This document shows, piece by piece, positions 1 through 64,000 of a stretch of 64,000 nucleotides of DNA. The DNA is from Verrucomicrobiia bacterium (GTDB lineage: Bacteria; Verrucomicrobiota; Verrucomicrobiia; JADLBR01). The stretch lies in NCBI GenBank assembly GCA_020847615.1, contig JADLBR010000440.1:1-64000 (forward strand). The letters run 5' to 3'. The notes under the pieces are model-generated. The model saw only the letters and a program-made list of their open reading frames with translations. It was not told the DNA's origin and ran no database searches. How positions within the stretch are numbered: position 1 is the first letter of the stretch; each line of letters begins with the position of its first letter. The position numbers were made by a program, and so were the translations under genes.

Positions 1-138
1 CCCTGGGAGGCGGTGGGCGCGATCGATCACGGGATCTCACCCCTCGCCGGCGACCGTGAGATCCTCACCCTCCGGGAGACCGCGGCCATGGGCGGCCCGC
101 GGAGGTTCCTCCGCCTGCGCCTCAACTTCGCGGAGTGA
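1..138 (+). CDS. 3' end of a truncated gene, C-terminal 45 residues only
   Basis: An open frame runs from the first base of the window to a TGA at 136-138 and encodes 45 residues (PWEAVGAIDHG at the start, RFLRLRLNFAE at the end). The ending, in which an ILTLRE stretch is followed by GGPRRFLRLRL, resembles the C-terminal module found at the end of many large secreted proteins of Verrucomicrobiota. That resemblance is from memory of the family, not from a search. The gene starts outside the window, so its main function cannot be told. Codon use is GC-rich, like the neighbours. Confidence 0.6.
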   Translation, partial: PWEAVGAIDHGISPLAGDREILTLRETAAMGGPRRFLRLRLNFAE

Positions 139-161
139 GCAGCCAGGGTCCACTCGGCGGT

Positions 162-297
162 TGTCGGACTTTGTCCGGCAGCCTAGCTTGAAAATAGCCG
201 CAGCGCCTCCCGTAGCCGAACGCGTAAGCGTTTGGCCGCCAAGGCCTCACGGCCTCGGCTACATTTTCTGCCCCGGTGGTCCGGCGGCTGCCGGATG
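162..297. repeat. Dispersed palindromic intergenic repeat, copy A
   Basis: Two modules lie side by side. The first (162-178) is a short hairpin, GTCGGAC-TTT-GTCCGGC. The second (about 190-295) begins GAAAATAGCCGC, contains the inverted pair GTAGCCGA / TCGGCTAC, and ends in the small palindrome TCCGGC-GGCT-GCCGGA. The second module is closely matched at 55115-55222, and both modules recur at 63934-64000. The hairpin core also forms the ends of the element at 27432-27642. It is non-coding and sits just downstream of a stop codon. Confidence 0.75.
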
Positions 298-633
298 ACG
301 TCTGGCTCGAGAATACCGTCGGCTCGCACATAGCGACCCGGGGATGGTCCGCACTCCACGGGCGTTCGGCCGGCCAGCGGTGTTTCCTTGGATTCTGCCC
401 CGCTCGCCGGGAGGGCCCGCGGCCTCGCGGGCCGGGTCGGCCAAGACGTCAGGCACGCTGAAGGGACGCGGACGCCGGGGCCGGCGTCCCTCCAAAACTG
501 CACCCCGGACGCACTGTTCAGATTTATCTAAAACACTGCACTAGCGTGAATCTGCCGACCCCTTGGGAGCCGCGGCGGACTCGCTGAAGTTCCCCCATGA
601 ATTGTGCGGCGCGCTCTCGCACCGGCGGCGACG
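298..633. other. Intergenic region between convergent genes with strong hairpins
   Basis: No convincing gene is visible; short open frames here have atypical Arg/Pro-rich composition. Two near-perfect inverted repeats stand out: GGCCCGCG-GCCT-CGCGGGCC at 414-433, and GACGCCGG-GG-CCGGCGTC at 471-488. The second is nested in a longer stem (462-491). Lying between the end of the partial gene and the end of tatC, they could act as bidirectional transcription stops, but neither is followed by a T-run, so this is a guess. Confidence 0.4.
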
Positions 634-1722
634 CTAGCCAGCGGTTGTCTCGTCGTTCGGGGAAGGATACTCCGCCCGATCCTCGGGCTCATCAGCCCCG
701 GACGCCGCGTCGCCATCGCCGCCAGCCATCCCACCCTCACCCGACTCGCCCTCACCCGACTCTCCCGAGCCAGCCCCCCCTCCCGCGGTTTCCGACCCGC
801 CCGATTCTCCCTCGGTCGTCTCCGACTTTGCCACATCGCCCCCTGTCCCTTCACCCTGACTATCGTCGCCGCCCCCCATCAACTCCTCATACGGATCTCC
901 CTCGGGATAGGCCGATTCGACGGCCGCCGGGACCACCGCGGGCGCCGACTGCCGGGCCAACGCGCGCTCTCGCGCCTCGCGCGCCTCCCGCTCGCGCTCC
1001 TTGCGCTCCATCCACCAGCAGATCACCACGCAGGCCTCGTACAGCAGCCACATGGGTCCCGACATCAGCGCCAGCGTAAACACATCCTGCGTCGGGGTGA
1101 TGATCGCCGCGAGCACGATGATCGCCACCAGCGCGTGCCGCCGATGGGTGCTCAGCATCTTCGCGTCCACCAGGCCGAGCTTTGCCAAGATGAGGATCAC
1201 CATCGGAAGCTCGAAACAGATCCCCAGCGCGGCGAGCATCTGCACCACAAAACCGATGTAGTTCTGGACCGTCCACTCCGCCTGAAAACCCATCTCCACG
1301 CTGAAATTTAGGAAGAACTTCAGCGCCTGCGGCAAAAGCACGTAGTAGCAGAAGGCCACGCCCCCCACGAACAGGCCCGTCCCCCCGAAAAACACCGGGG
1401 CGATCATCTTGCGCTCGTCATCCGTCAGCGCGGGCAGCACGAACAGTCCGCCAAAGTACAGCAACAGGGGCAGGGAGAATAGAAACCCGGCAAAGAAGGC
1501 GATCTGCAGCGCCAGCATGAAGGGATCCACCACCCCCAGCACCTTCAGGAACTTGTCGGGGCTCTCGCCGGCCCAGATCAGCGGCTTGTAGAGGATCTCG
1601 AGCACCGGCCGACGGAAGATGAAGCAAAGGACCGTCGCGACGACAAGCGTCGCCCCCATCTTGATGAAGGTGATCCGGAGGTCCTCCAGATGCTCAAGAA
1701 ATGGCTTCGGTACGTCTTTCAT
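634..1722 (-). CDS. tatC: Sec-independent protein translocase TatC with long acidic tail
   Basis: This is the receptor subunit of the twin-arginine translocase, an inner-membrane protein that recognises RR signal peptides on folded cargo. It is 362 residues long. The N-terminal HLEDLR (11-16) matches the TatC HLxELR signature. Six membrane segments fall near 21-37, 68-90, 108-130, 155-180, 195-209 and 213-236, and the conserved Glu of the FELP motif is at 171. After about residue 240 comes an extra Arg/Glu-rich helix and then a roughly 100-residue Gly/Ser/Glu tail not seen in ordinary TatC (about 250 aa). It is the last gene of a minus-strand run, 68 bp after the haem protein. No tatA/tatB is present in the window. 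Plausible cargo in the window are the RR-signal Gfo/Idh proteins at 33090 and 59558. Confidence 0.93.
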   Translation of the reverse strand: MKDVPKPFLEHLEDLRITFIKMGATLVVATVLCFIFRRPVLEILYKPLIWAGESPDKFLKVLGVVDPFMLALQIAFFAGFLFSLPLLLYFGGLFVLPALTDDERKMIAPVFFGGTGLFVGGVAFCYYVLLPQALKFFLNFSVEMGFQAEWTVQNYIGFVVQMLAALGICFELPMVILILAKLGLVDAKMLSTHRRHALVAIIVLAAIITPTQDVFTLALMSGPMWLLYEACVVICWWMERKEREREAREARERALARQSAPAVVPAAVESAYPEGDPYEELMGGGDDSQGEGTGGDVAKSETTEGESGGSETAGGGAGSGESGEGESGEGGMAGGDGDAASGADEPEDRAEYPSPNDETTAG

Positions 1723-1790
1723 CCAACTTTCCGCTAGCCGGGAAAGCTAGGGTCGCGCCCCAAAAAACTCAAAACCCAAAACGCCCCCGC

Positions 1791-4343
1791 TCATCGCGAT
1801 GGCCGGTACCATAGAGATTCCCAATACCGGCGATCCAGCTCGTAGCCGTCCGCCGGCGCCGATGCCACATCGAAGTTGGCGGGCAGCAGCCCGTAGCGCC
1901 GCATCTCGCGGAGGTATTCGGGCCTCGGCCTGAACCCCGCCATGTCGAACCTCTTGATGCCCTCGAGATAGCGTTTGCCCTCGGTGATCATCGCCTCGAG
2001 TCTCGCGTAATCCGCATCGCCCCGATCCGCGAAAACCCACGCGGGCGCGCCATCGGCACCCCTGCACAGCCCCAGCCCGCCCCCCTCCTTGCTCAGGGGC
2101 GCCAGCAGCATCAGGGACCTTTCCGGACGCGAGAGATTGAACACGATGTGCCGGCTGCCCCGGTGCCGGGGGTCCTTCTGCTCGAAACGCCAGAAGGACA
2201 TCTTCCTCTCGTCGGATAGCGCCGTCGGCAGCGACATCGCGCCCCCGGGGTCGTGGCAGGAGGCGCAGCGCGCGCCGATGGCCTGCCCCGCCGCGCGCGT
2301 GGTTGGCCATTCGAAATCCGTGTGGGTCGGCTTGTTCAAGGCATATCCGCCGATCATCCCGCTGCCCAGGCCCGCGTAGGTTCCGATGTAGGGCGCGCCC
2401 GCGTCGATCCAGAGCCGCAGCCTCTGCGCCTCCGCCGGACTCGCCTTCGCCCCGTGGTGCGAGCCATCGATCATCCCGAGTATCCTGCTCGCCCCCGATC
2501 CCAACTCCCGCGGACGATAGTTGCTCTGCGGCCTGTTGCGTCCATCGGAGAACAGCGCCCGCGTCGTCATGGTGAAATAGCTATGGGAGAACATCGGCCC
2601 CCTGTCGCCCGTCAGGATGACACCCCCCTCCCGGGGCCCGCCCCGCGCCGTCTTCTCGTAGCCGTGGCAATCCGCGCACAGCCGGTCTAGCACGGGCTGG
2701 ATGTCCCGCGGGTAGTCAAGGACATCGGGGCACCCGCGCTCGGGCTCGATCCTGTCGGGGGGCCTGGCCAACGCCAGCAGCCCGCCCCGCGGCGCGATGG
2801 TCTGCGCGCGGTGCTCGTGGCACCCCACGCACGAGGTCGTCTCGCCCGGCTGAACGGTCAGAAAACTCTGCATCCGCTTCACCGCCAGGCCGTCCTTATC
2901 CAGCGCCACCAGAATCAGGCTGCGCAGCGCAGGGGCCTCGAAGTGCGCCGATCCGTCCGCCTCGACCGGCACGGTGCCCAGCACCCTCTCCAGCGTGAAG
3001 GAACCCCCATACGTCAGCGGCTCCATGCCCCCCGTGTAATTGATTGGTTTTGGCAACGACTCCAGCACGAGCAACCTCTTGATCTCGCCCCTGGCCACAC
3101 CCTCCATGTTCCGCCCGCGATATATGTCCGCGACGATCAGTCGCCCGACGGGGCTGCCGGGCTCGATCCGATCGGGGATCCTGCCCTCCGCCCGCCGGGG
3201 ATGTATGGGCCGGGGCTCATGCAGCAGGAACCCCGCCTCCTGGTCCTCCCGCGACAGCGCGAAAATCTCCACGGGCTTGCCGGCGCCGTCGACCGCCACG
3301 ATCCCAGCGCCGCGCGCCGCGATGATGCGATCCTCCCCAAATGCCCAGGGATCGCGGAATTCCTGCCCGCCGTTCAACACCCGCGCCCTGGCCGCGTCGT
3401 CCGGGCCCGCCCTCGGGTCCACCAGCGCCAGGGTCCCCGCGTGATCCCGCCTCCCGTGGCCCGGCGAAAAAATCGCCACCACCTTCTCCGAGCCGGGCAC
3501 CGGCTTGGCATCGATCATCAATAGCCCCGGACGCTGGTTGCCGAAGTGCACCATCTGCCCCGTCCCATCCGGGTTGGTCGTCCACAGGTGATGATAGTCC
3601 ACCTGCGAGCGATCGATGTATTCCCATCGCGTGTAGATCAGCCGCCCGTCCGGAAGCACCCATGGCGTGTTGTCGTGCTCGTTGTTGGAAGACAACGGGC
3701 GCACGCCCCCGCCATCCGGCCCGCAGCGATGCAGCACGGCCACCTGCGTCGCCCAGCAATTGACCCATCGCTTGCAGCGGCTCGACACGAACACGATCCC
3801 CCCATCCGGCAAGCGGCAGGGCTCGATGTCGTCGTAATCCCCGTCCGTCAGCCGCCTGAGGCCAGTGCCATCCGCGTTGATCGTGTGCAGGTGGTAATGC
3901 TCCCTGTCACCGGCCCGGTACGAGAACAGGATCGTCCGCCCGTCATGGTCCACGAACGGATCGCGCACGCCTCCCCGCGGATCATCCAGCAGCACGGTCA
4001 CCCGCCCGCTCGCGACATCCCACTTGCACAGCCGCCCTCCCTCGCGATAGGCCACGCCCTTGCCCTCGGGACCCGGCGCCGCCCGCTCCCCAGCGCCCTT
4101 CTCGCACTCCGCGTAATACCCGAAGTTCGCGTACCAGTGCCCATCGGCCACCGGCTTCCGCATCGCGAACACGATCTCCCGCGCGCCCGCCCGCGCCATC
4201 GCTTCCCCCACCGCCGAGCGCGCCATCTCGATTTCCGCCTCCGCCGGCACCTCCGCCGGCACCCCCGCCGGCGCCGCGCCATGCGGCCGCGACATCGCCG
4301 CCACCCACGCCACGGACACCGCCCAAAGGATGCGCCAGCTCAC
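1791..4343 (-). CDS. Exported PD40 beta-propeller / tri-haem cytochrome c-like protein
   Basis: The protein has 850 residues with an N-terminal signal segment. It starts at a GTG preceded by an AGGGGGG ribosome-binding sequence, 9 bp after the upstream regulator stops. The N-terminal half carries TolB/WD40-like (PD40) repeats, with phrases such as HTINADGTGLRRLT and TTNPDGTGQMVHF. The C-terminal half has three CxxCH haem c-binding motifs: CVGCH, CADCH and CASCH. This arrangement is known in Planctomycetota and Verrucomicrobiota as the hydrazine-synthase-subunit-A-related family; most members are not anammox proteins. It probably acts in the periplasm in electron transfer coupled to an unknown oxidation. 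The reaction cannot be told from sequence. The linked sigma54 activator may control it. Confidence 0.8.
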   Translation of the reverse strand: MSWRILWAVSVAWVAAMSRPHGAAPAGVPAEVPAEAEIEMARSAVGEAMARAGAREIVFAMRKPVADGHWYANFGYYAECEKGAGERAAPGPEGKGVAYREGGRLCKWDVASGRVTVLLDDPRGGVRDPFVDHDGRTILFSYRAGDREHYHLHTINADGTGLRRLTDGDYDDIEPCRLPDGGIVFVSSRCKRWVNCWATQVAVLHRCGPDGGGVRPLSSNNEHDNTPWVLPDGRLIYTRWEYIDRSQVDYHHLWTTNPDGTGQMVHFGNQRPGLLMIDAKPVPGSEKVVAIFSPGHGRRDHAGTLALVDPRAGPDDAARARVLNGGQEFRDPWAFGEDRIIAARGAGIVAVDGAGKPVEIFALSREDQEAGFLLHEPRPIHPRRAEGRIPDRIEPGSPVGRLIVADIYRGRNMEGVARGEIKRLLVLESLPKPINYTGGMEPLTYGGSFTLERVLGTVPVEADGSAHFEAPALRSLILVALDKDGLAVKRMQSFLTVQPGETTSCVGCHEHRAQTIAPRGGLLALARPPDRIEPERGCPDVLDYPRDIQPVLDRLCADCHGYEKTARGGPREGGVILTGDRGPMFSHSYFTMTTRALFSDGRNRPQSNYRPRELGSGASRILGMIDGSHHGAKASPAEAQRLRLWIDAGAPYIGTYAGLGSGMIGGYALNKPTHTDFEWPTTRAAGQAIGARCASCHDPGGAMSLPTALSDERKMSFWRFEQKDPRHRGSRHIVFNLSRPERSLMLLAPLSKEGGGLGLCRGADGAPAWVFADRGDADYARLEAMITEGKRYLEGIKRFDMAGFRPRPEYLREMRRYGLLPANFDVASAPADGYELDRRYWESLWYRPSR

Positions 4344-4352
4344 CGCCCCCCC

Positions 4353-5789
4353 TTATCGATACCCGAGCTCTTTGTGCAGCCCGAGCTGATCGATTCGCTT
4401 GCGCAGCGTCGCCCGTGCCATCCCAAGCCGCCTCGAGGCCTGCACCTGATTGCCGTTGGTCTCCCGCAGGACCCGCAAGAGCAACTCGTGCTCCACGAGA
4501 TCAAGGATCGGACGATCGGGGTGCTCGGCCGCATGCCGCAATATCGTCTCCATCGCCTCCTCGAAACCCCCGCCGCGCCGCCCCCCACGCACCGCCCCGC
4601 GCCCGGCGCTCAAAATCGACTGCGGCAGATGGTGCGGCAGTATCGCGTCCCCGGACGCCAGCACCGCAGCCCGGTGTATGCAGTTCTCCAACTCGCGCAC
4701 GTTCCCCGGCCACGAGTAGCCCTGGAATATCTGCATCGCCTCCTGAGAGATCGATACCACCCCCAGGTCCTCCTGCGCGGCGATCTTTCGCAGGATCGCC
4801 AGGCTGATCGCCGGCACGTCCTCCTTGCGCTCCCTCAGCGATGGCACCTCGACCCGCACCACGTTCAGCCGATAGAAGAGATCTTCGCGGAATCGCTTCG
4901 CCTCGATCTCCGCCTCCAGATCCTTGTTCGTCGCCGCGATCACCCGCACGTTCACCCGGATCGCCACGTTGCTCCCCACCCTCGTGAACTCCCCATCCTG
5001 GAGCACCCGCAGCAGCTTCGCCTGCGTGCCCACCGGCAGATCCCCCACCTCGTCCAGGAAGATCGTAGCCTCGTCACAGTACTCGAACTTCCCCTTCCGG
5101 GTCCCCGCCGCCCCCGTGAACGAACCCTTCTCGTGCCCAAAAAGCTCGCTCTCCAGCAGGCTCTCCGGGATCGCCGCGCAATTCACCGCCATGAATGGCT
5201 GGCCCTTCCGCAGGCTGTGCCGGTAGATCGCCCGCGCGATCAGTTCCTTGCCAACCCCGCTCTCCCCCGTGATCAGCACCGTCGCGTTGGTGGGCGCCAC
5301 CTGCCCTATCAGTTTGAAAATCGCCTGCATCGCCGGGGTGCTGCCCACGATCGTCTCGGGAACGAAACTCGTGCTCGGGTTCACCCCCGCCCGGAACGAC
5401 TTGATGCTCCTGACCGTGTTGAGCGCGTCCCTCACGATGAACCGGGCCTGGTTCGTGTCGAAGGGCGCGTGCATGATGTCGTATGCGCCCATCTTCATCA
5501 CCTCGATCGTGACCTCCGGGTCCTTCGTCTCCGCGACAACCAGCACCGGCATCTGCGCGTTCCACTCCCGCACGCCCTGCAATAACACCAGCCCCTCGTT
5601 GGTGTCCGGACCAAGCTCCAGCACGACCAGATCCGGCCGCCACTCCTCCACGGACTTCATCAGCCGATCCCCCTGCGCCTCCACGAGCACCTCCACCCGC
5701 TCGTCGGCCAACAACCCCCGGAGAAACCGCACCGTCGCCGCCGTCGGCTGCAATACCGCCATCTTGTCCGCGCCTATTACCGCCGTCAT
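4353..5789 (-). CDS. Sigma54-dependent activator (NtrC family) with degenerate receiver domain
   Basis: A 478-residue enhancer-binding protein. The AAA+ domain is intact: Walker A GESGVGKE (175-182) and the sigma54-contacting loop GSFTGA (222-227). A Fis-type helix-turn-helix (NQVQASRRLGMARATLRKR) ends the protein. The N-terminal 120 residues have receiver-like spacing but lack the key residues. The N-terminal acidic pair is missing, the phospho-acceptor Asp is Glu58 (VVLELG) and the conserved Lys of the KPF motif is Ala108 (HAPF). It is therefore unlikely to be switched by a normal phosphorelay; a Glu at this site can mimic constitutive phosphorylation. The stop lies 9 bp before the start of the tri-haem PD40 gene, so the two are probably co-transcribed. 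Confidence 0.88.
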   Translation of the reverse strand: MTAVIGADKMAVLQPTAATVRFLRGLLADERVEVLVEAQGDRLMKSVEEWRPDLVVLELGPDTNEGLVLLQGVREWNAQMPVLVVAETKDPEVTIEVMKMGAYDIMHAPFDTNQARFIVRDALNTVRSIKSFRAGVNPSTSFVPETIVGSTPAMQAIFKLIGQVAPTNATVLITGESGVGKELIARAIYRHSLRKGQPFMAVNCAAIPESLLESELFGHEKGSFTGAAGTRKGKFEYCDEATIFLDEVGDLPVGTQAKLLRVLQDGEFTRVGSNVAIRVNVRVIAATNKDLEAEIEAKRFREDLFYRLNVVRVEVPSLRERKEDVPAISLAILRKIAAQEDLGVVSISQEAMQIFQGYSWPGNVRELENCIHRAAVLASGDAILPHHLPQSILSAGRGAVRGGRRGGGFEEAMETILRHAAEHPDRPILDLVEHELLLRVLRETNGNQVQASRRLGMARATLRKRIDQLGLHKELGYR

Positions 5790-5916
5790 AGTTATGCAAC
5801 CCTCAAGCCGATCATCGCCATGGGTGTTAATTATTAGACAGGCGCGGGCGCCCCCGCGAGCAAAATTGCGCTCATGATTCGCCGCGGCGCCCGGCGAACA
5901 GGATCCCGCGCGCCAC

Positions 5917-7131
5917 CTATTCGCTCATGTTCAAGCGCACGTACTCGACGGTCATGTCGGTCGTGTAGACGGTGTGCTCGCCCTCGCCCAGGTGCAGGTT
6001 GATCATCACCTTGAACCTCGGCTTGCTAACGCTCGCCTTCAGCCGCGACTCCGGACAGCGCCCAAGCTGCCCCCCCCGCACGGCAGAGACCCCATCAAAA
6101 CAGATGTCCACCAGCTCCTCGCGCACCCGGGCCCCCGAATAGCCCAGCGCCGCCATCAGCCGACCCCAATTCGGGTCGCCCCCGGCCCACGCCGTCTTGA
6201 CCAGCGTGGACTTCGCGACCGCCACGGCCGCGCGCCGCGCGTCCAGCTGCGATGCCGCGCCCGTGACCGCCACCTCGACCACGCGGGTCACCCCCTCGCC
6301 ATCCGAAACGATCTTGCGCGCCAAGTCCTTCAGCACGTGGTTCAGGGCCTGCTGGAACCGCGGCAGCTCCGGGTGATAGCCGCGCAGGGGCGGATTCCCG
6401 CTCGCGCCGTTTGCGAGCATCAGCACGGTGTCATTGGTGCTCATGTCACCATCGACCGTGATCCTGTTAAACGACTCGTCCACCGCCTCGCGCAGGCAGC
6501 GGTTCAGCGTCCTGGCGTCGATCACCGCATCGGTCGTCACGAAACACAGCATGGTCGCCATGTTCGGGTCGATCATCCCGGCCCCTTTCGCGCACGCGCC
6601 GATGGTCACGCGCCGGCCCCCGATCAGGAAACTGACCGCGATCTCCTTCCGCGCGGTGTCGGACGTCATGATCGCCCGCGCCGCGCTGGCGCCGCCCGAC
6701 CGGGAAAGCGCGTGGAACGCCTTCAGTATCCCCTGGCGGATCTTCTCCATCGGCAGCCTCCGCCCGATGCGTCCCGTCGAGCACACGAGCAACTGCGACG
6801 CCGAACAGCCCAGCACCCGCGCCGTCAGCGCCGCCGTCTCCTTCGCATCCGCGATGCCCTCGACCCCGGTGCAGGCATTCGCATTGCCGCTGTTGGCCAC
6901 GATCGCCCGCGCCTTCTGCCCCCGGATGTGGCCCATCGACACCCGGACGGGCGCCGCCTTGATCTGGTTCGTGGTGAACACGCCGCTCGCCACCGCCGTC
7001 GTGTCGCTCGCGATCATCGCGAAATCCGGCCGCCGCGCCCGCTTGATCCCGCACCGCACACCCGAGGCGCGGAAGCCCTTCGGCGAGGTCACCCCGCCCC
7101 CCTTCACCACACGAAAAACGGTCTTTCTCAT
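5917..7131 (-). CDS. argJ: Bifunctional glutamate N-acetyltransferase / amino-acid acetyltransferase ArgJ
   Basis: ArgJ moves an acetyl group from N-acetylornithine to glutamate, recycling acetyl in arginine synthesis; some members also use acetyl-CoA. The 404 residues are normal length. KGAGMI (182-187) followed by PNMATML contains Thr193, the residue at which ArgJ cleaves itself into alpha and beta chains and which then acts as the nucleophile. The start is the ATG that overlaps the TGA of argC (ATGA, 7128-7131), giving translational coupling. A longer upstream open frame is only the argC region read in another frame. A 127-bp gap follows before the next minus-strand gene. Confidence 0.95.
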   Translation of the reverse strand: MRKTVFRVVKGGGVTSPKGFRASGVRCGIKRARRPDFAMIASDTTAVASGVFTTNQIKAAPVRVSMGHIRGQKARAIVANSGNANACTGVEGIADAKETAALTARVLGCSASQLLVCSTGRIGRRLPMEKIRQGILKAFHALSRSGGASAARAIMTSDTARKEIAVSFLIGGRRVTIGACAKGAGMIDPNMATMLCFVTTDAVIDARTLNRCLREAVDESFNRITVDGDMSTNDTVLMLANGASGNPPLRGYHPELPRFQQALNHVLKDLARKIVSDGEGVTRVVEVAVTGAASQLDARRAAVAVAKSTLVKTAWAGGDPNWGRLMAALGYSGARVREELVDICFDGVSAVRGGQLGRCPESRLKASVSKPRFKVMINLHLGEGEHTVYTTDMTVEYVRLNMSE

Positions 7132-8168
7132 AAAACCAACCCCTCCTCCTCCTTCCAGCCCATGATGATGTTCAGACACTGCACCGCCTGACCGGCGGCC
7201 CCCTTGACCAGATTGTCCTCCGCGGAGAAAAACAGCAGCCGACCCGTCCTCGCGTCGGCCCGCGCGGCCACCTCGCAGACGTTTGTCCCCGCCACGCGCC
7301 TCACCTCCGGCAGGCGCCCCGCGCACACGCGCACGAACGGCGCCCCGCGATAGTAATCCCGGTAGAGCCCGTCCAGCGCCGCCTGCCCGGGCATCGCGCC
7401 GCGGCAGGAGGCGACCACCGTCGTGTGAATTCCGGCATTGAGCGGCACGAGGTGCGGCACGAACTGCACCGTCACGCCCTCGCCCGCGACGCGCGAGAGT
7501 TCCTGCTCCATCTCCGGCGTGTGCCGGTGTCCCACGACCCCGTACGCGCGCATGTTCTCGTGGCACTCCGCGAACAGATAGGCCGCCTCGACTTTCCGAC
7601 CGGCGCCCGTGGGTGAACTCGCCGAAGAGACGATGACCGACGCGGGGTCCACCAGCCCGCCAGCCAGCGCCGGCGCCAGCGCCAGCAACACCGATGTCGG
7701 ATAGCAGCCCGGCACCGCCACCAGGCGCGCCCCGGCCAGCGCCCCCCGGTTGGTCTCCGGGCTCCCGTAGACCGCCGCGTCAATCAGGTCCTGGCCCGGC
7801 GCATCCACGCCATAGTACTCGCGGTAGACCGCCCGGTCCTTCAGCCGCAGGTCCGCGCTCAGGTCAAGCACCCGAAGGCCCGACGCGAGCAGCGGCGCCG
7901 CGATCTTCGCGGACTCGCCGTGCGGCAACGCCAGAAATGCCACCTCCGCCGCCGCGCAGATCTTCCCCGGATCCGGCTCGCCAAAACACAGCGGCGCACC
8001 GCCCAGCGCGATCTCCGGAAACACGTCCGAGAGCGACCGGCCCGCGTGCTGCCGCGAGCTCGCGAACGCCACCTCGACCCGCGGATGTCCCGCCAGTATC
8101 TTCAGTAGTTTCTCGCCCGTGTAGCCCGACGCACCCACCACCGCCGCTCGGAGTCTTCCAGATGACAT
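7128..8168 (-). CDS. argC: N-acetyl-gamma-glutamyl-phosphate reductase ArgC
   Basis: ArgC reduces N-acetyl-gamma-glutamyl phosphate to the semialdehyde with NADPH, the third step of arginine synthesis in the cytosol. It is 346 residues, the usual size. The Rossmann motif GASGYTG (12-18) starts the NADP-binding domain. Cys155 in PGCYPTS is the catalytic thiol that forms the acyl-enzyme. The His of HRHTPE in the C-terminal half fits the usual active-site histidine. It overlaps argJ by four bases and follows the AsmA-like gene by 70 bp. argB and argD are not in the window. Confidence 0.95.
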   Translation of the reverse strand: MSSGRLRAAVVGASGYTGEKLLKILAGHPRVEVAFASSRQHAGRSLSDVFPEIALGGAPLCFGEPDPGKICAAAEVAFLALPHGESAKIAAPLLASGLRVLDLSADLRLKDRAVYREYYGVDAPGQDLIDAAVYGSPETNRGALAGARLVAVPGCYPTSVLLALAPALAGGLVDPASVIVSSASSPTGAGRKVEAAYLFAECHENMRAYGVVGHRHTPEMEQELSRVAGEGVTVQFVPHLVPLNAGIHTTVVASCRGAMPGQAALDGLYRDYYRGAPFVRVCAGRLPEVRRVAGTNVCEVAARADARTGRLLFFSAEDNLVKGAAGQAVQCLNIIMGWKEEEGLVL

Positions 8169-8238
8169 GATCAGAGGCTTTCAATGCTTGGGCCGAATCA
8201 TCCGCCCGTCAAATCCGAATCGCGGCGGCGCGCGCCTT

Positions 8239-11200
8239 TCACTTCTCGCGCCCGTCATCACGCGTTCTTCCCGGAGAGCCGCCCAGGCCCTCGATCAGGC
8301 CCGAGAACGCGCCCAGCCCAACCGACTTCAGCCACCCGTCCCAGTCCGCCTCGAGCTCCCCGCCCATGTCGCCTCGCACCGGCAGCGACCCGGGCAGCAC
8401 GGTGAACTCGCCATCGGGTCGGCCAAACGCAACGAACGTTGACCCGCCGACCTCGACGTCGCCCAGTCGCACGCGCGCGCGCCGCATCATGTCGGTCTTT
8501 CCGGCAAAGCGAGCCTCGCCATCGATTCGCCCGCGATGGTCCACGCCCCCCAAATACCAGAGCTTCATCAGGTCGCCAGAGAGCAGCAGATCCTGGCTCC
8601 GCCAGTCGCCTCCGGTCACCTCGAACGACCCCGCAAGCCCGGACACCCGGCACTCCGCCAATTCGGGCGTGACCCGCTTCGCCGCCGACTTCAGGAACGA
8701 CCGGATCGCGGGCAACCGCTCGCCCCGGGCTCCGGACCACGAGACCCGCCCCGCGCCGCGCAATGACTCGGGGCGCCATCCCCCCCCACCCGCAAGCCGC
8801 GCGTCGCCGCTCACGACGCCATCGAGAAAATCGGACGGGGCCGCCACGAATGGCCCCGCGGCCTTCGCGGGAAATGCATCCGCCCTGGCCTCCGCCTCCC
8901 ACGCGCCGGGCTTGGGCCACCCCATCCGGCACACCAATTGACCGGAACCCGAAATCAGTGACGCGACCCCATCCCGCCAGCGCGATCCCGATTTCACGAT
9001 CTGCCCCGTGAGCTTGGCCTCCACGTCGCCAAGCAGCAGGCGCTCGATCGCGAAGCCCAATCGGCCATCTTGAGCCCCGGCCACCTGTCCGTCGGGCACA
9101 TCGCGTCGTCCCCCATCGGGCCCGGGAACCTCGCCCACCGCGGGCGCCGCACCCGGCCCCTCATCCCGCGCCACACCACCATCCGACTCGGCCCCCCACG
9201 CCGCCAGCAATGGGAGGATCGGTTTCGGATCAAACACGGGCGCGGTGATCGTCAGGTCCACCCCTTGGCCATCCGTCCGGAATCCCCCCGACACGGCGAG
9301 CCGGTTTTCCGAGTCGCCCACTCGCCCTGCGGAAAATGAGCCGCTCTCGATGTCGACACGGCCGCTCCCCACCCCGCCCTTGAGGGCGAGCACCAGATCC
9401 ACCGCCGGGTCCTTCCCGCGCGCTCCGCCCGCGCTCCCGGTCTCGCGCAAAGCGACCATCCCATCGACCGCCCACTTGCCGGGCACCCTCTGGATCACGA
9501 CCAGCCCCTCCAGGCCCTTTCCCGCGCACACCCTCGATGCCGGCCCGGGCCGCAAGACGCGCGCGAGACCCTCTTCCCCCCAGCCGCGGAGCCTCGCCTC
9601 GATGCGGCCACCCCCCAGCCCATCGCGCCACGGCCCCTCAACCAATAACTCGCAGGGCGGGCCATCGCCCCCGGGACGCACAACCGCGCTCGCCCGGCAC
9701 ACCCGCTCCTCACCCGCCCCCATCGCGACCTCGCCGCGCACCTCGATGCCCAAATCCTCCAATCGGATCGGCCCCCCTTCGCCCGCCAGTCCCTTGCCCG
9801 CGGCCACCCACTTTACGGCGCCCGTCCCATTCGTCGAACGCACCACCTCCGCGCTGCCTTCAACGCTTCCCCCCGTGACGCCAAACCTCGGGTTGGCCCA
9901 GCCGCGCAGCCAATCTCTACCCAGCGATCCGCCCAGCTTCCACGTCTCGCCCTTGCCCGAACGCGCGCCCGACAGCCAAATCACCGCGCTTTTCTCCGGC
10001 GGCCCCTCCACCCTCACCGCGGCGTTCGACACCTCCAGGACCGCCTCGCCCATCCAGCGACCGGAGGACCCCGCGCTCACCGCCATCCCCGCCAAGGACT
10101 CCCCCCGCCAGTCGCCCACGAGATCCCGCGCCGCAAGCGAACCCTCCCACCGCACCTCGCGCCCACCCGGCATCGCCACCAGTCGCCCGCGCCCCCCCAC
10201 GATCCCCCCCTGCAAACGGGCACCGCATGCCGCCTCCACAAAGTGCGCCAGCCGCCGCAAGTCGGTCTCCGGCACGCGCAGTGCCAGCTCCGCGGCCTCC
10301 CCCCGCTGCGCCTGCTTGCCCCAGGAGAGCCGCATCGGCCGATCGAGTCCAGCCGCGGCCACCACGCTGTCCCCCTCCACCAGTGAGACCTGCGCCCGCT
10401 CCAAAACGAGCTCCCGCGCGTCGGGAAAATGCTCCGCCGCAAACGCGCACCGCCCCTCGATCGGGGGAAACGCCGACGCCCCGGCCTTCCGGTCAAAGCA
10501 CGCGCCCTTCATCTCCGCGTCACCCTGGATCCGCCGCGACGCCTTCAGCACCTGATACTGACCCGTCACCCGCATCGTCCCCTTCGTCATCCAGAGCCCG
10601 CGCGATGCCGTCACCGCGCTCACCAGCTCCGGATCGATGCCCTCGACCAGCACGACCAGGTCGCAGGTCTTGAGATTGAAGTCCACCGCCCCGTTGGCCG
10701 CGCACCGGCCCAGCGGACGCCCCTTCAGCGAGGCCGTCGCCACCGCGCTCCTCAGCCAATACGGCGTCAGCTGGATCGTCTGCTCGAACTCCAGCCCGTC
10801 CAGCCGCATCTCGCCGCTCCGCCCCCGGCACTCGCCGAACCTCACCCACCCCTCCGCGCCATTGATCTCCAGCTTGGGGTTCAGCGACAGCTTCATGTCG
10901 CAGGAGAGTAGCCCGCCCTCCAGCTCCAGCCCCTCCCACAGGCTGCCCGCCATGCCCACCCGCGCCTTCGCGCGAACCTCCGACCCCGGGCGCCACCCGG
11001 ACAGCTCGATCGACTCGATCCGGTTGGTCATGCACAGCCCCCCGCGCGGTGCCCGGGCCACCACCTCGATCCGCCGCAGCGCCACCGGCCCGCACTCCAC
11101 CGCAAAGCCCAGCACGGTCGGCCCCCCCCTCCGCGCCGCCTCATCCTTGTCGCCCCCTCCGCCCCCGCCGCCCCTCTTGCCGGTGCGCCACTCCACCCGC

Positions 11201-11499
11201 GCCCCGGTCACCGAAAGCGAGTTCAGCGCCACCGTCGCCCGGAAGATCTCCGCCGGATTCCACGATGCCTGGATCTCCTCGATCTCACCCGCGATGCCCC
11301 CTTTCCCAGAAAATCTCACGCCCTTCGCCGTGAACCCGGAGAGCGGATCCCACGTCGCCTCCGCCGCGCTCGCCTCCACCCCCGCCACTTCCGCGAGTTT
11401 CGGGAACCACAGCCCCCGGAAGGCGTCGTCGGTGCCCAGATAGGCCAGCGCCACCGCGGCGGCCGCCACGGCCAAAGCCACAAGGAGCCACGCCCTCAT
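8239..11499 (-). CDS. Large AsmA-like membrane-anchored envelope protein
   Basis: A 1086-residue protein with a single N-terminal membrane anchor (about residues 2-20, WLLVALAVAAAAVALAYLG) followed by a long beta-rich extracytoplasmic part. Repeated short segments of the type VRLEGLEF or GSFEVTGGDW, a Gly-rich composition and the size fit the AsmA/TamB-like group of bridge-like envelope proteins. In other Gram-negatives these help move phospholipids or assemble outer-membrane proteins. The assignment rests on overall pattern, not on a diagnostic motif. Low-complexity patches occur (a GGGGGG stretch near residue 110). It lies 34 bp after prs and 70 bp before argC. Confidence 0.6.
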   Translation of the reverse strand: MRAWLLVALAVAAAAVALAYLGTDDAFRGLWFPKLAEVAGVEASAAEATWDPLSGFTAKGVRFSGKGGIAGEIEEIQASWNPAEIFRATVALNSLSVTGARVEWRTGKRGGGGGGGDKDEAARRGGPTVLGFAVECGPVALRRIEVVARAPRGGLCMTNRIESIELSGWRPGSEVRAKARVGMAGSLWEGLELEGGLLSCDMKLSLNPKLEINGAEGWVRFGECRGRSGEMRLDGLEFEQTIQLTPYWLRSAVATASLKGRPLGRCAANGAVDFNLKTCDLVVLVEGIDPELVSAVTASRGLWMTKGTMRVTGQYQVLKASRRIQGDAEMKGACFDRKAGASAFPPIEGRCAFAAEHFPDARELVLERAQVSLVEGDSVVAAAGLDRPMRLSWGKQAQRGEAAELALRVPETDLRRLAHFVEAACGARLQGGIVGGRGRLVAMPGGREVRWEGSLAARDLVGDWRGESLAGMAVSAGSSGRWMGEAVLEVSNAAVRVEGPPEKSAVIWLSGARSGKGETWKLGGSLGRDWLRGWANPRFGVTGGSVEGSAEVVRSTNGTGAVKWVAAGKGLAGEGGPIRLEDLGIEVRGEVAMGAGEERVCRASAVVRPGGDGPPCELLVEGPWRDGLGGGRIEARLRGWGEEGLARVLRPGPASRVCAGKGLEGLVVIQRVPGKWAVDGMVALRETGSAGGARGKDPAVDLVLALKGGVGSGRVDIESGSFSAGRVGDSENRLAVSGGFRTDGQGVDLTITAPVFDPKPILPLLAAWGAESDGGVARDEGPGAAPAVGEVPGPDGGRRDVPDGQVAGAQDGRLGFAIERLLLGDVEAKLTGQIVKSGSRWRDGVASLISGSGQLVCRMGWPKPGAWEAEARADAFPAKAAGPFVAAPSDFLDGVVSGDARLAGGGGWRPESLRGAGRVSWSGARGERLPAIRSFLKSAAKRVTPELAECRVSGLAGSFEVTGGDWRSQDLLLSGDLMKLWYLGGVDHRGRIDGEARFAGKTDMMRRARVRLGDVEVGGSTFVAFGRPDGEFTVLPGSLPVRGDMGGELEADWDGWLKSVGLGAFSGLIEGLGGSPGRTRDDGREK

Positions 11500-11533
11500 C
11501 CCAGGATCTCCCGCCCTCGCCCCGGCACCGCGA

Positions 11534-12499
11534 TCACGTGCCCGTCGCCCCGCCGATCCGGAAGAGCGATGTCACCGACTCGCCGCAGTGAATGCGCTTG
11601 ATCGCCTCGGCCAAGAGGTCGGCCACGCAAAGCACCGTCAGCCTGAAATCCCCCGACTCTTTCTGCGGCGTGCTGTTGGTCGTGATCAGCTCGTCGATGC
11701 ACGACTCCCGCAGCCGCTCCTGGGCCGTCCGGTTCAGCAGCGCGTGCGAGACGCCCGCCAGGATCTGCCGCGCCCCGTGATCCTTCAGCACGCGCGCCGC
11801 GCTGCAGATGGTCCCCGCGGTCTCCGTGATGTCGTCCATCATCAGCACGTTCCGCCCCTGCACGTCGCCGATCAGGTGGCCGTGCTCCACCTCCGTCGCC
11901 GACTTGCGCCGCTTGCCCACGATCGCCACGTCCGCCCCGAGCGCCTGCGCGTACGCCGACGCCATCTTCAGCGCACCCATGTCCGGGCTCACCACCACCA
12001 GATTGTCCAGCTGGCGCCGCTTGAGGTGCTCGAAGAAAACCGGCAGCGCGTAGAGGTGATCCACCGGGATGTCGAAAAAACCCTGGATCTGCTGCGCGTG
12101 CAGATCCAGCGTCAGCACCCGGTTGGTGCCCGCCGCGACCAGCAGGTTCGCCACCAGCTTCGCGGTGATCGGCACCCGCGGCTGATCCTTGCGGTCCTGC
12201 CTCGCGTAGCCGTAGAACGGCAGCACCGCCGTGATCCTCGCCGCGCTCGCCCGCCTCGCCGCGTCGATGATGATGAGCAGCTCCATCAGGTTCTGGTTGG
12301 TCGGCGGACAGGTCGGCTGCACGATGAACACGTCCCTCCCGCGGATGTTCTCGTTGATCTTGACGAAGGTCTCGCCGTCCGGAAACGACGTCACCGTCAG
12401 GTCGCCGAGCGGCGTGCCCACCGCGCGCGCGATGCGCTCCGAAAGCTGCGGGTGGGCCGTGCCACCGAATATCCTCAAGTCCGCCATGCCCTCGCTCAT
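11534..12499 (-). CDS. prs: Ribose-phosphate pyrophosphokinase
   Basis: The enzyme makes PRPP from ribose 5-phosphate and ATP, feeding purine, pyrimidine, histidine, tryptophan and NAD synthesis. It has 321 residues with the family features: FPDGE near the N-terminus, the ATP-loop region YGYARQDRK, DLHAQQIQGFF, and the PRPP-binding loop MMDDITETAGT. The PRPP loop reads DDITETAGT where most enzymes have DDIIDTAGT. The ATG at 12497-12499 is chosen because GGAGGGAG lies just upstream (12511-12518). An in-frame ATG at 12485-12487 is a weaker alternative. It follows the glycosyltransferase-like gene by 26 bp. Confidence 0.95.
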   Translation of the reverse strand: MSEGMADLRIFGGTAHPQLSERIARAVGTPLGDLTVTSFPDGETFVKINENIRGRDVFIVQPTCPPTNQNLMELLIIIDAARRASAARITAVLPFYGYARQDRKDQPRVPITAKLVANLLVAAGTNRVLTLDLHAQQIQGFFDIPVDHLYALPVFFEHLKRRQLDNLVVVSPDMGALKMASAYAQALGADVAIVGKRRKSATEVEHGHLIGDVQGRNVLMMDDITETAGTICSAARVLKDHGARQILAGVSHALLNRTAQERLRESCIDELITTNSTPQKESGDFRLTVLCVADLLAEAIKRIHCGESVTSLFRIGGATGT

Positions 12500-12510
12500 C
12501 GCCAGAACGC

Positions 12511-12518
12511 CTCCCTCC
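12511..12518 (-). promoter_or_regulatory. Ribosome-binding site of prs
   Basis: On the minus strand this reads GGAGGGAG and lies 11 bases before the chosen ATG. It supports the 321-residue prs start over the ATG four codons downstream. Confidence 0.6.
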
Positions 12519-12525
12519 GCGCCGC

Positions 12526-14334
12526 TCACTGCACCGCCGGCGCGCCCTCTTGGGGCGGTGCCGGCTCCGCCTTCTGCCACCGCGCCCTGTCGGCAAAAAG
12601 CAGGTAGCCAAACATGTCGCCCAGCCGCGGCGGCAGCGCCGTCATGGCCGTCAGCGGGAACAGCTCCGGCACCCGCCGCTGCAGGAACATCGCCGCCCAC
12701 TCCCGCCCGCGCCCGCTCAGCACCTCGGTGAAGAGCCTCCCGTCCAGGGTCTCCGGCGAGAACAGCAGCCCCTTCGTGGCGCCCGAGAGCACGAAGTCGT
12801 TGATCTCGTTGAAATCTTTCACCCCGCGCGGCAACGCCAGCGCCCGCCGGTCCGCGTACCACGCCAGCGCCTCAGGCATGTCGGTGGCCACCACCTCGCC
12901 CTTCTCGAAGAAACCGCCGGCCAGCCTGATCACCTGTCCGAGGTACGGGGGCCAGCAGACCGGGGGCTCCTGCGGCGGCAAGATCCGCAGCACCAGCGGC
13001 GCCGCGTTGAGGCACACCGCGAATGCCAGAAGCCCCCGCCTCAGCTCCACGATCTCGAGTTGCGCGCGGTCGACGACCACGAGCAGCATCGCCGCCCCGT
13101 AGAGCGCATACACCGGCGCGAACACCACCAGCATGTTGGCCGGGTCCTCCGCCGTGAACCCCGCCACGTACCCGAGCGAACCCCCCATCACCGCCGCCGC
13201 CGACGCCAGCACCCCCCACCACTTCAGCCCCTCCGCCCGCACCCGCCGGAACCGGTGCATCAGCGCCACCAGGAAGAAACACGCCCCCACCAGGCTCCCG
13301 CTCGCGACCGGATACGCCTCCAGCCAGCCCCGCGAATTGGTCAGCACCCGACCCACGAACTTCTTCAGCGTGGCCCTGCCGGCGTCCGGCCTGAAGAAAT
13401 TCCACAGCGTGTCCCCCGGGAACAGGTCCGTGCCCTCGAGCGGCACCCAGATCGCCGTGCCCAGCGGATTGCCCGCCACCATCATGTTGCGCAGGAACCA
13501 TGCCGCCGGCACCGCGAGCCACACCGCGATCACCACGCCGAGCGCCGCGCCCCGATTCCGGAAAAATAGGAACGCCAGCAGCCCCGTGGGCAGAACCACC
13601 CACCACCAGCCATAGCGGCCCAGCACCATCAGCGACTGGAGGCCCGCGCCCAGCGCCACCCAGCCCAGCGCCCCCTCGCCCGCCGCCTCCTCTTCCAGCA
13701 GCAGCGCGCGGTGCCACGCCCAGACCGATGCCCCCAGCAGCAGCATCATGAAGCACGCGTCCAGCCCACCCAGCGCAAGCTGCCAGACCGAATCCGCGCC
13801 CAGAAAGAACAGCACCGCCAGGATCGCCGCCTTCCTATCGAACATCGAGCACCCCACCGCGTACAAGAATCCCGCCGCCCCAAGCAGGCAAAGCAACCCA
13901 AACCCCGCGATCACCCGCTCCGGAAAATAGTGCTGCACCCCGCCTCCCCCCTCGGCCGCCCCCAGGCTGTAGTCGAAACTCTGAAATGTCAGCCTGAACA
14001 CGCCGGCCAGCGCCAGCGGATAGAGCGGCGCCTGCCGCGTCTCCTCCATCTTGCCCGGCGCCACCGCGGCCACCCGCAGCACCCCCCCATTCTCCCGCTT
14101 CAGCTTCTCGGACAGCTCCAGCGGGCGCAGCACGGAGGTCACGAACCCATCGCCGCGCGCGATGTTCCTCGCCAGCTGCGCCTGATCCATCGCGCGCTCG
14201 TGCCGCAGACCGCGAAACTGGCTCGCCATGTGCACGAGGACCAGCGCCATGATGACAATGCCCACCGAAACCCATTGCATCACGCGTTTGCCGCGCCCCG
14301 CCTCAAGCGAGAATATCGCATCCTGTACAGCCAT
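12526..14334 (-). CDS. Polytopic membrane protein, probable GT-C (family 39/ArnT-like) glycosyltransferase
   Basis: A 602-residue integral membrane protein with roughly eleven hydrophobic segments spread over its first 430 residues and a soluble C-terminal part. The first periplasmic loop holds NIARGDGFVTSVLRP, and APLYPLALAG follows. Later WFLRNMMVAGNPLG resembles the RN-GNP loop of family-39 enzymes. These features fit lipid-linked-sugar glycosyltransferases of the GT-C fold, but the usual acidic catalytic motif is not obvious and the acceptor is unknown. The start at 14334 has an upstream AGGAGC and lies 4 bp after the regulator gene. A longer frame would overlap that gene. Confidence 0.65.
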   Translation of the reverse strand: MAVQDAIFSLEAGRGKRVMQWVSVGIVIMALVLVHMASQFRGLRHERAMDQAQLARNIARGDGFVTSVLRPLELSEKLKRENGGVLRVAAVAPGKMEETRQAPLYPLALAGVFRLTFQSFDYSLGAAEGGGGVQHYFPERVIAGFGLLCLLGAAGFLYAVGCSMFDRKAAILAVLFFLGADSVWQLALGGLDACFMMLLLGASVWAWHRALLLEEEAAGEGALGWVALGAGLQSLMVLGRYGWWWVVLPTGLLAFLFFRNRGAALGVVIAVWLAVPAAWFLRNMMVAGNPLGTAIWVPLEGTDLFPGDTLWNFFRPDAGRATLKKFVGRVLTNSRGWLEAYPVASGSLVGACFFLVALMHRFRRVRAEGLKWWGVLASAAAVMGGSLGYVAGFTAEDPANMLVVFAPVYALYGAAMLLVVVDRAQLEIVELRRGLLAFAVCLNAAPLVLRILPPQEPPVCWPPYLGQVIRLAGGFFEKGEVVATDMPEALAWYADRRALALPRGVKDFNEINDFVLSGATKGLLFSPETLDGRLFTEVLSGRGREWAAMFLQRRVPELFPLTAMTALPPRLGDMFGYLLFADRARWQKAEPAPPQEGAPAVQ

Positions 14335-14338
14335 CCTG

Positions 14339-15724
14339 TCAGCTCCTGCCCTCGTCGCGCCGCGGCCCCGCCGCGCCCACCAGGCCATACTGGTGGAGCT
14401 TCCGGTGCAGCGTCCGCCTGCTCATGCCCATCCGCCGGGCCGCCTCGGCCCGGTTGCCGCCGGTCTGCTCGAGGGCCTTCACGATTAGACGCTTTTCGGA
14501 GTCTGCCCAACTCAATTCTTCGCCGCCCGCAGACCGCCCCTCCCCGGGCGCCCCCGCGCCCCGCACCGCCGCCGGCAACTCGCGAAGCCCCGCCTCCTCG
14601 CCCCGGCACAGGACCACCGCATGCTCCACCGCCGTGCGCAGCTCCCGCACATTGCCCGGCCACCCGTACGCGAGCATCCGCTCCGTCGCCTCCCGGCTGA
14701 AACCGCGCACGTTCGCGCCATTCTCCCTGTTGAACTCCGCAAGAAAGGCCCGCACCAGCAGCGGGATGTCCTCCGGCCGCTCCCTGAGCGGCGGCATCCG
14801 GATCGGCACCACGTTCAGGCGGAAAAAGAGGTCGTCGCGGAATTTCCCCTCGTCCACGAGCCTCCTCAGATCCTTGTTGGTCGCAGCCACCAGGCGCACG
14901 TCCACGTGGATCGTCTTGGTGCTCCCCACCCGCTCGAAACTCCGCTCGCCAAGCACCCTCAGGACCTTGACCTGCGTCGCCGGATCAATCTCGCCGATCT
15001 CGTCCAGAAAGATCGTTCCCCCGTCGGCCGCCTCGAAGCGCCCGATCCTCCGCTCCACCGCGCCCGTGAACGCGCCGCGCTCGTGCCCGAATAGCTCGCT
15101 CTCCAGCAACTGCGGCGACAGCGCCGCGCAGTGCACCGTGACCATCGGGGCCTCCCGCCTCGGGCTCAGGTTGTGGAGCGCCCTCGCCACCAGCTCCTTG
15201 CCCGTGCCGCTCTCCCCCTGGATCAGCACCGTCGCCCTCGACGGCGCCACCTGCCTGACCACGTCCAGCACCTCGACGATCGCCGGCGACCGCCCGATGA
15301 TCTCCCCCAGCCCCTCCCGCTCCGCCACCTTCCGCCGGAGTTCCTGGTTCTCGCTCTCCAGCCGCCTAGCCTTCAGGTGGTGCGCCACGATCAGCTCCAC
15401 CTCGTCCAAGTTCAGCGGCTTGGCGAGGTAATCCGTCGCCCCCTTCTTCATCGCCTCGACCGCGGTCTCCACGCTGCCGTACGCGGTCATCAGCAGGCAC
15501 ACCGGACGATGCGGCAATTCCAGCGCCCGCTCGATGAGCCGCAGCCCGTCCTCCCCGGGCATCTTCAGGTCCGAAAGCATCAGGTCGATCCGCTCCGACT
15601 CCAGGATGTTCATCGCCTGCGCCCCGTCCGCGGCGACGTACACCTCGTACTTGTCCTCCAGCGCGGCCCGCAGCCCCTCCCGCGCGTTCTTCTCGTCATC
15701 CACGACCAGTATGTTCGGACGCAT
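14339..15724 (-). CDS. Sigma54-dependent response regulator, NtrC family, intact
   Basis: A 461-residue regulator. The receiver domain has the acidic pair in ILVVDDE, phospho-acceptor Asp52 in SDLKMPGEDG, and the conserved Lys in DYLAKPL. It is followed by an AAA+ domain (GESGTGKE, GAFTGA loop, DEIGEI) and a Fis-type helix-turn-helix (NRAEAARRMGMSRRTLHRK). It activates transcription from sigma54 promoters when phosphorylated. The partner histidine kinase lies directly upstream, ending 17 bp before this start. An alternative start 7 codons earlier would overlap the kinase by 4 bases. Its targets cannot be read from the window. Confidence 0.93.
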   Translation of the reverse strand: MRPNILVVDDEKNAREGLRAALEDKYEVYVAADGAQAMNILESERIDLMLSDLKMPGEDGLRLIERALELPHRPVCLLMTAYGSVETAVEAMKKGATDYLAKPLNLDEVELIVAHHLKARRLESENQELRRKVAEREGLGEIIGRSPAIVEVLDVVRQVAPSRATVLIQGESGTGKELVARALHNLSPRREAPMVTVHCAALSPQLLESELFGHERGAFTGAVERRIGRFEAADGGTIFLDEIGEIDPATQVKVLRVLGERSFERVGSTKTIHVDVRLVAATNKDLRRLVDEGKFRDDLFFRLNVVPIRMPPLRERPEDIPLLVRAFLAEFNRENGANVRGFSREATERMLAYGWPGNVRELRTAVEHAVVLCRGEEAGLRELPAAVRGAGAPGEGRSAGGEELSWADSEKRLIVKALEQTGGNRAEAARRMGMSRRTLHRKLHQYGLVGAAGPRRDEGRS

Positions 15725-15741
15725 GGTTTTCAGCTCGCAGT

Positions 15742-16974
15742 TCAACGTTCGTGGTTCGGGGTTCGTGGCTCGGCGCTCGTTCCACGCGCCGCTCCCGGAG
15801 CCGCCAGGAGCTTCACCCGCGGGCCGGGTTTCGGAAATCTCACGCGCATGTCGGTGCCCACGCCCGGTTGGCTCTTGATCTCAAGCTGCCCCCCGTGCGA
15901 GCCCACGATGCGGCTCACCACCATCAACCCGAGGCCCGTCCCCTCCGGCTTGGTCGAGAGAAATGCCTCGCCCCTCCGCGCCAGCGCCGTCGCATCAAAT
16001 CCCCCGCCCGTGTCCCGAAAAATCGCCGACACCCAATCTTCCTCCACCTCGGTCCGGATCCGCAGGATCCCTCCGGTCCGCATCGCCTCCATCGCGTTCT
16101 TGATCAGGTTCAGGAAAGCCTGCCGGATCTGGTCCGCGTCCAGCATCAGCCGCGGCAACCGGTCGGCCAGGTCCATCTCCACGATCAGGTCCCGCCCCTC
16201 GATCTCCGGGCGCAGGAACTCCACCGCCTCGCGCACGATCCGGTTCAGCGCCGCGGGCCGCAGGTCCGGCGGCGCCGGACGTATCGCTTTCAGGAAATTC
16301 TTGATGATGCCGTCCAGCCGCCGCACCTCCTGACGCGATACGCGCACCGCCTCCCTCAGCCTCGCCCCCTCCCCCTCCCGCAATTTCCGCAGCTCCCTCT
16401 CCATCAGCTGCAGGTGGATGTCGAAACTGTTCAGCGGATTGCCCAGCTCGTGCGCCACGCTCGCGGCCAGCGTCATCACCGCACCCGCGCGCTCGCTCTC
16501 CGCGCGCTCGTCCATCGCCTGCCGGCTCGCCGTCGCGTCATGCAGCACCAGCGCCGCCCCAAATCCATCCCGCTCCCCCGGCGTCAGCGGGATCGCGTAC
16601 ACACTCAGGTACCGCCGCTCCGGATACGTGATCTCCAAATCCCGCGATGCCGACGCACCCGCCCGCACCAGCGCCTCCCAATCCAGCCCCCGCACGTGCC
16701 GCCCGATCCCCTGCCCAACCGCACCGCCCGGACCAAACCCCAGCATGCTCGCCGCCGCAGGATTGTGGTACCGGATCGTCCCGCCCTCGTCGATCACCAG
16801 AATCCCCTCCCGGATCGCGTCGAATATCGCCCCGAGCACCCCCTGCTCCCGCGCCATCCGCTCCAGATAGCCCTGCACCTCACCCGTGCCTAACTGGCCC
16901 AGCCGGTCCAGAACCTTGTCCAGTATCGCCGCTTTCAACAGGGCCAAATTGGCGCCCCTCGCCCTCGGCCGCAA
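15742..16974 (-). CDS. Cytosolic PAS-domain sensor histidine kinase, NtrB-like
   Basis: A 410-residue kinase without membrane segments, so probably sensing a cytosolic signal. A PAS domain spans about 45-150. The phospho-acceptor His175 lies in SVAHELGNPLNSF. The ATPase domain has the N-box NLIKNAMEAM, the G1 box DTGGGF and the G2 box GTGLGL. It is the first gene of the minus-strand run and is paired with the intact NtrC regulator downstream. The C-terminal dozen residues (EPRTPNHER) come from a simple repeat of the CCGAACCACGAAC type, also seen at 18580-18620, so the original end of the protein may have been altered by that repeat. Confidence 0.9.
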   Translation of the reverse strand: MRPRARGANLALLKAAILDKVLDRLGQLGTGEVQGYLERMAREQGVLGAIFDAIREGILVIDEGGTIRYHNPAAASMLGFGPGGAVGQGIGRHVRGLDWEALVRAGASASRDLEITYPERRYLSVYAIPLTPGERDGFGAALVLHDATASRQAMDERAESERAGAVMTLAASVAHELGNPLNSFDIHLQLMERELRKLREGEGARLREAVRVSRQEVRRLDGIIKNFLKAIRPAPPDLRPAALNRIVREAVEFLRPEIEGRDLIVEMDLADRLPRLMLDADQIRQAFLNLIKNAMEAMRTGGILRIRTEVEEDWVSAIFRDTGGGFDATALARRGEAFLSTKPEGTGLGLMVVSRIVGSHGGQLEIKSQPGVGTDMRVRFPKPGPRVKLLAAPGAARGTSAEPRTPNHER

Positions 16975-17075
16975 GACCGTTCGTGCGCACCCCAGAAATG
17001 CTCGATGCGCCCTGATGCCTTGCGCCGATTTTCAGGAGTTGACCGCGTCTCCTGATGCGCCTTTATCCTAGCCCT

Positions 17076-18419
17076 ATGCGACCCCTGATCCCCGCCATTC
17101 CCCTGCTGCTCTTCGGGACCGCCATCCCATGCCCCGGCTTCGACTTCGATCGCGACCCGATCATCGCCCCCGACACAAACTTCATTTTCATCGCGGGCTC
17201 GGATGGCTACGCCTCGTTCGCATCACCCGCGCTCGCCTGCACGACGAACGGCACCTTCGTCGCAATCGCGCGGGCGCAAAAGACCGACGCCAAAAGCCCG
17301 GGCGCCAACGCCCTCGTCTTCAGGCGCAGCACCGACGCGGGGACGAACTGGAGCCCACTGCGCGTCCTCCACGAAGGCGCCCCCGGCACCATCGATGGCC
17401 CGGCCGCCATCGTCGACCGCCCCACCGACCGCATCTGGCTCACGTTTTCCGGCGCGGGCGGCACCGTCATGGTCACCCGCAGCGACGATGCCGGAGAAAC
17501 CTGGGCCCCACCCAAGGAGATCGCACAGGGCGACGCCCCATTCCCCAAGTGCCCCGATGCCTCCCTCGTCCGCTACGCGGGACGCGATCGCCTCAAGCGC
17601 CAGCTGACCCTCTCGTGCGCCGCCGCCCAGCCCGGATCACTCCAACTCCGCCTCAGCTACGATGGGGGCAAGACTTGGCCCATCGCAAAGCCGCTCTGGT
17701 CCGGCCCCGCCCGAAACCCCGCGCTCGCATCGCTCACCGGCGTCGCCATCGGCTGCCTCTTCGAGTGCGGCGAGGCCACGCCGGGCGAGCGCATCGCCTT
17801 TTCCCGGTTCAACCTCCACTGGCTCGAGACCGTCGAATCCACCAGCCTCCCCGCCGCGGGCCTCACCCTGTTCGATGGCAAATCCATGGGGCACTGGCTC
17901 AAGGGCGACTTCCGGGGACAGGAGGCCGCCGTGCGCCTCGAGGACGGCAGCATCGTCATGGAGCGTGGCAACGACATGACCGGCATCACCTGGGGCGGCC
18001 CCGTCACCCGCATGAACTACGAGATCTGCTTCGAGGCCCGCCGCCTCGAGGGATCCGATTTCTTCTGCGGCTTCACCTTCCCCGTCGGCGAAAACCCCTG
18101 CACCCTCGTGCTCGGCGGCTGGGGCGGCTCCCTCGTCGGGCTCTCGTGCATTGATTACGAGGACGCCGCCAACAACGAGACGGGCCTCTCCATGAACTTC
18201 GAGGACAAGCGCTGGTACCAGGTCCGACTCCGCGTCACCAGGTCCGCCATCGAGGCCTGGATCGACGGCGAGCAGGTCATCGATGTCGAGATCACAAACC
18301 GCCGCCTCGGCATCCGGTTCGAGGTCGAGCCCTCCCGCCCCCTCGGCATCGCCACATGGCGCACCACCGGCGCCGTCCGCGATATCCGCATCTTCCCCGT
18401 CACCCCCGTCGAAGAGTGA
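17076..18419 (+). CDS. Secreted sialidase-like (BNR) protein with C-terminal DUF1080-type domain
   Basis: A 447-residue exported protein with a signal peptide (MRPLIPAIPLLLFGTAIP). The first half has BNR/Asp-box sequences of sialidase-type propellers: STDAGTNW, SDDAGETW and SYDGGKTW. From about residue 260 a jelly-roll domain begins with LFDGKSMGHW, typical of the 3-keto-disaccharide hydrolase/DUF1080 family. The combination suggests binding or cleavage of a glycan outside the cytoplasm; the substrate is unknown. An ATG at 17055 would add seven residues but gives a poorer signal peptide. It is divergent from the histidine kinase. Confidence 0.8.
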   Translation: MRPLIPAIPLLLFGTAIPCPGFDFDRDPIIAPDTNFIFIAGSDGYASFASPALACTTNGTFVAIARAQKTDAKSPGANALVFRRSTDAGTNWSPLRVLHEGAPGTIDGPAAIVDRPTDRIWLTFSGAGGTVMVTRSDDAGETWAPPKEIAQGDAPFPKCPDASLVRYAGRDRLKRQLTLSCAAAQPGSLQLRLSYDGGKTWPIAKPLWSGPARNPALASLTGVAIGCLFECGEATPGERIAFSRFNLHWLETVESTSLPAAGLTLFDGKSMGHWLKGDFRGQEAAVRLEDGSIVMERGNDMTGITWGGPVTRMNYEICFEARRLEGSDFFCGFTFPVGENPCTLVLGGWGGSLVGLSCIDYEDAANNETGLSMNFEDKRWYQVRLRVTRSAIEAWIDGEQVIDVEITNRRLGIRFEVEPSRPLGIATWRTTGAVRDIRIFPVTPVEE

Positions 18420-18650
18420 CCCGCGGCACGTAGGCTCACACCCTAGGGAACGAGAAGAAGGCCGGTTTTGGACTGCGGCGGCAGAGCGCAGCGGCGACGC
18501 CGCTTTCCCGACGGCCCGGTCACCCGCAGCCACCGCAAAAGCGCCATCGCAAATTCGCTGGCGCCCAAAGCGTCTGGCGCCCAGTACCCCGAACCAAGAA
18601 CCCCAGACCAAGAACCTTGCACCCCACCCCAGATCCCCTATTGCTTACCG
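18420..18650. other. Intergenic DNA with palindrome and simple repeat
   Basis: It contains GACTGCGGCGGCAGAGCGC running into CGGCGACGCCGC (18470-18504) and a CCGAACCAAGAACC-type stretch (about 18577-18618). The latter resembles the end of the kinase gene at 15745-15775 read on the other strand. The helicase frame stays open through this DNA, but its translation is low-complexity and the conserved helicase sequence starts only at 18651. Confidence 0.35.
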
Positions 18651-19841
18651 ATGCCATTTGACTCCCTGTCCCTGTCAGAGCCCATCCAGCGCGCCATCCG
18701 CGAAATGGGCTACGAGGAACCCACCCCCATCCAGGCACAGGCCATCCCGCTGGTCCTCGAGGGGCGCGACGTCATCGGTTCCGCGCAGACAGGGACCGGC
18801 AAGACCGCCGCCTTCGGACTCCCGATCCTCACGCGGATGGGTGGCCATGGCGCCCTGCGCTGCCTCATCCTCGAACCCACCCGCGAGCTCGCCGGCCAGG
18901 TCGATGCCGCATTCCGGCAGTTCGCAAAGTACACCGACCTGCGCATCTGCCTGCTCCACGGCGGCGTCGGCTACGGACCCCAGCGCCAGGCACTCGCCGA
19001 CGGCACCGACATTGTCATCGCCACGCCCGGACGCCTCATCGATCACCTCGAGCAGGGCACTTTCCACCTCAAGTCCATCGAATACCTCATCCTGGACGAG
19101 GTCGACCGCATGCTCGACATGGGCTTCCTCCCCGACGTGCGCCGCATCGCCGGCTACTGCCCCGCCAAAAAACAGGTCCTCTTCTTCACCGCGACCCTCC
19201 CCCCGGAGATCGAGCGCCTCGCCGCGTGGACCCTCCGCGACCCCGCCACCATCGAGATCGGCCTCCGCCGCTCACCCGCCGAGACCGTCCGCCACGCCTT
19301 CTACCCCGTCGCGATGGACCAGAAATTCGAACTGCTCCTCGCGCTCCTCGATGCCCTCCACTACGAGAGCGTCCTCATCTTCACCCGCACCAAGATGGCC
19401 GCCGACCGCATCTCCGAGCGCCTCATCGCCCACAACCACCCCGTCGCCGTCCTCCACTCCGACCGCTCACAGGCCGAGCGCACCGAGGCTCTCGCCGGGT
19501 TCAAGTCCGGAAAATTCGAGGTCATGGTCGCCACCGACCTCGCCTCCCGCGGCCTCGATATCGCCGGCATCACCCATGTCATCAACTTCGACGTCCCCGA
19601 AAGCCCAGACGACTACATCCACCGCATCGGCCGCACCGGGCGCGCCGAGGCCGAGGGCGACGCCCTCACCATCATCACCGCCGACGACCTCCGCGCCATC
19701 CACGCCATCGAGCACGCCGTCGGCAAACGCATTCCCCGCCAGAAGGTCGAGAATTTCCCCTACCACTACACCACCCTGCTCGAAGATCGCCCCATCCCCA
19801 AATCCGCCACCCGCCCCAAGTTCGGGCGAAAACGCCGATAG
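18651..19841 (+). CDS. DEAD-box ATP-dependent RNA helicase
   Basis: A 396-residue two-domain helicase. Q motif PTPIQAQAIP, motif I AQTGTGKT, motif Ia PTRELA, motif II DEVD (a variant of DEAD), motif III TAT (usually SAT), and motif VI HRIGRTGR are all visible. It probably remodels RNA in the cytosol, for example during ribosome assembly or mRNA decay. The short basic tail ending KFGRKRR could bind RNA. The ATG at 18651 is chosen because homology begins at once with MPFDSLSLSEP; the 61 codons upstream in the same frame are repeat-derived. Confidence 0.92.
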   Translation: MPFDSLSLSEPIQRAIREMGYEEPTPIQAQAIPLVLEGRDVIGSAQTGTGKTAAFGLPILTRMGGHGALRCLILEPTRELAGQVDAAFRQFAKYTDLRICLLHGGVGYGPQRQALADGTDIVIATPGRLIDHLEQGTFHLKSIEYLILDEVDRMLDMGFLPDVRRIAGYCPAKKQVLFFTATLPPEIERLAAWTLRDPATIEIGLRRSPAETVRHAFYPVAMDQKFELLLALLDALHYESVLIFTRTKMAADRISERLIAHNHPVAVLHSDRSQAERTEALAGFKSGKFEVMVATDLASRGLDIAGITHVINFDVPESPDDYIHRIGRTGRAEAEGDALTIITADDLRAIHAIEHAVGKRIPRQKVENFPYHYTTLLEDRPIPKSATRPKFGRKRR

Positions 19842-19929
19842 CCAGCCGGCCCAGCCACCGCACGATCGGGGAACGCTGATCTGCGCTGATCTGCGCTAAT
19901 CCGAGCTGATGTTCGATGTTGAGTGCTGG

Positions 19930-20328
19930 TTATGGAGTGTTGCCGTACACCAGCACCACGAACGCGATCGCCGCCAAGAGCCCCTTGCTGATCGCGATCC
20001 TCGGCCACGGCATCGTCACCCACCGCTCCCGCAGCGAGGGAACCCACGCGTAGACCCCGATCTTTGCCACCATCGCCAGCGCGAAACACACGCAGAACAC
20101 CCCGGCCGGCAACGACGCTCGCCCCGCCGCCGCATCCGCCAGCGCCAGGAGCAGCAACGTCAGGATCGCCGTCCAGTACGCCTTGGCCCACAGCGGCAAC
20201 CGGAAATCCGGATACCCGTACGCCCGCCGCTCGTGCCACTGATACTCGCCCCGCAGAATCAGCACCCAGCCAAGGCCCACCACCTCGACCACGATCACCG
20301 ACACCAAAAATATCAGAGTGAACGGCAT
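19930..20328 (-). CDS. Small four-helix membrane protein, function unknown
   Basis: A 132-residue hydrophobic protein with four clear membrane segments: LIFLVSVIVVEVVGLGWVLI, WTAILTLLLLALAD, AGVFCVCFALAMVAKIGVYA and LLAAIAFVVLVYG. A conserved-looking polar stretch with EYQWHERRAYGYPDF follows the first helix. I do not recognise the family. A start 9 codons upstream (20355) is also possible. It is convergent with the helicase and partly faces a small plus-strand gene. Hydrophobic periodicity supports it as a real protein. Confidence 0.55.
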   Translation of the reverse strand: MPFTLIFLVSVIVVEVVGLGWVLILRGEYQWHERRAYGYPDFRLPLWAKAYWTAILTLLLLALADAAAGRASLPAGVFCVCFALAMVAKIGVYAWVPSLRERWVTMPWPRIAISKGLLAAIAFVVLVYGNTP

Positions 20329-20436
20329 GCCATGACACCCGCCCGCATTCTCCACGCCCCAACCCCAGCCTCAACGCAGAAATCTCGGCCGCCGGCCCCC
20401 ACTTGCGCGACCCTCAACACGCGCCAATCTCTCCCC

Positions 20437-20670
20437 GTGCAAGACGACGTCCTCACCGTGCTCCAAGACAACCTCGCCGCCCTGGCCAAAGCCGCAGCCG
20501 AGAGGCGCGATTGCCGCGATCACCTCGCCCGACTCGACGAGATCGCGCGCCTCGCCAGCCCCTCACTACCCCCAGGACTCCGCCACTACCTCCAGAACCG
20601 CTCCTACCACAAAGCCCTCCTCCTCCTGCAGGGCCAAGACCCCGAAAGCGCCCCGGCACGCTGCGGTTGA
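20437..20670 (+). CDS. Small helical hypothetical protein, GTG start
   Basis: A 77-residue frame starts with GTG (VQDDVLTVLQDNLAAL) and ends at TGA 20668-20670. The composition is that of a real helical protein (DHLARLDEIARLA, then GLRHYLQNRSYHKALLLLQG), unlike the Arg/Pro-rich translation upstream in the same frame. No clear ribosome-binding site precedes the GTG. The LRHYLQNRSYHKAL segment looks like a helical hairpin. Function unknown. Confidence 0.5.
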   Translation: MQDDVLTVLQDNLAALAKAAAERRDCRDHLARLDEIARLASPSLPPGLRHYLQNRSYHKALLLLQGQDPESAPARCG

Positions 20671-20751
20671 ATTTTTTCTCTCGATTGTTGCGCGTCCGGT
20701 GCCGTTTCTAAGCATTTCACGAGCGCCCCCTCGAATCTTCAAACCTCACGC

Positions 20752-20780
20752 TTGAAACTTCGCCTCGCCCCTGCCAGTAT
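20752..20780 (+). promoter_or_regulatory. Candidate promoter of tRNA-Thr
   Basis: TTGAAA (20752-20757), a 17-base spacer and CAGTAT (20775-20780) lie 18 bases before the mature tRNA. The -10 match is weak, so this is tentative. Confidence 0.4.
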
Positions 20781-20798
20781 TCCTCCATTCGCTTTCCC

Positions 20799-20870
<72 letters not shown>

Positions 20871-21036
20871 CTCTGATAATCAACGACTTGTGACGGGGGT
20901 CGTGTCCCTCACGCGGGTCGTCTTGGCCAATTTCTTCTGCCCGCTCCCCCATCTCCCTTTGGTTGTAAGCGTCACGCCAAGCACCATGGGATTAAAGGAG
21001 GGGTCGCAGATGTCGTAGGCGTAGGCTACGGCATCT

Positions 21037-21420
21037 ATGAAACCGGAAGTTGGGATTCTGAAGAGCGACACCCGGGGCCGGGTGCAGTACAGCGCGGAGC
21101 ATCGGCAGAGGGTCCTCGAAGAGTTCGGGCGCAGCGGGATGAGCGGGGCGAAGTTCGCCCAGTACGCCTGGGTGAAGTATTCGACCTTTGCCAATTGGGT
21201 GCTGCGGCGCCGACGGGGAGAGGGTTGCGCGTCCGCCAAGGGCGAGGCGGGCAAAGGGGCGATGCAATTGGTCGAAGCCGTGGTGGGCCGGCGGGAGGAC
21301 GGGGAGCCGGTTCTTGGGGGGCTGGAGCTGGAACTGGCCGGCGGCATTCGGCTGCGCATCCGTGATCGGGGGCAGCTGAAGCTGGCGGCGGCGTTGCTGC
21401 GGGAACTTGGGCAGTGCTGA
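21037..21420 (+). CDS. tnpA: IS66-family accessory protein TnpA
   Basis: A 127-residue protein with the N-terminal helix-turn-helix typical of IS66 TnpA (YSAEHRQRVLEEFGRSGMSG, then FAQYAWVKYSTFANWV). The C-terminal part has the GLELELAGGIRLRIRD strand pattern. TnpA is thought to bind the element's ends and is needed with TnpB and TnpC. Its TGA overlaps the GTG of tnpB (21414-21420), the usual IS66 arrangement. With tnpC missing it is probably a remnant. Confidence 0.85.
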   Translation: MKPEVGILKSDTRGRVQYSAEHRQRVLEEFGRSGMSGAKFAQYAWVKYSTFANWVLRRRRGEGCASAKGEAGKGAMQLVEAVVGRREDGEPVLGGLELELAGGIRLRIRDRGQLKLAAALLRELGQC

Positions 21421-21760
21421 GCTTCTCCGGCAGCCTGAAGATCTATCTGGCCGTGGAGCCCCGCGACCTACGCAAAGGGTTCGACGGGCTGGCGGCCGAC
21501 GTCAACGGGAAACTCGGCGCGCAGGTCAAGAGCGGCGCGCTGTTTGTTTTCTGCAACAGGAGGCGGACACGGCTCAAGGTCCTGTATTGGGACGGGAGCG
21601 GGATTTGGATTCTGACCAAACGGCTCGAGGAGGGCCATTTCAGCTGGCCGGCGGCCGATGCGGCCGACGGTGGGACCCCGTGGTCGGACCACAGGATCTA
21701 TTGCAACGACAGCCGGTTGGGATGGAAACTGGGGCGGTTTTGGGCCCTTAGGCGCAATTT
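21414..21760 (+). pseudogene. tnpB: Truncated IS66 TnpB (Orf2)
   Basis: From the GTG at 21414 the first 80 or so residues match TnpB well (SGSLKIYLAVEPRDLRKGF, SGALFVFCNRRRTRLKVLYW, ILTKRLEEGHFSWP). After that the sequence no longer resembles the family. There is no stop codon: the frame stays open and runs in phase into the phosphodiesterase gene at 21876, ending at 22421. A fused 335-residue product is possible on paper but is probably not functional. Confidence 0.75.
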
Positions 21761-21875
21761 CCGGACTCGTTTTTTGGTTCTAAGGAACCGACCATCTCCC
21801 TTCCCTGTTGTGCCCGGGCGCGCGCCTGGCAACGCCGCACGTGCCGCGACCGGGCTCGAAAGTGAAGCCGCCGCC

Positions 21876-22421
21876 ATGAAGTCCATCCGCCTGCTTCTTG
21901 CCGCCCTGGTTCTGGCGCCCGGCCTTTCGGCCGAACACCGGATTGACGCGCGCACACCGAACGGGCTGAGGGACCTGTTTCGTCCCGAGCGTGGGCCGCT
22001 TCCGTTCGTTAGCGCTCACCGGGGGGGCGCCCAAGAGGGCTTTCCGGAAAATTGTCTGGAGAGCTTCGAGCATACGCTCCGGCACACCTTCGCGATCATG
22101 GAGATTGATCCGCGCTACGCCAAGGATGGCGCGATTGTCGTGCATCACGATGCAACGCTGGAACGCACGACGACCGGCCGGGGAAAGGTCTCAGACTTCA
22201 CGCTGGCGGAATTGAAGCAACTCCGTCTCAAGGATCCGGAAGGCAACGTCACCCACGAGGTCGCCGACATCATCGATCTCGAACCGGACTACCGCTCTTT
22301 CCTTCGGCGCGGTGCCGATCTGGTCGAGACCGACATACCGGTGCGGCTCGGGCCGTTGCTTCGGGGCCCGGCGCCGGTATCGCCGACGAAGGCTCCCTAT
22401 CTCATTCCTTTCCCGCCCTGA
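21876..22421 (+). pseudogene. Internally deleted secreted glycerophosphodiester phosphodiesterase
   Basis: The start MKSIRLLLAALVLAPGLSA is a good signal peptide. The catalytic front of the family follows: SAHRGG, FPENCLESFEHTL, EIDPRYAKDG, HHDATLERTTTG. Right after RLKDPEGN the sequence jumps to the typical C-terminal end of this family (EPDYRSFLRRGADLVETDIP). The middle of the TIM barrel, some 100 residues compared with the usual size near 290, is gone without loss of frame. At 181 residues it very likely cannot fold as a normal enzyme. Its end overlaps the end of the convergent FAD gene by 20 bp. Confidence 0.75.
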
Positions 22422-25400
22422 GGACCTCCGTCGCGTGCAGCGCGTACACCCCGCGCAGATCGCGCGCAAACTCCTGCAGGACCTTCTCGCCCAGACCGTC
22501 CCAATCGCCACACCGGTAGAGCGCGCGCGCCACCGCGATCTCCCTCAGGCAGAGTTGGCGCTCGTTGCCACCATCCGACCCGTACCCGCCGGCCGCGGTG
22601 ATCGCTTTGACGTCCGTCATCGCATGCCCCCCGATGTCGGGCTTTTGGAGCAATTCCGCCAGGGGGCGCGCCGCCGACGGGTCGCGAAGCGCCTCGAGCG
22701 CCAGCGTCACGGCCCGGAAGCGCGCGAAGGTCGAGCGCCCATCCATCTTCGCCACCAGATCCAGGAGCGGCGCCAAGGCCCGCTTGTCGCGCGTCCGCCC
22801 AAGGGCCACGATGCAGCTGTCTTCCCGATTCATCCGCCGCCCGAACGCCGTCTCATCCCTCAGGTCGATGTCGGGCGCCGGCTGCTTTCCCGACACCAGG
22901 GAAATCAGGGTCTCGGCACCCGTCGCGTCCCCCATGATCCCCAGCACGTGCGCGTACACCAATTTCTGCGCGGGCGTCTTCGCCTCGCCGTACGCCTTCC
23001 GGACCCGCGGGAGCGCCTGCTCCCACTGCGCGAGGACCAGGCCCACATCCTTGTATCCATTGCCCAGTCCCGTGACCGCGAGTGCGAGTCGCTCGACGTC
23101 CACGATGGCGTTGTCTTTCCATCCCAGGACCTCCGGCGCGAGGTTTCCCCTCTCGACCAGATGCTGCTGCAACCCCCTCATGTCTATCGTCCGAAAAGTT
23201 TTTCCACCGCGCGCGGCCATGGCGCCCGCCACGCCAGCCACGTACCCCATGTTCTGGATGTCCGGCTGCATGCGCATGATCGGCATCGCGTCGCGATGCG
23301 CGCTGATGCCGAGCCCGATGACCATCAGCCCCTCAAGCCCCTTCGGCAGCAGCGCGCGATACGGCACGTTGGCCGAACAGATCTTCTGCCCGGTCGCCTC
23401 GCTGACGTAGCAGATCTCGGCAATCGAGTAGCCGTGGCTGTCGAAGTTGCTGCGCGCCTGCACCACGGTATCGGGAAAGGTCCGCCCGTTGACGATGTCC
23501 AGCGGGGTGACCCAGCAATCGCCCACGATCCGCTGCCGCTCGCGGCTCTCCACGAGTTGCGAGACATCCCAGACCCTGCCCGCCCCCGCGCGGCCGCGCA
23601 CGCCGAAGAGCCACAGGTCGGCCGCATCGCAATCGTTGACATACCCGAAGTCGGAATTGATGTAGCTTGCGCCCAGCCTGCGCGGCGACAGCCCAACCCC
23701 CTGCAGCGCGATCTCATCGGCCCCCTGGAACACGCACGCCGCTCCCGCCGACGCCGCGATCTCCGCGTTGCCGGTCGCATCGACCACGCCCTTGGCCAGA
23801 ACGACACCGCGCCCCGCGGGCGTCGCCACGACGACGCCGGTCACGCGGTCGCCCTCCACGAGTGCACCGCACCCCAGCGCCCCGAACCAGATCTCGGCCC
23901 CGGCCTTGCGGTTCTCCCGCCGCCACCACTCGGCCTTGCCGACCACGTGAACCGCCGCGCCCAGTTCCTTCACGCCATCGTCGTGTTCCGCCGTAAAGCC
24001 GCACACCGTGCCGTACCAGTACTTGCCGATCATGCCGAGCGTGCCGACGCCGCCCAGGCCATGCAGGTGTTCGATCACCAGGGTCTTTGCACCCTGCCGC
24101 CCCGCCGCGATCCCCGCGGGTGCGCCGCCGGTCCCCCCGCCCACCACAACCACATCATACTCGCCCAGCACCGGCAACGCGGTCTTCGCCGCGCGCACGG
24201 TCGGCAGCCCGCTCAGAAACGGGCGCGTCCCAGTCAACAGCTCCTTCACCTCGCCGCGCGCGACCGCGTCGCCGGGATGGCCCGCGAGCACCACGCCCCC
24301 CGGGGCCGGCAGCGCCCTCGCTTCCGCCGCGGCCACGGCACCGATGCGTTCGCCCACCGCCATCAGTTCCAGCGGCCGCAACAGTTGCGCCGCCGCCGCC
24401 CGCGGCACGTCCGCACACCCCCCGAGCACGTACACGCGCGGCACGCCCGCCGGCCGGAAACAGTCGAGGTCCACCCCCTCGGCGCCCGGCCATTCGGCCG
24501 CAAGCGATCTCTCGCCCGCCATCGGATCGGGCGGCACATGGAACAGCGAGTCCGCGCCATCCAGCAGCGTCTTTACGAAGGTCCGGTCCCGCGCCACCTG
24601 CTCCGCCTCGGCGAACGCACGGTAAGAGCCATCCTTCATGTCTATCCGCATCTCGCACGCGTACGCTTTGCCGGCCACGCTCTTCGCCGAGCCCCCGCGC
24701 GACCCGGAGGTGATCGGCGAATCGTAATCTCCGGGCAGTGCCCTGACGGTCATCCCGTTCGACGACGGCGCCTCGCCGGCGATGATGATGCGCGTGAAAC
24801 TCTGCGGGCCCTCCGGATAGGGCCGGAACCGCCCGCCCGCCATGCGCGCCACCACGCCCCGTTCCGTCGCATCGATGACCACTTTCGCGAGCACCGCCTG
24901 CCGCCCGGTCCGGTTGGCCATGACGATGCCCGCCACGTTGCCGTCCGCATCGCGCAGCACGTCCGTCGCGTATGAGCTGGTCAGGAAGCCCACGCCGCCA
25001 TCCAGCAACGCCCTATCCAGCGCCTGTTTCACGCGCAGGGGCGTCGGCGTGGCCACGGCCGTGCCGGCGCCCACCGCCCGCACGATCAGCTCACCCAGCA
25101 AAAGCCGCTTTGCCCCCTCCTGCATCCTCACCGCGACCTTCAGATGCCGGGCCGGCCGACCGATCTCCGCGGAATACCGCACGGCGTTGGATCCCGATCC
25201 CGCCTCGCCGCGCATTGGGATCTCCTCGCCCCACGATCTGCCGTCCTCGCTGACCGACACGACCGCCGACCCGACGTCGAAGTCACCCGGACGTTTGAAC
25301 GCCATCAGGTCCACGCCCTGGACAGGCCCCGCCCCGCCAATCGCCGCCACGATAACCGCATCCCGGCCATACTCGACGCTGTGGTGCTGGGCATCGTCAT

Positions 25401-25794
25401 GGCGCCCGTCGCACAGCATGCCACCGCTGTCCTTGTGCTTGCCCCCGCTTGGCACATCCGTCGTGTATGTGAAGGGCAATGATGTCTCGGTCCGCACGTA
25501 GATGGATTTTGCCAGCGCCGACACCGGGACTTCGCCCTCCTCCAGCCAAAGTCGCAATGTCCCCGCCACATCGTCGCCCAGATACGGGCGCGGCGCAGCG
25601 AGGAAAACCTTCGCACCCGCCCTGGCGGCAGCCACCCCCGCCGCAACCGCACCACATGTGCCACCCACAATGACGACATCCGCTTCGCGGGCGACCGGGA
25701 TCGCCCGCTCCGATTCCAACAACCCCGCCCCGCTCGCGACTTCACCAAAACCCGCAACCGCCGCCCACACCACAGCAACCCACCGTCCGCTCAT
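22402..25794 (-). CDS. Secreted tandem FAD-dependent oxidoreductase with inserted carbohydrate-binding-like domain
   Basis: An 1130-residue exported protein (signal MSGRWVAVVWAAVAGFGEVA). It holds two FAD_oxidored-type modules in a row. The first begins at VVIVGGTCGAVAA (about 41-52), whose glycine motif is degenerate; the second at VVVVGGGTGGAPA (about 548-560) is intact. Residues of roughly 110-247 form an insert with SVSEDGRSWGEE and ARHLKVAVRM, like an F5/8 (galactose-binding-like) fold. The last 250 residues are helical with HEAT-like periodicity. AAGGAGAT upstream fixes the start. The substrate is unknown; a role in carbohydrate oxidation is a guess. It is a paralogue of the gene at 27825. 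Confidence 0.8.
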   Translation of the reverse strand: MSGRWVAVVWAAVAGFGEVASGAGLLESERAIPVAREADVVIVGGTCGAVAAGVAAARAGAKVFLAAPRPYLGDDVAGTLRLWLEEGEVPVSALAKSIYVRTETSLPFTYTTDVPSGGKHKDSGGMLCDGRHDDAQHHSVEYGRDAVIVAAIGGAGPVQGVDLMAFKRPGDFDVGSAVVSVSEDGRSWGEEIPMRGEAGSGSNAVRYSAEIGRPARHLKVAVRMQEGAKRLLLGELIVRAVGAGTAVATPTPLRVKQALDRALLDGGVGFLTSSYATDVLRDADGNVAGIVMANRTGRQAVLAKVVIDATERGVVARMAGGRFRPYPEGPQSFTRIIIAGEAPSSNGMTVRALPGDYDSPITSGSRGGSAKSVAGKAYACEMRIDMKDGSYRAFAEAEQVARDRTFVKTLLDGADSLFHVPPDPMAGERSLAAEWPGAEGVDLDCFRPAGVPRVYVLGGCADVPRAAAAQLLRPLELMAVGERIGAVAAAEARALPAPGGVVLAGHPGDAVARGEVKELLTGTRPFLSGLPTVRAAKTALPVLGEYDVVVVGGGTGGAPAGIAAGRQGAKTLVIEHLHGLGGVGTLGMIGKYWYGTVCGFTAEHDDGVKELGAAVHVVGKAEWWRRENRKAGAEIWFGALGCGALVEGDRVTGVVVATPAGRGVVLAKGVVDATGNAEIAASAGAACVFQGADEIALQGVGLSPRRLGASYINSDFGYVNDCDAADLWLFGVRGRAGAGRVWDVSQLVESRERQRIVGDCWVTPLDIVNGRTFPDTVVQARSNFDSHGYSIAEICYVSEATGQKICSANVPYRALLPKGLEGLMVIGLGISAHRDAMPIMRMQPDIQNMGYVAGVAGAMAARGGKTFRTIDMRGLQQHLVERGNLAPEVLGWKDNAIVDVERLALAVTGLGNGYKDVGLVLAQWEQALPRVRKAYGEAKTPAQKLVYAHVLGIMGDATGAETLISLVSGKQPAPDIDLRDETAFGRRMNREDSCIVALGRTRDKRALAPLLDLVAKMDGRSTFARFRAVTLALEALRDPSAARPLAELLQKPDIGGHAMTDVKAITAAGGYGSDGGNERQLCLREIAVARALYRCGDWDGLGEKVLQEFARDLRGVYALHATEVLRAGKE

Positions 25795-25802
25795 GCGCTC
25801 AT

Positions 25803-25808
25803 CTCCTT
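25803..25808 (-). promoter_or_regulatory. Ribosome-binding site of the 1130-aa FAD protein
   Basis: On the minus strand AAGGAG lies 8 bases before the ATG at 25794. It decides this start over an in-frame ATG 12 codons upstream, and it restores a clean signal peptide. Confidence 0.75.
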
Positions 25809-25985
25809 CACCACAGTACCCACGTAGCATTCCGGTGGTTCGGATTCCCTCTCAACCTCCGGACGTTCCATCTTTCAATCCTACATCCGGCTCGCACGCT
25901 CCCGCAATCCGGCAGGCTGTCTCCCACCCAGGCCACTGCGATCCCCACTGCGCCGCATCCCCCAAGTCCACCGAAGAAGTAAATT

Positions 25986-26014
25986 TTGCAGAGCACGCCA
26001 TCCCCGCCTATGCT
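25986..26014 (+). promoter_or_regulatory. Candidate sigma70-type promoter of the coiled-coil gene
   Basis: TTGCAG (25986-25991), a 17-base spacer and TATGCT (26009-26014) stand 21 bases before the ATG at 26036, in the divergent gap upstream of the FAD gene. Confidence 0.5.
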
Positions 26015-26035
26015 GTCGCGCAGCAAGGAGTCACC

Positions 26036-26338
26036 ATGACGGACGCGAAAAAGTCGGACATGAAGAGCGCCTTCGACATCGCCATGGAGCGATTGGAGAA
26101 GAGCGAGGGCAAATTGGCGGCGCTGACCGATGAGCAGAAGCGCGCCATCGCCGATGTGGAGTCAAAAGCCAAGGCGAGGATCGCCGAGATCGAGATCATG
26201 TTCCAGCCGAAGCGCGCCGCAGCCCTGGCCACCGGCGACCCGTCGCAGATCGAGGAGGTCGAGCGCCAGCGGCGCGCCGATCTCGACAAAGTACGCCGCC
26301 AGGCCGAGGACGAGAAGGAACGCATCCGCAGGGCCTGA
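26036..26338 (+). CDS. Small charged coiled-coil hypothetical protein
   Basis: A 100-residue protein preceded by a strong AAGGAG (26025-26030). It is almost entirely helical and highly charged (MERLEKSEGKLAALTDEQK, then VESKAKARIAEIEI and RQRRADLDKVRRQAEDEKER), with heptad-like spacing that suggests a coiled coil. There is no signal peptide, so it is cytosolic. It lies between the two paralogous FAD genes. I do not recognise a named family; it could be a structural or ribosome-associated factor. Function unknown. Confidence 0.75.
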   Translation: MTDAKKSDMKSAFDIAMERLEKSEGKLAALTDEQKRAIADVESKAKARIAEIEIMFQPKRAAALATGDPSQIEEVERQRRADLDKVRRQAEDEKERIRRA

Positions 26339-26405
26339 ATCCCGGGGGCCGCGCCCTATCCGGAAGGCGCGGCAGCACCAGCGGAGAGCTATAAGGGGTC
26401 CTCGA

Positions 26406-27365
26406 TCACCCGGATGGTCGCAGCGTCAGGTGGATGAAACCGTCGGATATCCTCTCCACCATGAACGAGTCCGCCAGCTTGGCGTCGGCGACCGCCCCGG
26501 CCATCGCATCGCGCAAGTTCTCCCAGAGCACCGCGACCAGAGCGCCCGGCACCACCCGCCACGTCCCGACGCGGGCGGCGGGCTTGCCAAAGCGCAATGC
26601 GTTCGTCCGTCCCTCCACGGGAACCAGCAGCGTCACCACCAGGGGGATCCCGAGCAGCTCGACTTCCTGATAGAACGCCACCGAGTCGCCCCGCACCTCC
26701 ACCATCAATGACTTGCGGCGCGGCTCGAGCAGCCCGGGGGTCTGCCCGGCGAAAAACTCGACGCGGTCTGCCAGAAAGAGGTTCACGCTGCCGTCGTAGA
26801 GCGCAAGGCCGCCCAGCTCATACGGGTCGCCCTCAATTTCTTTTCGACGCTGCGCGAAGGCGACGACTGTCTCGACGAGCGCGGCGTCACCCTGGGAGGT
26901 CACCTTCAGCGTCATGAGGTCTGCGGGTGTCTCCATGAGCCGCGTGGCCATCATCGCGTACAGTCCCAATCCTCCCAGCGCAAAACCAAAGTACCCGAAG
27001 GCCAAGGCCCGCAGCCGAATCAGCCGCTCCAGGCCGCGAATCACGCACAGCATCAGGATCGAGACCGAGAGCGCCCCCGCGAGCGCTATTCCGGCAAGCG
27101 ACCTCGCCGGAGCCGCCCCGCGCGGCACTTGGAATTTGAAATCCCCCGCAAGCTTCAATCCCTCGGGCGCTGCCGATGGCTGCCGCTGTGCACCCGCGGC
27201 ACTTTCCTCCGTCATGGCCGCTTGCGGGGGAGGGATATCGACACGCGCCGGGTCCGCAGCCATGCCCGGCCCCGCCTCCTGGGCCCCCGCATCGGAGGCC
27301 GGCACTACCCCGGCCAGCACCGCAAGAAAAACGACAGCACACCCCACCACACGACCCGCGATCAT
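26406..27365 (-). CDS. Exported membrane protein of unknown function
   Basis: A 319-residue protein with an N-terminal signal (MIAGRVVGCAVVFLAVLAG), a Pro/Ala-rich linker, and two membrane segments near 90-150 (IALAGALSVSILMLCVI; LAFGYFGFALGGLGLYAMM). The soluble C-terminal part is mixed alpha/beta, with ADRVEFFAGQTPGLLEPRRK and VEVRGDSVAFYQEVELLG. No catalytic motif is recognised. A start 16 codons upstream is possible but would spoil the signal. It converges on the coiled-coil gene with a gap of 67 bp. Confidence 0.6.
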   Translation of the reverse strand: MIAGRVVGCAVVFLAVLAGVVPASDAGAQEAGPGMAADPARVDIPPPQAAMTEESAAGAQRQPSAAPEGLKLAGDFKFQVPRGAAPARSLAGIALAGALSVSILMLCVIRGLERLIRLRALAFGYFGFALGGLGLYAMMATRLMETPADLMTLKVTSQGDAALVETVVAFAQRRKEIEGDPYELGGLALYDGSVNLFLADRVEFFAGQTPGLLEPRRKSLMVEVRGDSVAFYQEVELLGIPLVVTLLVPVEGRTNALRFGKPAARVGTWRVVPGALVAVLWENLRDAMAGAVADAKLADSFMVERISDGFIHLTLRPSG

Positions 27366-27431
27366 GGGGCCGGTTGTAGTGGGGCCTATGCGGCAACGCA
27401 AGCCGCTAACCACTGCGTCCTGTTTTCAGAC

Positions 27432-27642
27432 CTAGCAGCCTGTCGGACTTAGCCAAGTCCGACAAGGCTGCTAGAAAGCAAAACCGCCATAACAATAAAG
27501 AGTTGTAACGGTGGTCCGAGGGATGTCGCAAGGTCTCATGCGGGTTGACCCACAATTCGCTATCCTACGGATCCTGCTCATTTTCAAGAAGAAGGCGGTT
27601 TTGCCATAGGAGGCTGCCGGACAAAGTCCGACAGCCTCCTAG
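27432..27642. mobile_element. MITE-like element with hairpin terminal inverted repeats
   Basis: The left end (27432-27489) reads CTAGCAGCCTGTCGGACTTA and continues as a hairpin to GGCTGCTAG, then GCAAAACCGCC. The right end, on the opposite strand from 27642, reads CTAGGAGGCTGTCGGACTTT, continues as a hairpin, then GGCAAAACCGCC. So each end is itself a hairpin and the two ends are inverted copies of each other over about 50 bases. About 105 bp between them (27490-27594) is less GC-rich and non-coding. This is the structure expected of a non-autonomous transposable element. The same hairpin core occurs at 162-178 and 63934-63972. It fills most of the 459-bp gap 27366-27824, where I see no gene. 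Confidence 0.7.
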
Positions 27643-27810
27643 CATGGCCACCGTCCGGTCTTGCTTGAACGAAAAAGTCCCGCTCTTGGAGGAGACATGA
27701 TCCAGGATCAAGGGTGGCTCGACTCCGGCCCGTCGCCCTGATAGCCTTGACGTTTATCGAACAACGGGCGCGCCAGGGAACCGCATGGCCGGTAGTTGAC
27801 CTGCTGCCCG

Positions 27811-27816
27811 GGAGGA
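27811..27816 (+). promoter_or_regulatory. Ribosome-binding site of the 1003-aa FAD protein
   Basis: GGAGGA lies 8 bases before GTG 27825. It supports the GTG start, which gives a signal-like N-terminus, over an ATG at 27714. Confidence 0.7.
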
Positions 27817-27824
27817 GCAAATCC

Positions 27825-30800
27825 GTGACAGCAGATTCCATTCGCATCGTATCACTCGTTGGCGGCCTGGCCGTGGTACCCGCCATGGGCGGCGGGATCG
27901 TCGAGCCCGAGACAACCGTGCCACTCATACAGGACGTCGACGTGGTGGTGATCGGGGGCACTTGCGCCGCCGTGGCGGCCGCGGAGAGCGCGGCGCAGGC
28001 TGGCGCAAAGGTCTTTCTGTCAACGGCGGGGCTGTGCCTGGGTGAAGACATCGCCGGGACATTGCGGGTCTGGGCCGAGCAGGACGAGATCGCTGGTTCC
28101 GATCTCATGGGGCGCCTTTTTCTCCCCGCCGGTCAGGAGGTGTCATCGGCACCCGGCCGGATCTACACGACTCCGCTCCGCGCGAAGAGGGCGCTGGACA
28201 CGACACTGCTGAAGGCCGGCGTCCGCTTCCTGACCGGCGCCTACGCGACGGACGTGCTTTCGGATGCCTCCGGGCTGCCCGCGGGCGTCGTGCTCTGCGA
28301 CCGCAGCGGCCGACAGGCCATCCGGGCAAAGATCATCATCGACGCCAGCCCGCGCGGAATGATCGCGCGGCTGGCCGGGGCGGAATTCACGCCGTTCCCC
28401 GGGGGCAACTACGAGGTCTCCCGCGTGGTGATCGCGGGCGCGGCGCCGGACTGCGGCGGAACAGTCACCCGCCACGACCGGTGGCAACCCGAGAAGGATG
28501 TCGTGCAACTCTCCTCCAAGACGACGATCGCGCCCGGTCTTTATGAATGCGTGTTCGCGCTGCCTTTTGCAGACGGCGGGCCGCAGTCCTCAGCCGAGGT
28601 CGAACAGGCCGCCCGCGACCGGACATTCACGGCGACGCAACTGGATGCGGCCGATCGCGTGTTCTTCGTCCCCCCCGATCACGTCATCGCCGCAGCACCC
28701 TGCGCGACGGAGAGGATGGCCGCGGATGAACTGAACCTAGAGGCACTGCGCCCGACGGGGATCCAGGGCGTCTACGTCCTCGGCCCGCTCGCCGATGTCC
28801 CGCGACCTCTGGCGAACGAGCTCGCGAAACCCGGTTTCTCCATCCGCGTGGGGGCACGCCTGGGACGACTGGCCGCGAGCGACGCCAAATCGCGGGCGAT
28901 CGCGGGCGATGTCCGGCTGCCGGCCCGCCGAAAGACCGGCGCCACTGCCGACGTGCGCGAGGTCCGCGGCACGCTGACCCAGCCCTTCGTCGCGGCGACG
29001 GGGACGGTCAAGTGCGAGGCCAGCGAGCTTCCCGTGCTGGGCGACTTCGACCTGGTCGTGGCCGGGGGCGGCACGACGGGCGCCCCGGCCGCGGTCTGCG
29101 CGGCCCGGAGTGGCCTGAACACGGTCGTGGTCGAGCAACTCCACGAGCTGGGCGGCGTGCAGACCGCCGGCATGATCTGCGGGTACTATTATGGCAACCA
29201 GCGCGGCTTCACCCGCGAGATCGACGCGGGCGTCGCGGCGACCGGCAAGGTCAAGTCTCAGTCCAAGGCAGAATGGTATCGCCGCGCGATACGCGATGGC
29301 AAAGGGCGGATCTGGTTTGGCTCGATGGTCGTCGGCGCCTGGCTCGAGGGCACGAGCCTCCGCGGCGTTGTCGTGGCGACACCGGACGGGACGCGCGGCG
29401 TGATACGGTCCAGGGCTGTCATCGACGCATCGGGCAACGCCGACGTGGCCGCCGCCGCGGGTGAGCCCACCGAATTCTACCATCCCGAAGAACTGGTGGG
29501 CCAGGGAGTGGGCATGGCCGTTATCCGACTGGGCGCGGGCGGCCATAACAACGATTATGCCCTGGTGGACGACACCGACGCGTCCGACCTCTGTTTCTTC
29601 GGCCTGCGCGCGCGACTCATGACCGACGGCGGTTGGGATGTTTCACAGCTGGTCAACTCGCGGGAACGCCGCCGGATCGTCGGCGTGTTCCAGGTCTCCG
29701 CGCTGGACTACCTCACGGCCCGAACTTTCCCGGATACGATTATCCAGCACCGCAGCCGCTTCGACCTGCACGGGTCACCGAGCCACGATTTCTTTTACAC
29801 GAAGAACATCCGGACCGCCAACCACGTGACGCTCGAGGCCAACGGCCCCTATCGCGCGCTGCTGCCTAAAACGACCGATGGCCTGCTGGTGGTGGGACTG
29901 GGCATGAGCGCGACACGGGACGCGATGGCCATCATGCGCATGCAGGCAGATCTCCAGAACCAGGGATATGCCGCCGCTTGCGCCGTCCGCCTCGCGCTGG
30001 CCAGCGGTTGCGAGCTGCGGGCCATCCCCGTCCGCGAACTGCAGCGCCAGCTGGTTGAAAAGGGCATTCTCCCCGAATCGGTCCTCGGCGAGCAGGACTC
30101 CCACCCGCTTCCGGACGCGGTGCTCAAGCTCGCGTCCCACGACGTCATGATGGGGTATGGCGGCCTCCCATACCTCTTCGCCGACCCCCAGCGCGCAAAG
30201 CCCCTGCTCCTCGCGAAGTACGAGGAGCTCTCGACCCACACCAGCGGTCGCGATCCCGAGGTGAGCCTGATCTACGCCCATGTGCTCGCCATGCTGGGAG
30301 ACCCGGCCGGGGTGGACGAACTCGCCGCCTGGGTCAGCGACCACGGCTGGGACGAAGAGTGGCCCGAGGACACCGGATCCCGTGTGAATCGCATGGAGTC
30401 GTATGTTCTGGCGCTCGGGCGCGCCGGATCCAAAAAGGCGGTGCCCGCAGTCCTCGCCAAGGGACGCGAGCTCTGCGACGGAAAGAAATCGATCTCGTCG
30501 GGCCGTTGCCGCGCGCTCGGGTTCGCGAGCGTGGCCCTTGGCGATCCCGCATTCGCCGAGATGCTCGCCCTCCTTCTGGCGCAGCCGGGTATCGTCGGCC
30601 ACGCGATCCGCCTCGCCGACCCGATCCCGCCGGTTCCCGGCTACAACAGCCGAAGCAATTACAGCCAGCAGGAGAAGATGGAAGTCGCGCGCGAGATCAA
30701 CCTCGCCGCCGCCCTGTACCGACTGGGGGACAGCGACGGCAAGGCCAGGACGATCCTCGAGTCGTACGCGCAAGACCCGCGCGGCTTCTGCGCGAATTAT

Positions 30801-30836
30801 GCGCGCCTCATCCTCGCAAAGAAACCATCGCTCTGA
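27825..30836 (+). CDS. Secreted tandem FAD-dependent oxidoreductase, paralogue of 22402-25794
   Basis: A 1003-residue protein with a GTG start and a signal-like segment (IRIVSLVGGLAVVPAMG). The first module begins VVVIGGTCAAVAAAES, the second about residue 420 with LVVAGGGTTGAPAAV. As in the paralogue, the first glycine motif is changed to G-x-T-x-x-A. Shared blocks include RTFPDT, PYRALLPK and GLGMSATRDAM followed by IMRMQ. The F5/8-like insert of the paralogue is missing here: about 15 residues stand in its place. A helical, HEAT-like C-terminal part follows. The two genes are close relatives from an old duplication. Substrate unknown. Confidence 0.8.
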   Translation: MTADSIRIVSLVGGLAVVPAMGGGIVEPETTVPLIQDVDVVVIGGTCAAVAAAESAAQAGAKVFLSTAGLCLGEDIAGTLRVWAEQDEIAGSDLMGRLFLPAGQEVSSAPGRIYTTPLRAKRALDTTLLKAGVRFLTGAYATDVLSDASGLPAGVVLCDRSGRQAIRAKIIIDASPRGMIARLAGAEFTPFPGGNYEVSRVVIAGAAPDCGGTVTRHDRWQPEKDVVQLSSKTTIAPGLYECVFALPFADGGPQSSAEVEQAARDRTFTATQLDAADRVFFVPPDHVIAAAPCATERMAADELNLEALRPTGIQGVYVLGPLADVPRPLANELAKPGFSIRVGARLGRLAASDAKSRAIAGDVRLPARRKTGATADVREVRGTLTQPFVAATGTVKCEASELPVLGDFDLVVAGGGTTGAPAAVCAARSGLNTVVVEQLHELGGVQTAGMICGYYYGNQRGFTREIDAGVAATGKVKSQSKAEWYRRAIRDGKGRIWFGSMVVGAWLEGTSLRGVVVATPDGTRGVIRSRAVIDASGNADVAAAAGEPTEFYHPEELVGQGVGMAVIRLGAGGHNNDYALVDDTDASDLCFFGLRARLMTDGGWDVSQLVNSRERRRIVGVFQVSALDYLTARTFPDTIIQHRSRFDLHGSPSHDFFYTKNIRTANHVTLEANGPYRALLPKTTDGLLVVGLGMSATRDAMAIMRMQADLQNQGYAAACAVRLALASGCELRAIPVRELQRQLVEKGILPESVLGEQDSHPLPDAVLKLASHDVMMGYGGLPYLFADPQRAKPLLLAKYEELSTHTSGRDPEVSLIYAHVLAMLGDPAGVDELAAWVSDHGWDEEWPEDTGSRVNRMESYVLALGRAGSKKAVPAVLAKGRELCDGKKSISSGRCRALGFASVALGDPAFAEMLALLLAQPGIVGHAIRLADPIPPVPGYNSRSNYSQQEKMEVAREINLAAALYRLGDSDGKARTILESYAQDPRGFCANYARLILAKKPSL

Positions 30837-30969
30837 GCGGGCCCCACGCGTGCGTGGCGGTGTCCCGGAAGTCCCCCTTCCGAAGCCCCAAGTCCCCGGC
30901 ACACTGCCACTTGCGGGACAGACCGCGCGCGGCGCCGACAGACTCTTCCGGGCCTATCGTCCCGGGACA

Positions 30970-32832
30970 TCACCGGGCTTGACCTGGCATGCCCTTCTTG
31001 CACGGGATCCCCCGGCCGTCCCACCTCTTCCGTCCCCATAGAGGCGCCATCGCCAGCGCGCACATCAAAATGAGCGAGAATCCCGGCGGCTCGGGGATGA
31101 CGAGCGCGATCTGGTTGCCGTTATAGGCATAATCGATCTGGTAACCGCCGGGAGCATCCGAGATGGAGGCAAAGGTGCCCGCGAGGACACCGTACTGTGC
31201 CAAGATGTAGGCATCATCGTCCAGCGGACCCGCAAGAAGATCCAGATCCAACGTCGCTGAACTGATGTCCAGGGAACCCGTCACGACGAGCAGGTCGCTC
31301 GACCCAAAACCGCTCGAATCCAATTCGATCTTGAGGATCCCGTCCAGATCCGCATCGCCAAAAACAGTCATCGTGCCAATCGAGTTGCCCGGGGCGACGA
31401 CACCACCGCTCGCGCTCGCCAGCGCCGCGCTGATCAACCCCGTGCCACCCAACGTGGCACCCGAGGCGACCGCGTACTGGCCGCCGCCGATGTGTCGGCC
31501 ATTCACGAGCAGCGTGCCGTTCGAGACGAGCGTTGCGCCCGAATACGTGTTGCTGCCGCCGAGGGCCAGCGTCCCCGATCCGCCCTTGGTCAGGCCCAGA
31601 TTCCCGGTGATCCTCCCCAGATAGGTGGAGTTGGCCGACTGGTTGATCGTGAGCGTGGCCGCCGCGGCTGACGAGTTGTGGACCACTTCATTGACATATG
31701 TGGTACCCCCATCCATGAGCCGCGCGATCGTCTGGCTGTTTCCAAACAGGTTCAGCGTCCCGCTGTGCGACGATGCGCTGAAAGGGTTCGAGAGCGTCCC
31801 CAGGACCAGGGTCGCGTTGGTCGGCAGCGCACCCGGCACTTCCGTCCGCAGGTTCCCATTCCAATCTATCCTTAGGGTGCTAAACGAATTGTCGGCGACC
31901 GCCAAGCGACCCGCGCTGGCATTGACGAGCAACTGTCCATTTGTCCCCAGATTGATCGGTTTCCCGGTCACCAGAGGCGACCCCTGATCCAAACGCAGGA
32001 CCGCGTTGGTGCCCGTGACACCGCCAGTGAGCGCCAAGCCGCCACCGGAGTCACTGATCCAAGTCTCTGATGTGCCAGCAATGACAATGGGGCCAGCCCA
32101 GACATTGCTCCCGCTGTGGCTGCGCACCGCACCACGCCGCTCGGTGCTGCCAGGCAGCGCGCCCGATCCGCTGATGGTGAGCCCTTCACCGGCGACGGTG
32201 ATCCCCCCCAACAGGCGCAACTGGTTCCCGCTGGCCACTGCGGTACCGGCGTTTGTTGCGCCCAGCGCATGGGCATGGGAAATGGCCAGAATTCCCCCGT
32301 TGCCGCCGCTCACGGTGGTCGAGCCCGAGTATGAGTTGGAGGCGGTTAGACTCAGAACGCCCACGCCAGCCTTTGTGAAACCGCTGCTGCCGGCAATCTC
32401 GGCGCTGATCGTGGCGGCCTTATTGATCCCGTCGGTGCCAAGGGCATTGACGGTAATCGTGGGCGCGGGACCCGCCAACGTGAGGACGTTGGCCGCATCG
32501 CCATTGTTGTCGAGTGTCCTTCCGGCCGGTGAGTTCGTGGCCCCGTCGCCGAAAATCAGGTTGCCGACGGTCCGCGCCGAGTCGAGGCGCACGACATGGT
32601 CCGCGGTGACATCATTCGTGAAATAGGCCGTGGCGCCCGACCCATCGGCAATCGCGCCCCCGCTCCAGTTAATGGTCCCGCCCCACAGGCCCCCGCTAAC
32701 CGTGTTGGTCCATGTCCCGTTGGTCTGGGCCGAGGCCACAGCAGCCATGCCGACGATGCACCCAACCATCGCGGGGAGACGATCCCTCTTGCCCAACGAA
32801 ACCTGAAACGATCTTCTAAGACTCTGTCGCAT
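30970..32832 (-). CDS. Autotransporter-associated beta-strand repeat protein with PEP-CTERM anchor
   Basis: A 620-residue surface protein: a signal region (MVGCIVGMAAVASA at 22-35), then many Gly/Ser/Thr/Asn-rich beta-strand units such as LTKGGSGTLALGGSNTYSG and FTKAGVGVLSLTASNSYSG. These match the passenger-type repeats common in Verrucomicrobiota. The C-terminus has a PEP-CTERM sorting signal: VIPEPPG, a hydrophobic helix (FSLILMCALAMAPLWG) and a basic end. It should be exported and processed by an exosortase, then displayed on or released from the cell. No exosortase is in the window. The first Met could instead be residue 22. Confidence 0.85.
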   Translation of the reverse strand: MRQSLRRSFQVSLGKRDRLPAMVGCIVGMAAVASAQTNGTWTNTVSGGLWGGTINWSGGAIADGSGATAYFTNDVTADHVVRLDSARTVGNLIFGDGATNSPAGRTLDNNGDAANVLTLAGPAPTITVNALGTDGINKAATISAEIAGSSGFTKAGVGVLSLTASNSYSGSTTVSGGNGGILAISHAHALGATNAGTAVASGNQLRLLGGITVAGEGLTISGSGALPGSTERRGAVRSHSGSNVWAGPIVIAGTSETWISDSGGGLALTGGVTGTNAVLRLDQGSPLVTGKPINLGTNGQLLVNASAGRLAVADNSFSTLRIDWNGNLRTEVPGALPTNATLVLGTLSNPFSASSHSGTLNLFGNSQTIARLMDGGTTYVNEVVHNSSAAAATLTINQSANSTYLGRITGNLGLTKGGSGTLALGGSNTYSGATLVSNGTLLVNGRHIGGGQYAVASGATLGGTGLISAALASASGGVVAPGNSIGTMTVFGDADLDGILKIELDSSGFGSSDLLVVTGSLDISSATLDLDLLAGPLDDDAYILAQYGVLAGTFASISDAPGGYQIDYAYNGNQIALVIPEPPGFSLILMCALAMAPLWGRKRWDGRGIPCKKGMPGQAR

Positions 32833-33089
32833 CGCTCGATCTTAACGCAGATGAACCAACACGCCCGGGTCGGACCCCGGACCGGCCAGCCCTTTTGTTA
32901 AGATACCAATAGCCCGCGGTGACGTCGAGCCAGCATTTCCTCGCGACACGCGTCATCAGGACCGACGACCCGCTGCCGGATGACGTTTCGCCTGCCAGCG
33001 AATTCCCACGCGCCAACCGCCCCAGAATGGCCCCGCCCCCCGGCCCCAAGCCGATTGACCGCTGATCAACCCCCGTCTACCCTTGCCCA

Positions 33090-34415
33090 GTGATCGCACG
33101 TCGACAATTCTTGGCGCGGCTCGGGGCGGCGTGTGCGGCACCCCAGATCATCCCGACCTCCGTCCTTGGCCAGCGCGCGCCCAGCAACCGGATCAACGTC
33201 GCGGTCATCGGGACGGGCAATCAGGGCACCCAGGATCTCAATGCATTCCTCGCGGAGGACGACGTCCAGGTCGTTGCCGTGTGCGATGTCAACCGGGGCA
33301 GCCACGGGTACAAGACCGAGCAGCAATTCCTCGGCCGCGAACCGGCCCGCCAGCTGGTGGAGGAGCACTACGCGGCGCGGCGCCGGAGCGGCACGTTCCG
33401 GGGGTGCGACGCCTACACCGACTTTCGCGACATCCTGGCCCGGCCCGATGTGGATGCCGTGGCGATCGTCGTGCCCGATCACTGGCACGCCATCATGACG
33501 GTCATGGCCGCGCGGGCGGGCAAGGACATCTACTGCGAGAAGCCTCTCGGCCTCACCATCGCCGATGGCAAGGCGATGGTCGCGGCCGTTCGGCGGCACG
33601 GCGTGGTCCTGCAGACCGGAAGCCACGAGCGGTCGCGCTGGCAGACGCGTTTCGCCTGCGAGCTGGTCCGCAGCGGACGCATCGGGCAACTCAAGCGCAT
33701 CGTGGCCGTCGTCGGCCCCTGGAACAAGCAGGGCCCCGAAACCGCCTGGGAGCCCATGCCGGTGCCCGATGGCTTCGATTACGACATGTGGCTGGGGCCC
33801 GCGCCCTGGGTGCCCTATCACGCCGATCGTTGCCTCTACAACTTCCGCTTCATGCTCGATTACTCCGGGGGCCAGGTCACCAACTACGGCGCGCACTCAC
33901 TCGACATGGCGCAGTGGGGCAATGGCACCGATCGCACGGGGCCCGTCGAGATCGAAGACGCCGGCAGCGAGTGGCCGGCCAGCGGCCTGTTCGACGTCGC
34001 CAAGGTCGTCCGCTTCCGGGCCCGCTACGCCAATGGCGTCGAACTCGAGTGCGTCACCCGCGAGGACAACGTCGCCTGCAGGTTCGAGGGCACCGAAGGC
34101 TGGGTCGAGACGGGATACCGGGGATTCCGCACGGAACCCGCCTCGCTGAAAACGTCCGTCATCGGCCCGGGCGACTGCCACCTCGGTTCGTCCGCCAACC
34201 ATTTCCGCAATTTTCTCGACTGCGTCAAGACGCGCGCGGAGCCCGCCGCTCCCGTCGAGGTCGGGCACCGCTCCGCCACCCTCTGCCACCTGGGAAACAT
34301 CGCGATGCGCCTCCGCCGGAAACTGCTCTGGGACCCGGCCGCCGAACAATTCACGAACGACGAGTGCGCCAACCGGTTGCTCGGCCGCAGCTACCGGGCG
34401 CCCTGGCACACGTGA
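33090..34415 (+). CDS. Gfo/Idh/MocA family oxidoreductase with Tat signal
   Basis: A 441-residue NAD(P)-dependent sugar-type oxidoreductase starting at GTG. The N-terminus has a twin-arginine signal (RRQFLARLGAACAA), so it is exported folded. The Rossmann motif is VAVIGTGNQG (37-46) and the catalytic Lys is in CEKPLG (about 150). DHWHA and a C-terminal beta-sheet domain complete the family pattern. Members oxidise or epimerise sugars and inositols; the substrate here is unknown. It is divergent from the PEP-CTERM gene with 257 bp between. That gap also holds a short match (32971-32988) to the end of the copy A repeat. Confidence 0.88.
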   Translation: MIARRQFLARLGAACAAPQIIPTSVLGQRAPSNRINVAVIGTGNQGTQDLNAFLAEDDVQVVAVCDVNRGSHGYKTEQQFLGREPARQLVEEHYAARRRSGTFRGCDAYTDFRDILARPDVDAVAIVVPDHWHAIMTVMAARAGKDIYCEKPLGLTIADGKAMVAAVRRHGVVLQTGSHERSRWQTRFACELVRSGRIGQLKRIVAVVGPWNKQGPETAWEPMPVPDGFDYDMWLGPAPWVPYHADRCLYNFRFMLDYSGGQVTNYGAHSLDMAQWGNGTDRTGPVEIEDAGSEWPASGLFDVAKVVRFRARYANGVELECVTREDNVACRFEGTEGWVETGYRGFRTEPASLKTSVIGPGDCHLGSSANHFRNFLDCVKTRAEPAAPVEVGHRSATLCHLGNIAMRLRRKLLWDPAAEQFTNDECANRLLGRSYRAPWHT

Positions 34416-34433
34416 TCACCCACGGCTGATCGC

Positions 34434-34457
34434 GCGGCCCCAGAGGGCCGTGGCCGC
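34434..34457. terminator. Candidate bidirectional terminator hairpin
   Basis: A nested inverted repeat, GGCCC-CAGA-GGGCC inside GCGGCC / GGCCGC, lies in the 56-bp gap between two convergent genes. There is no T-run, so the role is inferred from position only. Confidence 0.35.
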
Positions 34458-34471
34458 AGAACCGCGAGCCA

Positions 34472-35323
34472 TCACGCGCCGATGCGCTGGACCTCCAGTT
34501 CCACATGCAGGGCGGACGTGGCGCCCGGGGGACCGTCGAAATAGCCCGAGATCGGCGCGGCGTCGGCGTAATCCCGCCCCGTGGCAATCTTGATGTGGCG
34601 GTCGTCCGCGAGAGTGTCGTTGGTCGGGTCGAGCCCATACCATCCACGCCCGGGCACGAAGATCTCGCACCAGGCGTGCGAGGCCTGCGACCCGCGCAGG
34701 TGGGAGTCGGGGCCATTGTACAGGTAGCCGCTGACATATCGCGCCGGGATGCCCAGGGAGCGGCAGATGCCGATCATCACATGGGCGAAGTCCTGGCAAA
34801 CGCCACGCCGGGTCCTCATCACTTCGCTCATGTGCGTGTGCGCCGTGGTTGTGTTGGGGGCATAGGCCCACTCTCGGTAGACGTGGTGCATCACCGCCTC
34901 GGCGCATCCGAACACGTCGTCCCGGCCATCGCGGATATCGATGCCGAGCCGCCAGACCTCGGGCGAGACCTCGACATAGCGGCTGGCGCCAAGGAAAGAC
35001 GGAAGCATCTCATCGGTCAGGGATCGCAGCGCGGCAAATCCCGCCCCGATGGGCACCCCGGAATCGAAAGGGTTGGTCGTGTTGATCCTCGACTGGGCCT
35101 CGATGACCAATTCGGCGTGGGGATCCGCGACGTCGAAGTAGTGGACGTAGTTGAGCCACGTGTCGCGGAAATGCCGCAGCCGCACCGGCGGGCCCACCTT
35201 CAGGAGGAAAAACTCCAGCCGGGACCTGTCGTCCGTGACCGGGCGCAGCCGCACCTCGTTGTGATTATCGCGCACCGGGGCCCGATACAGGTAGCGGGTC
35301 CTATGGAAGATCGAGAATCGCAT
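34472..35323 (-). CDS. Transglutaminase-like cysteine protease-fold protein
   Basis: A 283-residue protein with a beta-rich N-terminal domain (FSIFHRTRYLYRAPVRDNHN) and a transglutaminase core. The catalytic triad is visible: Cys176 (RRGVCQDFAH), His216 (SHAWCEIF) and Asp232 (LDPTND). No signal peptide is present. It is the third gene of a conserved trio with an alpha-E protein and a circularly permuted ATP-grasp protein, a set found together in many bacteria and thought to make or break an unusual peptide or isopeptide bond. The real substrate is not known. Gap to the alpha-E gene is 30 bp. Confidence 0.88.
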   Translation of the reverse strand: MRFSIFHRTRYLYRAPVRDNHNEVRLRPVTDDRSRLEFFLLKVGPPVRLRHFRDTWLNYVHYFDVADPHAELVIEAQSRINTTNPFDSGVPIGAGFAALRSLTDEMLPSFLGASRYVEVSPEVWRLGIDIRDGRDDVFGCAEAVMHHVYREWAYAPNTTTAHTHMSEVMRTRRGVCQDFAHVMIGICRSLGIPARYVSGYLYNGPDSHLRGSQASHAWCEIFVPGRGWYGLDPTNDTLADDRHIKIATGRDYADAAPISGYFDGPPGATSALHVELEVQRIGA

Positions 35324-35353
35324 GGCGGACGAACGGAGGCTACAGGATCGTGC

Positions 35354-36397
35354 TCACTGTTGCTGCTGCATCTGTATATCTTCGTCGACCGGAGAATGGA
35401 AGGCCCCGATGTCTCGGCCCCCACCCTGCCCCTGCACCGGGATCAGGTCGGCGTATAGGACGAAGGCCTCAAAGATGGAATCCCCGATCTGGTTGAGGTG
35501 GGTCTGGAGTTCATCGATGTAGTCGTGGAGGCCCCTGCCGAGCACCTCGGCGACGGTGGTGTACGTCAGGTCAGCCGCAAGGCGCCCCGCATGCCTCACG
35601 GGCGTCGGCATCTCGTTCGGCGCGCCCTCGCCGCAGAGGGCCTGGAGCGCGAGATGGACCTCGCGCATGCAGCAGGCGACCGAACGGGGAAACGTCACGT
35701 CCAGCAGCAAATAGCCCACGATCTTCACCGGATCGAGCCTGCTGCTGTGCGCCTGGAAGGCGTGCCACGCCGAGCACGACCGCAGCAGCGCCGCCCACCG
35801 CAAAGGCCTCGCCGCCGGATGCGGCGGCATCTCGACGGACAGCCCGGAGCAGGTGTCCACCAGCCGGGATACCTTGTCGGCCCGCTCCAGGCAGGTGCCC
35901 AGTCGCAGGAATTGCCATATGTCCCCCCGGGGTGTCGTCGAACCGGCGATGCCGAGGAACTGGTAGGAGCCGTACAGCACCCGCTCGTAGAACGCCGCGC
36001 TCTGCGAGCCATGCATCGCGACCGCCTCCGCCGACTCCGCGAAAAGCTTCAGCCCGTTAAGGCACTCCCAGATCTCGTCGGAGATCTGGTCGCGGACCGT
36101 GCGGGCGTTCTCGCGCGCGGCCCTGATGCTGTTGAGCATCGAGTTCGGGTTCTCGGCGCGCAGCACGAGGAACTCCGCCACGTCCCTGCCCCGGATTTTC
36201 CCGTACAGCGCCGCGTACGCCTCCTCGTCACCCGTGGCCGCCAGGATGGGGCGCCAGAATTGCGCCTCGTCCGAACCCTCCGCCCCCGCATCCAGCAAGA
36301 GATCCTGCGTGGAAAGCAGCAGCCGCGCCACATTCTCGGCCCGCTCCACATAGCGCGCCATCCAGTAGATGCTGTCCGCGACCCGGCTAAGCACCAC
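35354..36397 (-). CDS. Alpha-E domain protein (DUF403)
   Basis: A 347-residue, almost fully helical protein beginning VLSRVADSIYWMARYVERAE, the hallmark of the alpha-E family. In other genomes it sits with, or is fused to, the ATP-grasp partner. Biochemical role unproven; a partner or carrier role for the ATP-grasp ligase is often assumed. Its start overlaps the end of the ATP-grasp gene by 11 bp, so translation is probably coupled. Confidence 0.9.
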   Translation of the reverse strand: MVLSRVADSIYWMARYVERAENVARLLLSTQDLLLDAGAEGSDEAQFWRPILAATGDEEAYAALYGKIRGRDVAEFLVLRAENPNSMLNSIRAARENARTVRDQISDEIWECLNGLKLFAESAEAVAMHGSQSAAFYERVLYGSYQFLGIAGSTTPRGDIWQFLRLGTCLERADKVSRLVDTCSGLSVEMPPHPAARPLRWAALLRSCSAWHAFQAHSSRLDPVKIVGYLLLDVTFPRSVACCMREVHLALQALCGEGAPNEMPTPVRHAGRLAADLTYTTVAEVLGRGLHDYIDELQTHLNQIGDSIFEAFVLYADLIPVQGQGGGRDIGAFHSPVDEDIQMQQQQ

Positions 36398-37877
36398 GGC
36401 CTCCCGCGTCGGAGGCCCAGGACACCGCCTCGGCGCCCCGATCTTCCCACAGCACCCAGGTATCCTTGCTGCCGCCCCCCTGCGAGGAATTCACCACGAG
36501 AGACCCCTTCCGCAACGCCACGCGCGTCAGGCCCCCCGGCACGACCCGCACGCGGTCACCGTACAGAACGTACGGGCGAAGGTCGATGTGCCGCCCCTCG
36601 AAGTGATCGTCCACGAAGACCGGATGGCGCGAGAGCGCCAGCACCGGTTGCGCCACGTAATTTCTCGGATTCGCCCTGATCCGCCCCGCAAAGTCCTCCC
36701 GCTGTTCCCTCGTCGCGCTCGGCCCCATGAGCATCCCGTATCCCCCCGACTCGTTGACCGCCTTAACCACCAACCTCTCGAGGTTGTCCAGGATGAAATC
36801 CCGCTCCTCCGGGATCGCCCCTAGGTACGTGGGCACATTGGCGAGTATCGGATCCTGGTCGAGGTAGTATCGGATCATCTTGGGCACGAGCGCGTACACC
36901 GCCTTGTCATCCGCGACGCCCGTGCCGATCGAGTTCGCCAGGGCGACGTGCCCCTTCCGGTATGCCTCGACGATGCCCGCCACACCCAGCATCGAGCCCT
37001 TCCGAAAAACGAGGGGATCCAGGAAATCGTCGTCGATCCGGCGGTAGATGACATCCACCTGCTGCAGGCCCTTGGTCGTCCGCATGAAGATGCGGTCGTT
37101 GCGCGCGATCAGGTCGCGCCCCTCCACGATCGGCACCCCCATCTGCTTCGCGAGGTAGCAGTGCTCGAAATAAGCGCTGTTGTGGACGCCCGGCGTCAGG
37201 ATGACGATGACCGGATCGATGGTGCCCCGCGGGGCGAGGTGCGCCAGGGTCTCGCGCAGCATTGCCCCATATCCGTCCACGGAGCGCACGGGCAGCGATT
37301 GCAGCAACCCGGGAAAGGCGCGCTTCATCGCCAGGCGGTTCTCCAGCATGTACGAGGCGCCCGACGGGCATCGCCCGTTGTCCTCTAGGACGTAGTATTC
37401 CCCCTTGCCGTTGCGCACCAGATCCGTCCCGCATATGTGGATGTAGATCCCGTGCGGTACGCCGATGCCCCGAAACTCCGGCCGGTAGTGCGAGGCCGAG
37501 AGCACGACATCCTCCGGCACCACCCCGTCGGTGATGATCTTCTGGCCGTGATAGACATCGTTCAGAAAGAGGTTCAGCGCCGTGATCCGCTGGATCAGGC
37601 CCGCCTCCACCACCTCCCATTCCCGCTGCGGGATGATCCGGGGCATCAGATCAAACGGGTATATCCGTTCCGTGCCCCGCTCGTCGCCATAGACCGTGAA
37701 CGTCACGCCCTGCCTCAAGAATGCCGCGTCCACCGCGCGCTGTCGCGCGCCGTACTCCGCCGGACTGAGCTTCCCCACGCTCTCCAACAGGGCGCCATAA
37801 TGCGGCCGCGCCACCCCCGGCGCAGCAAACACCTCGTCAAAAAACTCTCCCGGCACGTAGCCACTGAACAGCGACAT
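36387..37877 (-). CDS. Circularly permuted ATP-grasp protein (DUF404/DUF407 type)
   Basis: A 496-residue protein with the family's marks: an N-terminal helical region (GEFFDEVF), VTFTVYGDE, YVLEDNGRCPSGASYMLENR with its metal and ATP contacts, TPGVHNSAYFEH, and VVKAVNESGGYGMLMGPSAT near the end. ATP-grasp enzymes join a carboxylate to an amine or thiol through an acyl phosphate; the natural substrates here are unknown. The start at 37877 is chosen because homology begins with MSLFSGY; the 57 codons upstream in frame do not look like protein. First gene of the trio. Confidence 0.88.
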   Translation of the reverse strand: MSLFSGYVPGEFFDEVFAAPGVARPHYGALLESVGKLSPAEYGARQRAVDAAFLRQGVTFTVYGDERGTERIYPFDLMPRIIPQREWEVVEAGLIQRITALNLFLNDVYHGQKIITDGVVPEDVVLSASHYRPEFRGIGVPHGIYIHICGTDLVRNGKGEYYVLEDNGRCPSGASYMLENRLAMKRAFPGLLQSLPVRSVDGYGAMLRETLAHLAPRGTIDPVIVILTPGVHNSAYFEHCYLAKQMGVPIVEGRDLIARNDRIFMRTTKGLQQVDVIYRRIDDDFLDPLVFRKGSMLGVAGIVEAYRKGHVALANSIGTGVADDKAVYALVPKMIRYYLDQDPILANVPTYLGAIPEERDFILDNLERLVVKAVNESGGYGMLMGPSATREQREDFAGRIRANPRNYVAQPVLALSRHPVFVDDHFEGRHIDLRPYVLYGDRVRVVPGGLTRVALRKGSLVVNSSQGGGSKDTWVLWEDRGAEAVSWASDAGGRGA

Positions 37878-37980
37878 CACACCGATCCTTAGCAGACCCC
37901 GTGCCAAGATGGGACAGCGCCGAAGACTTTTTTTGGCGATGCGCCCCAAGTCCCCTCGGTCCCTCGCAACCCCACCCTCG

Positions 37981-39129
37981 TCATGGCCCCCCAGGCACCC
38001 GGCCCTGTGCCTCATTGAGCCGATGCGTCGCCATCCGCGGAAGCACATACCTCGCGAACAGCTCGCATTCCTCCAGATGCGGGTACCCGCTGAGAATGAA
38101 CGCCCGGATACCCATGCCGATGTAGCGATTCAATTTCGCCAAGACCTGATCCGGATCGCCAACGATGGCGCTGCCGCAGCCGCTGCGCGCCAGGCCAATC
38201 CCCGACCAGAGGCGCTCCTCGATGTACAGGTCGTCTCCGGCCCCCGCCCGAAGGGCGTCTTGGCGCAAAACCCCGAGGCTCATGCTATCCTGCGAACGGT
38301 CCCTGATGGCCCGCCCGGCGACGCGGTCCAGCCTGGATATGAGCCTCTCTGCCGCCACCCGGGCCGCCGCCTCGGTCTCGCGCACAATCACATGCACCCG
38401 GAGGCCAAAATCGATCACCCGCCCGTGCGTCGCGGCCAGGCCGCTGACCCCCCTCATCGTCTCCAGCAGCCGGTCCTCTGTCTCGGGCCACATCAGAAAG
38501 ACATCGCAAAACTCCGCGCACAGCGCCTGTGCCGCCGGCGATATGCCACCGAAATACAGCAGGGGTCCCCCATTGCCCTGAAGAGGCTTGCCCGGGCCAC
38601 GATCCGGAAGATCGAAGTCGTAGAACCGGCCCTTCCATTCGAGCGGACCCTCGCCGTCCCAGATGGCCTTGAGGATACGGATCACCTCCCCGCTCCGCGC
38701 ATAGCGGTCCTCGTTGCTCTCCTTCCTGCCCGGAAGATCTGACGAAATGATGTTGATCGCCAACCGCCCCTTCGCCATGTGGTCCACCGTCGCGATGGCG
38801 CGCGCCAGCATCGGGGGCCAGACCTCGCCCATCCGCAGCGCGATCAGCTGGTTGATCCGTCGCGTCTGCGGCGCCATCGCCGCGGCGAACGCCATCGCGT
38901 CCTGCCCAGGAACCCATGCCGAGGGCAACAGGATGTTCTGATACCCCAGCGCGTCGGCCCGCCTCACGATCGACCCGCAATGCTCGTAGCTGCTGCGAAA
39001 ACGCTCCTCCGGCACACCCAGGAACTCGCAGTCGTCGGCACACAGCGCCGAGAACCACGCCACCTCTACCGCCCGGTCGGCGCTTCGGATCCGAACGCCG
39101 GGCGCCACCGCCGCCATCGTCTGTTCCAT
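37981..39129 (-). CDS. ssuD: LLM-class flavin-dependent monooxygenase, alkanesulfonate monooxygenase (SsuD)-like
   Basis: The 382 residues match the length of SsuD, which uses FMNH2 and oxygen to release sulfite from alkanesulfonates. Family blocks are clear: LLPSAWVPGQDAMAFAAAM, INIISSDLPGRKE, YFGGISPAAQ, HVIVRETEAAA, LWSGIGLARSG and AFILSGYPHLEE. No SsuE reductase or Ssu transporter lies nearby, so the exact substrate is open. The ATG at 39129 is preferred because the upstream part of the frame is low-complexity. It stands alone, 103 bp upstream of the ATP-grasp gene and divergent from the antiporter. Confidence 0.85.
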   Translation of the reverse strand: MEQTMAAVAPGVRIRSADRAVEVAWFSALCADDCEFLGVPEERFRSSYEHCGSIVRRADALGYQNILLPSAWVPGQDAMAFAAAMAPQTRRINQLIALRMGEVWPPMLARAIATVDHMAKGRLAINIISSDLPGRKESNEDRYARSGEVIRILKAIWDGEGPLEWKGRFYDFDLPDRGPGKPLQGNGGPLLYFGGISPAAQALCAEFCDVFLMWPETEDRLLETMRGVSGLAATHGRVIDFGLRVHVIVRETEAAARVAAERLISRLDRVAGRAIRDRSQDSMSLGVLRQDALRAGAGDDLYIEERLWSGIGLARSGCGSAIVGDPDQVLAKLNRYIGMGIRAFILSGYPHLEECELFARYVLPRMATHRLNEAQGRVPGGP

Positions 39130-39335
39130 CAGGAGGAAGAAACTCGCCGCTGAGCTCGCGTCCGTCAACGCCGCACGCCAACCCAAAGTGGCCCATCCGA
39201 CGGTCAGCGACGCGCCTGCACACGAGCCGGCCTTCGGCCCATGGGCCAAACGGCTCAGCCGCTTCGCCCATCCCCGGCGCAATCCCCGCGCCGGGACTGG
39301 CGCGGCCACCCCATCGGTGCCAGAATGATGGGTCA

Positions 39336-40604
39336 ATGCTGGACACATTTGAGCTCTCAGCGCACTTCTTCTTGCAGTTGGCCGTCATTCTCCTCGCCTG
39401 TCGCCTCGCCGGATGGGTCGCCCGACTGATCCATCAGCCACAGGTCATCGGCGAGATGATCGCCGGCGTGGCACTGGGGCCATCGATCTTCGGACTTTGG
39501 TTGCCCGAGGCACAGGCATGGCTATTCCCCGAGCCATCAAAGCCCATCCTCTTTGCAGTGAGCCAAGTCGGGCTGGCGCTCTACATGTTTCTCGTCGGGG
39601 TGGAGTTCCAGGGTGACCTGCTTCGCCAGAGCGGCAGAAGCGCCCTGGCGGTTTCCGTCGCTGGAATGGCCGCGCCTTTCGTCGCCGGAGTCGCCATCGC
39701 CGCGTGGTTGGTTCGCGAGCCCGGCATGTTCGGTCCGCAGGTCCACTTGTTCGAGGCGACACTATTCCTCGGCGCATCGATGGCGATCACCGCATTCCCC
39801 ATGCTGGCCCGGATCATTTACGAGCGCGGCCTGACCGGAACCGCGCTCGGGACGCTCACGCTGGCCGCCGGCGCGATCGATGACGCGGCGGCGTGGTGCG
39901 TGCTCGCGATCGTGCTCGCCAGCCTGGATCACTCCTGGCCGGTCGCGGCGAAAGCGATTGGCGGGGGCGTCGCGTACGCGGTCGTCGTGCTGTCCGTGGG
40001 CCGCCGCCTGCTGCGCCCGCTCGGCGCGCGCGCCGAGCGCGCGGGCTCGATTCCCCAGCCCGTGCTGGTCCTCACGCTCGCGCTCCTGATGCTCGGGGCC
40101 TGGTGCACGGACATCCTGGGAATCTACGCCGTCTTCGGCGCATTCGTCCTGGGCGTCGCCATGCCCCGCGGTTTCTTTGCGGAAACCCTGCGGCGCATGC
40201 TCGGGCCGCTCACCGTGGCGCTACTGCTGCCCCTTTTCTTCACTTTCTCGGGCCTCAACACGCGGCTTGATCTCCTCGCCGACCCCCGATCATGGCTCAT
40301 CGCCCTCGTCGTCCTCCTGGCCGCCTGCCTGGCGAAGGGTGGGGCATGTTGGTGGGCGGCCCGGTGCCTTGGCGAGGAACAGCGCACCGCCCTCGCCGTC
40401 GGCGCGCTCATGAATGCGCGCGGCCTCATGGAACTCATCATCCTGAACATCGGGCTCCAGCGCGGCATCATCTCCCATGCCCTCTTCTCCATCTTCGTCG
40501 TCATGGCCATCGCCACCACGCTCTTGGCCACGCCGGTCTTCGAATGGGTTTACGGGAGCCGCGCACGGGCCACGGGCGAACTCGGCCCAGAGCGCAGGGA
40601 CTGA
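39336..40604 (+). CDS. Cation:proton antiporter, CPA2 family
   Basis: A 422-residue inner-membrane protein with about twelve hydrophobic segments. Features of the Na+/H+ exchanger fold include VIGEMIAGVALGPSIFG in the second helix, ITAFPMLARIIYERGL, the AGAIDDAAAW motif whose two Asp residues carry ions, and GALMNARGLMELIILNIGL near the end. It exchanges Na+ or K+ for protons; the ion cannot be told. No C-terminal TrkA-N/RCK domain is attached. It is convergent with the ligase gene, 10 bp apart. Confidence 0.9.
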   Translation: MLDTFELSAHFFLQLAVILLACRLAGWVARLIHQPQVIGEMIAGVALGPSIFGLWLPEAQAWLFPEPSKPILFAVSQVGLALYMFLVGVEFQGDLLRQSGRSALAVSVAGMAAPFVAGVAIAAWLVREPGMFGPQVHLFEATLFLGASMAITAFPMLARIIYERGLTGTALGTLTLAAGAIDDAAAWCVLAIVLASLDHSWPVAAKAIGGGVAYAVVVLSVGRRLLRPLGARAERAGSIPQPVLVLTLALLMLGAWCTDILGIYAVFGAFVLGVAMPRGFFAETLRRMLGPLTVALLLPLFFTFSGLNTRLDLLADPRSWLIALVVLLAACLAKGGACWWAARCLGEEQRTALAVGALMNARGLMELIILNIGLQRGIISHALFSIFVVMAIATTLLATPVFEWVYGSRARATGELGPERRD

Positions 40605-40614
40605 GGCCACCTCG

Positions 40615-41853
40615 TCACCGCACCACGTGCCACCGCCGCGCCTTCATCTCGAACCGGGGCAACGTCCCCGCGGGAACCACCTCGACCGGCATCCTCATCT
40701 CGAAAGCCGTCCTCAGGCGCTTCTGCAACTCGGCCACGGTTCCCGGGTCCCCTGCCGTCTCGATGCGGATCGTGACCTCCGGGAGAGCGCGCGAGCGATC
40801 CACCTCCACCCGATACTCCGTCACGCCCCCGACCGAGCGGACGACGGCATCGATCGCGCTCGGGTAGACATTGACGCCGCGCACGATCAGCATGTCGTCG
40901 ACGCGCCCGAGTATGCCGCCCTCGAGCGCGAAAGCGCGCGCGTCCTCACCCGGAATCGCAACGGGCCGCACGAGGTCGCCCGTGCGATAGCGCAGGAGCG
41001 GCGAGCCCACCCGCTTCAGCGTCGTCAAGACCAGTTCCCCCGTCTCCCCGGGGGATACCGCCACGGTCGAATCCGGACGCACCACCTCACACAGATAGGC
41101 CCCGTGCATCAGGCGCAGGCGATTGGGTCGCCCCGGATCCTGGTAGCTCACCGGCCCCACCTCCGTCATCCCATGGTGATCAAACACTCGCGCCCTGGGC
41201 CATGCGGCCTCAAGCCGCGCGCGTACCTCCGGCACGCTCCCACCGGGCTCCCCGGCGACCATCAGGCGCTCGACCCCGCACTCACCCAGAGGCAACCCCT
41301 CGGCCTCTGCGACCTCCGCGAGGCGCATCGCGTATGTGGGCGTACAACAGAGGTGCGCGATCGGGTGCGTGAGCAGTGCGCGGACCCGATCAGCCGAACT
41401 CATGCCGCCCCCCGGATACGCCCGGATGCCCAACTGGCACGCCGCCTCGAAAGATGTCCAGAAACCCAGGAATGGGCCGAAGGAAAACGCGAACAGCGCC
41501 CCCTCCCCCGCCCGGGCGCCCGCCGCGCACCAGACCTCCTTCCAGTTCTCGACCAGGCCCTGCCAGCTCTCCGGGTCATCCATCCACACCAGCGGCCGAC
41601 CGCCGGTCCCGCTGGTCTGGTGAACCCGCGTGTAGCGCTCCAAAGGGTAAGTGAGCGCACTGCCATAGGGCGGATTCGCCTCCTGGTCCCGCGACAGCTC
41701 CTCCTTGGTCGTGAATGGCATCCGCCCGACATAATCCTCCAGGCTCTCGAATCCACCCTCACCGCCACAGGAGGCGAGCTTCCGCCGATAGAAAACATTG
41801 CCTCCGACGATGCGGGCGATCAGCCGATTCAGCGCATCCAGTTGCTCATCCAC
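40615..41853 (-). CDS. Phenylacetate-CoA ligase-like adenylate-forming enzyme
   Basis: A 412-residue AMP-forming ligase of the PaaK group, which activates aryl acids as acyl-AMP and then the CoA thioester. The P-loop-like HQTSGTGGRPLVW, the HHGMTEVGP block, the YRTGDL motif, and GRVDDMLIVRGVNVYP in the C-terminal lid are all present. Given a linked chorismate-lyase-like gene, a hydroxybenzoate is a reasonable substrate, but this is inferred. It is the last gene of the minus-strand cluster, 68 bp after the permease. Confidence 0.85.
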   Translation of the reverse strand: MDEQLDALNRLIARIVGGNVFYRRKLASCGGEGGFESLEDYVGRMPFTTKEELSRDQEANPPYGSALTYPLERYTRVHQTSGTGGRPLVWMDDPESWQGLVENWKEVWCAAGARAGEGALFAFSFGPFLGFWTSFEAACQLGIRAYPGGGMSSADRVRALLTHPIAHLCCTPTYAMRLAEVAEAEGLPLGECGVERLMVAGEPGGSVPEVRARLEAAWPRARVFDHHGMTEVGPVSYQDPGRPNRLRLMHGAYLCEVVRPDSTVAVSPGETGELVLTTLKRVGSPLLRYRTGDLVRPVAIPGEDARAFALEGGILGRVDDMLIVRGVNVYPSAIDAVVRSVGGVTEYRVEVDRSRALPEVTIRIETAGDPGTVAELQKRLRTAFEMRMPVEVVPAGTLPRFEMKARRWHVVR

Positions 41854-41921
41854 GAACTATCTAACCTCCCCGCTCTCCGCTCGCCACCCACGCCACGCGA
41901 CACCCCGCCCCACACCTCGGG

Positions 41922-42431
41922 TCAACGGCTCTCCATGTGCGTCCGATGCGCCGCCGGCGCCGACGGACCGGGCTTGTACAGCGTGACCAGGCACCCGCCC
42001 AAGGCAGCCAGCACGATGCCCAGAAAAAAGGGCCAAGGGATCGCCGCGAAACCTCCCTTCGGCGGATGGAGCGCCGTCGCCACGACCGCATTCACGATGG
42101 GCGCGCCCGCAAAGACGATCGACATCACGACGCTCGGCGTTCCCTTCGCCCCAAAGGCCAGCAGCACCCCAAACGCCCCGATCGAACCAAGGGTCCCCGC
42201 CACGATGGACAGCCAGACTCCTTTCGCCGGAAAACTCCAATCGGAACCCGTCATCTTTAGCAGGATCAGCGGAGCCAGCACCGCCGTGATGAAATACGCG
42301 ATGCCCACGAACAGGAATGCCTTGTAGCGGCCAAACTGCGGGTCCTGCATCGCCACCTGCCCGCTGTGCAGGAAAACCCCATAGAGCCCCCACGTGGCCA
42401 CGGTCAGCAATGCGAAGAGAAGCCAGTTCAT
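41922..42431 (-). CDS. Small DMT/EamA-like membrane protein
   Basis: A 169-residue protein with about five membrane segments (MNWLLFALLTVATWGLYGVF, LFVGIAYFITAVLAPLILL, LSIVAGTLGSIGAFGVLLAF, SIVFAGAPIVNAVVA, PFFLGIVLAALGGCLVTLY). It resembles half of a drug/metabolite transporter, so it may work as a dimer. A role in exporting the product of the surrounding cluster is possible but inferred. The start is set at the first Met before the first helix, 14 bp after the thioesterase stop. Confidence 0.7.
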   Translation of the reverse strand: MNWLLFALLTVATWGLYGVFLHSGQVAMQDPQFGRYKAFLFVGIAYFITAVLAPLILLKMTGSDWSFPAKGVWLSIVAGTLGSIGAFGVLLAFGAKGTPSVVMSIVFAGAPIVNAVVATALHPPKGGFAAIPWPFFLGIVLAALGGCLVTLYKPGPSAPAAHRTHMESR

Positions 42432-42445
42432 GGATCTGTGTGAAT

Positions 42446-42934
42446 TCACGTTCTCATCGAGATGGAGTTCTGCCGCGCGGCCTCCAGCTTGGCCCGCAAC
42501 GAATCGGGTATTGGGATGCCCTGCATCCGACCGGTCTCCGCATCGAGTCGGACGCATATTGTCACGACGGATCCCGACGCCACCAGCCCATCGCCCCCGG
42601 GACCCGCCAGCCAGAAGTTGTGATGGTAGCGCACGGTCTTCGCGCGAATCTCATGGAGCGACACGCGGATGCGCACGCGGTCCTCAAACCGGATTGGCCC
42701 CCAGAAATCGCAGGACGCGTGCAGGCGTGGCCAGCCCAGCCCACCCAGCCCCTCGCGGGCGTGCACCGTCTCCCCCAGCGAACGAAAGAACGCGTGCTCC
42801 GCCTCCTCCATGTACCGGTAATAGGTGGCGAAATGCACGATTCCGGCCATGTCGGTGTCCGCGAACTGCACCCGGCGCTCGTACTCAAAGCAGAAGGGCT
42901 CTCCTTCCGCCGCATCTCTCCTGGACCTAGGCAT
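42446..42934 (-). CDS. Hotdog-fold acyl-CoA thioesterase, 4-hydroxybenzoyl-CoA thioesterase family
   Basis: A 162-residue single hotdog domain. VQFADTDMAGIVHFATYYR carries the family signature, with catalytic Asp28, and is followed by the helix YMEEAEHAFF. It hydrolyses an acyl-CoA to acid plus CoA. The type enzyme acts on 4-hydroxybenzoyl-CoA, but many relatives use other acyl groups. Its place between a chorismate-lyase-like gene and a PaaK-like ligase gene makes an aromatic acyl-CoA plausible. It starts 61 bp after the lyase gene ends. Confidence 0.88.
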   Translation of the reverse strand: MPRSRRDAAEGEPFCFEYERRVQFADTDMAGIVHFATYYRYMEEAEHAFFRSLGETVHAREGLGGLGWPRLHASCDFWGPIRFEDRVRIRVSLHEIRAKTVRYHHNFWLAGPGGDGLVASGSVVTICVRLDAETGRMQGIPIPDSLRAKLEAARQNSISMRT

Positions 42935-42995
42935 GGGTAAAACTCAGACTCCAATTTGAAACGGAAACCGCCATTTTCAACGCGCTTGCCAGCCC

Positions 42996-43556
42996 TCAGC
43001 CATCGTCCGGCAGGGGTGCCATGATCTCGAATATCGTCGCGAGCGGCGCCTCGCCCTCATCCCACAGCTGGTTGTACCGCCCGTAGCATACTCCCGATGG
43101 CAGGCCGGCGTAGGGGAAAGCCGCGTCATATCGGAAAAAGCCGATGGGCCGACTGATCGTGTACCTCCCCCCGCGAATGAGTATGCGCCCAAAGGGCTCC
43201 TGTCCGCCTCGGATCACATCGGCCTCCGTGGCCGTGAATCGCCCCAGGTAGATCTCGATCACGCCGTAGACCACCGGACGACCCAATCGTGCGGTGAACA
43301 GCAGCACCTCCCGCAGGTATTCGCCCGTCCCCGTCTCGACGGCCCGCAGCACATCCAATCGCAACGTGTCCCGATGGAACGCCTCCAGGGTCGGTGTCAT
43401 CTCCCGCTGGTGCACTAGCAGGTCCCGATACGGCTGCGGCACCCAGCCCCCCTCCAGCCAATGCAGCCGATCCAGATCGATCCTCCCGCCACCCATGAAG
43501 TCCCGGAGCGTGGCCGGGATCTCCGCGTGATCGATCTGGCATGCCGCGCTCATCAT
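42996..43556 (-). CDS. UbiC-like chorismate lyase (4-hydroxybenzoate synthase) homologue
   Basis: A 186-residue protein that aligns by eye with E. coli UbiC. MTPTLEAF (53-60) matches the DSMT helix. YLREVLLFTARLGRPVVYG (80-98) matches the strand with the substrate-binding Arg76 (here Arg82). PFGR (121-124) matches PLGR, and IFEI near the end supplies a Glu (177) at the place of catalytic Glu155. Such enzymes turn chorismate into 4-hydroxybenzoate and pyruvate. No other ubiquinone genes are near, so it likely feeds the linked ligase and reductase genes. The start is one of two adjacent ATGs, 16 bp after the radical SAM gene. Confidence 0.72.
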   Translation of the reverse strand: MMSAACQIDHAEIPATLRDFMGGGRIDLDRLHWLEGGWVPQPYRDLLVHQREMTPTLEAFHRDTLRLDVLRAVETGTGEYLREVLLFTARLGRPVVYGVIEIYLGRFTATEADVIRGGQEPFGRILIRGGRYTISRPIGFFRYDAAFPYAGLPSGVCYGRYNQLWDEGEAPLATIFEIMAPLPDDG

Positions 43557-43572
43557 TCCGATGCCCCCGTCA

Positions 43573-44913
43573 TCACACGAGCTTGTCGGTCTTGTGCTGC
43601 GGGAGAAAGAAGTCGTGCAGCAGGTTGTCCACGCAGAGCAGGCCGTCCCGGGAGAGGACAATGTCTCCACCCTCGATCGACAAGAGACCCTCCGCCCCGA
43701 GATCGCGAAGGATCCCGCCGAATCGCCCCAGGACGTCCGCACCGAACTTCGCAAGGAAATAGCCGGAATCGACGCGCCCCAGCTTCATCTGCAGGATGAA
43801 CTCGCGGATCATGCGCTCCTCCGGCGTCGTGCGAAAAGCGCGCTGCAGCGGCTGGTCACCCCGGCGCACCGCGGCGATGTATGGGGCGATCTCCGTCAGA
43901 TTCTGGTAGTGCACGCCCGCCGCATGCGAGAACGAGGCGACCCCGACCCCGAGCAGGTCTGCCCCGCGCCACAGCTCGTCGCGGTAAATGAAACGCGTGC
44001 GCCCAGGATTGAGCACGGCCGTGTAGCCGCTGCCGATGTGATAGCCCCCTGCCTCCAGCGCCGCGAACGCCTCCTTGACCCATCTTCGCTTTGTCTGCCA
44101 GTCCGCCACGGGCGCCTCGAGCTTGCCGGACGCGCGCATCTCCTTGTAGATGGTCGTATTGTACGGGATCTCCATCTGGTAGATCGTCACGCTGTCCGGG
44201 CGCAGCGCCAGCGTCCGCTCGATGTTCCGTTGCCAGTTGGCCTCGGTCTCGCCCAGCATGCCCGCGATCAGGTCGATGTTGATCTGCTCGAATCCCTCGT
44301 GCCTCGCCCTTTCGTACGCGCGATAGATCTCCGCGGAGTGATGCGCCCGCCCATTCAGCTCCAGGACGGCATCGTCGAAATTCTCGATCCCCAGGCTCAG
44401 CCGCGTGACGCCGATCCGCTTGATCGCCTCGACCTTTCCCGGCCCCAGGGTTCCCGGCTCGCACTCGAACGCCACCTCCGCGGCGGAATCCCAAGAGAGG
44501 ATCCCCTTCATCCGGTCGGCGAGCTCGCCCAGCTGGTTGGCGGAGAGATAGGATGGCGTGCCCCCGCCGAAGTAGACGAAGTGGGGCTTCCGGCCCTCGA
44601 TCAGGGGCATCCGCGCCAGGCGCACCAATTCCTCCACCGTGCAATCCAGATAATCCTGGATATCCCGCGCGCTCTTGTCGGTGTAGACACGAAAATAGCA
44701 AAAGTGGCATCGCTTTCGGCAGAACGGGATGTGGTGATACAACCCGAGCGGCGTATCCTCGCGCGCGGGACGCGACCGGAGCGCCTCGGCCACGGCCGGG
44801 ATCTGCTCCTCGGACCAGAATGAGAATGGTGGATAGTTTGAGACAAAGTAGTTGCCCGCGCGGGTCGCCCTCGGCCCGGCATGCGATGGGATGGGATGTG
44901 CGTCCGCGCTCAT
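43573..44913 (-). CDS. HemN/HemW-like radical SAM enzyme
   Basis: A 446-residue radical SAM protein. The cluster-binding CRKRCHFC (Cys65, 69, 72) has the C-x3-C-x2-C pattern, followed by YFGGGTPSYL, the SAM-binding glycine motif. The C-terminal part (ERMIREFILQMKLGRVD onwards) matches the HemN_C domain of coproporphyrinogen-oxidase-like proteins. No haem genes lie nearby. HemN-like enzymes in biosynthetic clusters often do methylation, cyclopropanation or other radical chemistry, so it may tailor the cluster's product. The ATG overlaps the propeller lipoprotein's TGA (ATGA at 44910-44913), which fixes the start. Confidence 0.87.
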   Translation of the reverse strand: MSADAHPIPSHAGPRATRAGNYFVSNYPPFSFWSEEQIPAVAEALRSRPAREDTPLGLYHHIPFCRKRCHFCYFRVYTDKSARDIQDYLDCTVEELVRLARMPLIEGRKPHFVYFGGGTPSYLSANQLGELADRMKGILSWDSAAEVAFECEPGTLGPGKVEAIKRIGVTRLSLGIENFDDAVLELNGRAHHSAEIYRAYERARHEGFEQINIDLIAGMLGETEANWQRNIERTLALRPDSVTIYQMEIPYNTTIYKEMRASGKLEAPVADWQTKRRWVKEAFAALEAGGYHIGSGYTAVLNPGRTRFIYRDELWRGADLLGVGVASFSHAAGVHYQNLTEIAPYIAAVRRGDQPLQRAFRTTPEERMIREFILQMKLGRVDSGYFLAKFGADVLGRFGGILRDLGAEGLLSIEGGDIVLSRDGLLCVDNLLHDFFLPQHKTDKLV

Positions 44914-46130
44914 GTTCGAGATGCCTCCGAGGAGCGCAGTGCGTACAGCACGCCACCCTCGGTCCCCACCACCAGGGTCCCCTTCGCGTAGGCCGGCGAC
45001 GCGGAGGACAACGACGAGCCGAGGTCCATCTGCCACAGGATCTCACCCCTGCCGTGCCCCACCGCGTACAGGCGGCCATCGGACGAACCGAACACCACCG
45101 CATCGCTAAACACCACCGGCGCGCCATCGATCCGCCCGCCGGCCCGAAACTTCCACGCCGCCTTACCCGTGACCCGGTCGATGGCGTGCATGTGCTTGTC
45201 CCGCGAGCCGATGTAGACCCGGGCCCCGTCCACCGCCGGCGAACCGAAGAACGGGAATGCGCGATCCTCGTAGGTCCATGCGATCGCTCCCCCATCGATG
45301 CGCACCGCCATCACCTGATGGGCGTAGCTCCCAAAGTAGCCGAACAGCCCAAGGGTGGCGACTGATGAAGGTATCTGCGCCGGCGTCCGTATCTTGGCGA
45401 CGCCCGAGCCCGTCTCCAATTCGACCACGTGCACCCGCGCATCACACCCCCCAAACACCGCGAATCTCCCATCGACCACCGCCGCCGATCCGTTCAGCGG
45501 CTCATCCGTGGCATACGACCACAGCAGTCGCGCGTCCCGGGCGCGAAGACAGCGCGCCACGCCATCATAGCCGTTGATGAGAACCCGTTCTTCGCCCGTC
45601 CTGGGATCCGAGAAGACCGTAGGGCCGGCGCTCACCTTCTTGGCCGTCGGGAAGTGCCATCGCTGGTCCCCCGTGGCACGATCAAGCGCGCGCACCTCGC
45701 CGTCCTCGCAGCCCACGAAAAGTGCGTCGCGCCCGACCGCCGGCGTCCCCCCGACCGCCCCGCCAAGCGACCGCCGCCAGAGCTCACGCCCATCGGCCAG
45801 CGCAAGCGCAAAGACCGTGCCCGCCCGGCAGCCCACGTAGACGACGTCACCGGCGATCGCCGCGCCCGCGTCAATCCGCGATCCGGCCTCAAGCGTCCAT
45901 GCAACCACCGGATCACGGGGCACCGCGTCAGCGACCGCGCCCCGCAGCTGTGGACCCCCGCCGAACATGGGCCATGCCGACACCAGGGCCGGGCGCCCCG
46001 CACCCGCCGCCCCCTTCGATGCCGGCCCGCACCCCGCAGCAAGAAGTCCCAGGCCACACCACACCGCGGCCGCCGAGACGCTCCCGGCAATTCGAATGAC
46101 CGGCGGTTTACGGGTGTGGCTCATTTGCAA
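44910..46130 (-). CDS. PQQ-like beta-propeller lipoprotein
   Basis: A 406-residue exported lipoprotein: a signal peptide ending in the lipobox LLAAGC (lipid-bearing Cys34), then seven or so beta-propeller blades with the AxDxxTGxxxW pattern (ALDRATGDQRWHF, AIDRVTGKAAWKF). Such propellers rarely bind PQQ itself and often act in outer-membrane assembly or as binding scaffolds. It is co-transcribed with the enzymes on either side: 9 bp after the alcohol dehydrogenase and overlapping the radical SAM gene by 4 bases. That is unusual company for a BamB-like protein. Confidence 0.85.
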   Translation of the reverse strand: MQMSHTRKPPVIRIAGSVSAAAVWCGLGLLAAGCGPASKGAAGAGRPALVSAWPMFGGGPQLRGAVADAVPRDPVVAWTLEAGSRIDAGAAIAGDVVYVGCRAGTVFALALADGRELWRRSLGGAVGGTPAVGRDALFVGCEDGEVRALDRATGDQRWHFPTAKKVSAGPTVFSDPRTGEERVLINGYDGVARCLRARDARLLWSYATDEPLNGSAAVVDGRFAVFGGCDARVHVVELETGSGVAKIRTPAQIPSSVATLGLFGYFGSYAHQVMAVRIDGGAIAWTYEDRAFPFFGSPAVDGARVYIGSRDKHMHAIDRVTGKAAWKFRAGGRIDGAPVVFSDAVVFGSSDGRLYAVGHGRGEILWQMDLGSSLSSASPAYAKGTLVVGTEGGVLYALRSSEASRT

Positions 46131-46139
46131 ATATACGTG

Positions 46140-47288
46140 TCAAGACGAAGCCAATGCCTCGCAATAGAGTTCGACAAAATCGTCCGTTTGCAAGGCCCGG
46201 GGATTGAATTTGGCGGTCCACTGGCGAGACGCCTCCCCGGCCATGGCCGCGATATCCTCCTCCCGCACCCCGAACGCCGCCAGACGCTCCAGTCCCGCCG
46301 CACGAACGAGTCCCTCGAGCCACTCCTCGAGCCTGTCGCACGAACCGGCCGGAAGAAGTTTCGCCAACTGATCGTATATGGTTCCAGCGCCGGGGTCCCG
46401 CCGATTGAACCGGACGACGCCAGGCAACATCCGCGCCACCGCGCAACCGTGCGTCACGCCATACCGGGCCGTCAGCGGATTTGCGCTGGCGTGCGCCGCG
46501 CCGAGCATGCTGTTCTCGATGGCCAGCCCCGAGAATGCGGCCCCCAGCTGCATCCGCAGCCTATGCTCCATCGTCGCCTCGCCCGCGATCACCGCGCCAA
46601 CCGCGCCGGCCAGGTACCGAAAAGCCTCCAGCGAATAGACCGAGGAGAGCGGATTTCTCCTATTGCACACCGCCGACTCCACCGCGTGCGCGATCGCGTC
46701 CAGGCCCGTGAGCACCGCCACCCGGGGCGGCTGCGACACCGTCAGTTCCGGGTCCAGGACCGCGATGCGCGCGAGCGCCTGAGGCGCACCACAGGCCATC
46801 TTCTCGTGCGTATCGTCCCGGCTCACCACGGCATACGACTGGCACTCGCTGCCGGTGCCCGCCGTCGTCGGCACGGCAACGAGGGGTAAAAATGGTCGCC
46901 TCGCCCTGCCATAACCCCGGTGATCGCGCATCGCGCCGCCCTCGGCGAGAAGGAAGAGGCAGCCCTTGGCCGTGTCCATGCTGCTGCCACCGCCGAGGCC
47001 AATCAGGCAATCGGCGCCCCGGCCAACGGCAAAATCCCGGCACGCCGCAACGTCGGACTCGGTGGGGTTCTCCTGAACCGCATCATAGATCGCGCACGGG
47101 ATCCCGGCATTCTCGAAGGCCGCCACCGCGCGCCCCGGGTGACCCGCGGCCACGATGCCGCCATCCGTGACGATCAGCGGGCGTCGCCCGCCCAATTCCC
47201 CCACGAGAATCGGCAGTTGCTCGATTGACCCGCAGCCACAAATCAGGCGGGGGGAGGGCCGTGTCTCAAATCTCGCGCTGCCTTCCAT
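46140..47288 (-). CDS. Iron-containing (group III) alcohol dehydrogenase
   Basis: A 382-residue NAD(P)-dependent enzyme that interconverts an aldehyde and an alcohol. GLGGGSSMDTAK binds the cofactor phosphates and AVPTTAGTGSE follows. Metal ligands fit D and H of GLDAIAHAVE, H of GAAHASANP and H of YGVTHG. The His that follows the third ligand by four residues in FucO-type enzymes is Asn here (AHASAN). Next to an acyl-CoA-reductase-like gene it would reduce the aldehyde made there. The ATG at 47288 with GGAGG upstream is preferred; an in-frame ATG at 47321 lies 4 bp after the upstream gene. Confidence 0.88.
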   Translation of the reverse strand: MEGSARFETRPSPRLICGCGSIEQLPILVGELGGRRPLIVTDGGIVAAGHPGRAVAAFENAGIPCAIYDAVQENPTESDVAACRDFAVGRGADCLIGLGGGSSMDTAKGCLFLLAEGGAMRDHRGYGRARRPFLPLVAVPTTAGTGSECQSYAVVSRDDTHEKMACGAPQALARIAVLDPELTVSQPPRVAVLTGLDAIAHAVESAVCNRRNPLSSVYSLEAFRYLAGAVGAVIAGEATMEHRLRMQLGAAFSGLAIENSMLGAAHASANPLTARYGVTHGCAVARMLPGVVRFNRRDPGAGTIYDQLAKLLPAGSCDRLEEWLEGLVRAAGLERLAAFGVREEDIAAMAGEASRQWTAKFNPRALQTDDFVELYCEALASS

Positions 47289-47325
47289 GGCGATGTCGCC
47301 TCCGCGCCCGGACCGCCCCATCCCC

Positions 47326-48777
47326 TCAGGCCGCAGCGCGCCCCAGCGCGCCGAGGTCGCCCTGGAGTGCCCTCCGCTGAAAGAGAAACTCGAACAGGTT
47401 GCCCTCGTGCGGCTGCTCCCACTGGACGCGGTTGGTCGGATACGCCCCGATATTGAGGCGGTCGATGGACGGGCAGTTCACGAGATCGCGAATCCATTCT
47501 GCGTCTCCCGTCAGCGCCGAGACCACCAGGGTCGGGCCGAGGGACGGCAACATCCGCCCGACCGGCATCTCCACCAGGCTCGCGTAGGGGAACATGAACT
47601 CGGTGTTCGCCAGCGGGTGTCCCGGATCATCGCAGACCACGAGCGTCGGCCGCAGGAATGTCTGGCCGTGCGCCTCGACCAACCGGGGCCCCTTGCGATG
47701 TCGCGCCGTCACATCCTCCGCGCCGGGTTCCTGCAAATGCGCCTCGATCCGCGCGTCGATGGCCCGCGCCTGTTCTGGGTTCGCGAATCCGCACAGCAGG
47801 GCCTCCGGATGGTCGCGCGCCATCGGTTCAATCGCCGCGAGCCGCCGCGCCAAGGCATCGGCTATCTCGTCGCGCTGACCCGGCACGAACAGGGCCGAGG
47901 CGTTGATGCAGCTCCGCCCGCCGTTCGCGCTGATCGACTCCACCAGCACGCCGAGGTGATCCGCCCACCGATCCAGCCAATCCGCCCCTAGCAGCACCTT
48001 GCTGCGCCCCGTGCCGTGCACCTGTATGCCCTCAAACTGCTCGTAGCGCCGCACGGTCGCGTCGCTGCCGAAGGCAATGCCTCGGCCACAGGCGAGCAGG
48101 AGCGCGTCCCCCCCCTCGTGCGTCGTCGGATAGAACCCCAGGGCCTCGCCCGGAAACCCGGCCGCGATCAGGGCCTGGATCAGACGGTAGGGGGTCAGCG
48201 GGTCCTCCCGACCGGGCTTCAGCAGCACCGGTACCTTGAAAACCGTCGCGGGCAACCACAGCGAATTCACGCCGGGCGAGTTGCTCGGCAGGGCCACGCC
48301 GAGGCTCTCCGCCGCGGGATAGTAGTTTACCGCCAACCCGTCCCGCATCGTCACGCCCGTGTCGAAGATTTCCAGTGGCAAGCCGCGCGTCAGCCCGGCG
48401 ATGACCGCGGGCATGTTCGCCAAGGCATCGCCCACCTTGCGCATGTTCGCCCGGCACAGCGTGTGCGGCAGTCCCGTCAGCGCCGACAGGGCCCGCACGT
48501 AGTCCTCCGGCCCTTGCTGGTCGCCGCCATCCCCCCACGGCAATGCGCCCCCCACCTCCAGCCCCGCCGCCCGCTGGCAATGCCCGGCCAGCGCCCCCGC
48601 ACTGTGCCGTCGCAATGCCGCGCGCGCCGACGCGATCCCCATCAGGTCCCGCCGGATCAGGCCAGGATTCGCGAGGCTCACCTCAAGGCGCACCGCCCCC
48701 GCATCCAGCTTGAGCCGATCCATGCTCCGATAGGGTCGGCCCAGCCTCAGGATGGGCAGGTGTATGGTCTCTGGCAT
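47326..48777 (-). CDS. Aldehyde-dehydrogenase-superfamily acyl-CoA reductase-like enzyme (LuxC-like)
   Basis: A 483-residue ALDH-fold protein. LPSNSPGVNSLWLPATVF and VLLKPGREDP give the NAD(P)-binding core, ISANGGRSCINAS holds catalytic Cys290, and NTEFMFPYASLVE matches the ALDH C-terminal signature. About 160 extra N-terminal residues resemble the helical front of LuxC-type acyl-CoA reductases. Next to a LuxE-like ligase and an alcohol dehydrogenase, it probably reduces an activated acid to the aldehyde. The start is fixed by GGGAGG at 48785-48790 and lies 38 bp after the ligase gene. Confidence 0.82.
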   Translation of the reverse strand: MPETIHLPILRLGRPYRSMDRLKLDAGAVRLEVSLANPGLIRRDLMGIASARAALRRHSAGALAGHCQRAAGLEVGGALPWGDGGDQQGPEDYVRALSALTGLPHTLCRANMRKVGDALANMPAVIAGLTRGLPLEIFDTGVTMRDGLAVNYYPAAESLGVALPSNSPGVNSLWLPATVFKVPVLLKPGREDPLTPYRLIQALIAAGFPGEALGFYPTTHEGGDALLLACGRGIAFGSDATVRRYEQFEGIQVHGTGRSKVLLGADWLDRWADHLGVLVESISANGGRSCINASALFVPGQRDEIADALARRLAAIEPMARDHPEALLCGFANPEQARAIDARIEAHLQEPGAEDVTARHRKGPRLVEAHGQTFLRPTLVVCDDPGHPLANTEFMFPYASLVEMPVGRMLPSLGPTLVVSALTGDAEWIRDLVNCPSIDRLNIGAYPTNRVQWEQPHEGNLFEFLFQRRALQGDLGALGRAAA

Positions 48778-48784
48778 CGATTCG

Positions 48785-48790
48785 CCTCCC
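48785..48790 (-). promoter_or_regulatory. Ribosome-binding site of the ALDH-fold gene
   Basis: GGGAGG on the minus strand, 7 bases before ATG 48777. It excludes a much longer in-frame reading that would overlap the upstream ligase. Confidence 0.7.
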
Positions 48791-48815
48791 TCGCCGCGCG
48801 TCACGTCAGGCCGCC

Positions 48816-49913
48816 TCAGTACACGCCCTCCACCACGGGCCTGGACCCGGACTGGAACGGGCGCACGTCCCCCACCCCATCCCACGCGAACTCGTCGCAC
48901 GCCGGCCTCCGGATCGCCTCGTCGCGCTCCAGAAATCTTGGCATGAAGAACTCCCTCGTCAGCGTGGTCAACTCCACGCGCCCGTACTCGCCGTAGGCCA
49001 CCTCGTCGTCCGGATCCTTCGGATCCACGACCCGCAACACCGCCCTCGGCTGCGGCGCATAATACGTCAGGCTGAAGTTGTCCTCGGGCGTCAGCCGCCG
49101 GCTGATCGCCAGGCCCATCAGCGTGTTCCCGTACGTCGGCGCGAACCGGACGCTGCCCTCCAAGACCTCCTCGATCAAAAAGCGGACGTACTGCGGGGTC
49201 ATCGTCGTCCCGCCGCAGAACACCGCCCTGATCCCGGCTTGGACCAGGGATATCCTCTCCGCCAGCGCCTCGAGCAGTTTCGGCGTCGTGAACAGGCACT
49301 GGATCTCCCGGTGCCGGAGGATCGTCGTCGCCTGCTCGACGACGTGATCCTGGTACAGGCGCACCATCTTCAGTTCGCCCATCGTAATGAGTTTCTTCAC
49401 CCACCTCGGGTCCAGGTCGATGAAATAGCAAGAGCCGCCCCGGATGTTCGCCAGGTGCTCGATCGCCAACCGCAACCGCCTCGGCCCCGTCGGGCCCATC
49501 ATCAGCCAGTGCCCGCCCTTCGGGAAGAAATCGTCCCCGTAATGCTCGCTGAACTCGGTGTAGTCCGTCCGGAAATCCTCCCAGCCAATCCGCTGCTTGG
49601 GCATCCCCGTCGTCCCACCCGTCTCAAAAATGTTGTAGGGGCGACCGCGGTAGGCGGCGGGAACAAACCGCGCCGGGTCCTCGCGTCGAAGCACCTCGTC
49701 GTCAAAGTGATCAAAGCGCCGCATGTCCGCGAACGCCCGCACCTTCTCGCGCGGATCCCACCCCGCCGACCTCGCCCAGTCCAGCCAATAGGGACAGCCC
49801 GTCCCGGGCGAAAAGTGCCACTCCACCATGGCCCGCACGTGCTCGTCGAGCCGCGCCCGGGCCCCCTCGATCCTGGATTCCATATTCATCGCCGCACCGG
49901 ATTCCATCGCCAC
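48816..49913 (-). CDS. Adenylate-forming ligase, LuxE/PaaK-like
   Basis: A 365-residue acid-activating enzyme. FETGGTTGMPKQRIGW is the phosphate-binding loop of the ANL superfamily. FTTPKLLEAL, VFCGGTTMT and FAPTYGNTLMGLA follow the order of the LuxE/PaaK core, and the C-terminal lid is short. It would form an acyl-AMP and pass the acyl group to CoA or a protein thiol, supplying the reductase encoded 38 bp downstream. The start is uncertain: four in-frame Met codons lie in the first 11, with a repeated ATGGAATCC. It follows a beta-propeller gene by 29 bp. Confidence 0.82.
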   Translation of the reverse strand: MAMESGAAMNMESRIEGARARLDEHVRAMVEWHFSPGTGCPYWLDWARSAGWDPREKVRAFADMRRFDHFDDEVLRREDPARFVPAAYRGRPYNIFETGGTTGMPKQRIGWEDFRTDYTEFSEHYGDDFFPKGGHWLMMGPTGPRRLRLAIEHLANIRGGSCYFIDLDPRWVKKLITMGELKMVRLYQDHVVEQATTILRHREIQCLFTTPKLLEALAERISLVQAGIRAVFCGGTTMTPQYVRFLIEEVLEGSVRFAPTYGNTLMGLAISRRLTPEDNFSLTYYAPQPRAVLRVVDPKDPDDEVAYGEYGRVELTTLTREFFMPRFLERDEAIRRPACDEFAWDGVGDVRPFQSGSRPVVEGVY

Positions 49914-49942
49914 ATGTCACAACCGAGAGGCGGGGCCAGCGC

Positions 49943-51490
49943 TCACCGGGTCTTGGCGACCGCGAACAGGTGCGTCTGCGTGCAAACGTACAGCACGCCG
50001 TTCGCCACCACCGGGCTGCTATAGATCGGCGCCCCAAACTCGATCGAGGCCAGGGGCTTCTTCTCGCGCCCCGCCGCCAAGACGATCAACTCCCCATCCT
50101 CGTCCCCGAGGAACACCTTCCCGTCGGCGACCAGCGTCGAGGACCAGATGCGGCTCTCCGTCGGATGCACCCACAAGGACTTGCCGGTCTCGGCATCCAG
50201 GCAGTGGATGTCCCCGTCGTACTCCGCGACGTACACAAGCCCGTCGTGGACGCTCGCGGTCGAGATCGAGCGCCCGATCTCGCGGTTGGTCCAGAGCGCC
50301 TTGCCCGACACGTCGCCCCTGCTGTCGGCGGCTATGCAGCTGAACATCCCGACGCCATCCCCGTGCTCTGGATCTTGGCCGATGCCCACGTACACCCGGC
50401 CCTTGTCAAAAACCGCGGTCGCGATGATCTCGCTCGGCCCATCGAAGGTCGCGTACTTGATCGGCTGACCGCCCTTCGCGCGATATTCTGGCGGGTTGCA
50501 GTCGCAGCGCCACACCTCTTCAAGGGTGCCCAGGCCATCCGCGCCCTTCACCGGATCGGGCTTGAACCCGTAGCAGAACCCGTCGCCGCCGCCCCAGAAC
50601 AGCATCGGTTGCCCGCCCACCTCGCCCAGGGACGGCGAACTCCAGCTCGCGTGCAGCACGCGCTCGGTCACGCCCGAGGCCTCCTCGCCAACCAACTGTC
50701 CGGTCGCCTTGTCCACGGCGATCAGGGCCGGCGCGAAAGGGGCCGGAACATTCTTGTGCGACCAGTCCACGCCATTCGATGTCGCCACGTAAACACGGCC
50801 CCCGTGCACGAGCGGAAAACAGCTCGACACATTGTGGGGGAACGTCCCCACCTCCTTGCGCATGTCCATCACCCACACGATGTCCGCGTGCCGGTCCCCC
50901 AGTTCCACCGGCTTTCCGTCGGCAGACATGTAAGTCGCCTCATCCTTGAACGGACCGTCGTTGCCATTGGCAAGACCGTTCACGTCCAGGCAGAGCAGCT
51001 CGCCGCGATTGGTGACCAGCCAGGCCCGGTCCCCCTCCACCGTCGGCGCCGAGCAGAGCCCCACGTATTCCCAGTCGCTGACCTTGCCCGCCCCGAGCTT
51101 GGGGACGATCAGTTGCCACAGGAAGGTCCCATCCTTCTCGCTGAAACACATCAGGATCCCGCGGTCACCCTTCTGCCGCGGGTCGCGCGGTGACTCATTG
51201 TTCGTGCCCACGTACACGCGCCCGCCTGCCACGGTGGGCGTGCCGTACGATTGCGATCCGAGCTTCGCCACCCACCTGACGTTCTTGGTGGTCGCGATGT
51301 CGATCTCTTCGGTCTTGCCGGATGGCTTGCCCGGCACCACTTCCAGCGGGAGGTCTCTCGCGTCGGCCACCATGTTGCGCGAGGGCGTGCCCCCCCACAT
51401 CGGCCAGTCGCCGCCCGCGCGGGCGAAAGATGGGCCATGGAGCGCGCAGGCCGCCGCGGCGCCCGCCATCAGCATTCTCGTCGTCTTCAT
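49943..51490 (-). CDS. Secreted PQQ-like beta-propeller protein
   Basis: A 515-residue protein with a signal peptide (MKTTRMLMAGAAAACALHGPSF) and repeated propeller blades (CLDAETGKSLWVHP, AVDKATGQLVGEE, VYVGTNNES). The first blade, DWPMWGGTPSRNM, resembles the start of planctomycete/verrucomicrobial PQQ-like proteins. There are no haem motifs. It may be a periplasmic binding or scaffolding protein. Its ATG overlaps the TGA of the next propeller gene upstream (51487-51490). Confidence 0.85.
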   Translation of the reverse strand: MKTTRMLMAGAAAACALHGPSFARAGGDWPMWGGTPSRNMVADARDLPLEVVPGKPSGKTEEIDIATTKNVRWVAKLGSQSYGTPTVAGGRVYVGTNNESPRDPRQKGDRGILMCFSEKDGTFLWQLIVPKLGAGKVSDWEYVGLCSAPTVEGDRAWLVTNRGELLCLDVNGLANGNDGPFKDEATYMSADGKPVELGDRHADIVWVMDMRKEVGTFPHNVSSCFPLVHGGRVYVATSNGVDWSHKNVPAPFAPALIAVDKATGQLVGEEASGVTERVLHASWSSPSLGEVGGQPMLFWGGGDGFCYGFKPDPVKGADGLGTLEEVWRCDCNPPEYRAKGGQPIKYATFDGPSEIIATAVFDKGRVYVGIGQDPEHGDGVGMFSCIAADSRGDVSGKALWTNREIGRSISTASVHDGLVYVAEYDGDIHCLDAETGKSLWVHPTESRIWSSTLVADGKVFLGDEDGELIVLAAGREKKPLASIEFGAPIYSSPVVANGVLYVCTQTHLFAVAKTR

Positions 51491-53754
51491 TGTCTGTTCG
51501 GTTTGAGGCTCAGGTTGTCGATGTAGACTCTCATCAGGCTCTGTGGCGAAAACGCGAATACCCCCGGCGCGCCATGCCGATGCACCTCGGGCACCGCCAC
51601 CTCGATGGTCCATCCGGGCGGCTCCGCCTCCGATCGCGGCCACGCCTTGGCCCGCACCACCCCGCCGCCGTCGCCCTTGGTCTCCACGTGCGTCTTGAGC
51701 CGATACCACGCATTGGGCTCGATCTTGAAAGGCACCGACCGCTTCAGGCGCTCGTGGTTGCTGGAGACCTCCAGGACCCGCCAGTTGCCGGCGAGCGTGA
51801 TCAGATACCTCTGGTTGACCAGCCCCACCGTCGACATCGTGCGCCGATTGCCATCGGTCATCACGTCCGCCTCAAGCACGTAGCCGCTCATCTCGGGGCG
51901 CCCGAAGAAATTCATCGTTCTCTGGAACAGGATGTCATCCAGCCTGTTCGCGATCACCTTGCTGCCGTCGCGCTCGAGCACCCACCACTTCACGCGCGCC
52001 CCCAACCACGGCAGCGGCGGAAAAGCCACCGCCTCCCCGGCGTCATTCTTCTGGTCGAGGGCGTACGACTCCATGTCCTCCGAATACACCGGCCCCGCCA
52101 CGACCCGCCCCCGCACCGTTCCCGCGAGTCCGCCCACCTGCGCCTTGAAGGCCCCGGCCGAAAGCCGCGCGCCCGCGTCGGCCACCAGCCGGTTGTCCCC
52201 TTCGAACTTTGCGTCCACCCGGCTCTTCACCTTGGCCGTCGGCGGCACCCACACCTCCCAGTCGGCCTTGTCAAACTTCGTGGCGCGCCGACCCGCCGCA
52301 TCCACGCCCCAGACGGTGAACGACTGCGATTGCCCCGGCGCCAGCGCGAACTCCGCGGGCACGATCTGCAGCGCGACCGCTTCACCCGCCGCGGCCCCCG
52401 GTGCAGCCGGCTTTCCATCGCCCTTGAATCGCCCCTCCTTGCTGCCGAAACAGTGCATCCCATCATCCGTCACCAGGAACACCTTTCCCGCGTAGATCGC
52501 CGGCGCGCCGATGCATGGCACGCCCAACTCGGTGCGGCATAGCCTCTCGGCGCCGCTCTCGCCCGGGCGCAATATGTTCAGGCTCCCGTCCCGCATGGGC
52601 ACGTAGAGTTTTCCGTCGCCCCAGGTGGGCGACGCGTGCAGCTGGTCTGGCCCCAGCTTGATCTGCCACAGCGTCTTCCCGCTCTTCGCGTCGGCGCACA
52701 GCAGGCTCCCCGTGTCCACCGTCGTGTATATGCGATCATCCTTGAGCACCGGAGAACTGCTGAACGCACAGTGCTCGGTATTCCGCCACACCTCCGCGTC
52801 CGCACCCAGGACCAGCGGCAGATCGCCCTTTGGGTACTCCGTCGGAATGCGCAGGCACACCAGGCGCCCGGATGTCGATTCGTCCAGATTCTCCTTCCCG
52901 TGCACCGCGATCAACTTGTCCTTGCCGTACGGGATCACTCCCGAATTGACGCCGCCATTCGATAGCCGGAAGCGCCACACCGGCTGGCCCGTCCGCGCGT
53001 TCACGCACACCACGTTGCCGCATCCCGTCCCCGCATAGAAGACCCGGTGGTCCCCCAGATCCGCGAAGACCGGCGTGGCGAACGAACTGTCCACCGGCTG
53101 CTCGCCGGGGGTCGAGTACCACACCAGTTCCCCCGTCCGCTTGTCGAACGCGTAGAAGCGGTCGCGCGCGGGACCGTCCGTCCCCCAGTTCGCCGTCACC
53201 CCGTGCGCGATAACCAGTTCCCCGTCGATTCCGGGGGCGCCCGTTCGCCCATTGGGAAAGGTCAGCCACCCGAACTCCTCCATCATCGAGCGCTCCCAGA
53301 GCCTCTCCCCGTCACGAGAGAACCCCATCAGCAGGCCGTTGCTGGATAGCACGTAGACGTTCCCGGTCTCCGCATCGACCGCCGGGGCACCGATCGCGTA
53401 CCGCGTGTACACGTTGTCGCTAAGGTAATCCCGGAACCGGTGCTCCCAGAGCTTCTTGCCGCTCGCCGCATCGACGCAGAGCAGCGCCTCCGTCACGTCC
53501 TCCGTCTTCCCGTAGAAACCAAACACGTACAGTCGCCCGTCCGCCGCCACGGGCGTGCCGCCCCCGCGCACCGCGTAGCTCCACAGATGGTTGGCTCCCC
53601 CAACCGCCCAGCTCTCGGGCAGCCCCTCTTCCAACGACACGCCCGCCTGCTGCGGCCCGCGCCAGGAAAGCCACCCCTCCGCGCCGGCGGCCTTCCCCAC
53701 ACACAGCGGCCCCGCGGCCAGCGCGCACGCCAAGACCCTCGCTCCTAAACGCAT
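51487..53754 (-). CDS. Secreted PQQ-like beta-propeller with C-terminal lectin-like module
   Basis: A 755-residue protein with a signal peptide (MRLGARVLACALAAGPLCVG). The first 430 residues or so are propeller blades (CVDAASGKKLWEHRF, CVNARTGQPVWRF, CADAKSGKTLWQIKL). A linker with Ig-like strands (LAPGQSQSFTVWGVDAAGRR) leads to a last domain with EDMESYAL and VYIDNLSLKPN, like a concanavalin/jelly-roll domain of surface proteins. It is the first gene of the long minus-strand run that ends at 40615. Role unknown; ligand binding at the surface is likely. Confidence 0.85.
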   Translation of the reverse strand: MRLGARVLACALAAGPLCVGKAAGAEGWLSWRGPQQAGVSLEEGLPESWAVGGANHLWSYAVRGGGTPVAADGRLYVFGFYGKTEDVTEALLCVDAASGKKLWEHRFRDYLSDNVYTRYAIGAPAVDAETGNVYVLSSNGLLMGFSRDGERLWERSMMEEFGWLTFPNGRTGAPGIDGELVIAHGVTANWGTDGPARDRFYAFDKRTGELVWYSTPGEQPVDSSFATPVFADLGDHRVFYAGTGCGNVVCVNARTGQPVWRFRLSNGGVNSGVIPYGKDKLIAVHGKENLDESTSGRLVCLRIPTEYPKGDLPLVLGADAEVWRNTEHCAFSSSPVLKDDRIYTTVDTGSLLCADAKSGKTLWQIKLGPDQLHASPTWGDGKLYVPMRDGSLNILRPGESGAERLCRTELGVPCIGAPAIYAGKVFLVTDDGMHCFGSKEGRFKGDGKPAAPGAAAGEAVALQIVPAEFALAPGQSQSFTVWGVDAAGRRATKFDKADWEVWVPPTAKVKSRVDAKFEGDNRLVADAGARLSAGAFKAQVGGLAGTVRGRVVAGPVYSEDMESYALDQKNDAGEAVAFPPLPWLGARVKWWVLERDGSKVIANRLDDILFQRTMNFFGRPEMSGYVLEADVMTDGNRRTMSTVGLVNQRYLITLAGNWRVLEVSSNHERLKRSVPFKIEPNAWYRLKTHVETKGDGGGVVRAKAWPRSEAEPPGWTIEVAVPEVHRHGAPGVFAFSPQSLMRVYIDNLSLKPNRQ

Positions 53755-53831
53755 GCCGAAGAGAATAGGCGCCCCCCACAAAATTCAAATTGCTCATGAA
53801 ACATATTAGCATGTCTTTTCCGCCCGATCTT

Positions 53832-53859
53832 TTGACAAGGCCGGGTAATCCAATACTTT
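53832..53859 (+). promoter_or_regulatory. Candidate promoter for the 407-aa propeller gene
   Basis: TTGACA (53832-53837), a 16-base spacer and TACTTT (53854-53859) lie 28 bases before the ATG at 53888. They sit in the AT-richer divergent gap between two propeller genes. Confidence 0.5.
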
Positions 53860-53887
53860 TCCGCCGCCAATGCGCCCGGACCATCGT

Positions 53888-55111
53888 ATGAGAAAGTCTA
53901 TTCGCCCAGCCATCGCCGGCCTCGCGTGCCTGGCGGCATCCGCCGTCCCCGCCGAGGACTGGCCCGGCTTCCTCGGCCCTCGCCACGATGCCAGCGTCGC
54001 GGAAACGATCCGGTTGGACTGGGACAAGCGCCCGCCCGAGACCCTCTGGAAGGCGCAGATCGGCAAGGGCTGCGCGTCCTTTTCGATACAGGGCGACCGG
54101 GCGCTTTCCCTCGGCAACGCCGACGAGAAGGACACGCTGTGGTGTCTTGACGCGGCCACCGGCGCCGTCCTCTGGAAACACACCTACGACGAGCCCCTCG
54201 CCGACAAGCAATACACGGGCGGCCCGTCCGCCCAGCCCACGATCGATGGCGATCGCGTCTACTCCTTGAGCAAGAGCGGAAGACTCGCGTGTCTCGAGAT
54301 CGCCACCGGCAAGGTCCTCTGGACCAAGCACTACGAGGCAGACTTCGGTGGCCGCAGATCCGACTGGGGATGGTCCGCGTCCCCGCGCGTGCTCGGCGAC
54401 CACCTGCTCATCGATCCCGGCGCCGAGGGCGGCTCCATCGCGATGATCGATAAGCTCACGGGCGCCTTGTTCTGGAAGGCCGGCGACGAGAAACCTGGCT
54501 ACGCCGCCCCACTCATCTTCGAGCACGGGGGTCGCCGGATGGCCGCGTACTTTCAGGCCAAGGGCCTCTGCGTGTACGATCTCGACGCGAAGGGCTCCCT
54601 GATCTTCAAGTACCCGTGGAGGACCAACTGGGGGGTCAACGCCAGTAACCCGCAGTACCATCAGGGTCGCCTGTTCTTCGCCTCCGGCTATGGCCAGGGC
54701 TATGGCATCATCGACATCTCCGGCGCCGAGCCCCAGCTGGCGCACCGCGACCGCGACATGGAACTCATGTTCCAGAACTCCGTCTTCGACGGCGGGCACG
54801 TCATGGCCGTCTTCGAGGACAAGGGCGAGCCGGCCCGCCTGGCCCGCCTCGACATGGCCACCGGAAACGTGCTCTGGCGCCATGAACTCCCTGGCGAACG
54901 CGGCTCCCTCCTCCGCGCCGGGCGGCACCTCGTCATCCTCTGCGAGACCGGCGACCTCGTCCTCGGCCAGGCCGACGAAAAGGGCTTCAAGGAAATCGCC
55001 CGCCAGAAGCCCCTCTCCGATCTCTGCTGGGCCCCGCCCGCCCTCGCCAACGGCCGGCTTTACCTCCGCGACAACCTCGGCTCCGCCGTCTGCCTCGACG
55101 TCAGGCCCTGA
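53888..55111 (+). CDS. Secreted PQQ-like beta-propeller protein
   Basis: A 407-residue protein with a signal peptide (MRKSIRPAIAGLACLAASAVPA) and propeller blades (CLDAATGAVLWKHTY, CLEIATGKVLWTKHY, RLDMATGNVLWRHEL). DWPGFLGPRHDASVAET at the start is typical of this family in Verrucomicrobiota. It is divergent from the other two adjacent propeller genes and so is probably regulated separately. No enzyme motif is seen. The repeat copy B follows directly after the stop codon. Confidence 0.85.
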   Translation: MRKSIRPAIAGLACLAASAVPAEDWPGFLGPRHDASVAETIRLDWDKRPPETLWKAQIGKGCASFSIQGDRALSLGNADEKDTLWCLDAATGAVLWKHTYDEPLADKQYTGGPSAQPTIDGDRVYSLSKSGRLACLEIATGKVLWTKHYEADFGGRRSDWGWSASPRVLGDHLLIDPGAEGGSIAMIDKLTGALFWKAGDEKPGYAAPLIFEHGGRRMAAYFQAKGLCVYDLDAKGSLIFKYPWRTNWGVNASNPQYHQGRLFFASGYGQGYGIIDISGAEPQLAHRDRDMELMFQNSVFDGGHVMAVFEDKGEPARLARLDMATGNVLWRHELPGERGSLLRAGRHLVILCETGDLVLGQADEKGFKEIARQKPLSDLCWAPPALANGRLYLRDNLGSAVCLDVRP

Positions 55112-55114
55112 CCC

Positions 55115-55222
55115 GAAAATTGCCGCAGCACTTCCCGTGGCCGAACGCGTCAGCGCTTGGGCGCCAAAGCCTCACGGCTTCGGCTACATTTTCCCAAGCC
55201 CGTGGTCCGGCGGTTGCCGGAC
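55115..55222. repeat. Dispersed palindromic intergenic repeat, copy B
   Basis: It matches 190-295 closely: GAAAATTGCCGC, then CCGAACGCGT, GCCTCACGGCTTCGGCTAC, ATTTTC, and GTGGTCCGGCGGTTGCCGGA. The hairpin module present in copies A and C is missing here. It exactly fills the gap between two convergent genes and could help end transcription of both. Confidence 0.75.
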
Positions 55223-57130
55223 CTACAGCGCCACGTCCAACACCCCCGCCGCGCCCGGCCTGAGGCCCTTGGCCGACCAAGCGTCCGGCCGGTCGCGCCC
55301 CACCTTCACGGTGTAGCTCCCCGGGCCGTACACCCTGGGCCTGAATTCCGCCCCTCGGATCCGTTGAGTGTACAATATCTCGCCATCGTCCTCGCGCACC
55401 ACCTGGACCACGGGATCCACGGCGCCCGCCACCTTGACCGTCGGCAGGTGCCCGAATACCTGGCGCCCGTCGTTATCCTCCATCGGGAACGTGATCGGCC
55501 AGCCCGGGTACTGCGCCGCATCGCCCCGCGCGAGATCCGCATACCTCGGCCAACACTCGAAGGTGATCGTCCGCTCCTTCTTCTTGAAACGGATCAGGCC
55601 ATAGCCATCGCCGAGATCTGCCGCGGGATCTCGCTGTCTGGTCGCCATCGTCTTGATGTCCGCGAAAGCGGGATTGGCGTAGGCGATCATCGTGATCCGG
55701 TTGTACAGGCCGTCCAGATAATCGCCGGTCCAGGGTAACGGGCTCCCCGGGACCGGGTTCGCCCCGGGCTTCTCGTCCTCGGGCCACCACCAGCGGCCAT
55801 AGTAGCTGTTGATAATCGCCGGGTTCGTGAAGGCGTACGGCCCATCGCGGTGCGCCTCGATCCCATGCTTGACCACCACCGTCAAATGCTGGTCCCCGCA
55901 CAGGTGGCACGCCAGAGCGCGGCGGATCGCCGCCATGGCCTCGTTCCGCCCCGTCTGGGGCCAGCCGTTGCAGTCCAAGTCGGCCAATAGACGATTCTCC
56001 TTCGAGCCATGCATGTGCACCGCCCCGCAAAATGCCGTCTGGGACAGAACCGCCTTGATCCGCGCGCCCGTCCAATCCTGGCCCCACTCGTGAAGGAACG
56101 CCATCTGCCGGTCCCCGAGCAACTCGAGGCCCGGCAGATCGACCTTCTTCGGGTCATAGCCGGGTTCTTGAATGTGATCTGGCCGGGGCCCCATCTGCGG
56201 GATCTTCCCATTGGGGCCGCTCTTGAACTTCCGGTCCTCGAGGATCGCGAAGTCGATCCCCCCCACCCGGAGGCGCGTGAAATACACCCCGATGCCCTGC
56301 CCGACCGGCCGCGGATCGACGGGATCCGGAAGATGCGCCGTCTGGCAGCGCTCCACCATGCGGATGTATTCCGCCGGGAAGAAGTACCCCCCGGTATCCC
56401 CGGCCTGCGTGTCGGCGATCTTGCCCCCCTCGCCCCACAGGTTCCCATGGCCGACGTCGTGGTCATCCGGGATCGTCACCACGGGCCGATCCTTGATGAT
56501 CTCCCGAAACTGCCGGCCCCAGTCCAGCCACGCCGCGGTGTGCTCGGCGTGGTCATAGCTCTGGTCGCCCGCGAAAAATAGCAGGTCCGGGTCCTGGCGC
56601 CTGAGTTTCTCCACGATCTCTGTCCGATCGCCCCGATCCTTGTTCGAATTGCAGGAGAGGGATCCCACCACGATCTCGTCCTTGTCGATGGGATCTTTCC
56701 GGATCAGCCCCTCGAAAGACGCCAGGTCCCCGTGCCGCACACGGTATGGGACATCCCGAGTCCCATCCCACGGCTCAACGCGGAAATGCGCGCTCCAGCC
56801 GGGATACCGCACCGCCGCCCGCGCGGCCTCCTTCCACCCGCCATCCCGCTTGAACTCCAGACGCACCTCGCGCGGTTCCTCCGGCCTCAGCGGATACAGC
56901 TGCGCCGAGAGCTTGAGCACGCCGTGATCGTGCGTGTAGAGGGCAAACCCCACCACCTGATCCCGGGGCACCCGCACGAGCTGCGCAAGCGGACCGCGCG
57001 CGGGCGTCTCCCAGATGTCCTCGCGGCACGCCAGATCCAGCTTCGCGCCCCGTTCGCCAGGGAACGGGACCTCCGCGGCCCCCCCCATCGCGGCCCTCAA
57101 AAACAAGAAAAATAGAACAAGCCTCGTCAT
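55223..57130 (-). CDS. PhoD-like secreted metallophosphoesterase
   Basis: A 635-residue exported enzyme (signal MTRLVLFFLFLRAAMGGAA). Metal-binding motifs of the PhoD/metallophosphatase fold are visible: FFAGDQSYDH, IPDDHDVGHGN and CHLCGDQHL. An N-terminal beta domain precedes them, as in PhoD enzymes. The family hydrolyses phosphodiesters or monoesters outside the cytoplasm, but many long homologues have unknown substrates. The adjacent SDR gene is divergent. Confidence 0.85.
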   Translation of the reverse strand: MTRLVLFFLFLRAAMGGAAEVPFPGERGAKLDLACREDIWETPARGPLAQLVRVPRDQVVGFALYTHDHGVLKLSAQLYPLRPEEPREVRLEFKRDGGWKEAARAAVRYPGWSAHFRVEPWDGTRDVPYRVRHGDLASFEGLIRKDPIDKDEIVVGSLSCNSNKDRGDRTEIVEKLRRQDPDLLFFAGDQSYDHAEHTAAWLDWGRQFREIIKDRPVVTIPDDHDVGHGNLWGEGGKIADTQAGDTGGYFFPAEYIRMVERCQTAHLPDPVDPRPVGQGIGVYFTRLRVGGIDFAILEDRKFKSGPNGKIPQMGPRPDHIQEPGYDPKKVDLPGLELLGDRQMAFLHEWGQDWTGARIKAVLSQTAFCGAVHMHGSKENRLLADLDCNGWPQTGRNEAMAAIRRALACHLCGDQHLTVVVKHGIEAHRDGPYAFTNPAIINSYYGRWWWPEDEKPGANPVPGSPLPWTGDYLDGLYNRITMIAYANPAFADIKTMATRQRDPAADLGDGYGLIRFKKKERTITFECWPRYADLARGDAAQYPGWPITFPMEDNDGRQVFGHLPTVKVAGAVDPVVQVVREDDGEILYTQRIRGAEFRPRVYGPGSYTVKVGRDRPDAWSAKGLRPGAAGVLDVAL

Positions 57131-57232
57131 GCCGGCAGCCTAATCCCCGGCGCGGCGCCCGGTCCAGCGAGAATCCCGCGGCGGCGCAGAATTTCTGTTT
57201 CATCCGGAGCCGGCCTGCGCCAAAGTCCCGCG

Positions 57233-58075
57233 ATGCCTGATCCCTGCTTCCTGAATCACCTCTTCAAGCTAGACGACAAGCGCGTGCTCGTGATGGGCGG
57301 CACCGGCGTGCTGGGAAGGACGATCGCCGCGGGGTTCTACAGTGCCGGCTGCCGCGTCGCGATCACCAGCACCCGAAGCGAGAAGGGCGAGCAGGTCGGT
57401 CGCGAGATCGGCCTGGTCGCCCCGCGAGGCATGTCCCTGGAGGTCAATGCCCTCGATCGCGCCTCCCTCGAGAAGGCCCGCGACACGCTCCGCCGCGACT
57501 GGGGTGGCATCGACGTGCTGGTCAACGCCGTCGGGGGCAACGACCCGCGCGCCACGGTGTCCCCCACCGGCAGCTTCTTTTCCCTCGACGCGAAGGCGAT
57601 CGCGGATGTCTGGCAGCTGAACTTCCTCGGCGGGGCGCTGCTCCCCATCCAGGTCTTCGGCGAAATGATGCAGCAGCAGGACAACGACGTGTCCATCATC
57701 AACATCAGCTCGATGGCGGCGCTGGGCGCGCTGACGCGCGTGGTGGCCTATTCCGCCGCCAAGGCGGCGGTCGACAACCTCACCCGCTGGCTGGCCGTGG
57801 AACTCGCGCGCAAGCACGGCAGGCGCTTCCGCGTCAACGCCGTCGCGCCAGGTTTCTTCCTCACCGAGCAGAACCGTTTTCTCCTGGTGGACGAGGCATC
57901 GGGCAACCTGACGGAGCGCGGCCAAAGCGTCATCGCGCACACGCCCGTGCGCGAATTCGGCAAGCCCGAAGAGCTCCAGGGGGCCTGCCTGTGGCTGGCC
58001 TCCGACGCCGCCCGGTTCGTCACCGGGGTCACGATTCCCGTCGATGGCGGTTTCTCCGCGTTCGGGGGCGTCTGA
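57233..58075 (+). CDS. SDR-family oxidoreductase, D-mannonate oxidoreductase-like
   Basis: A 280-residue short-chain dehydrogenase. GGTGVLGRT binds the NAD(P), NAVGGNDPR follows, and YSAAKAAVDN supplies catalytic Tyr and Lys with the preceding Ser of NISSMA. The stretch GFFLTEQNRFLLVDE and the overall order resemble the SDR enzymes that reduce or oxidise fructuronate/mannonate in uronic-acid breakdown. That assignment is by pattern. It is convergent with the sulfatase gene, 12 bp apart. Confidence 0.85.
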   Translation: MPDPCFLNHLFKLDDKRVLVMGGTGVLGRTIAAGFYSAGCRVAITSTRSEKGEQVGREIGLVAPRGMSLEVNALDRASLEKARDTLRRDWGGIDVLVNAVGGNDPRATVSPTGSFFSLDAKAIADVWQLNFLGGALLPIQVFGEMMQQQDNDVSIINISSMAALGALTRVVAYSAAKAAVDNLTRWLAVELARKHGRRFRVNAVAPGFFLTEQNRFLLVDEASGNLTERGQSVIAHTPVREFGKPEELQGACLWLASDAARFVTGVTIPVDGGFSAFGGV

Positions 58076-58087
58076 GCCGCGGCCCCG

Positions 58088-59548
58088 TCAGTCAGGTGGC
58101 GCCGGGACGCCCGCGCCATCGCCGCAAGGGCGCGCGCCGCGCCAGCCTGCTGCCAGCAACGCCCTCATTTCTTCCAGCGCCCCCCGGGCTGCCGGATCCG
58201 CCACGATATTGTGGTTCTCCGCCGGGTCCTCGCGGCAATCGTACAGCTCGTCCAGGCCCGAGGCCCGCCGGATGAACCGATGGCGGTCCGACCGGACGCT
58301 CACGGTCGTGTAGTCCAACAGGCAGGAGAACGCGGCCCTCTTCCACGGAAGATCCGGCGAGCGAAGCAGCGGCACGAAGCTCGTTCCCTCCAGATACGCG
58401 GGCCGCGGCAGATCGCAGAGCTCGCACAGCGAGGGATAGATATCGATCAGTTCAACAAGGGCATCGGTCCGCAGGTTGCGGGGATACCCGGGCGCCGAGA
58501 TCATCAGGGTGATCCTCGTGGCGGTCTCGAAGTGGGTCGGTTTGCTCCACCGCCCGTGATCGCCAAGATGCCAGCCATTGTCCGACCAGAGGATCACCAC
58601 CGTGTTCCGGTCAAGGCCTAGCCGGCGCAACTCGTCGAGCACCCTGCCAACCTGCGCGTCGACGAAGCTGATGCTCGCGTGGTAACCGTGGATGATCTCC
58701 AAGGCCTTGTCCTCCGGCATCGGCCCGCTGGCCGGGCAATCCCCGTAGCGCCTGACCTCGTTCCAATCATCCCGCGGGATGCCGTCATCCGGTTGCCGGA
58801 AGTTGGCGGGCACCGCGAAGCTCCCGCGGTCGTAGAGATCCCAGTATCGCTTCGGGGCAGTCAGCGGCATGTGGGGCCGATAGAAACCGGCCGCGAGGAA
58901 GAACGCCTCGCCGGTCCCCTTGAACGCGCGCAGTTCCTCGATGGCCCTCTCGGCGACGAGACCATCCGGGGTCTCCGCGTCCGCGGCGTCCGTGATCTCC
59001 GCTATGGGCGAGGCCGGGAGCCCCTTCTTCAGGCGCATGCCCTGCAGGTAGTTCCGAACCAGTGCCCGATTGGCCGGCAGCCGATAGCCAGAGCAGTATC
59101 CGGAACACCATGCCCCCTCCGCCTCGAACGTCTCGGTGTGGCGCCGGACCCAGCCGCCCGGATCATCGGCGTTGTGGTGGTACACCTTGCCGACGGACAC
59201 CGTCGCGTACCCATGGTCGCGAAAAAGCCGGGGGAGCGAGATCGTGCCCGGCGGCGCATTTCCCGTCAGCGGCCCCGCCTTGTTGCGCAACGTCTCCGGA
59301 CGATAGCCCGACAGGAGGCTCGAGCGGGATGGCATGCAGAGCGCGGTCTGGCAATACGCGCGCCGAAAGAGCAGCCCCTCGGACGCGAGCCGGTCCATGT
59401 GCGGCGACCGCACCGCCGCGTTCCCGTGGCACCCGAGCATCGGATTCAGGTCGTCGACCGCGATGAACAGCACGTTCGGGCGCTCCGGACCGGCCGCGCG
59501 ACCCGCCGACAGCAGGCCCAACACCCACAGGGTCCCGATCCGTGTCAT
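58088..59548 (-). CDS. Secreted sulfatase, iduronate-2-sulfatase-like
   Basis: A 486-residue type I sulfatase with a signal peptide. Cys71 in CMPSRSSLLSG is the residue converted to formylglycine, Asp32-Asp33 (AVDDLNPM) bind calcium, and WSDNGWHLGDHG completes the metal site. The order of motifs fits iduronate-2-sulfatase-like family S1 members. It removes sulfate esters from a polysaccharide in the periplasm or outside. It must be activated by a formylglycine-generating enzyme, not seen here. It is 9 bp downstream of the Gfo/Idh gene, so the two probably share a transcript. Confidence 0.9.
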   Translation of the reverse strand: MTRIGTLWVLGLLSAGRAAGPERPNVLFIAVDDLNPMLGCHGNAAVRSPHMDRLASEGLLFRRAYCQTALCMPSRSSLLSGYRPETLRNKAGPLTGNAPPGTISLPRLFRDHGYATVSVGKVYHHNADDPGGWVRRHTETFEAEGAWCSGYCSGYRLPANRALVRNYLQGMRLKKGLPASPIAEITDAADAETPDGLVAERAIEELRAFKGTGEAFFLAAGFYRPHMPLTAPKRYWDLYDRGSFAVPANFRQPDDGIPRDDWNEVRRYGDCPASGPMPEDKALEIIHGYHASISFVDAQVGRVLDELRRLGLDRNTVVILWSDNGWHLGDHGRWSKPTHFETATRITLMISAPGYPRNLRTDALVELIDIYPSLCELCDLPRPAYLEGTSFVPLLRSPDLPWKRAAFSCLLDYTTVSVRSDRHRFIRRASGLDELYDCREDPAENHNIVADPAARGALEEMRALLAAGWRGARPCGDGAGVPAPPD

Positions 59549-59557
59549 CGGGAACGC

Positions 59558-60922
59558 TCAGACCTCCTTCCACTTGCCCGGGACAGGGACCGGGAAACGC
59601 CCGTCCTCGCCGGGCCTCACGGGGGGCGGACTGTCGTAACTGAGCGTATCGAGATAATCGCAGAACTGGAACTCCGACGCCATGATCTCGTCCCATGTCA
59701 CCACCTGCCCCGTGTGGCAGGCCGCGCGGCCCATGAGGGTGGCCAGGTCGGAGTAACACGCGCGCTTCACCTCGTTGTGCGGCCTGTCCTTCCTGATGCT
59801 GCGGATAAAGTTGTTCCACTCGTACTGCCACGGGCTAAACTTGTCCCGCTCGGGCGTCCATGAGACGTGCTCCTTGCCGATGCGCTGGTCCTTGAACATC
59901 TGCACCGTCGCGGCGTGCGTCATGCCCGAGAACTGCGCCGCGCACTTGGTGCCATGCACGAACGTCGCAAATTCCGCGCGGCATTTCTCCATGCGCCGGA
60001 AACCGCAGAACGCCTTCGTCCCATCGGCGAACGTGTACTCCATCGAGTAGATATCCAGGTTCTGCCCCGCGTCCTGGCTCCCCGCCACGCGCCCCGATAG
60101 CCCCTCCACCGACACCGGCCACGCGTCCTTGATCCAGCAGCACTCATCGACCTGGTGGATCAGGTTGTCCACCATCTGTCCCGACCCGACCCAGAAGATG
60201 TGGGTCTTGCCCAGCCGCAGCTGTCCCAGCAGGTCGTTCGCGCCGTCCTCGTTGGCCTTGAGCCATCGCGCCCCGCCCCAGCGGTTCGCCCGGATCGTGT
60301 GGATCTCGCCCATCTCGCCGGCCCGTATCTTCTCGATCAGCGCAGCCCGCGCCGGAGAATGCCGGCACTGCAACCCCGCCAAGACCTTCACGCCCTTCTT
60401 TTCAGCCTCCTCGCCGGCGCGCAGCATCCGCTTCACGCCCGCCGGATCGGACGCGAATGACTTTTCCATGAAGACGTTCACGCCCTTCTTGACGGCATAC
60501 TCCACGTGCAGCGGACGGATGTAGGGCCGCGTCGTGCACATCGCGATGTCTCCCGGACGCAGGATGTCGATGGCCCTCCGGTACGCGTCGAAGCCCGCGA
60601 AACGCCGATCCTCGGCCACGTCCACCTTGTCGGCAAACGACTCCTTGAGCGCGTCATGGGCCTTGGTCATGCGATCCTTGTCCAGATCGGCCATCGCCCA
60701 GAGCTTGATCGGGCCCTCGTCCGCCACCGAGAGCGCATCCCCGACGGCACCCGAACCCCGCCCCCCGCACCCGATGAGCGCCAGTCGGATCGTGTTATCG
60801 TCGGACGCGAACACCCCGGACGGCAAGAACCCGCCGAGGGCCGATGCCCCGGCGGCCATCGCCCCCCCGCGTTTCAAGAACTCTCGACGATTGCATTGGG
60901 TGCCCCTTGTCTCGCGCCTCAT
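59558..60922 (-). CDS. Tat-exported Gfo/Idh/MocA family oxidoreductase
   Basis: A 454-residue NAD(P)-dependent oxidoreductase with a twin-arginine signal (CNRREFLKRGGAMAAGASAL). LALIGCGGRGSG is the nucleotide-binding loop. The usual EKP motif reads EKSF, keeping the Lys. The C-terminal domain ends with the PVPGKWKEV stretch. It probably acts on a sugar released by the neighbouring hydrolases. It is the first gene of a two-gene unit with the sulfatase and is divergent from the GH106-like gene. The RR signal suggests TatC-dependent export. Confidence 0.88.
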   Translation of the reverse strand: MRRETRGTQCNRREFLKRGGAMAAGASALGGFLPSGVFASDDNTIRLALIGCGGRGSGAVGDALSVADEGPIKLWAMADLDKDRMTKAHDALKESFADKVDVAEDRRFAGFDAYRRAIDILRPGDIAMCTTRPYIRPLHVEYAVKKGVNVFMEKSFASDPAGVKRMLRAGEEAEKKGVKVLAGLQCRHSPARAALIEKIRAGEMGEIHTIRANRWGGARWLKANEDGANDLLGQLRLGKTHIFWVGSGQMVDNLIHQVDECCWIKDAWPVSVEGLSGRVAGSQDAGQNLDIYSMEYTFADGTKAFCGFRRMEKCRAEFATFVHGTKCAAQFSGMTHAATVQMFKDQRIGKEHVSWTPERDKFSPWQYEWNNFIRSIRKDRPHNEVKRACYSDLATLMGRAACHTGQVVTWDEIMASEFQFCDYLDTLSYDSPPPVRPGEDGRFPVPVPGKWKEV

Positions 60923-61066
60923 ATGTGGATCCTCCGTGACGCAGGCGTAGCAAATGATCCGGCCGAGGTCGAGCGGGAACGCCGGCCCCGGGCGGCCCCA
61001 CCCCGGGGATGAGGCCCCCGCGGCGATTAGGTTTGAAAATCACGCCTTTCCCCGGAACATCCGCGC

Positions 61067-63868
61067 ATGTCCCGCGCCATAGCCGCATCCTCCCGGACCC
61101 TTCGCCCATCCTCCCGTGCCTCATCCCTGATGATGGCGATGGCTCTGTGGTGGACCCCGGCAACCCCGGTGCCGGCCCAAGAGGCGACCCACGCGAATTC
61201 CCCGCCCCCAAACACGCGCATCTTAAAAATCATCCACGGTTGGCCCGATGACCCCAAGGCCCAGGATGCACGGATCGGGCAACTCAAGGCCCAGGGCTTC
61301 GGCGGCGCGGTATGCAACGTCGCCTTCGACGGCTATCTCGAGAACGAGATGAAATGGCAGTCGTTCCTGCGGGCCGTCCGCCGCATGAAGGAAGAGGGAT
61401 TTGCGCTCTGGCTCTACGACGAGAAAGGCTACCCATCCGGAACCGCGGGCGGCATCGTCCTGCGCGATCACCCGGAATGGGCCGCGCGCGGACTCCTCAT
61501 CGCCGACGCCGTCGCCGACGGCGGGCAGAGGATCACCCTCGAATCCCCTCCGGGAAGACCCGTCCTCGCCAAGGCCTTCCCCATCCGCGATGGCCAAATC
61601 GCCCTGGACGATGGAAGGGATCTGTCGGAAAGCCTCACCAATGGCAAACTGGACTGGACCGCGCCGCAGGGCCGCTGGCACGCGATGATCTTCACCGACG
61701 AGGCCATCTTTGAGGGAACGCACGCCGCGCTGAACGTCTACGCGAAGCAACCCTACGTGAACCTCCTGCTGGCCGAGCCCATCGCGCGCTTCCTCGATAT
61801 CACCCACGACGCCTACGCCAGGCGCCTCGGCCCCGACCTGGGCAAGATCTTCGAATCCACGTTCACCGACGAGCCGTCCCTGATGAGTTGCTTCCTGCGC
61901 CCGATGCCGTGGCGGGTGCTGGCGTGGTCGCAGACCCTGCCCGAGGAATTCGAGCGCCGCAGGGGTCGCCCGCTCGTCCCGCTCCTGCCCGCGCTCGTCG
62001 CCCCCGCAGGCCCGGGGGGCGAGCAAGCGCGATACGAATTCTGGCAGACCGTAGCGGAACTCGTCTCGGACAATTTCTTCGGCCAGATCCAGCGGCGCTG
62101 TGCCCAGCACAACATCCCGTCGGGCGGGCACCTGCTCATCGAGGAGTCGGTCGCCGCCCACGTGCCCTTCTACGGGGATTTCTTCCGCTGCATGCGGCGG
62201 CTCGACGCTCCGAGCATCGATTGCCTGACCAGCCTGCCCGACCAGGTCCCCTGGCACATTGCCCGATACGCGCGGTCTGCCGCCGACCTGGAGGGCAAGA
62301 CGCTCGTGATGTGCGAGGCCTCCGACCACTCGCAGCGCTACCGCCCCGAGGGCGACAAGCGCCCGAGGCGCGACGTCTCCGAGGCCGAGATCCGCGGTTC
62401 CCTCAACCGCCTCTTCGCCGGCGGCGTCAATGTCATCACGAGCTATTTTTCATTCGCGGGCCTCGACGATTCCGCCATTCGCCGCCTGAACGAATGGACC
62501 GGGCGCTGCTGCTCGGCCCTCCGCGGCACCCGGTCCGCCGCACTGATCGCCCTCCTCTATCCCGCGGAGAGCCTGTGGGTCCACACCTTCGCCTCGCGCC
62601 ACTCCGCGAAGGACTCGCCCGGAGCCGCAAAGATCCAGGATCAGTTCCTCGGTGCCGCCAACGCGCTATTCTCGGAGCGCCGCGAGTTCGACATGATCGA
62701 TTCGCGATCGATCGCCGAGGCCGGGGCCGGGGACGGGCGCTTGGCGTTGCGCGACCAGGCATGGCGGGTCCTCGTGCTCCCGGGCACCGACACGCTCGGC
62801 CCTGCCGCGTGGGATAACGTGGCCCAGTTCGTCGATTCCGGTGGCGTCGTGGTGGCCCTCGGGGCCGTGCCCCGGCTCGCGCTGCCCGACGCCAAAGGGA
62901 CGGTCGCCCGCGCGCGCTCGCTTTTCGCCGACGACACGAGCCAACCCTCCTCCAAGCCCAACGCCGCCGGCGGTGGCGGCATCTTCCTGCCCCCCGGCTC
63001 CGAGGATCTCCTCCCCGCGATCCTCGATGGCATTCTGCCGCCCGACGCACGGGCCACCCAAGTCCCACTCACCTGCCGCATGACGCACCGGCGCTCGTCA
63101 GACGGAGATGTGTTCCTTGTCATCAACGATTCGTCCGGACCCTGGACCGGGACCCTGAATTTCTTAGCCTCTGGGGCCGCGCGGGCGATCGATCCCGCCA
63201 CCGGCCAGCAGGAAGACCTCTTGCCGCGCCGGGACAGTTCCGCCGGCACGCCTTCCCTCGATCTCACGATCGATGGCTATGGCGCCAAGATCCTGCGCTT
63301 CGCGGGCGCCGCGCCTCCGGCGCACGCGCGGCTCCGTCCCGGACCACTCCCCGGCATCACCACCTCAGAGCTTCCCCAGCCACGGCAACCCGCCGCCGGC
63401 ACCGGCCCCGCAGTGCGTTCCACGGTCGAGGCGCGGGCCGGAGGCGCATCGTGGAAAGCGAGCAGCCTCCTGACCAAAGACGGCGCCGACTCCTGGTGCT
63501 TCTTGCGCTTCGCGTTCGATAAGCCCATCGACCTGACCGGCGCCTTCGGCATCGCCATCGATTGCGATATCCCGCCCGGGCAGTCGTCGCCCGCGAAGAT
63601 GTTCGCCTATCTCCACGAGGACGGCGGCGGGGATTACATCGCAGATCTCGGACGGACGACCGCGGATGCCGGCGCGCGCACCCATTATCTCGCGATCCAT
63701 CGCTTCCGACGATTTGGCGACAGCAAGGATCCCAACGCGCGCCTCGACCTCGACCGCATATCGGCGATCTCCGTCGGGTGGGGCGGCTACGCGGGCAATG
63801 CCGACGAGAGGATCGATTTCGCGACGGCCCGCCCGCGCGCGGCGCACCGCCAGCCGGGTCCGATGTGA
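61067..63868 (+). CDS. Large secreted glycoside hydrolase, GH106-like
   Basis: A 933-residue exported protein. FALWLYDEKGYPSGTAGG and IFESTFTDEPSL match landmarks of family 106 (alpha-L-rhamnosidase-type) enzymes: a TIM-barrel motif and an acidic strand. The LLIEESVAAH region follows, and the C-terminal 200 residues form a beta-rich accessory module. The signal sits at residues 22-38 (MMAMALWWTPATPVPAQ), so translation may begin at that second Met (61130). It probably cleaves rhamnose or a similar sugar from a sulfated or acidic glycan, but the family call is by eye. Confidence 0.65.
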   Translation: MSRAIAASSRTLRPSSRASSLMMAMALWWTPATPVPAQEATHANSPPPNTRILKIIHGWPDDPKAQDARIGQLKAQGFGGAVCNVAFDGYLENEMKWQSFLRAVRRMKEEGFALWLYDEKGYPSGTAGGIVLRDHPEWAARGLLIADAVADGGQRITLESPPGRPVLAKAFPIRDGQIALDDGRDLSESLTNGKLDWTAPQGRWHAMIFTDEAIFEGTHAALNVYAKQPYVNLLLAEPIARFLDITHDAYARRLGPDLGKIFESTFTDEPSLMSCFLRPMPWRVLAWSQTLPEEFERRRGRPLVPLLPALVAPAGPGGEQARYEFWQTVAELVSDNFFGQIQRRCAQHNIPSGGHLLIEESVAAHVPFYGDFFRCMRRLDAPSIDCLTSLPDQVPWHIARYARSAADLEGKTLVMCEASDHSQRYRPEGDKRPRRDVSEAEIRGSLNRLFAGGVNVITSYFSFAGLDDSAIRRLNEWTGRCCSALRGTRSAALIALLYPAESLWVHTFASRHSAKDSPGAAKIQDQFLGAANALFSERREFDMIDSRSIAEAGAGDGRLALRDQAWRVLVLPGTDTLGPAAWDNVAQFVDSGGVVVALGAVPRLALPDAKGTVARARSLFADDTSQPSSKPNAAGGGGIFLPPGSEDLLPAILDGILPPDARATQVPLTCRMTHRRSSDGDVFLVINDSSGPWTGTLNFLASGAARAIDPATGQQEDLLPRRDSSAGTPSLDLTIDGYGAKILRFAGAAPPAHARLRPGPLPGITTSELPQPRQPAAGTGPAVRSTVEARAGGASWKASSLLTKDGADSWCFLRFAFDKPIDLTGAFGIAIDCDIPPGQSSPAKMFAYLHEDGGGDYIADLGRTTADAGARTHYLAIHRFRRFGDSKDPNARLDLDRISAISVGWGGYAGNADERIDFATARPRAAHRQPGPM

Positions 63869-63933
63869 CGCGACTCGACCGACACGCGGGACGGCGACCA
63901 CAGGAGCGTCCAACTCCCGAGGACCCTTGGCCC

Positions 63934-64000
63934 GGCAGCCCGTCGGACTTCGCAAAGTCCAACACGGTTGCCTTGAAAATTGCCCATCGCCTCCCGCAGC
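63934..64000. repeat. Dispersed palindromic intergenic repeat, copy C (cut by window end)
   Basis: GGCAGCCCGTCGGACTTCGC pairs with AAAGTCC and GGTTGCC to make the hairpin module (63934-63972). TTGAAAATTGCC and CGCCTCCCGCAGC follow, like 189-214 of copy A. The rest lies outside the window. Confidence 0.7.

Follow-up and report, generated by a model that had tools for sequence, protein, structure and literature searches.

A hairpin-ended miniature element in a Verrucomicrobiia genome, probably a non-autonomous IS1182-family transposon inserting at CTAG

What kind of element occupies the short intergenic space between two oppositely oriented genes in a 64,000-nucleotide stretch of Verrucomicrobiia DNA (hereafter the window), and which enzyme could have moved it there? 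The first-pass annotation had described positions 27432-27642 as a MITE-like element with hairpin-forming inverted ends, and its boundaries, its folds and its inverted ends were all seen in the present analysis. The coordinates are exact: the element is 211 bp long and carries CTAG at both edges. The left CTAG (27432..27435, unstranded) is the foot of the left hairpin and, judged from the sequence and from an insertion of the same family beside dxr (described below), also the left copy of the target duplication. The left terminal hairpin (hpL; 27432..27474, plus strand), recognised from sequence, folding and genome copies, is an IS1182-type end that starts CTAGCAGCCTGTCGGACTT. It is joined by an AAAG linker (27475..27478, plus strand), which reads ATAG, CAAG or TAAG in other copies, to a core that is 125 bp long in this copy and is closed by a 10-bp inverted repeat, with left arm CAAAACCGCC (27479..27488, plus strand) and right arm GGCGGTTTTG (27594..27603, plus strand) around a variable interior (27489..27593, plus strand). 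After a short linker follows the right terminal hairpin (hpR; 27606..27642, plus strand), which has its stem at about 27608-27640 and ends in CCTAG, the last four bases being the right target duplication as read from the sequence (27639..27642, unstranded). Its outer ends repeat each other in inverted orientation. The list of open reading frames contained none of at least 80 amino acids inside the element, in agreement with the earlier statement that it holds no transposase; two mechanical reading frames overlap its edges.

The neighbours of the element are a 335-amino-acid reading frame with no Pfam match on the minus strand (26406-27413) and a 1040-amino-acid FAD_oxidored frame on the plus strand (27714-30836). 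The gene at 26406-27413 is itself flanked by two genes of the FAD-dependent oxidoreductase type (PF12831, 192.8 and 213.6 bits), at 22402-25830 on the minus strand and 27714-30836 on the plus strand, which are possible paralogues. Farther to the left, a single open frame at 21414-22421 (plus strand) begins as IS66 Orf2 (PF05717, 99.1 bits) and continues as a glycerophosphodiester phosphodiesterase (PF03009, 66 bits), and is apparently an IS66 fragment abutting a host gene.

Folded as single-stranded DNA, positions 27425-27650 (226 nt) reached -60.1 kcal/mol, compared with -28.7 +/- 3.5 kcal/mol for shuffled sequences (z = -9.05; none of 200 shuffles folded equally well), and each end of the element folded on itself (left 27432-27474, right about 27608-27640). 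Patterns made from the two hairpins were rare in the window: the left pattern with up to three mismatches occurred twice (0.01 expected), and the right pattern also occurred twice (0.05 expected). The additional occurrences correspond to the sites near 162-178 and 63934-63972 that were noted earlier as having the same hairpin core. They are genuinely related hairpins, GTCGGACTTTGTCCGGCAG at 163..181 (plus strand; right-hairpin pattern) and GTCGGACTTCGCAAAGTCCAAC at 63942..63963 (plus strand; left-hairpin pattern), but they are isolated and are not copies of the element. Each continues into a different repeat: the one beside 163-181 is a GTAG REP-type palindrome at 212-236, and the one just past 63942-63963 is a decayed palindrome that is visible in locus L100.

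The GTAG-tagged palindrome GTAGCCGAACGCGTAAGCGTTTGGC at 212-236, which recurs weakly at 55137-55161, opens a repeat that resembles a REP pair. Comparable stretches adjoin element hairpins at several loci, for example L062, L082, L105 and L113. At another locus, L054 (G000:C575), positions 1063-1980 gave a weak match to a Y1 transposase (E 0.0023, below cut-off) with several GTAG-type palindromes around it, and this gene is a candidate REP-associated transposase.

A search of the whole genome for further copies, as the earlier annotation had proposed, found many. The genome (G000) is a draft of 6,036,465 bases (6.04 Mb) in 592 contigs, 94.5% complete. A BLAST search using the element returned at least 88 matching pieces at E <= 10, and 40 of the 197 first-look candidates were scored. 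The core pattern CAAAACCGCC-N(90-120)-GGCGGTTTTG identified 42 cores with exact repeats, and the pattern of a perfect left hairpin 43 occurrences; the reversed core pattern and the control for the hairpin pattern each gave 0. With lengths of 110-140 bp permitted in the core search, 38 of the 42 cores were 126 bp long, two were 125 bp (the window copy included) and two were 127 bp. Several contigs of the genome break off within copies, as is typical of repeats in draft assemblies.

Matches at E <= 0.001 were present in 6 of 57 genomes, namely the genome itself, G001, G004, G016, G031 and G045. The four distant genomes among these (G004, G016, G031 and G045) matched the outer end over 23-26 bases, with one additional match of about 40 bases in G045, and G004 and G031 hold elements of other lengths that share the outer ends. 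G001, which belongs to the same genus, contained copies with the identical hairpin type and core repeat and with different interiors, nine of them complete among the stretches fetched. At one position shared by the two species, L150 in G000 and L138 in G001, both carry an element, with different cores, which may reflect either one old inherited insertion or two separate events. When the core pattern was run against 387 genomes of the phylum, a set without G001, 10 matched, the source genome among them; the other nine had one match each with interiors that looked unrelated, and were taken as chance. Altered copies were also found: L105 and L310 had lost part of the element, L306 had no hairpin of this type on either side, and others were cut by contig ends.

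The length of the element was nearly fixed. Complete copies with CTAG at both ends were sought at 193-218 bp in the stretches fetched, and the 38 that were found (29 in the source genome, 9 in G001) were all 211-213 bp long: 10 of 211 bp, 26 of 212 bp and 2 of 213 bp. At the cut-off chosen these copies fell into five clusters, within which mean core identity was 84-92%. Consensus interiors of the clusters, built from 32 of the 38 copies and excluding the 10-bp repeats, shared only 32-56% identity in register. Within each genome (three pairs of clusters in G000, one pair in G001) the correct register was the best of 61, and therefore the interiors there are homologous without net gaps. Between the two genomes the correct register was never the best and exceeded shuffles only weakly (p 0.004 to 0.06), which by this test leaves homology of the interiors across the two species doubtful. 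In G001 the cores were 127 bp and the left hairpin was one base shorter, giving a total of 212 bp; one cluster of the source genome joined the same shorter hairpin to a 126-bp core, its copies being mostly 211 bp long, which shows that the balance of lengths is inexact.

The enzyme probably responsible was indicated by the outer ends. A search for these ends with up to two mismatches in five genomes found, in G001 (C213:77242-78860), two facing ends 1.6 kb apart with a single transposase gene between them. The protein has 468 amino acids, matches the NCBIfam IS1182 model NF033551 with 323.4 bits (cut-off 270), and lies above the Pfam cut-offs for DUF772, DDE_Tnp_1 and DDE_Tnp_1_6. Thus the full-length transposase with the same ends that the first-pass annotation had suggested looking for was found in the sister species, and it belongs to the IS1182 family. 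The ends of this insertion sequence start CTAGCAGC[C/G]TGTCGGACTT, as do those of the miniature elements, and by eye the similarity between the two is confined to about 19-21 bp per end. Ends like CTAGNANNCTGTCGGACTT are common to the miniature elements and to IS1182 insertion sequences. The resemblance is not limited to one locus: in a scan of contigs covering the best 80 of 166 related IS1182-type loci from many phyla, in which the end motif was sought up to 300 bases upstream and up to 450 bases downstream of each match, 54 of the 80 loci were flanked on either side by such an end bounded by CTAG, and with the first four bases left free the number with an end on each side rose to 63 of the 80. 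The remaining 26 loci without strict two-sided ends had a flank cut by the contig, a partial gene match, another tetranucleotide or no recognisable end. Since 54 of these loci have the strict ends and reversed flanks gave 0 of 80 by the strict test, the ends of the miniature elements are IS1182 ends. The insertion sequence of G001 is the likely mobilising partner of elements of this type, as far as sequence can tell.

The source genome itself gave no match to the G001 transposase protein at 1e-10. Its only matches to the IS1182 model were two genes, partial and divergent, at 155.8 and 130.2 bits, below the cut-off, and each had one imperfect end-like word that was not bounded by CTAG. The 42 cores agree with the earlier description of the family as active, now or formerly, but activity in this genome at present is no more than possible, since the search of the 94.5%-complete draft turned up no intact IS1182 gene carrying such ends. 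That absence is a weak argument, because the genome is an incomplete assembly of 592 contigs. As the search of this genome showed only the two partial and divergent IS1182 genes, mobilisation in trans is what we infer.

The target site could be read from one pair of occupied and empty loci. In G001, an element in L146 (1070-1281) lies immediately upstream of the dxr start codon (433.6 bits to TIGR00243, cut-off 315.7), and contig C126 of the source genome is the empty counterpart, with flanks 78% and 81% identical. These flanks overlap by five bases, GCTAG, at G000:C126:907-911. The secure length of the duplication is 4 bp, because the preceding G is also a base inside the element end. There is a single CTAG at the empty site and a CTAG on each side of the element at the occupied one, and no hairpin was lost. 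The target duplication that had been proposed as a check is therefore 4 bp, CTAG, at this one pair, in which the element belongs to the sister species and is not the window copy. For the window copy, G001 offered no empty site to compare: it has the gene on the left at 75% identity, but synteny breaks at the element. Two further comparisons were set aside: L072 of the source genome and the G001 insertion-sequence locus share a stretch that runs in the opposite direction, and L086 and L191 have only the left flank in common, with no clean empty site.

CTAG is scarce in the window, with 20 occurrences compared with 60.9 expected from dinucleotide shuffles, and 3 of the 20 lie inside the element. 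Since the elements carry a tetranucleotide that is otherwise scarce, they would import new target sites as they spread. Targeting of stop codons through the TAG of the flanking CTAG was considered and discarded. For 38 elements with 76 flanks, of which 9 were excluded as too short or too closed, the TAG lay in the longest of the three frames in 32 of 67 flanks, compared with 17 of 34 control CTAG sites of the window; there was no excess, and the figure reflects only the occurrence of CTAG.

Hairpins were rare among the ends of the full-length insertion sequences: an automatic test recognised 4 of 108 ends, and in L215, L257 and L259 the inverted arms were, by eye, shorter or placed elsewhere. 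In the miniature elements the right hairpins stayed paired through two-sided changes. Alignment of the right hairpins of 36 of the 38 complete copies (27 distinct sequences) to a drawn 15-pair stem showed 92.6% of cells paired, compared with a shuffled mean of 86.3. Two-sided changes affected 4 pairs and 29 cells (12.2 on average in shuffles, none of 500 being as high), a cell count inflated by shared ancestry, through which a small number of old events enters it repeatedly. Sliding the partner arm of the stem left 0-2 such cells. The number of pairs with a two-sided change was not above that in shuffles (128/500), further pair types were fewer than in shuffles (500/500), and position 12-26 was unpaired in 13 of the 27 distinct copies. 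The likeness of the two arms could reflect selection or, alternatively, copying between arms. Putatively, the terminal hairpins may aid recognition of the ends by the transposase, or may block read-through from neighbouring genes.

The hairpins were also exchanged. On the same core, L064, L065, L101 and L151 carry a right hairpin of another type (CCCGGACA...TGTCCGGGCTAG, with variants), and in G001 the locus L307 carries a left hairpin of another type. The swapped hairpins belong to a second miniature family, whose core measures 134 bp and has GAAAACCGCG/CGCGGTTTTC as its closing repeats, and whose hairpins likewise end in CTAG. L061 and L085 contained one core of each family in tandem between hairpins, L108 and L116 contained solitary hairpins, and L154 contained back-to-back hairpins with no core. 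Such hybrids are most simply read as the outcome of elements inserting into one another at CTAG, the terminus of both families, with deletions afterwards.

Other explanations must accommodate the same observations. Two inverted hairpins, each with CTAG at its 5' foot, recall REPINs, in which a Y1 transposase (RAYT, IS200/IS605-like) mobilises paired REP hairpins, tagged by a tetranucleotide, in single-stranded form. The genome offers possible enzymes, with 12 Y1_Tnp matches, 8 of them above cut-off, and a GTAG-tagged repeat both adjoins one hairpin (212-236 of the window) and surrounds the weak Y1 match L054. However, no pair of such ends was found at the 12 Y1 loci searched for end words or at the 9 searched for hairpins, in flanks of up to 1.5 kb, and isolated words near Y1 genes (CTAGCAG in L046, AAAACCGCC in L056) were taken as chance. 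The tag is CTAG rather than GTAG, the ends match those of IS1182 DDE transposons, and insertion duplicates 4 bp; IS200/IS605 enzymes are not known to make such a duplication. The IS1182 ends and the duplication largely refute movement by a RAYT, which we consider highly improbable. Equally remote is the chance repetition of a regulatory element or of a gene for a structured non-coding RNA. Strong folding, two-sided changes in the right hairpin and near-constant length would all suit such an RNA, but an Rfam scan of 27300-27800 gave 7 matches up to E = 10, all below the gathering score, 41 ungapped cores of 126 bp yielded a consensus fold with the outer 10-bp stem alone, and the copies terminate in transposon ends. 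An attC-like (integron) or coding interior was dismissed by eye, as stops vary between subfamilies and core lengths are 125-127 bp.

A further possibility concerns how the element inserts and could hold within the IS1182 reading. The element may land on existing hairpins, as IS1272 does, in which case its end hairpins would partly be remnants of targets, or imports. IS1272, a member of the IS1182 family, replaces stem-loops without target duplication (PMC5678879, PMC4923244), and the end hairpins described here act as exchangeable modules (L064, L065, L101, L151 and L307) and occur around two cores at L061 and L085. Against this stands the single dxr pair, where 4 bp were duplicated and no hairpin was lost, and replacement of stem-loops is accordingly judged improbable for this family, less so than a RAYT or an RNA gene.

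The reading preferred here, with an assigned probability of about 0.9, places the window element in the IS1182 family as a non-autonomous MITE with the target CTAG. On this reading a DDE transposase of that family, acting in trans, would bind both inverted ends, move the element and join it to a staggered cut at CTAG, and repair of that cut would leave CTAG flanking both sides. A more speculative extension, which is rather unlikely as a whole, is that IS1182-type transposases recognise the end hairpins in their folded DNA form, as modules that can be exchanged, and that a spacing rule between the two ends holds the elements to about 212 bp. The combination of near-fixed length and a nearly free interior makes such a spacing rule testable. 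In addition, a family with paired and swapped end stem-loops constitutes a natural set of variants for asking whether DDE transposases read DNA hairpins. The repeat with its pair of hairpins is now tied to a named transposase family and to the target site CTAG.

No description of this verrucomicrobial family was found in the literature on IS1182 and Verrucomicrobia MITEs, as covered by titles and opening lines of abstracts with few subscription journals among them. Its closest relatives in kind are MITEs linked to IS1182 in other hosts. MITEPye1 of Paracoccus yeei is an IS1182-type MITE of 159 bp that lacks an open reading frame, is intergenic, has 18-bp IS1182-like terminal inverted repeats, 4-bp direct repeats and a predicted long stem-loop, and is presumed to be mobilised in trans; there are 1-3 copies per chromosome, 96-100% identical (PMC11578231). 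The verrucomicrobial MITE is likewise short, intergenic and free of open reading frames, with IS1182-like ends and 4-bp repeats, but unlike MITEPye1 it is present in dozens of copies, falls into several diverged subfamilies, has a hairpin at each end and swaps these hairpins. In the archaeon Methanosarcina acetivorans two MITEs are linked to ISMac2 (IS1182), one of 160 bp with 14 copies, 26-bp inverted repeats and 4-bp direct repeats, and a second of 169 bp with 7 copies, 25-bp inverted repeats and no direct repeats; the words "hairpin" and "secondary structure" are absent from the main text of that report (PMC3852290).

Among the insertion sequences themselves, IS1182 elements of Verrucomicrobiota (G001:C213, loci L186/L212) have the same CTAG-starting end as the MITE, and in the insertion sequence of L219 both ends fold on themselves as in the MITE; these elements differ from it in carrying a transposase and in that most of their tested ends do not form hairpins. 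IS1272 has the transposase family that is inferred for the MITE, and DNA hairpins matter to its transposition, but its target stem-loop is lost with no duplication, whereas at the one site of the MITE CTAG was duplicated with no loss (PMC5678879, PMC4923244). REPINs and GTAG REPs moved by RAYTs resemble the MITE in their inverted hairpins tagged by a tetranucleotide and in their many intergenic copies, and differ in that the MITE has CTAG rather than GTAG, IS1182 ends, a target duplication and no associated Y1 gene that could be found (PMC3733652). MITEs of IS1182 are thus a kind already known, to which the verrucomicrobial family adds; what is unusual in it are the right hairpins with paired changes, the near-fixed length and the swapped end hairpins.

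Follow-up and report, generated by a model that had tools for sequence, protein, structure and literature searches.

A conserved operon of a Verrucomicrobiia bacterium predicted to make a chorismate-derived aryl aldehyde or alcohol

Bacterial gene clusters for aryl polyenes, flexirubins and xanthomonadins include an aryl-CoA ligase, a 4HBT enzyme, a halogenase-family flavoenzyme and a glycosyltransferase among their components. The coproporphyrinogen oxidases of the HemN type are recognized by the motif CxxxCxxCxC. In Pantoea agglomerans, the chorismate-derived pathway to D-alanylgriseoluteic acid contains EhpF and EhpG, an adenylating enzyme and its ALDH-fold partner. GriC and GriD activate 3-amino-4-hydroxybenzoate and reduce it to its aldehyde (PMC10179220), and UbiC was found almost only in Proteobacteria in a 2014 survey (PMC3914697).

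We analyzed a stretch of 64,000 nucleotides (the window) from a Verrucomicrobiia bacterium, which carries an eleven-gene operon on the minus strand at 40615-53754; all genes with coordinates below are on this strand. The operon is best read as part of a new and widely distributed form of aryl-aldehyde biosynthesis from chorismate, and as far as limited open-access searches go, the cluster is not described in the literature. It is a candidate source of a natural product or cell component common among abundant, little-cultured soil and water bacteria. With such a pathway, chemistry of the chorismate lyase type would reach further than ubiquinone synthesis in Proteobacteria, and two proteins that occur together, a halogenase-like flavoenzyme and a HemN-like enzyme so far an orphan, gain roles that can be tested.

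Layout and conservation of the operon

A first-pass annotation had described nine co-directional minus-strand genes. These nine are confirmed, with gaps of -4 to 68 bp, and the operon runs on upstream through two propeller genes that had been missed, one at 49943-51490 after a gap of 29 bp and the other at 51487-53754 with a 4 bp overlap, in an order that is kept in relatives. A check of the family assignments against Pfam, NCBIfam, PDB sequences and Foldseek upheld most of the earlier names; the exception was the first ligase and the ALDH-fold protein, the latter earlier called acyl-CoA-reductase-like, which together match an EhpF/EhpG pair.

Lack of a conserved gene neighborhood had been named as grounds for abandoning the operon reading. 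Such a neighborhood is present: among 85 HemN-like loci drawn from Verrucomicrobiota, Planctomycetota, Acidobacteriota and Lentisphaerota, the UbiC-like gene lies adjacent to and downstream of the HemN-like gene on the same strand in 68. The arrangement far exceeds chance expectation: the dozen families that recur most around these 85 genes (12-86 loci each), assigned by eye or with Pfam, comprise the cluster genes together with a PQQ propeller family and an FtsX permease, after which recurrence drops to 7 loci. Relatives of the operon are present in at least 80 genomes of four phyla. This family count refers to 80 loci (53-73% identical) and not to the 579 matches of a genome scan, since one of the patterns used, Y[VLH]HIPFCR, also fits ordinary HemN and HemW. 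The cluster is absent from the one same-genus relative examined, which counts against the main reading. In a single genome (L011), MqnE-like and MqnA-like genes adjoin the cluster, a one-locus hint of a menaquinone link.

The clusters of relatives add a tryptophan-halogenase-family flavoenzyme and a glycosyltransferase, both of which the focal genome encodes elsewhere, so the earlier gene list was incomplete in this respect as well. The flavoenzyme gene is likewise located elsewhere in all 16 of the 16 genomes whose HemN locus does not contain it. The focal copy, on contig C10, is unlikely to stem from contamination, since an orphan copy is also carried by Opitutales-type genomes whose cluster likewise lacks the flavoenzyme.

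Enzymes of the HemN-UbiC core

The product of 42996-43556 (P0004) appears to belong to the chorismate lyase superfamily and may convert chorismate to hydroxybenzoate and pyruvate. Its alignment to Escherichia coli UbiC with hhalign scored 45.9 against a decoy maximum of 21.6, and its AlphaFold model (pLDDT 92.4) matched 2nwi (E 5e-6) and 1fw9 (E 1e-4) in Foldseek with a probability of 1.00. The hhalign alignment places R82 on UbiC R76 and pairs the MT, PxG and GR motifs but ends before the active-site glutamate, and E177 was equated with UbiC E155 by eye. Both residues and all three motifs are invariant in 55 of 55 UbiC-like sequences. Sequence identity between the focal protein and its relatives is no more than 26-40%. 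P0004 has no Pfam or NCBIfam match, including to PF04345 and PF01947, five relatives gave only noise with Pfam, and a profile search of the whole genome returned no PF04345. Fold, profile and active-site residues together support the earlier identification of a chorismate lyase-type protein. In one locus (L068), the UbiC-like protein and the flavoenzyme form a single ORF.

The neighboring gene (43573-44913) encodes a HemN-like radical SAM enzyme (Pfam Radical_SAM), a putative ring-tailoring enzyme whose closest solved relatives are HemN (1olt) and NocN (9p2u). All 85 HemN-like proteins contain CxxxCxxC: 73 of them read CRKRCHFCYF, as the focal protein does, and the others CxxxCxxC(Y)F or Y. 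An identity as oxygen-independent coproporphyrinogen oxidase was rejected on the lack of the CxxxCxxCxC motif and on TIGR00538, for which the score of 170.5 bits is well below the cut-off of 324.95; every other NCBIfam cut-off was missed as well.

Three further genes complete the downstream end. A YbgC/4HBT-type hot-dog thioesterase (42446-42934; Pfam 4HBT_2, E 4e-13) recurs in 31 loci on the downstream side of the HemN-like gene, and a half-size EamA/DMT-like membrane protein (41922-42431; weak EamA match below cut-off) has orthologues of 49-73% identity in the same position in 20. The last gene (40615-41853) encodes a PaaK-like aryl/acyl-CoA ligase (TIGR02155, E 7e-48, below cut-off), also found downstream in 26 loci. 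Solved relatives of this ligase are 2-hydroxyisobutyryl-CoA synthetase and PaaK, and the closest of them acts on an aliphatic acid, a point against the main reading. The PaaK-like ligase and 4HBT enzyme go with another section of the pathway than the reductase pair, one that is retained more broadly.

Reductase pair and propeller proteins

The adenylate-forming enzyme P0009 (48816-49913; 365 aa) is the predicted first half of an aryl acid reductase. It matches EhpF (3l2k/3hgu) with phmmer at E 4e-51 over residues 23-365, nearly its full length and to the last residue, and shares 33-37% identity with homologous proteins from plasmid-borne clusters, those for phenazines among them. The predicted second half is an EhpG-like ALDH-fold protein (47326-48777, with the start set by a ribosome-binding site), which is 26% identical to the Pantoea protein in the EhpG position (E 1e-38, nearly full length). 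Its catalytic cysteine lies in GGRSC, and GGRSC or SGRGC is present in 13 of 13 orthologues. These two proteins are best read, from homology, as the halves of a two-component aryl carboxylic acid reductase of the EhpF/EhpG (GriC/GriD) type that would work via an acyl-adenylate, so that the aldehyde step would probably proceed without a CoA thioester and the route through acyl-CoA proposed earlier is not needed. The adjoining gene (46140-47321) encodes an iron-type alcohol dehydrogenase (Pfam Fe-ADH, E 1e-44) with readable Asp/His metal-ligand positions; this family match and the EhpF/EhpG homology uphold the proposed reduction of an aryl acid to an aldehyde in company with Fe-ADH. The alternative that the ligase and ALDH are a LuxE/LuxC pair for fatty aldehydes was discarded, since P0009 matches no PDB protein other than EhpF. 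In most loci the EhpF-like gene lies apart from the core, which speaks against the main reading. Among 289 genomes of the phylum, the 12 that encode an EhpF-like protein are precisely those that encode a HemN-like one; they represent several families, and the genes are mostly unlinked in them.

Three operon genes encode propeller proteins. The probable first gene, 51487-53754 (start codon picked by eye), encodes an exported PQQ-like beta-propeller protein of about 755 aa (Pfam PQQ_2), with an orthologue directly 5' of the next propeller gene in L014, L019, L021, L023, L027, L031, L052 and L130-L133. The second, 49943-51490, encodes another exported PQQ-like propeller (P0010, 515 aa) with orthologues, 50-66% identical, upstream of the EhpF-like gene; its AlphaFold model (pLDDT 78) has BamB, tetrathionate hydrolase and quinoprotein dehydrogenases as closest folds and, when examined for a PQQ site, resembled a BamB-like propeller. 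The third, 44910-46124, is a BamB/PQQ-like propeller lipoprotein (Pfam PQQ_2 and Beta-prop_ACSF4) whose family precedes the HemN-like gene on its 5' side at 46 loci. A search of the genome for PqqC gave no match, as did control genomes. Propellers of the PQQ-like kind are a common feature of these phyla in general. It is conceivable, but very improbable, that a chorismate-derived aromatic redox compound of the quinone or benzyl alcohol type is the cofactor or electron partner of these exported propellers, a proposal for which the sole argument is their conserved membership in the operon; if true, it would define a PQQ-independent quinoprotein-like system common to Verrucomicrobiota and neighboring phyla.

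Proposed pathway and comparison with known systems

On balance we lean towards a pathway in which the operon, together with the flavoenzyme and glycosyltransferase encoded elsewhere, makes an exported, modified benzenoid from chorismate; its reactions, substrates, order and product are inferred. The UbiC-like lyase would release hydroxybenzoate and pyruvate from chorismate, the HemN-like enzyme and the flavoenzyme would alter the ring, and the PaaK-like ligase and thioesterase would act at an aryl-CoA stage. The EhpF/EhpG-type pair would activate the aryl carboxylate with ATP and reduce it to the aldehyde, which Fe-ADH could interconvert with the alcohol. The glycosyltransferase and EamA-like protein may serve in modification and export, and the propeller proteins would act outside the cytoplasm. 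The earlier interpretation holds in part. The sequence from chorismate through aryl acid and aldehyde to alcohol, as first proposed, is well supported by genomics because of the UbiC-like evidence, the EhpF/EhpG pair and the 12-of-289 co-occurrence, with the qualification that the reductase genes are usually separate from the core and that chorismate, hydroxybenzoate and the product are presumed.

Other arrangements of the same genes were weighed against this pathway. P0004 could share the UbiC/UTRA fold yet bind a ligand rather than act as a lyase, with the aromatic acid coming from another source. GntR/UTRA effector domains share the fold, with Foldseek scores close behind those of chorismate lyase, and six HemN-positive genomes gave no UbiC-like match, a count against the main reading that implies the acid may come from elsewhere in some of them. 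However, the invariance of R82, E177 and the three motifs is as expected of an enzyme site and no DNA-binding domain is attached; we regard this alternative as unlikely. Somewhat less probable still is that the locus holds two independent neighboring pathways, one a module of propeller, EhpF, EhpG and Fe-ADH genes whose substrate would be an unrelated carboxylic acid, the other a module of HemN, UbiC and flavoenzyme genes. Either module does occur with no copy of the other nearby (L132, L133 and most HemN loci), but all 12 EhpF-positive genomes, most with unlinked genes, carry a HemN-like gene and no other genome of the 289 does.

The same perfect co-occurrence disfavors an equally doubtful proposal, in which the core genes (HemN-like, UbiC-like, flavoenzyme, 4HBT and PaaK-like) provide an aryl-CoA starter for pigment or polyketide synthesis encoded elsewhere, as for aryl polyenes and flexirubins, and the reductase is a side branch. 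The PaaK-like ligase does match flexirubin FlxY, far below cut-off, pigment clusters are known to hold halogenase-family flavoenzymes and 4HBT enzymes, and ketoacyl synthases are present elsewhere in the focal genome. Six of the ten matches, however, lie in large modular-type PKS ORFs rather than pigment-type gene sets, none is on the window's contig (C447), and no ketoacyl synthase is among the families, as assigned by eye or with Pfam, that recur near the HemN-like gene across the 85 loci. The earlier statements that the locus has no polyketide synthase, fatty acid synthase or ubiquinone gene and does not match aryl polyene or dialkylresorcinol clusters are borne out, the latter by the absence of ketoacyl synthase and ACP from the recurrent neighbors.

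The predicted benzenoid pathway thus shares parts with several described systems. Aryl polyene, flexirubin and xanthomonadin clusters have the same aryl-CoA ligase, 4HBT enzyme, flavoenzyme and glycosyltransferase components, whereas the recurrent neighbors of HemN-like genes include no ketoacyl synthase, ACP or dehydratase. The HemN-like enzyme resembles HemN/ChuW and class C radical SAM methylases such as NocN in its radical SAM core and, weakly, in a HemN_C domain, but carries CxxxCxxCxF in place of the coproporphyrinogen oxidase motif. P0004 has the fold and active-site motifs of UbiC and DUF98/Rv2949c-like proteins, but differs in its lack of a Pfam or NCBIfam match and of accompanying ubiquinone genes. 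The GriC/GriD pair of grixazone biosynthesis in Streptomyces griseus, likened here by description, is similar as a two-component reductase of an amino-hydroxybenzoate (PMC10179220), but there the precursor does not derive from chorismate. EhpF/EhpG of Pantoea agglomerans present the same adjacent adenylating enzyme and ALDH-fold partner in a chorismate-derived pathway, but act on a phenazine substrate from phz-type genes, whereas the operon has no phz genes and places Fe-ADH, propeller and UbiC-like genes beside the pair.

Extent of the operon and conservation of its core

All nine minus-strand ORFs (40615-49913) that the first-pass annotation assembled into an operon were recovered, with intergenic distances between -4 and 68 bp. 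Two additional minus-strand genes for PQQ-type propeller proteins precede them and extend the operon upstream, one (49943-51490) lying 29 bp from the EhpF-like gene (48816-49913) and the other (51487-53754) overlapping the first by 4 bp. Relatives share the order propeller, propeller, EhpF-like, ALDH-fold and Fe-ADH. A PQQ-like propeller ORF on the plus strand (53870-55111), divergent and beside the operon start, has no counterpart above 200 bits in the relatives and was left out. Scanning 40400-54000 turned up no promoter-like site of the sigma-70 type, and terminator-like sites were not in excess. At 35354-38048, two minus-strand ORFs resemble by eye an alpha-E protein and a circularly permuted ATP-grasp protein, which form a common gene pair.

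GTDB genomes were scanned once with a HemN-like profile (focal gene 43573-44913), and the best 80 matches (53-73% identical) came from Verrucomicrobiota, Planctomycetota, Acidobacteriota and Lentisphaerota; the scan total of 579 does not measure family size, as ordinary HemN/HemW proteins also fit one of the search patterns. Neighbors were counted in these 80 loci plus five from whole-genome relatives. Most of the relatives are metagenome bins, and the counts are lower bounds because contig ends interrupt many loci. At least 68 of the 85 loci have a co-oriented UbiC-like gene downstream, and at least 46 have a BamB-like gene upstream; also downstream are a flavoenzyme (at least 47), 4HBT enzyme (31), glycosyltransferase (29), PaaK-like ligase (26) and EamA-like permease (20, all minima). 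The twelve commonest neighboring families, each in at least 12 loci, comprise an FtsX permease, a family of PQQ propellers and members of the cluster, and the thirteenth occurs in only 7. Some Acidobacteriota carry the core without an adjacent UbiC-like gene. The FtsX-type permease (~1000 aa) is near the cluster in 18 loci, mostly after the PaaK-like gene (e.g. L008:14614-17967 and L014:18302-21317), with none beside the focal operon. In one relative, genes resembling MqnE and MqnA of the futalosine pathway by eye (L011:5414-7474) lie directly 5' of the HemN-like gene.

Dispersed flavoenzyme and glycosyltransferase genes

Neither the flavoenzyme nor the glycosyltransferase is present in the focal cluster, and the flavoenzyme is missing from four other clusters as well (L015, L019, L027 and L131). 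In the focal assembly, which is a fragmented draft in 592 contigs, a homologue of the flavoenzyme lies on contig C10 (73% to the protein of relative G033, truncated where the contig ends) and one of the glycosyltransferase on C494. All 16 other genomes with a flavoenzyme-less HemN locus have a match elsewhere (36-69% identity), and nearly all of the ten inspected stand without other cluster genes alongside. The G033 flavoenzyme matches Pfam Trp_halogenase; WxWxIP occurs in 46 of 48 flavoenzymes and an F-x-x-K-Y-type segment in 33, motifs compatible with, though no proof of, halogenase-family chemistry. In a Lentisphaerales bin (L068:11312-13111), a UbiC-like protein and a halogenase-family flavoenzyme form a single 599-aa ORF.

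Five other focal contigs (C410, C362, C468, C285 and C155) hold at least six large ORFs of type I PKS size with ketoacyl synthase domains (1240-2989 aa). Polyketide (palmerolide) biosynthetic potential is reported for an Opitutaceae-related ascidian symbiont (PMC8636102).

The UbiC-like protein

The UbiC-like protein (42996-43556) has no family match in Pfam or NCBIfam, and its profile weakly matches the DUF98 structure 2nwi. Aligned with E. coli UbiC by hhalign it scored 45.9 (E 9e-7), against maxima of 21.6 among 150 unrelated ORFs and 20.0 among 60 shuffles. Its AlphaFold model (pLDDT 92) matches 2nwi best, followed by chorismate lyase 1fw9. Invariant in 55 sequences are M53, T54, R82, P121, G123, G159, R160 and E177; R82 and the MT, PxG and GR motifs fall on corresponding UbiC residues, and E177, beyond the end of the alignment, was equated with UbiC E155 by eye.

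An EhpF/EhpG-like reductase module

Among 289 genomes spread evenly over the phylum, EhpF-like (E <= 1e-60) and HemN-like (E <= 1e-80) proteins each occurred in 12, and these were the identical 12 genomes, from 10 genera (Fisher test 2e-21, uncorrected for relatedness). Doubly positive and doubly negative genomes occur within both families f5 and f15, and in 8 of the 11 non-focal positive genomes the HemN-like gene lies outside the stretch examined around the EhpF-like gene. The rule may be looser beyond this sample, since HemN-positive genomes outside it (e.g. G033) were not part of the EhpF test. When 89 HemN-like proteins were placed on a tree, the focal one grouped in a well supported set of 14, of which 13 have an EhpF-like gene nearby; this adjacency changed at least six times across the tree. 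As the nearest rows are Opitutales, the window probably derives from that group.

Genes, order, co-occurrence, folds and active-site residues are directly established; the reactions and product of the pathway are predicted from them. The 48816-49913 product has EhpF as its sole PDB match (E 4e-51), and its ALDH-fold neighbor (47326-48777), which retains the catalytic cysteine, is a homologue of the EhpG-position protein. On this homology the aldehyde, earlier attributed to aryl-CoA reduction, would instead be formed by the EhpF/EhpG-like pair. The PaaK-like ligase (40615-41853) and 4HBT enzyme (42446-42934) are grouped with the more widely kept core. The EhpF/EhpG-like pair is also found side by side on a Streptomyces plasmid and in plasmid-borne phenazine clusters of Pantoea and E. 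coli. A characterized pair of the same working mode, likened here by description rather than by sequence comparison, is GriC/GriD, by which 3-amino-4-hydroxybenzoate is adenylated and then reduced to the aldehyde (PMC10179220, citing Suzuki et al. 2007).
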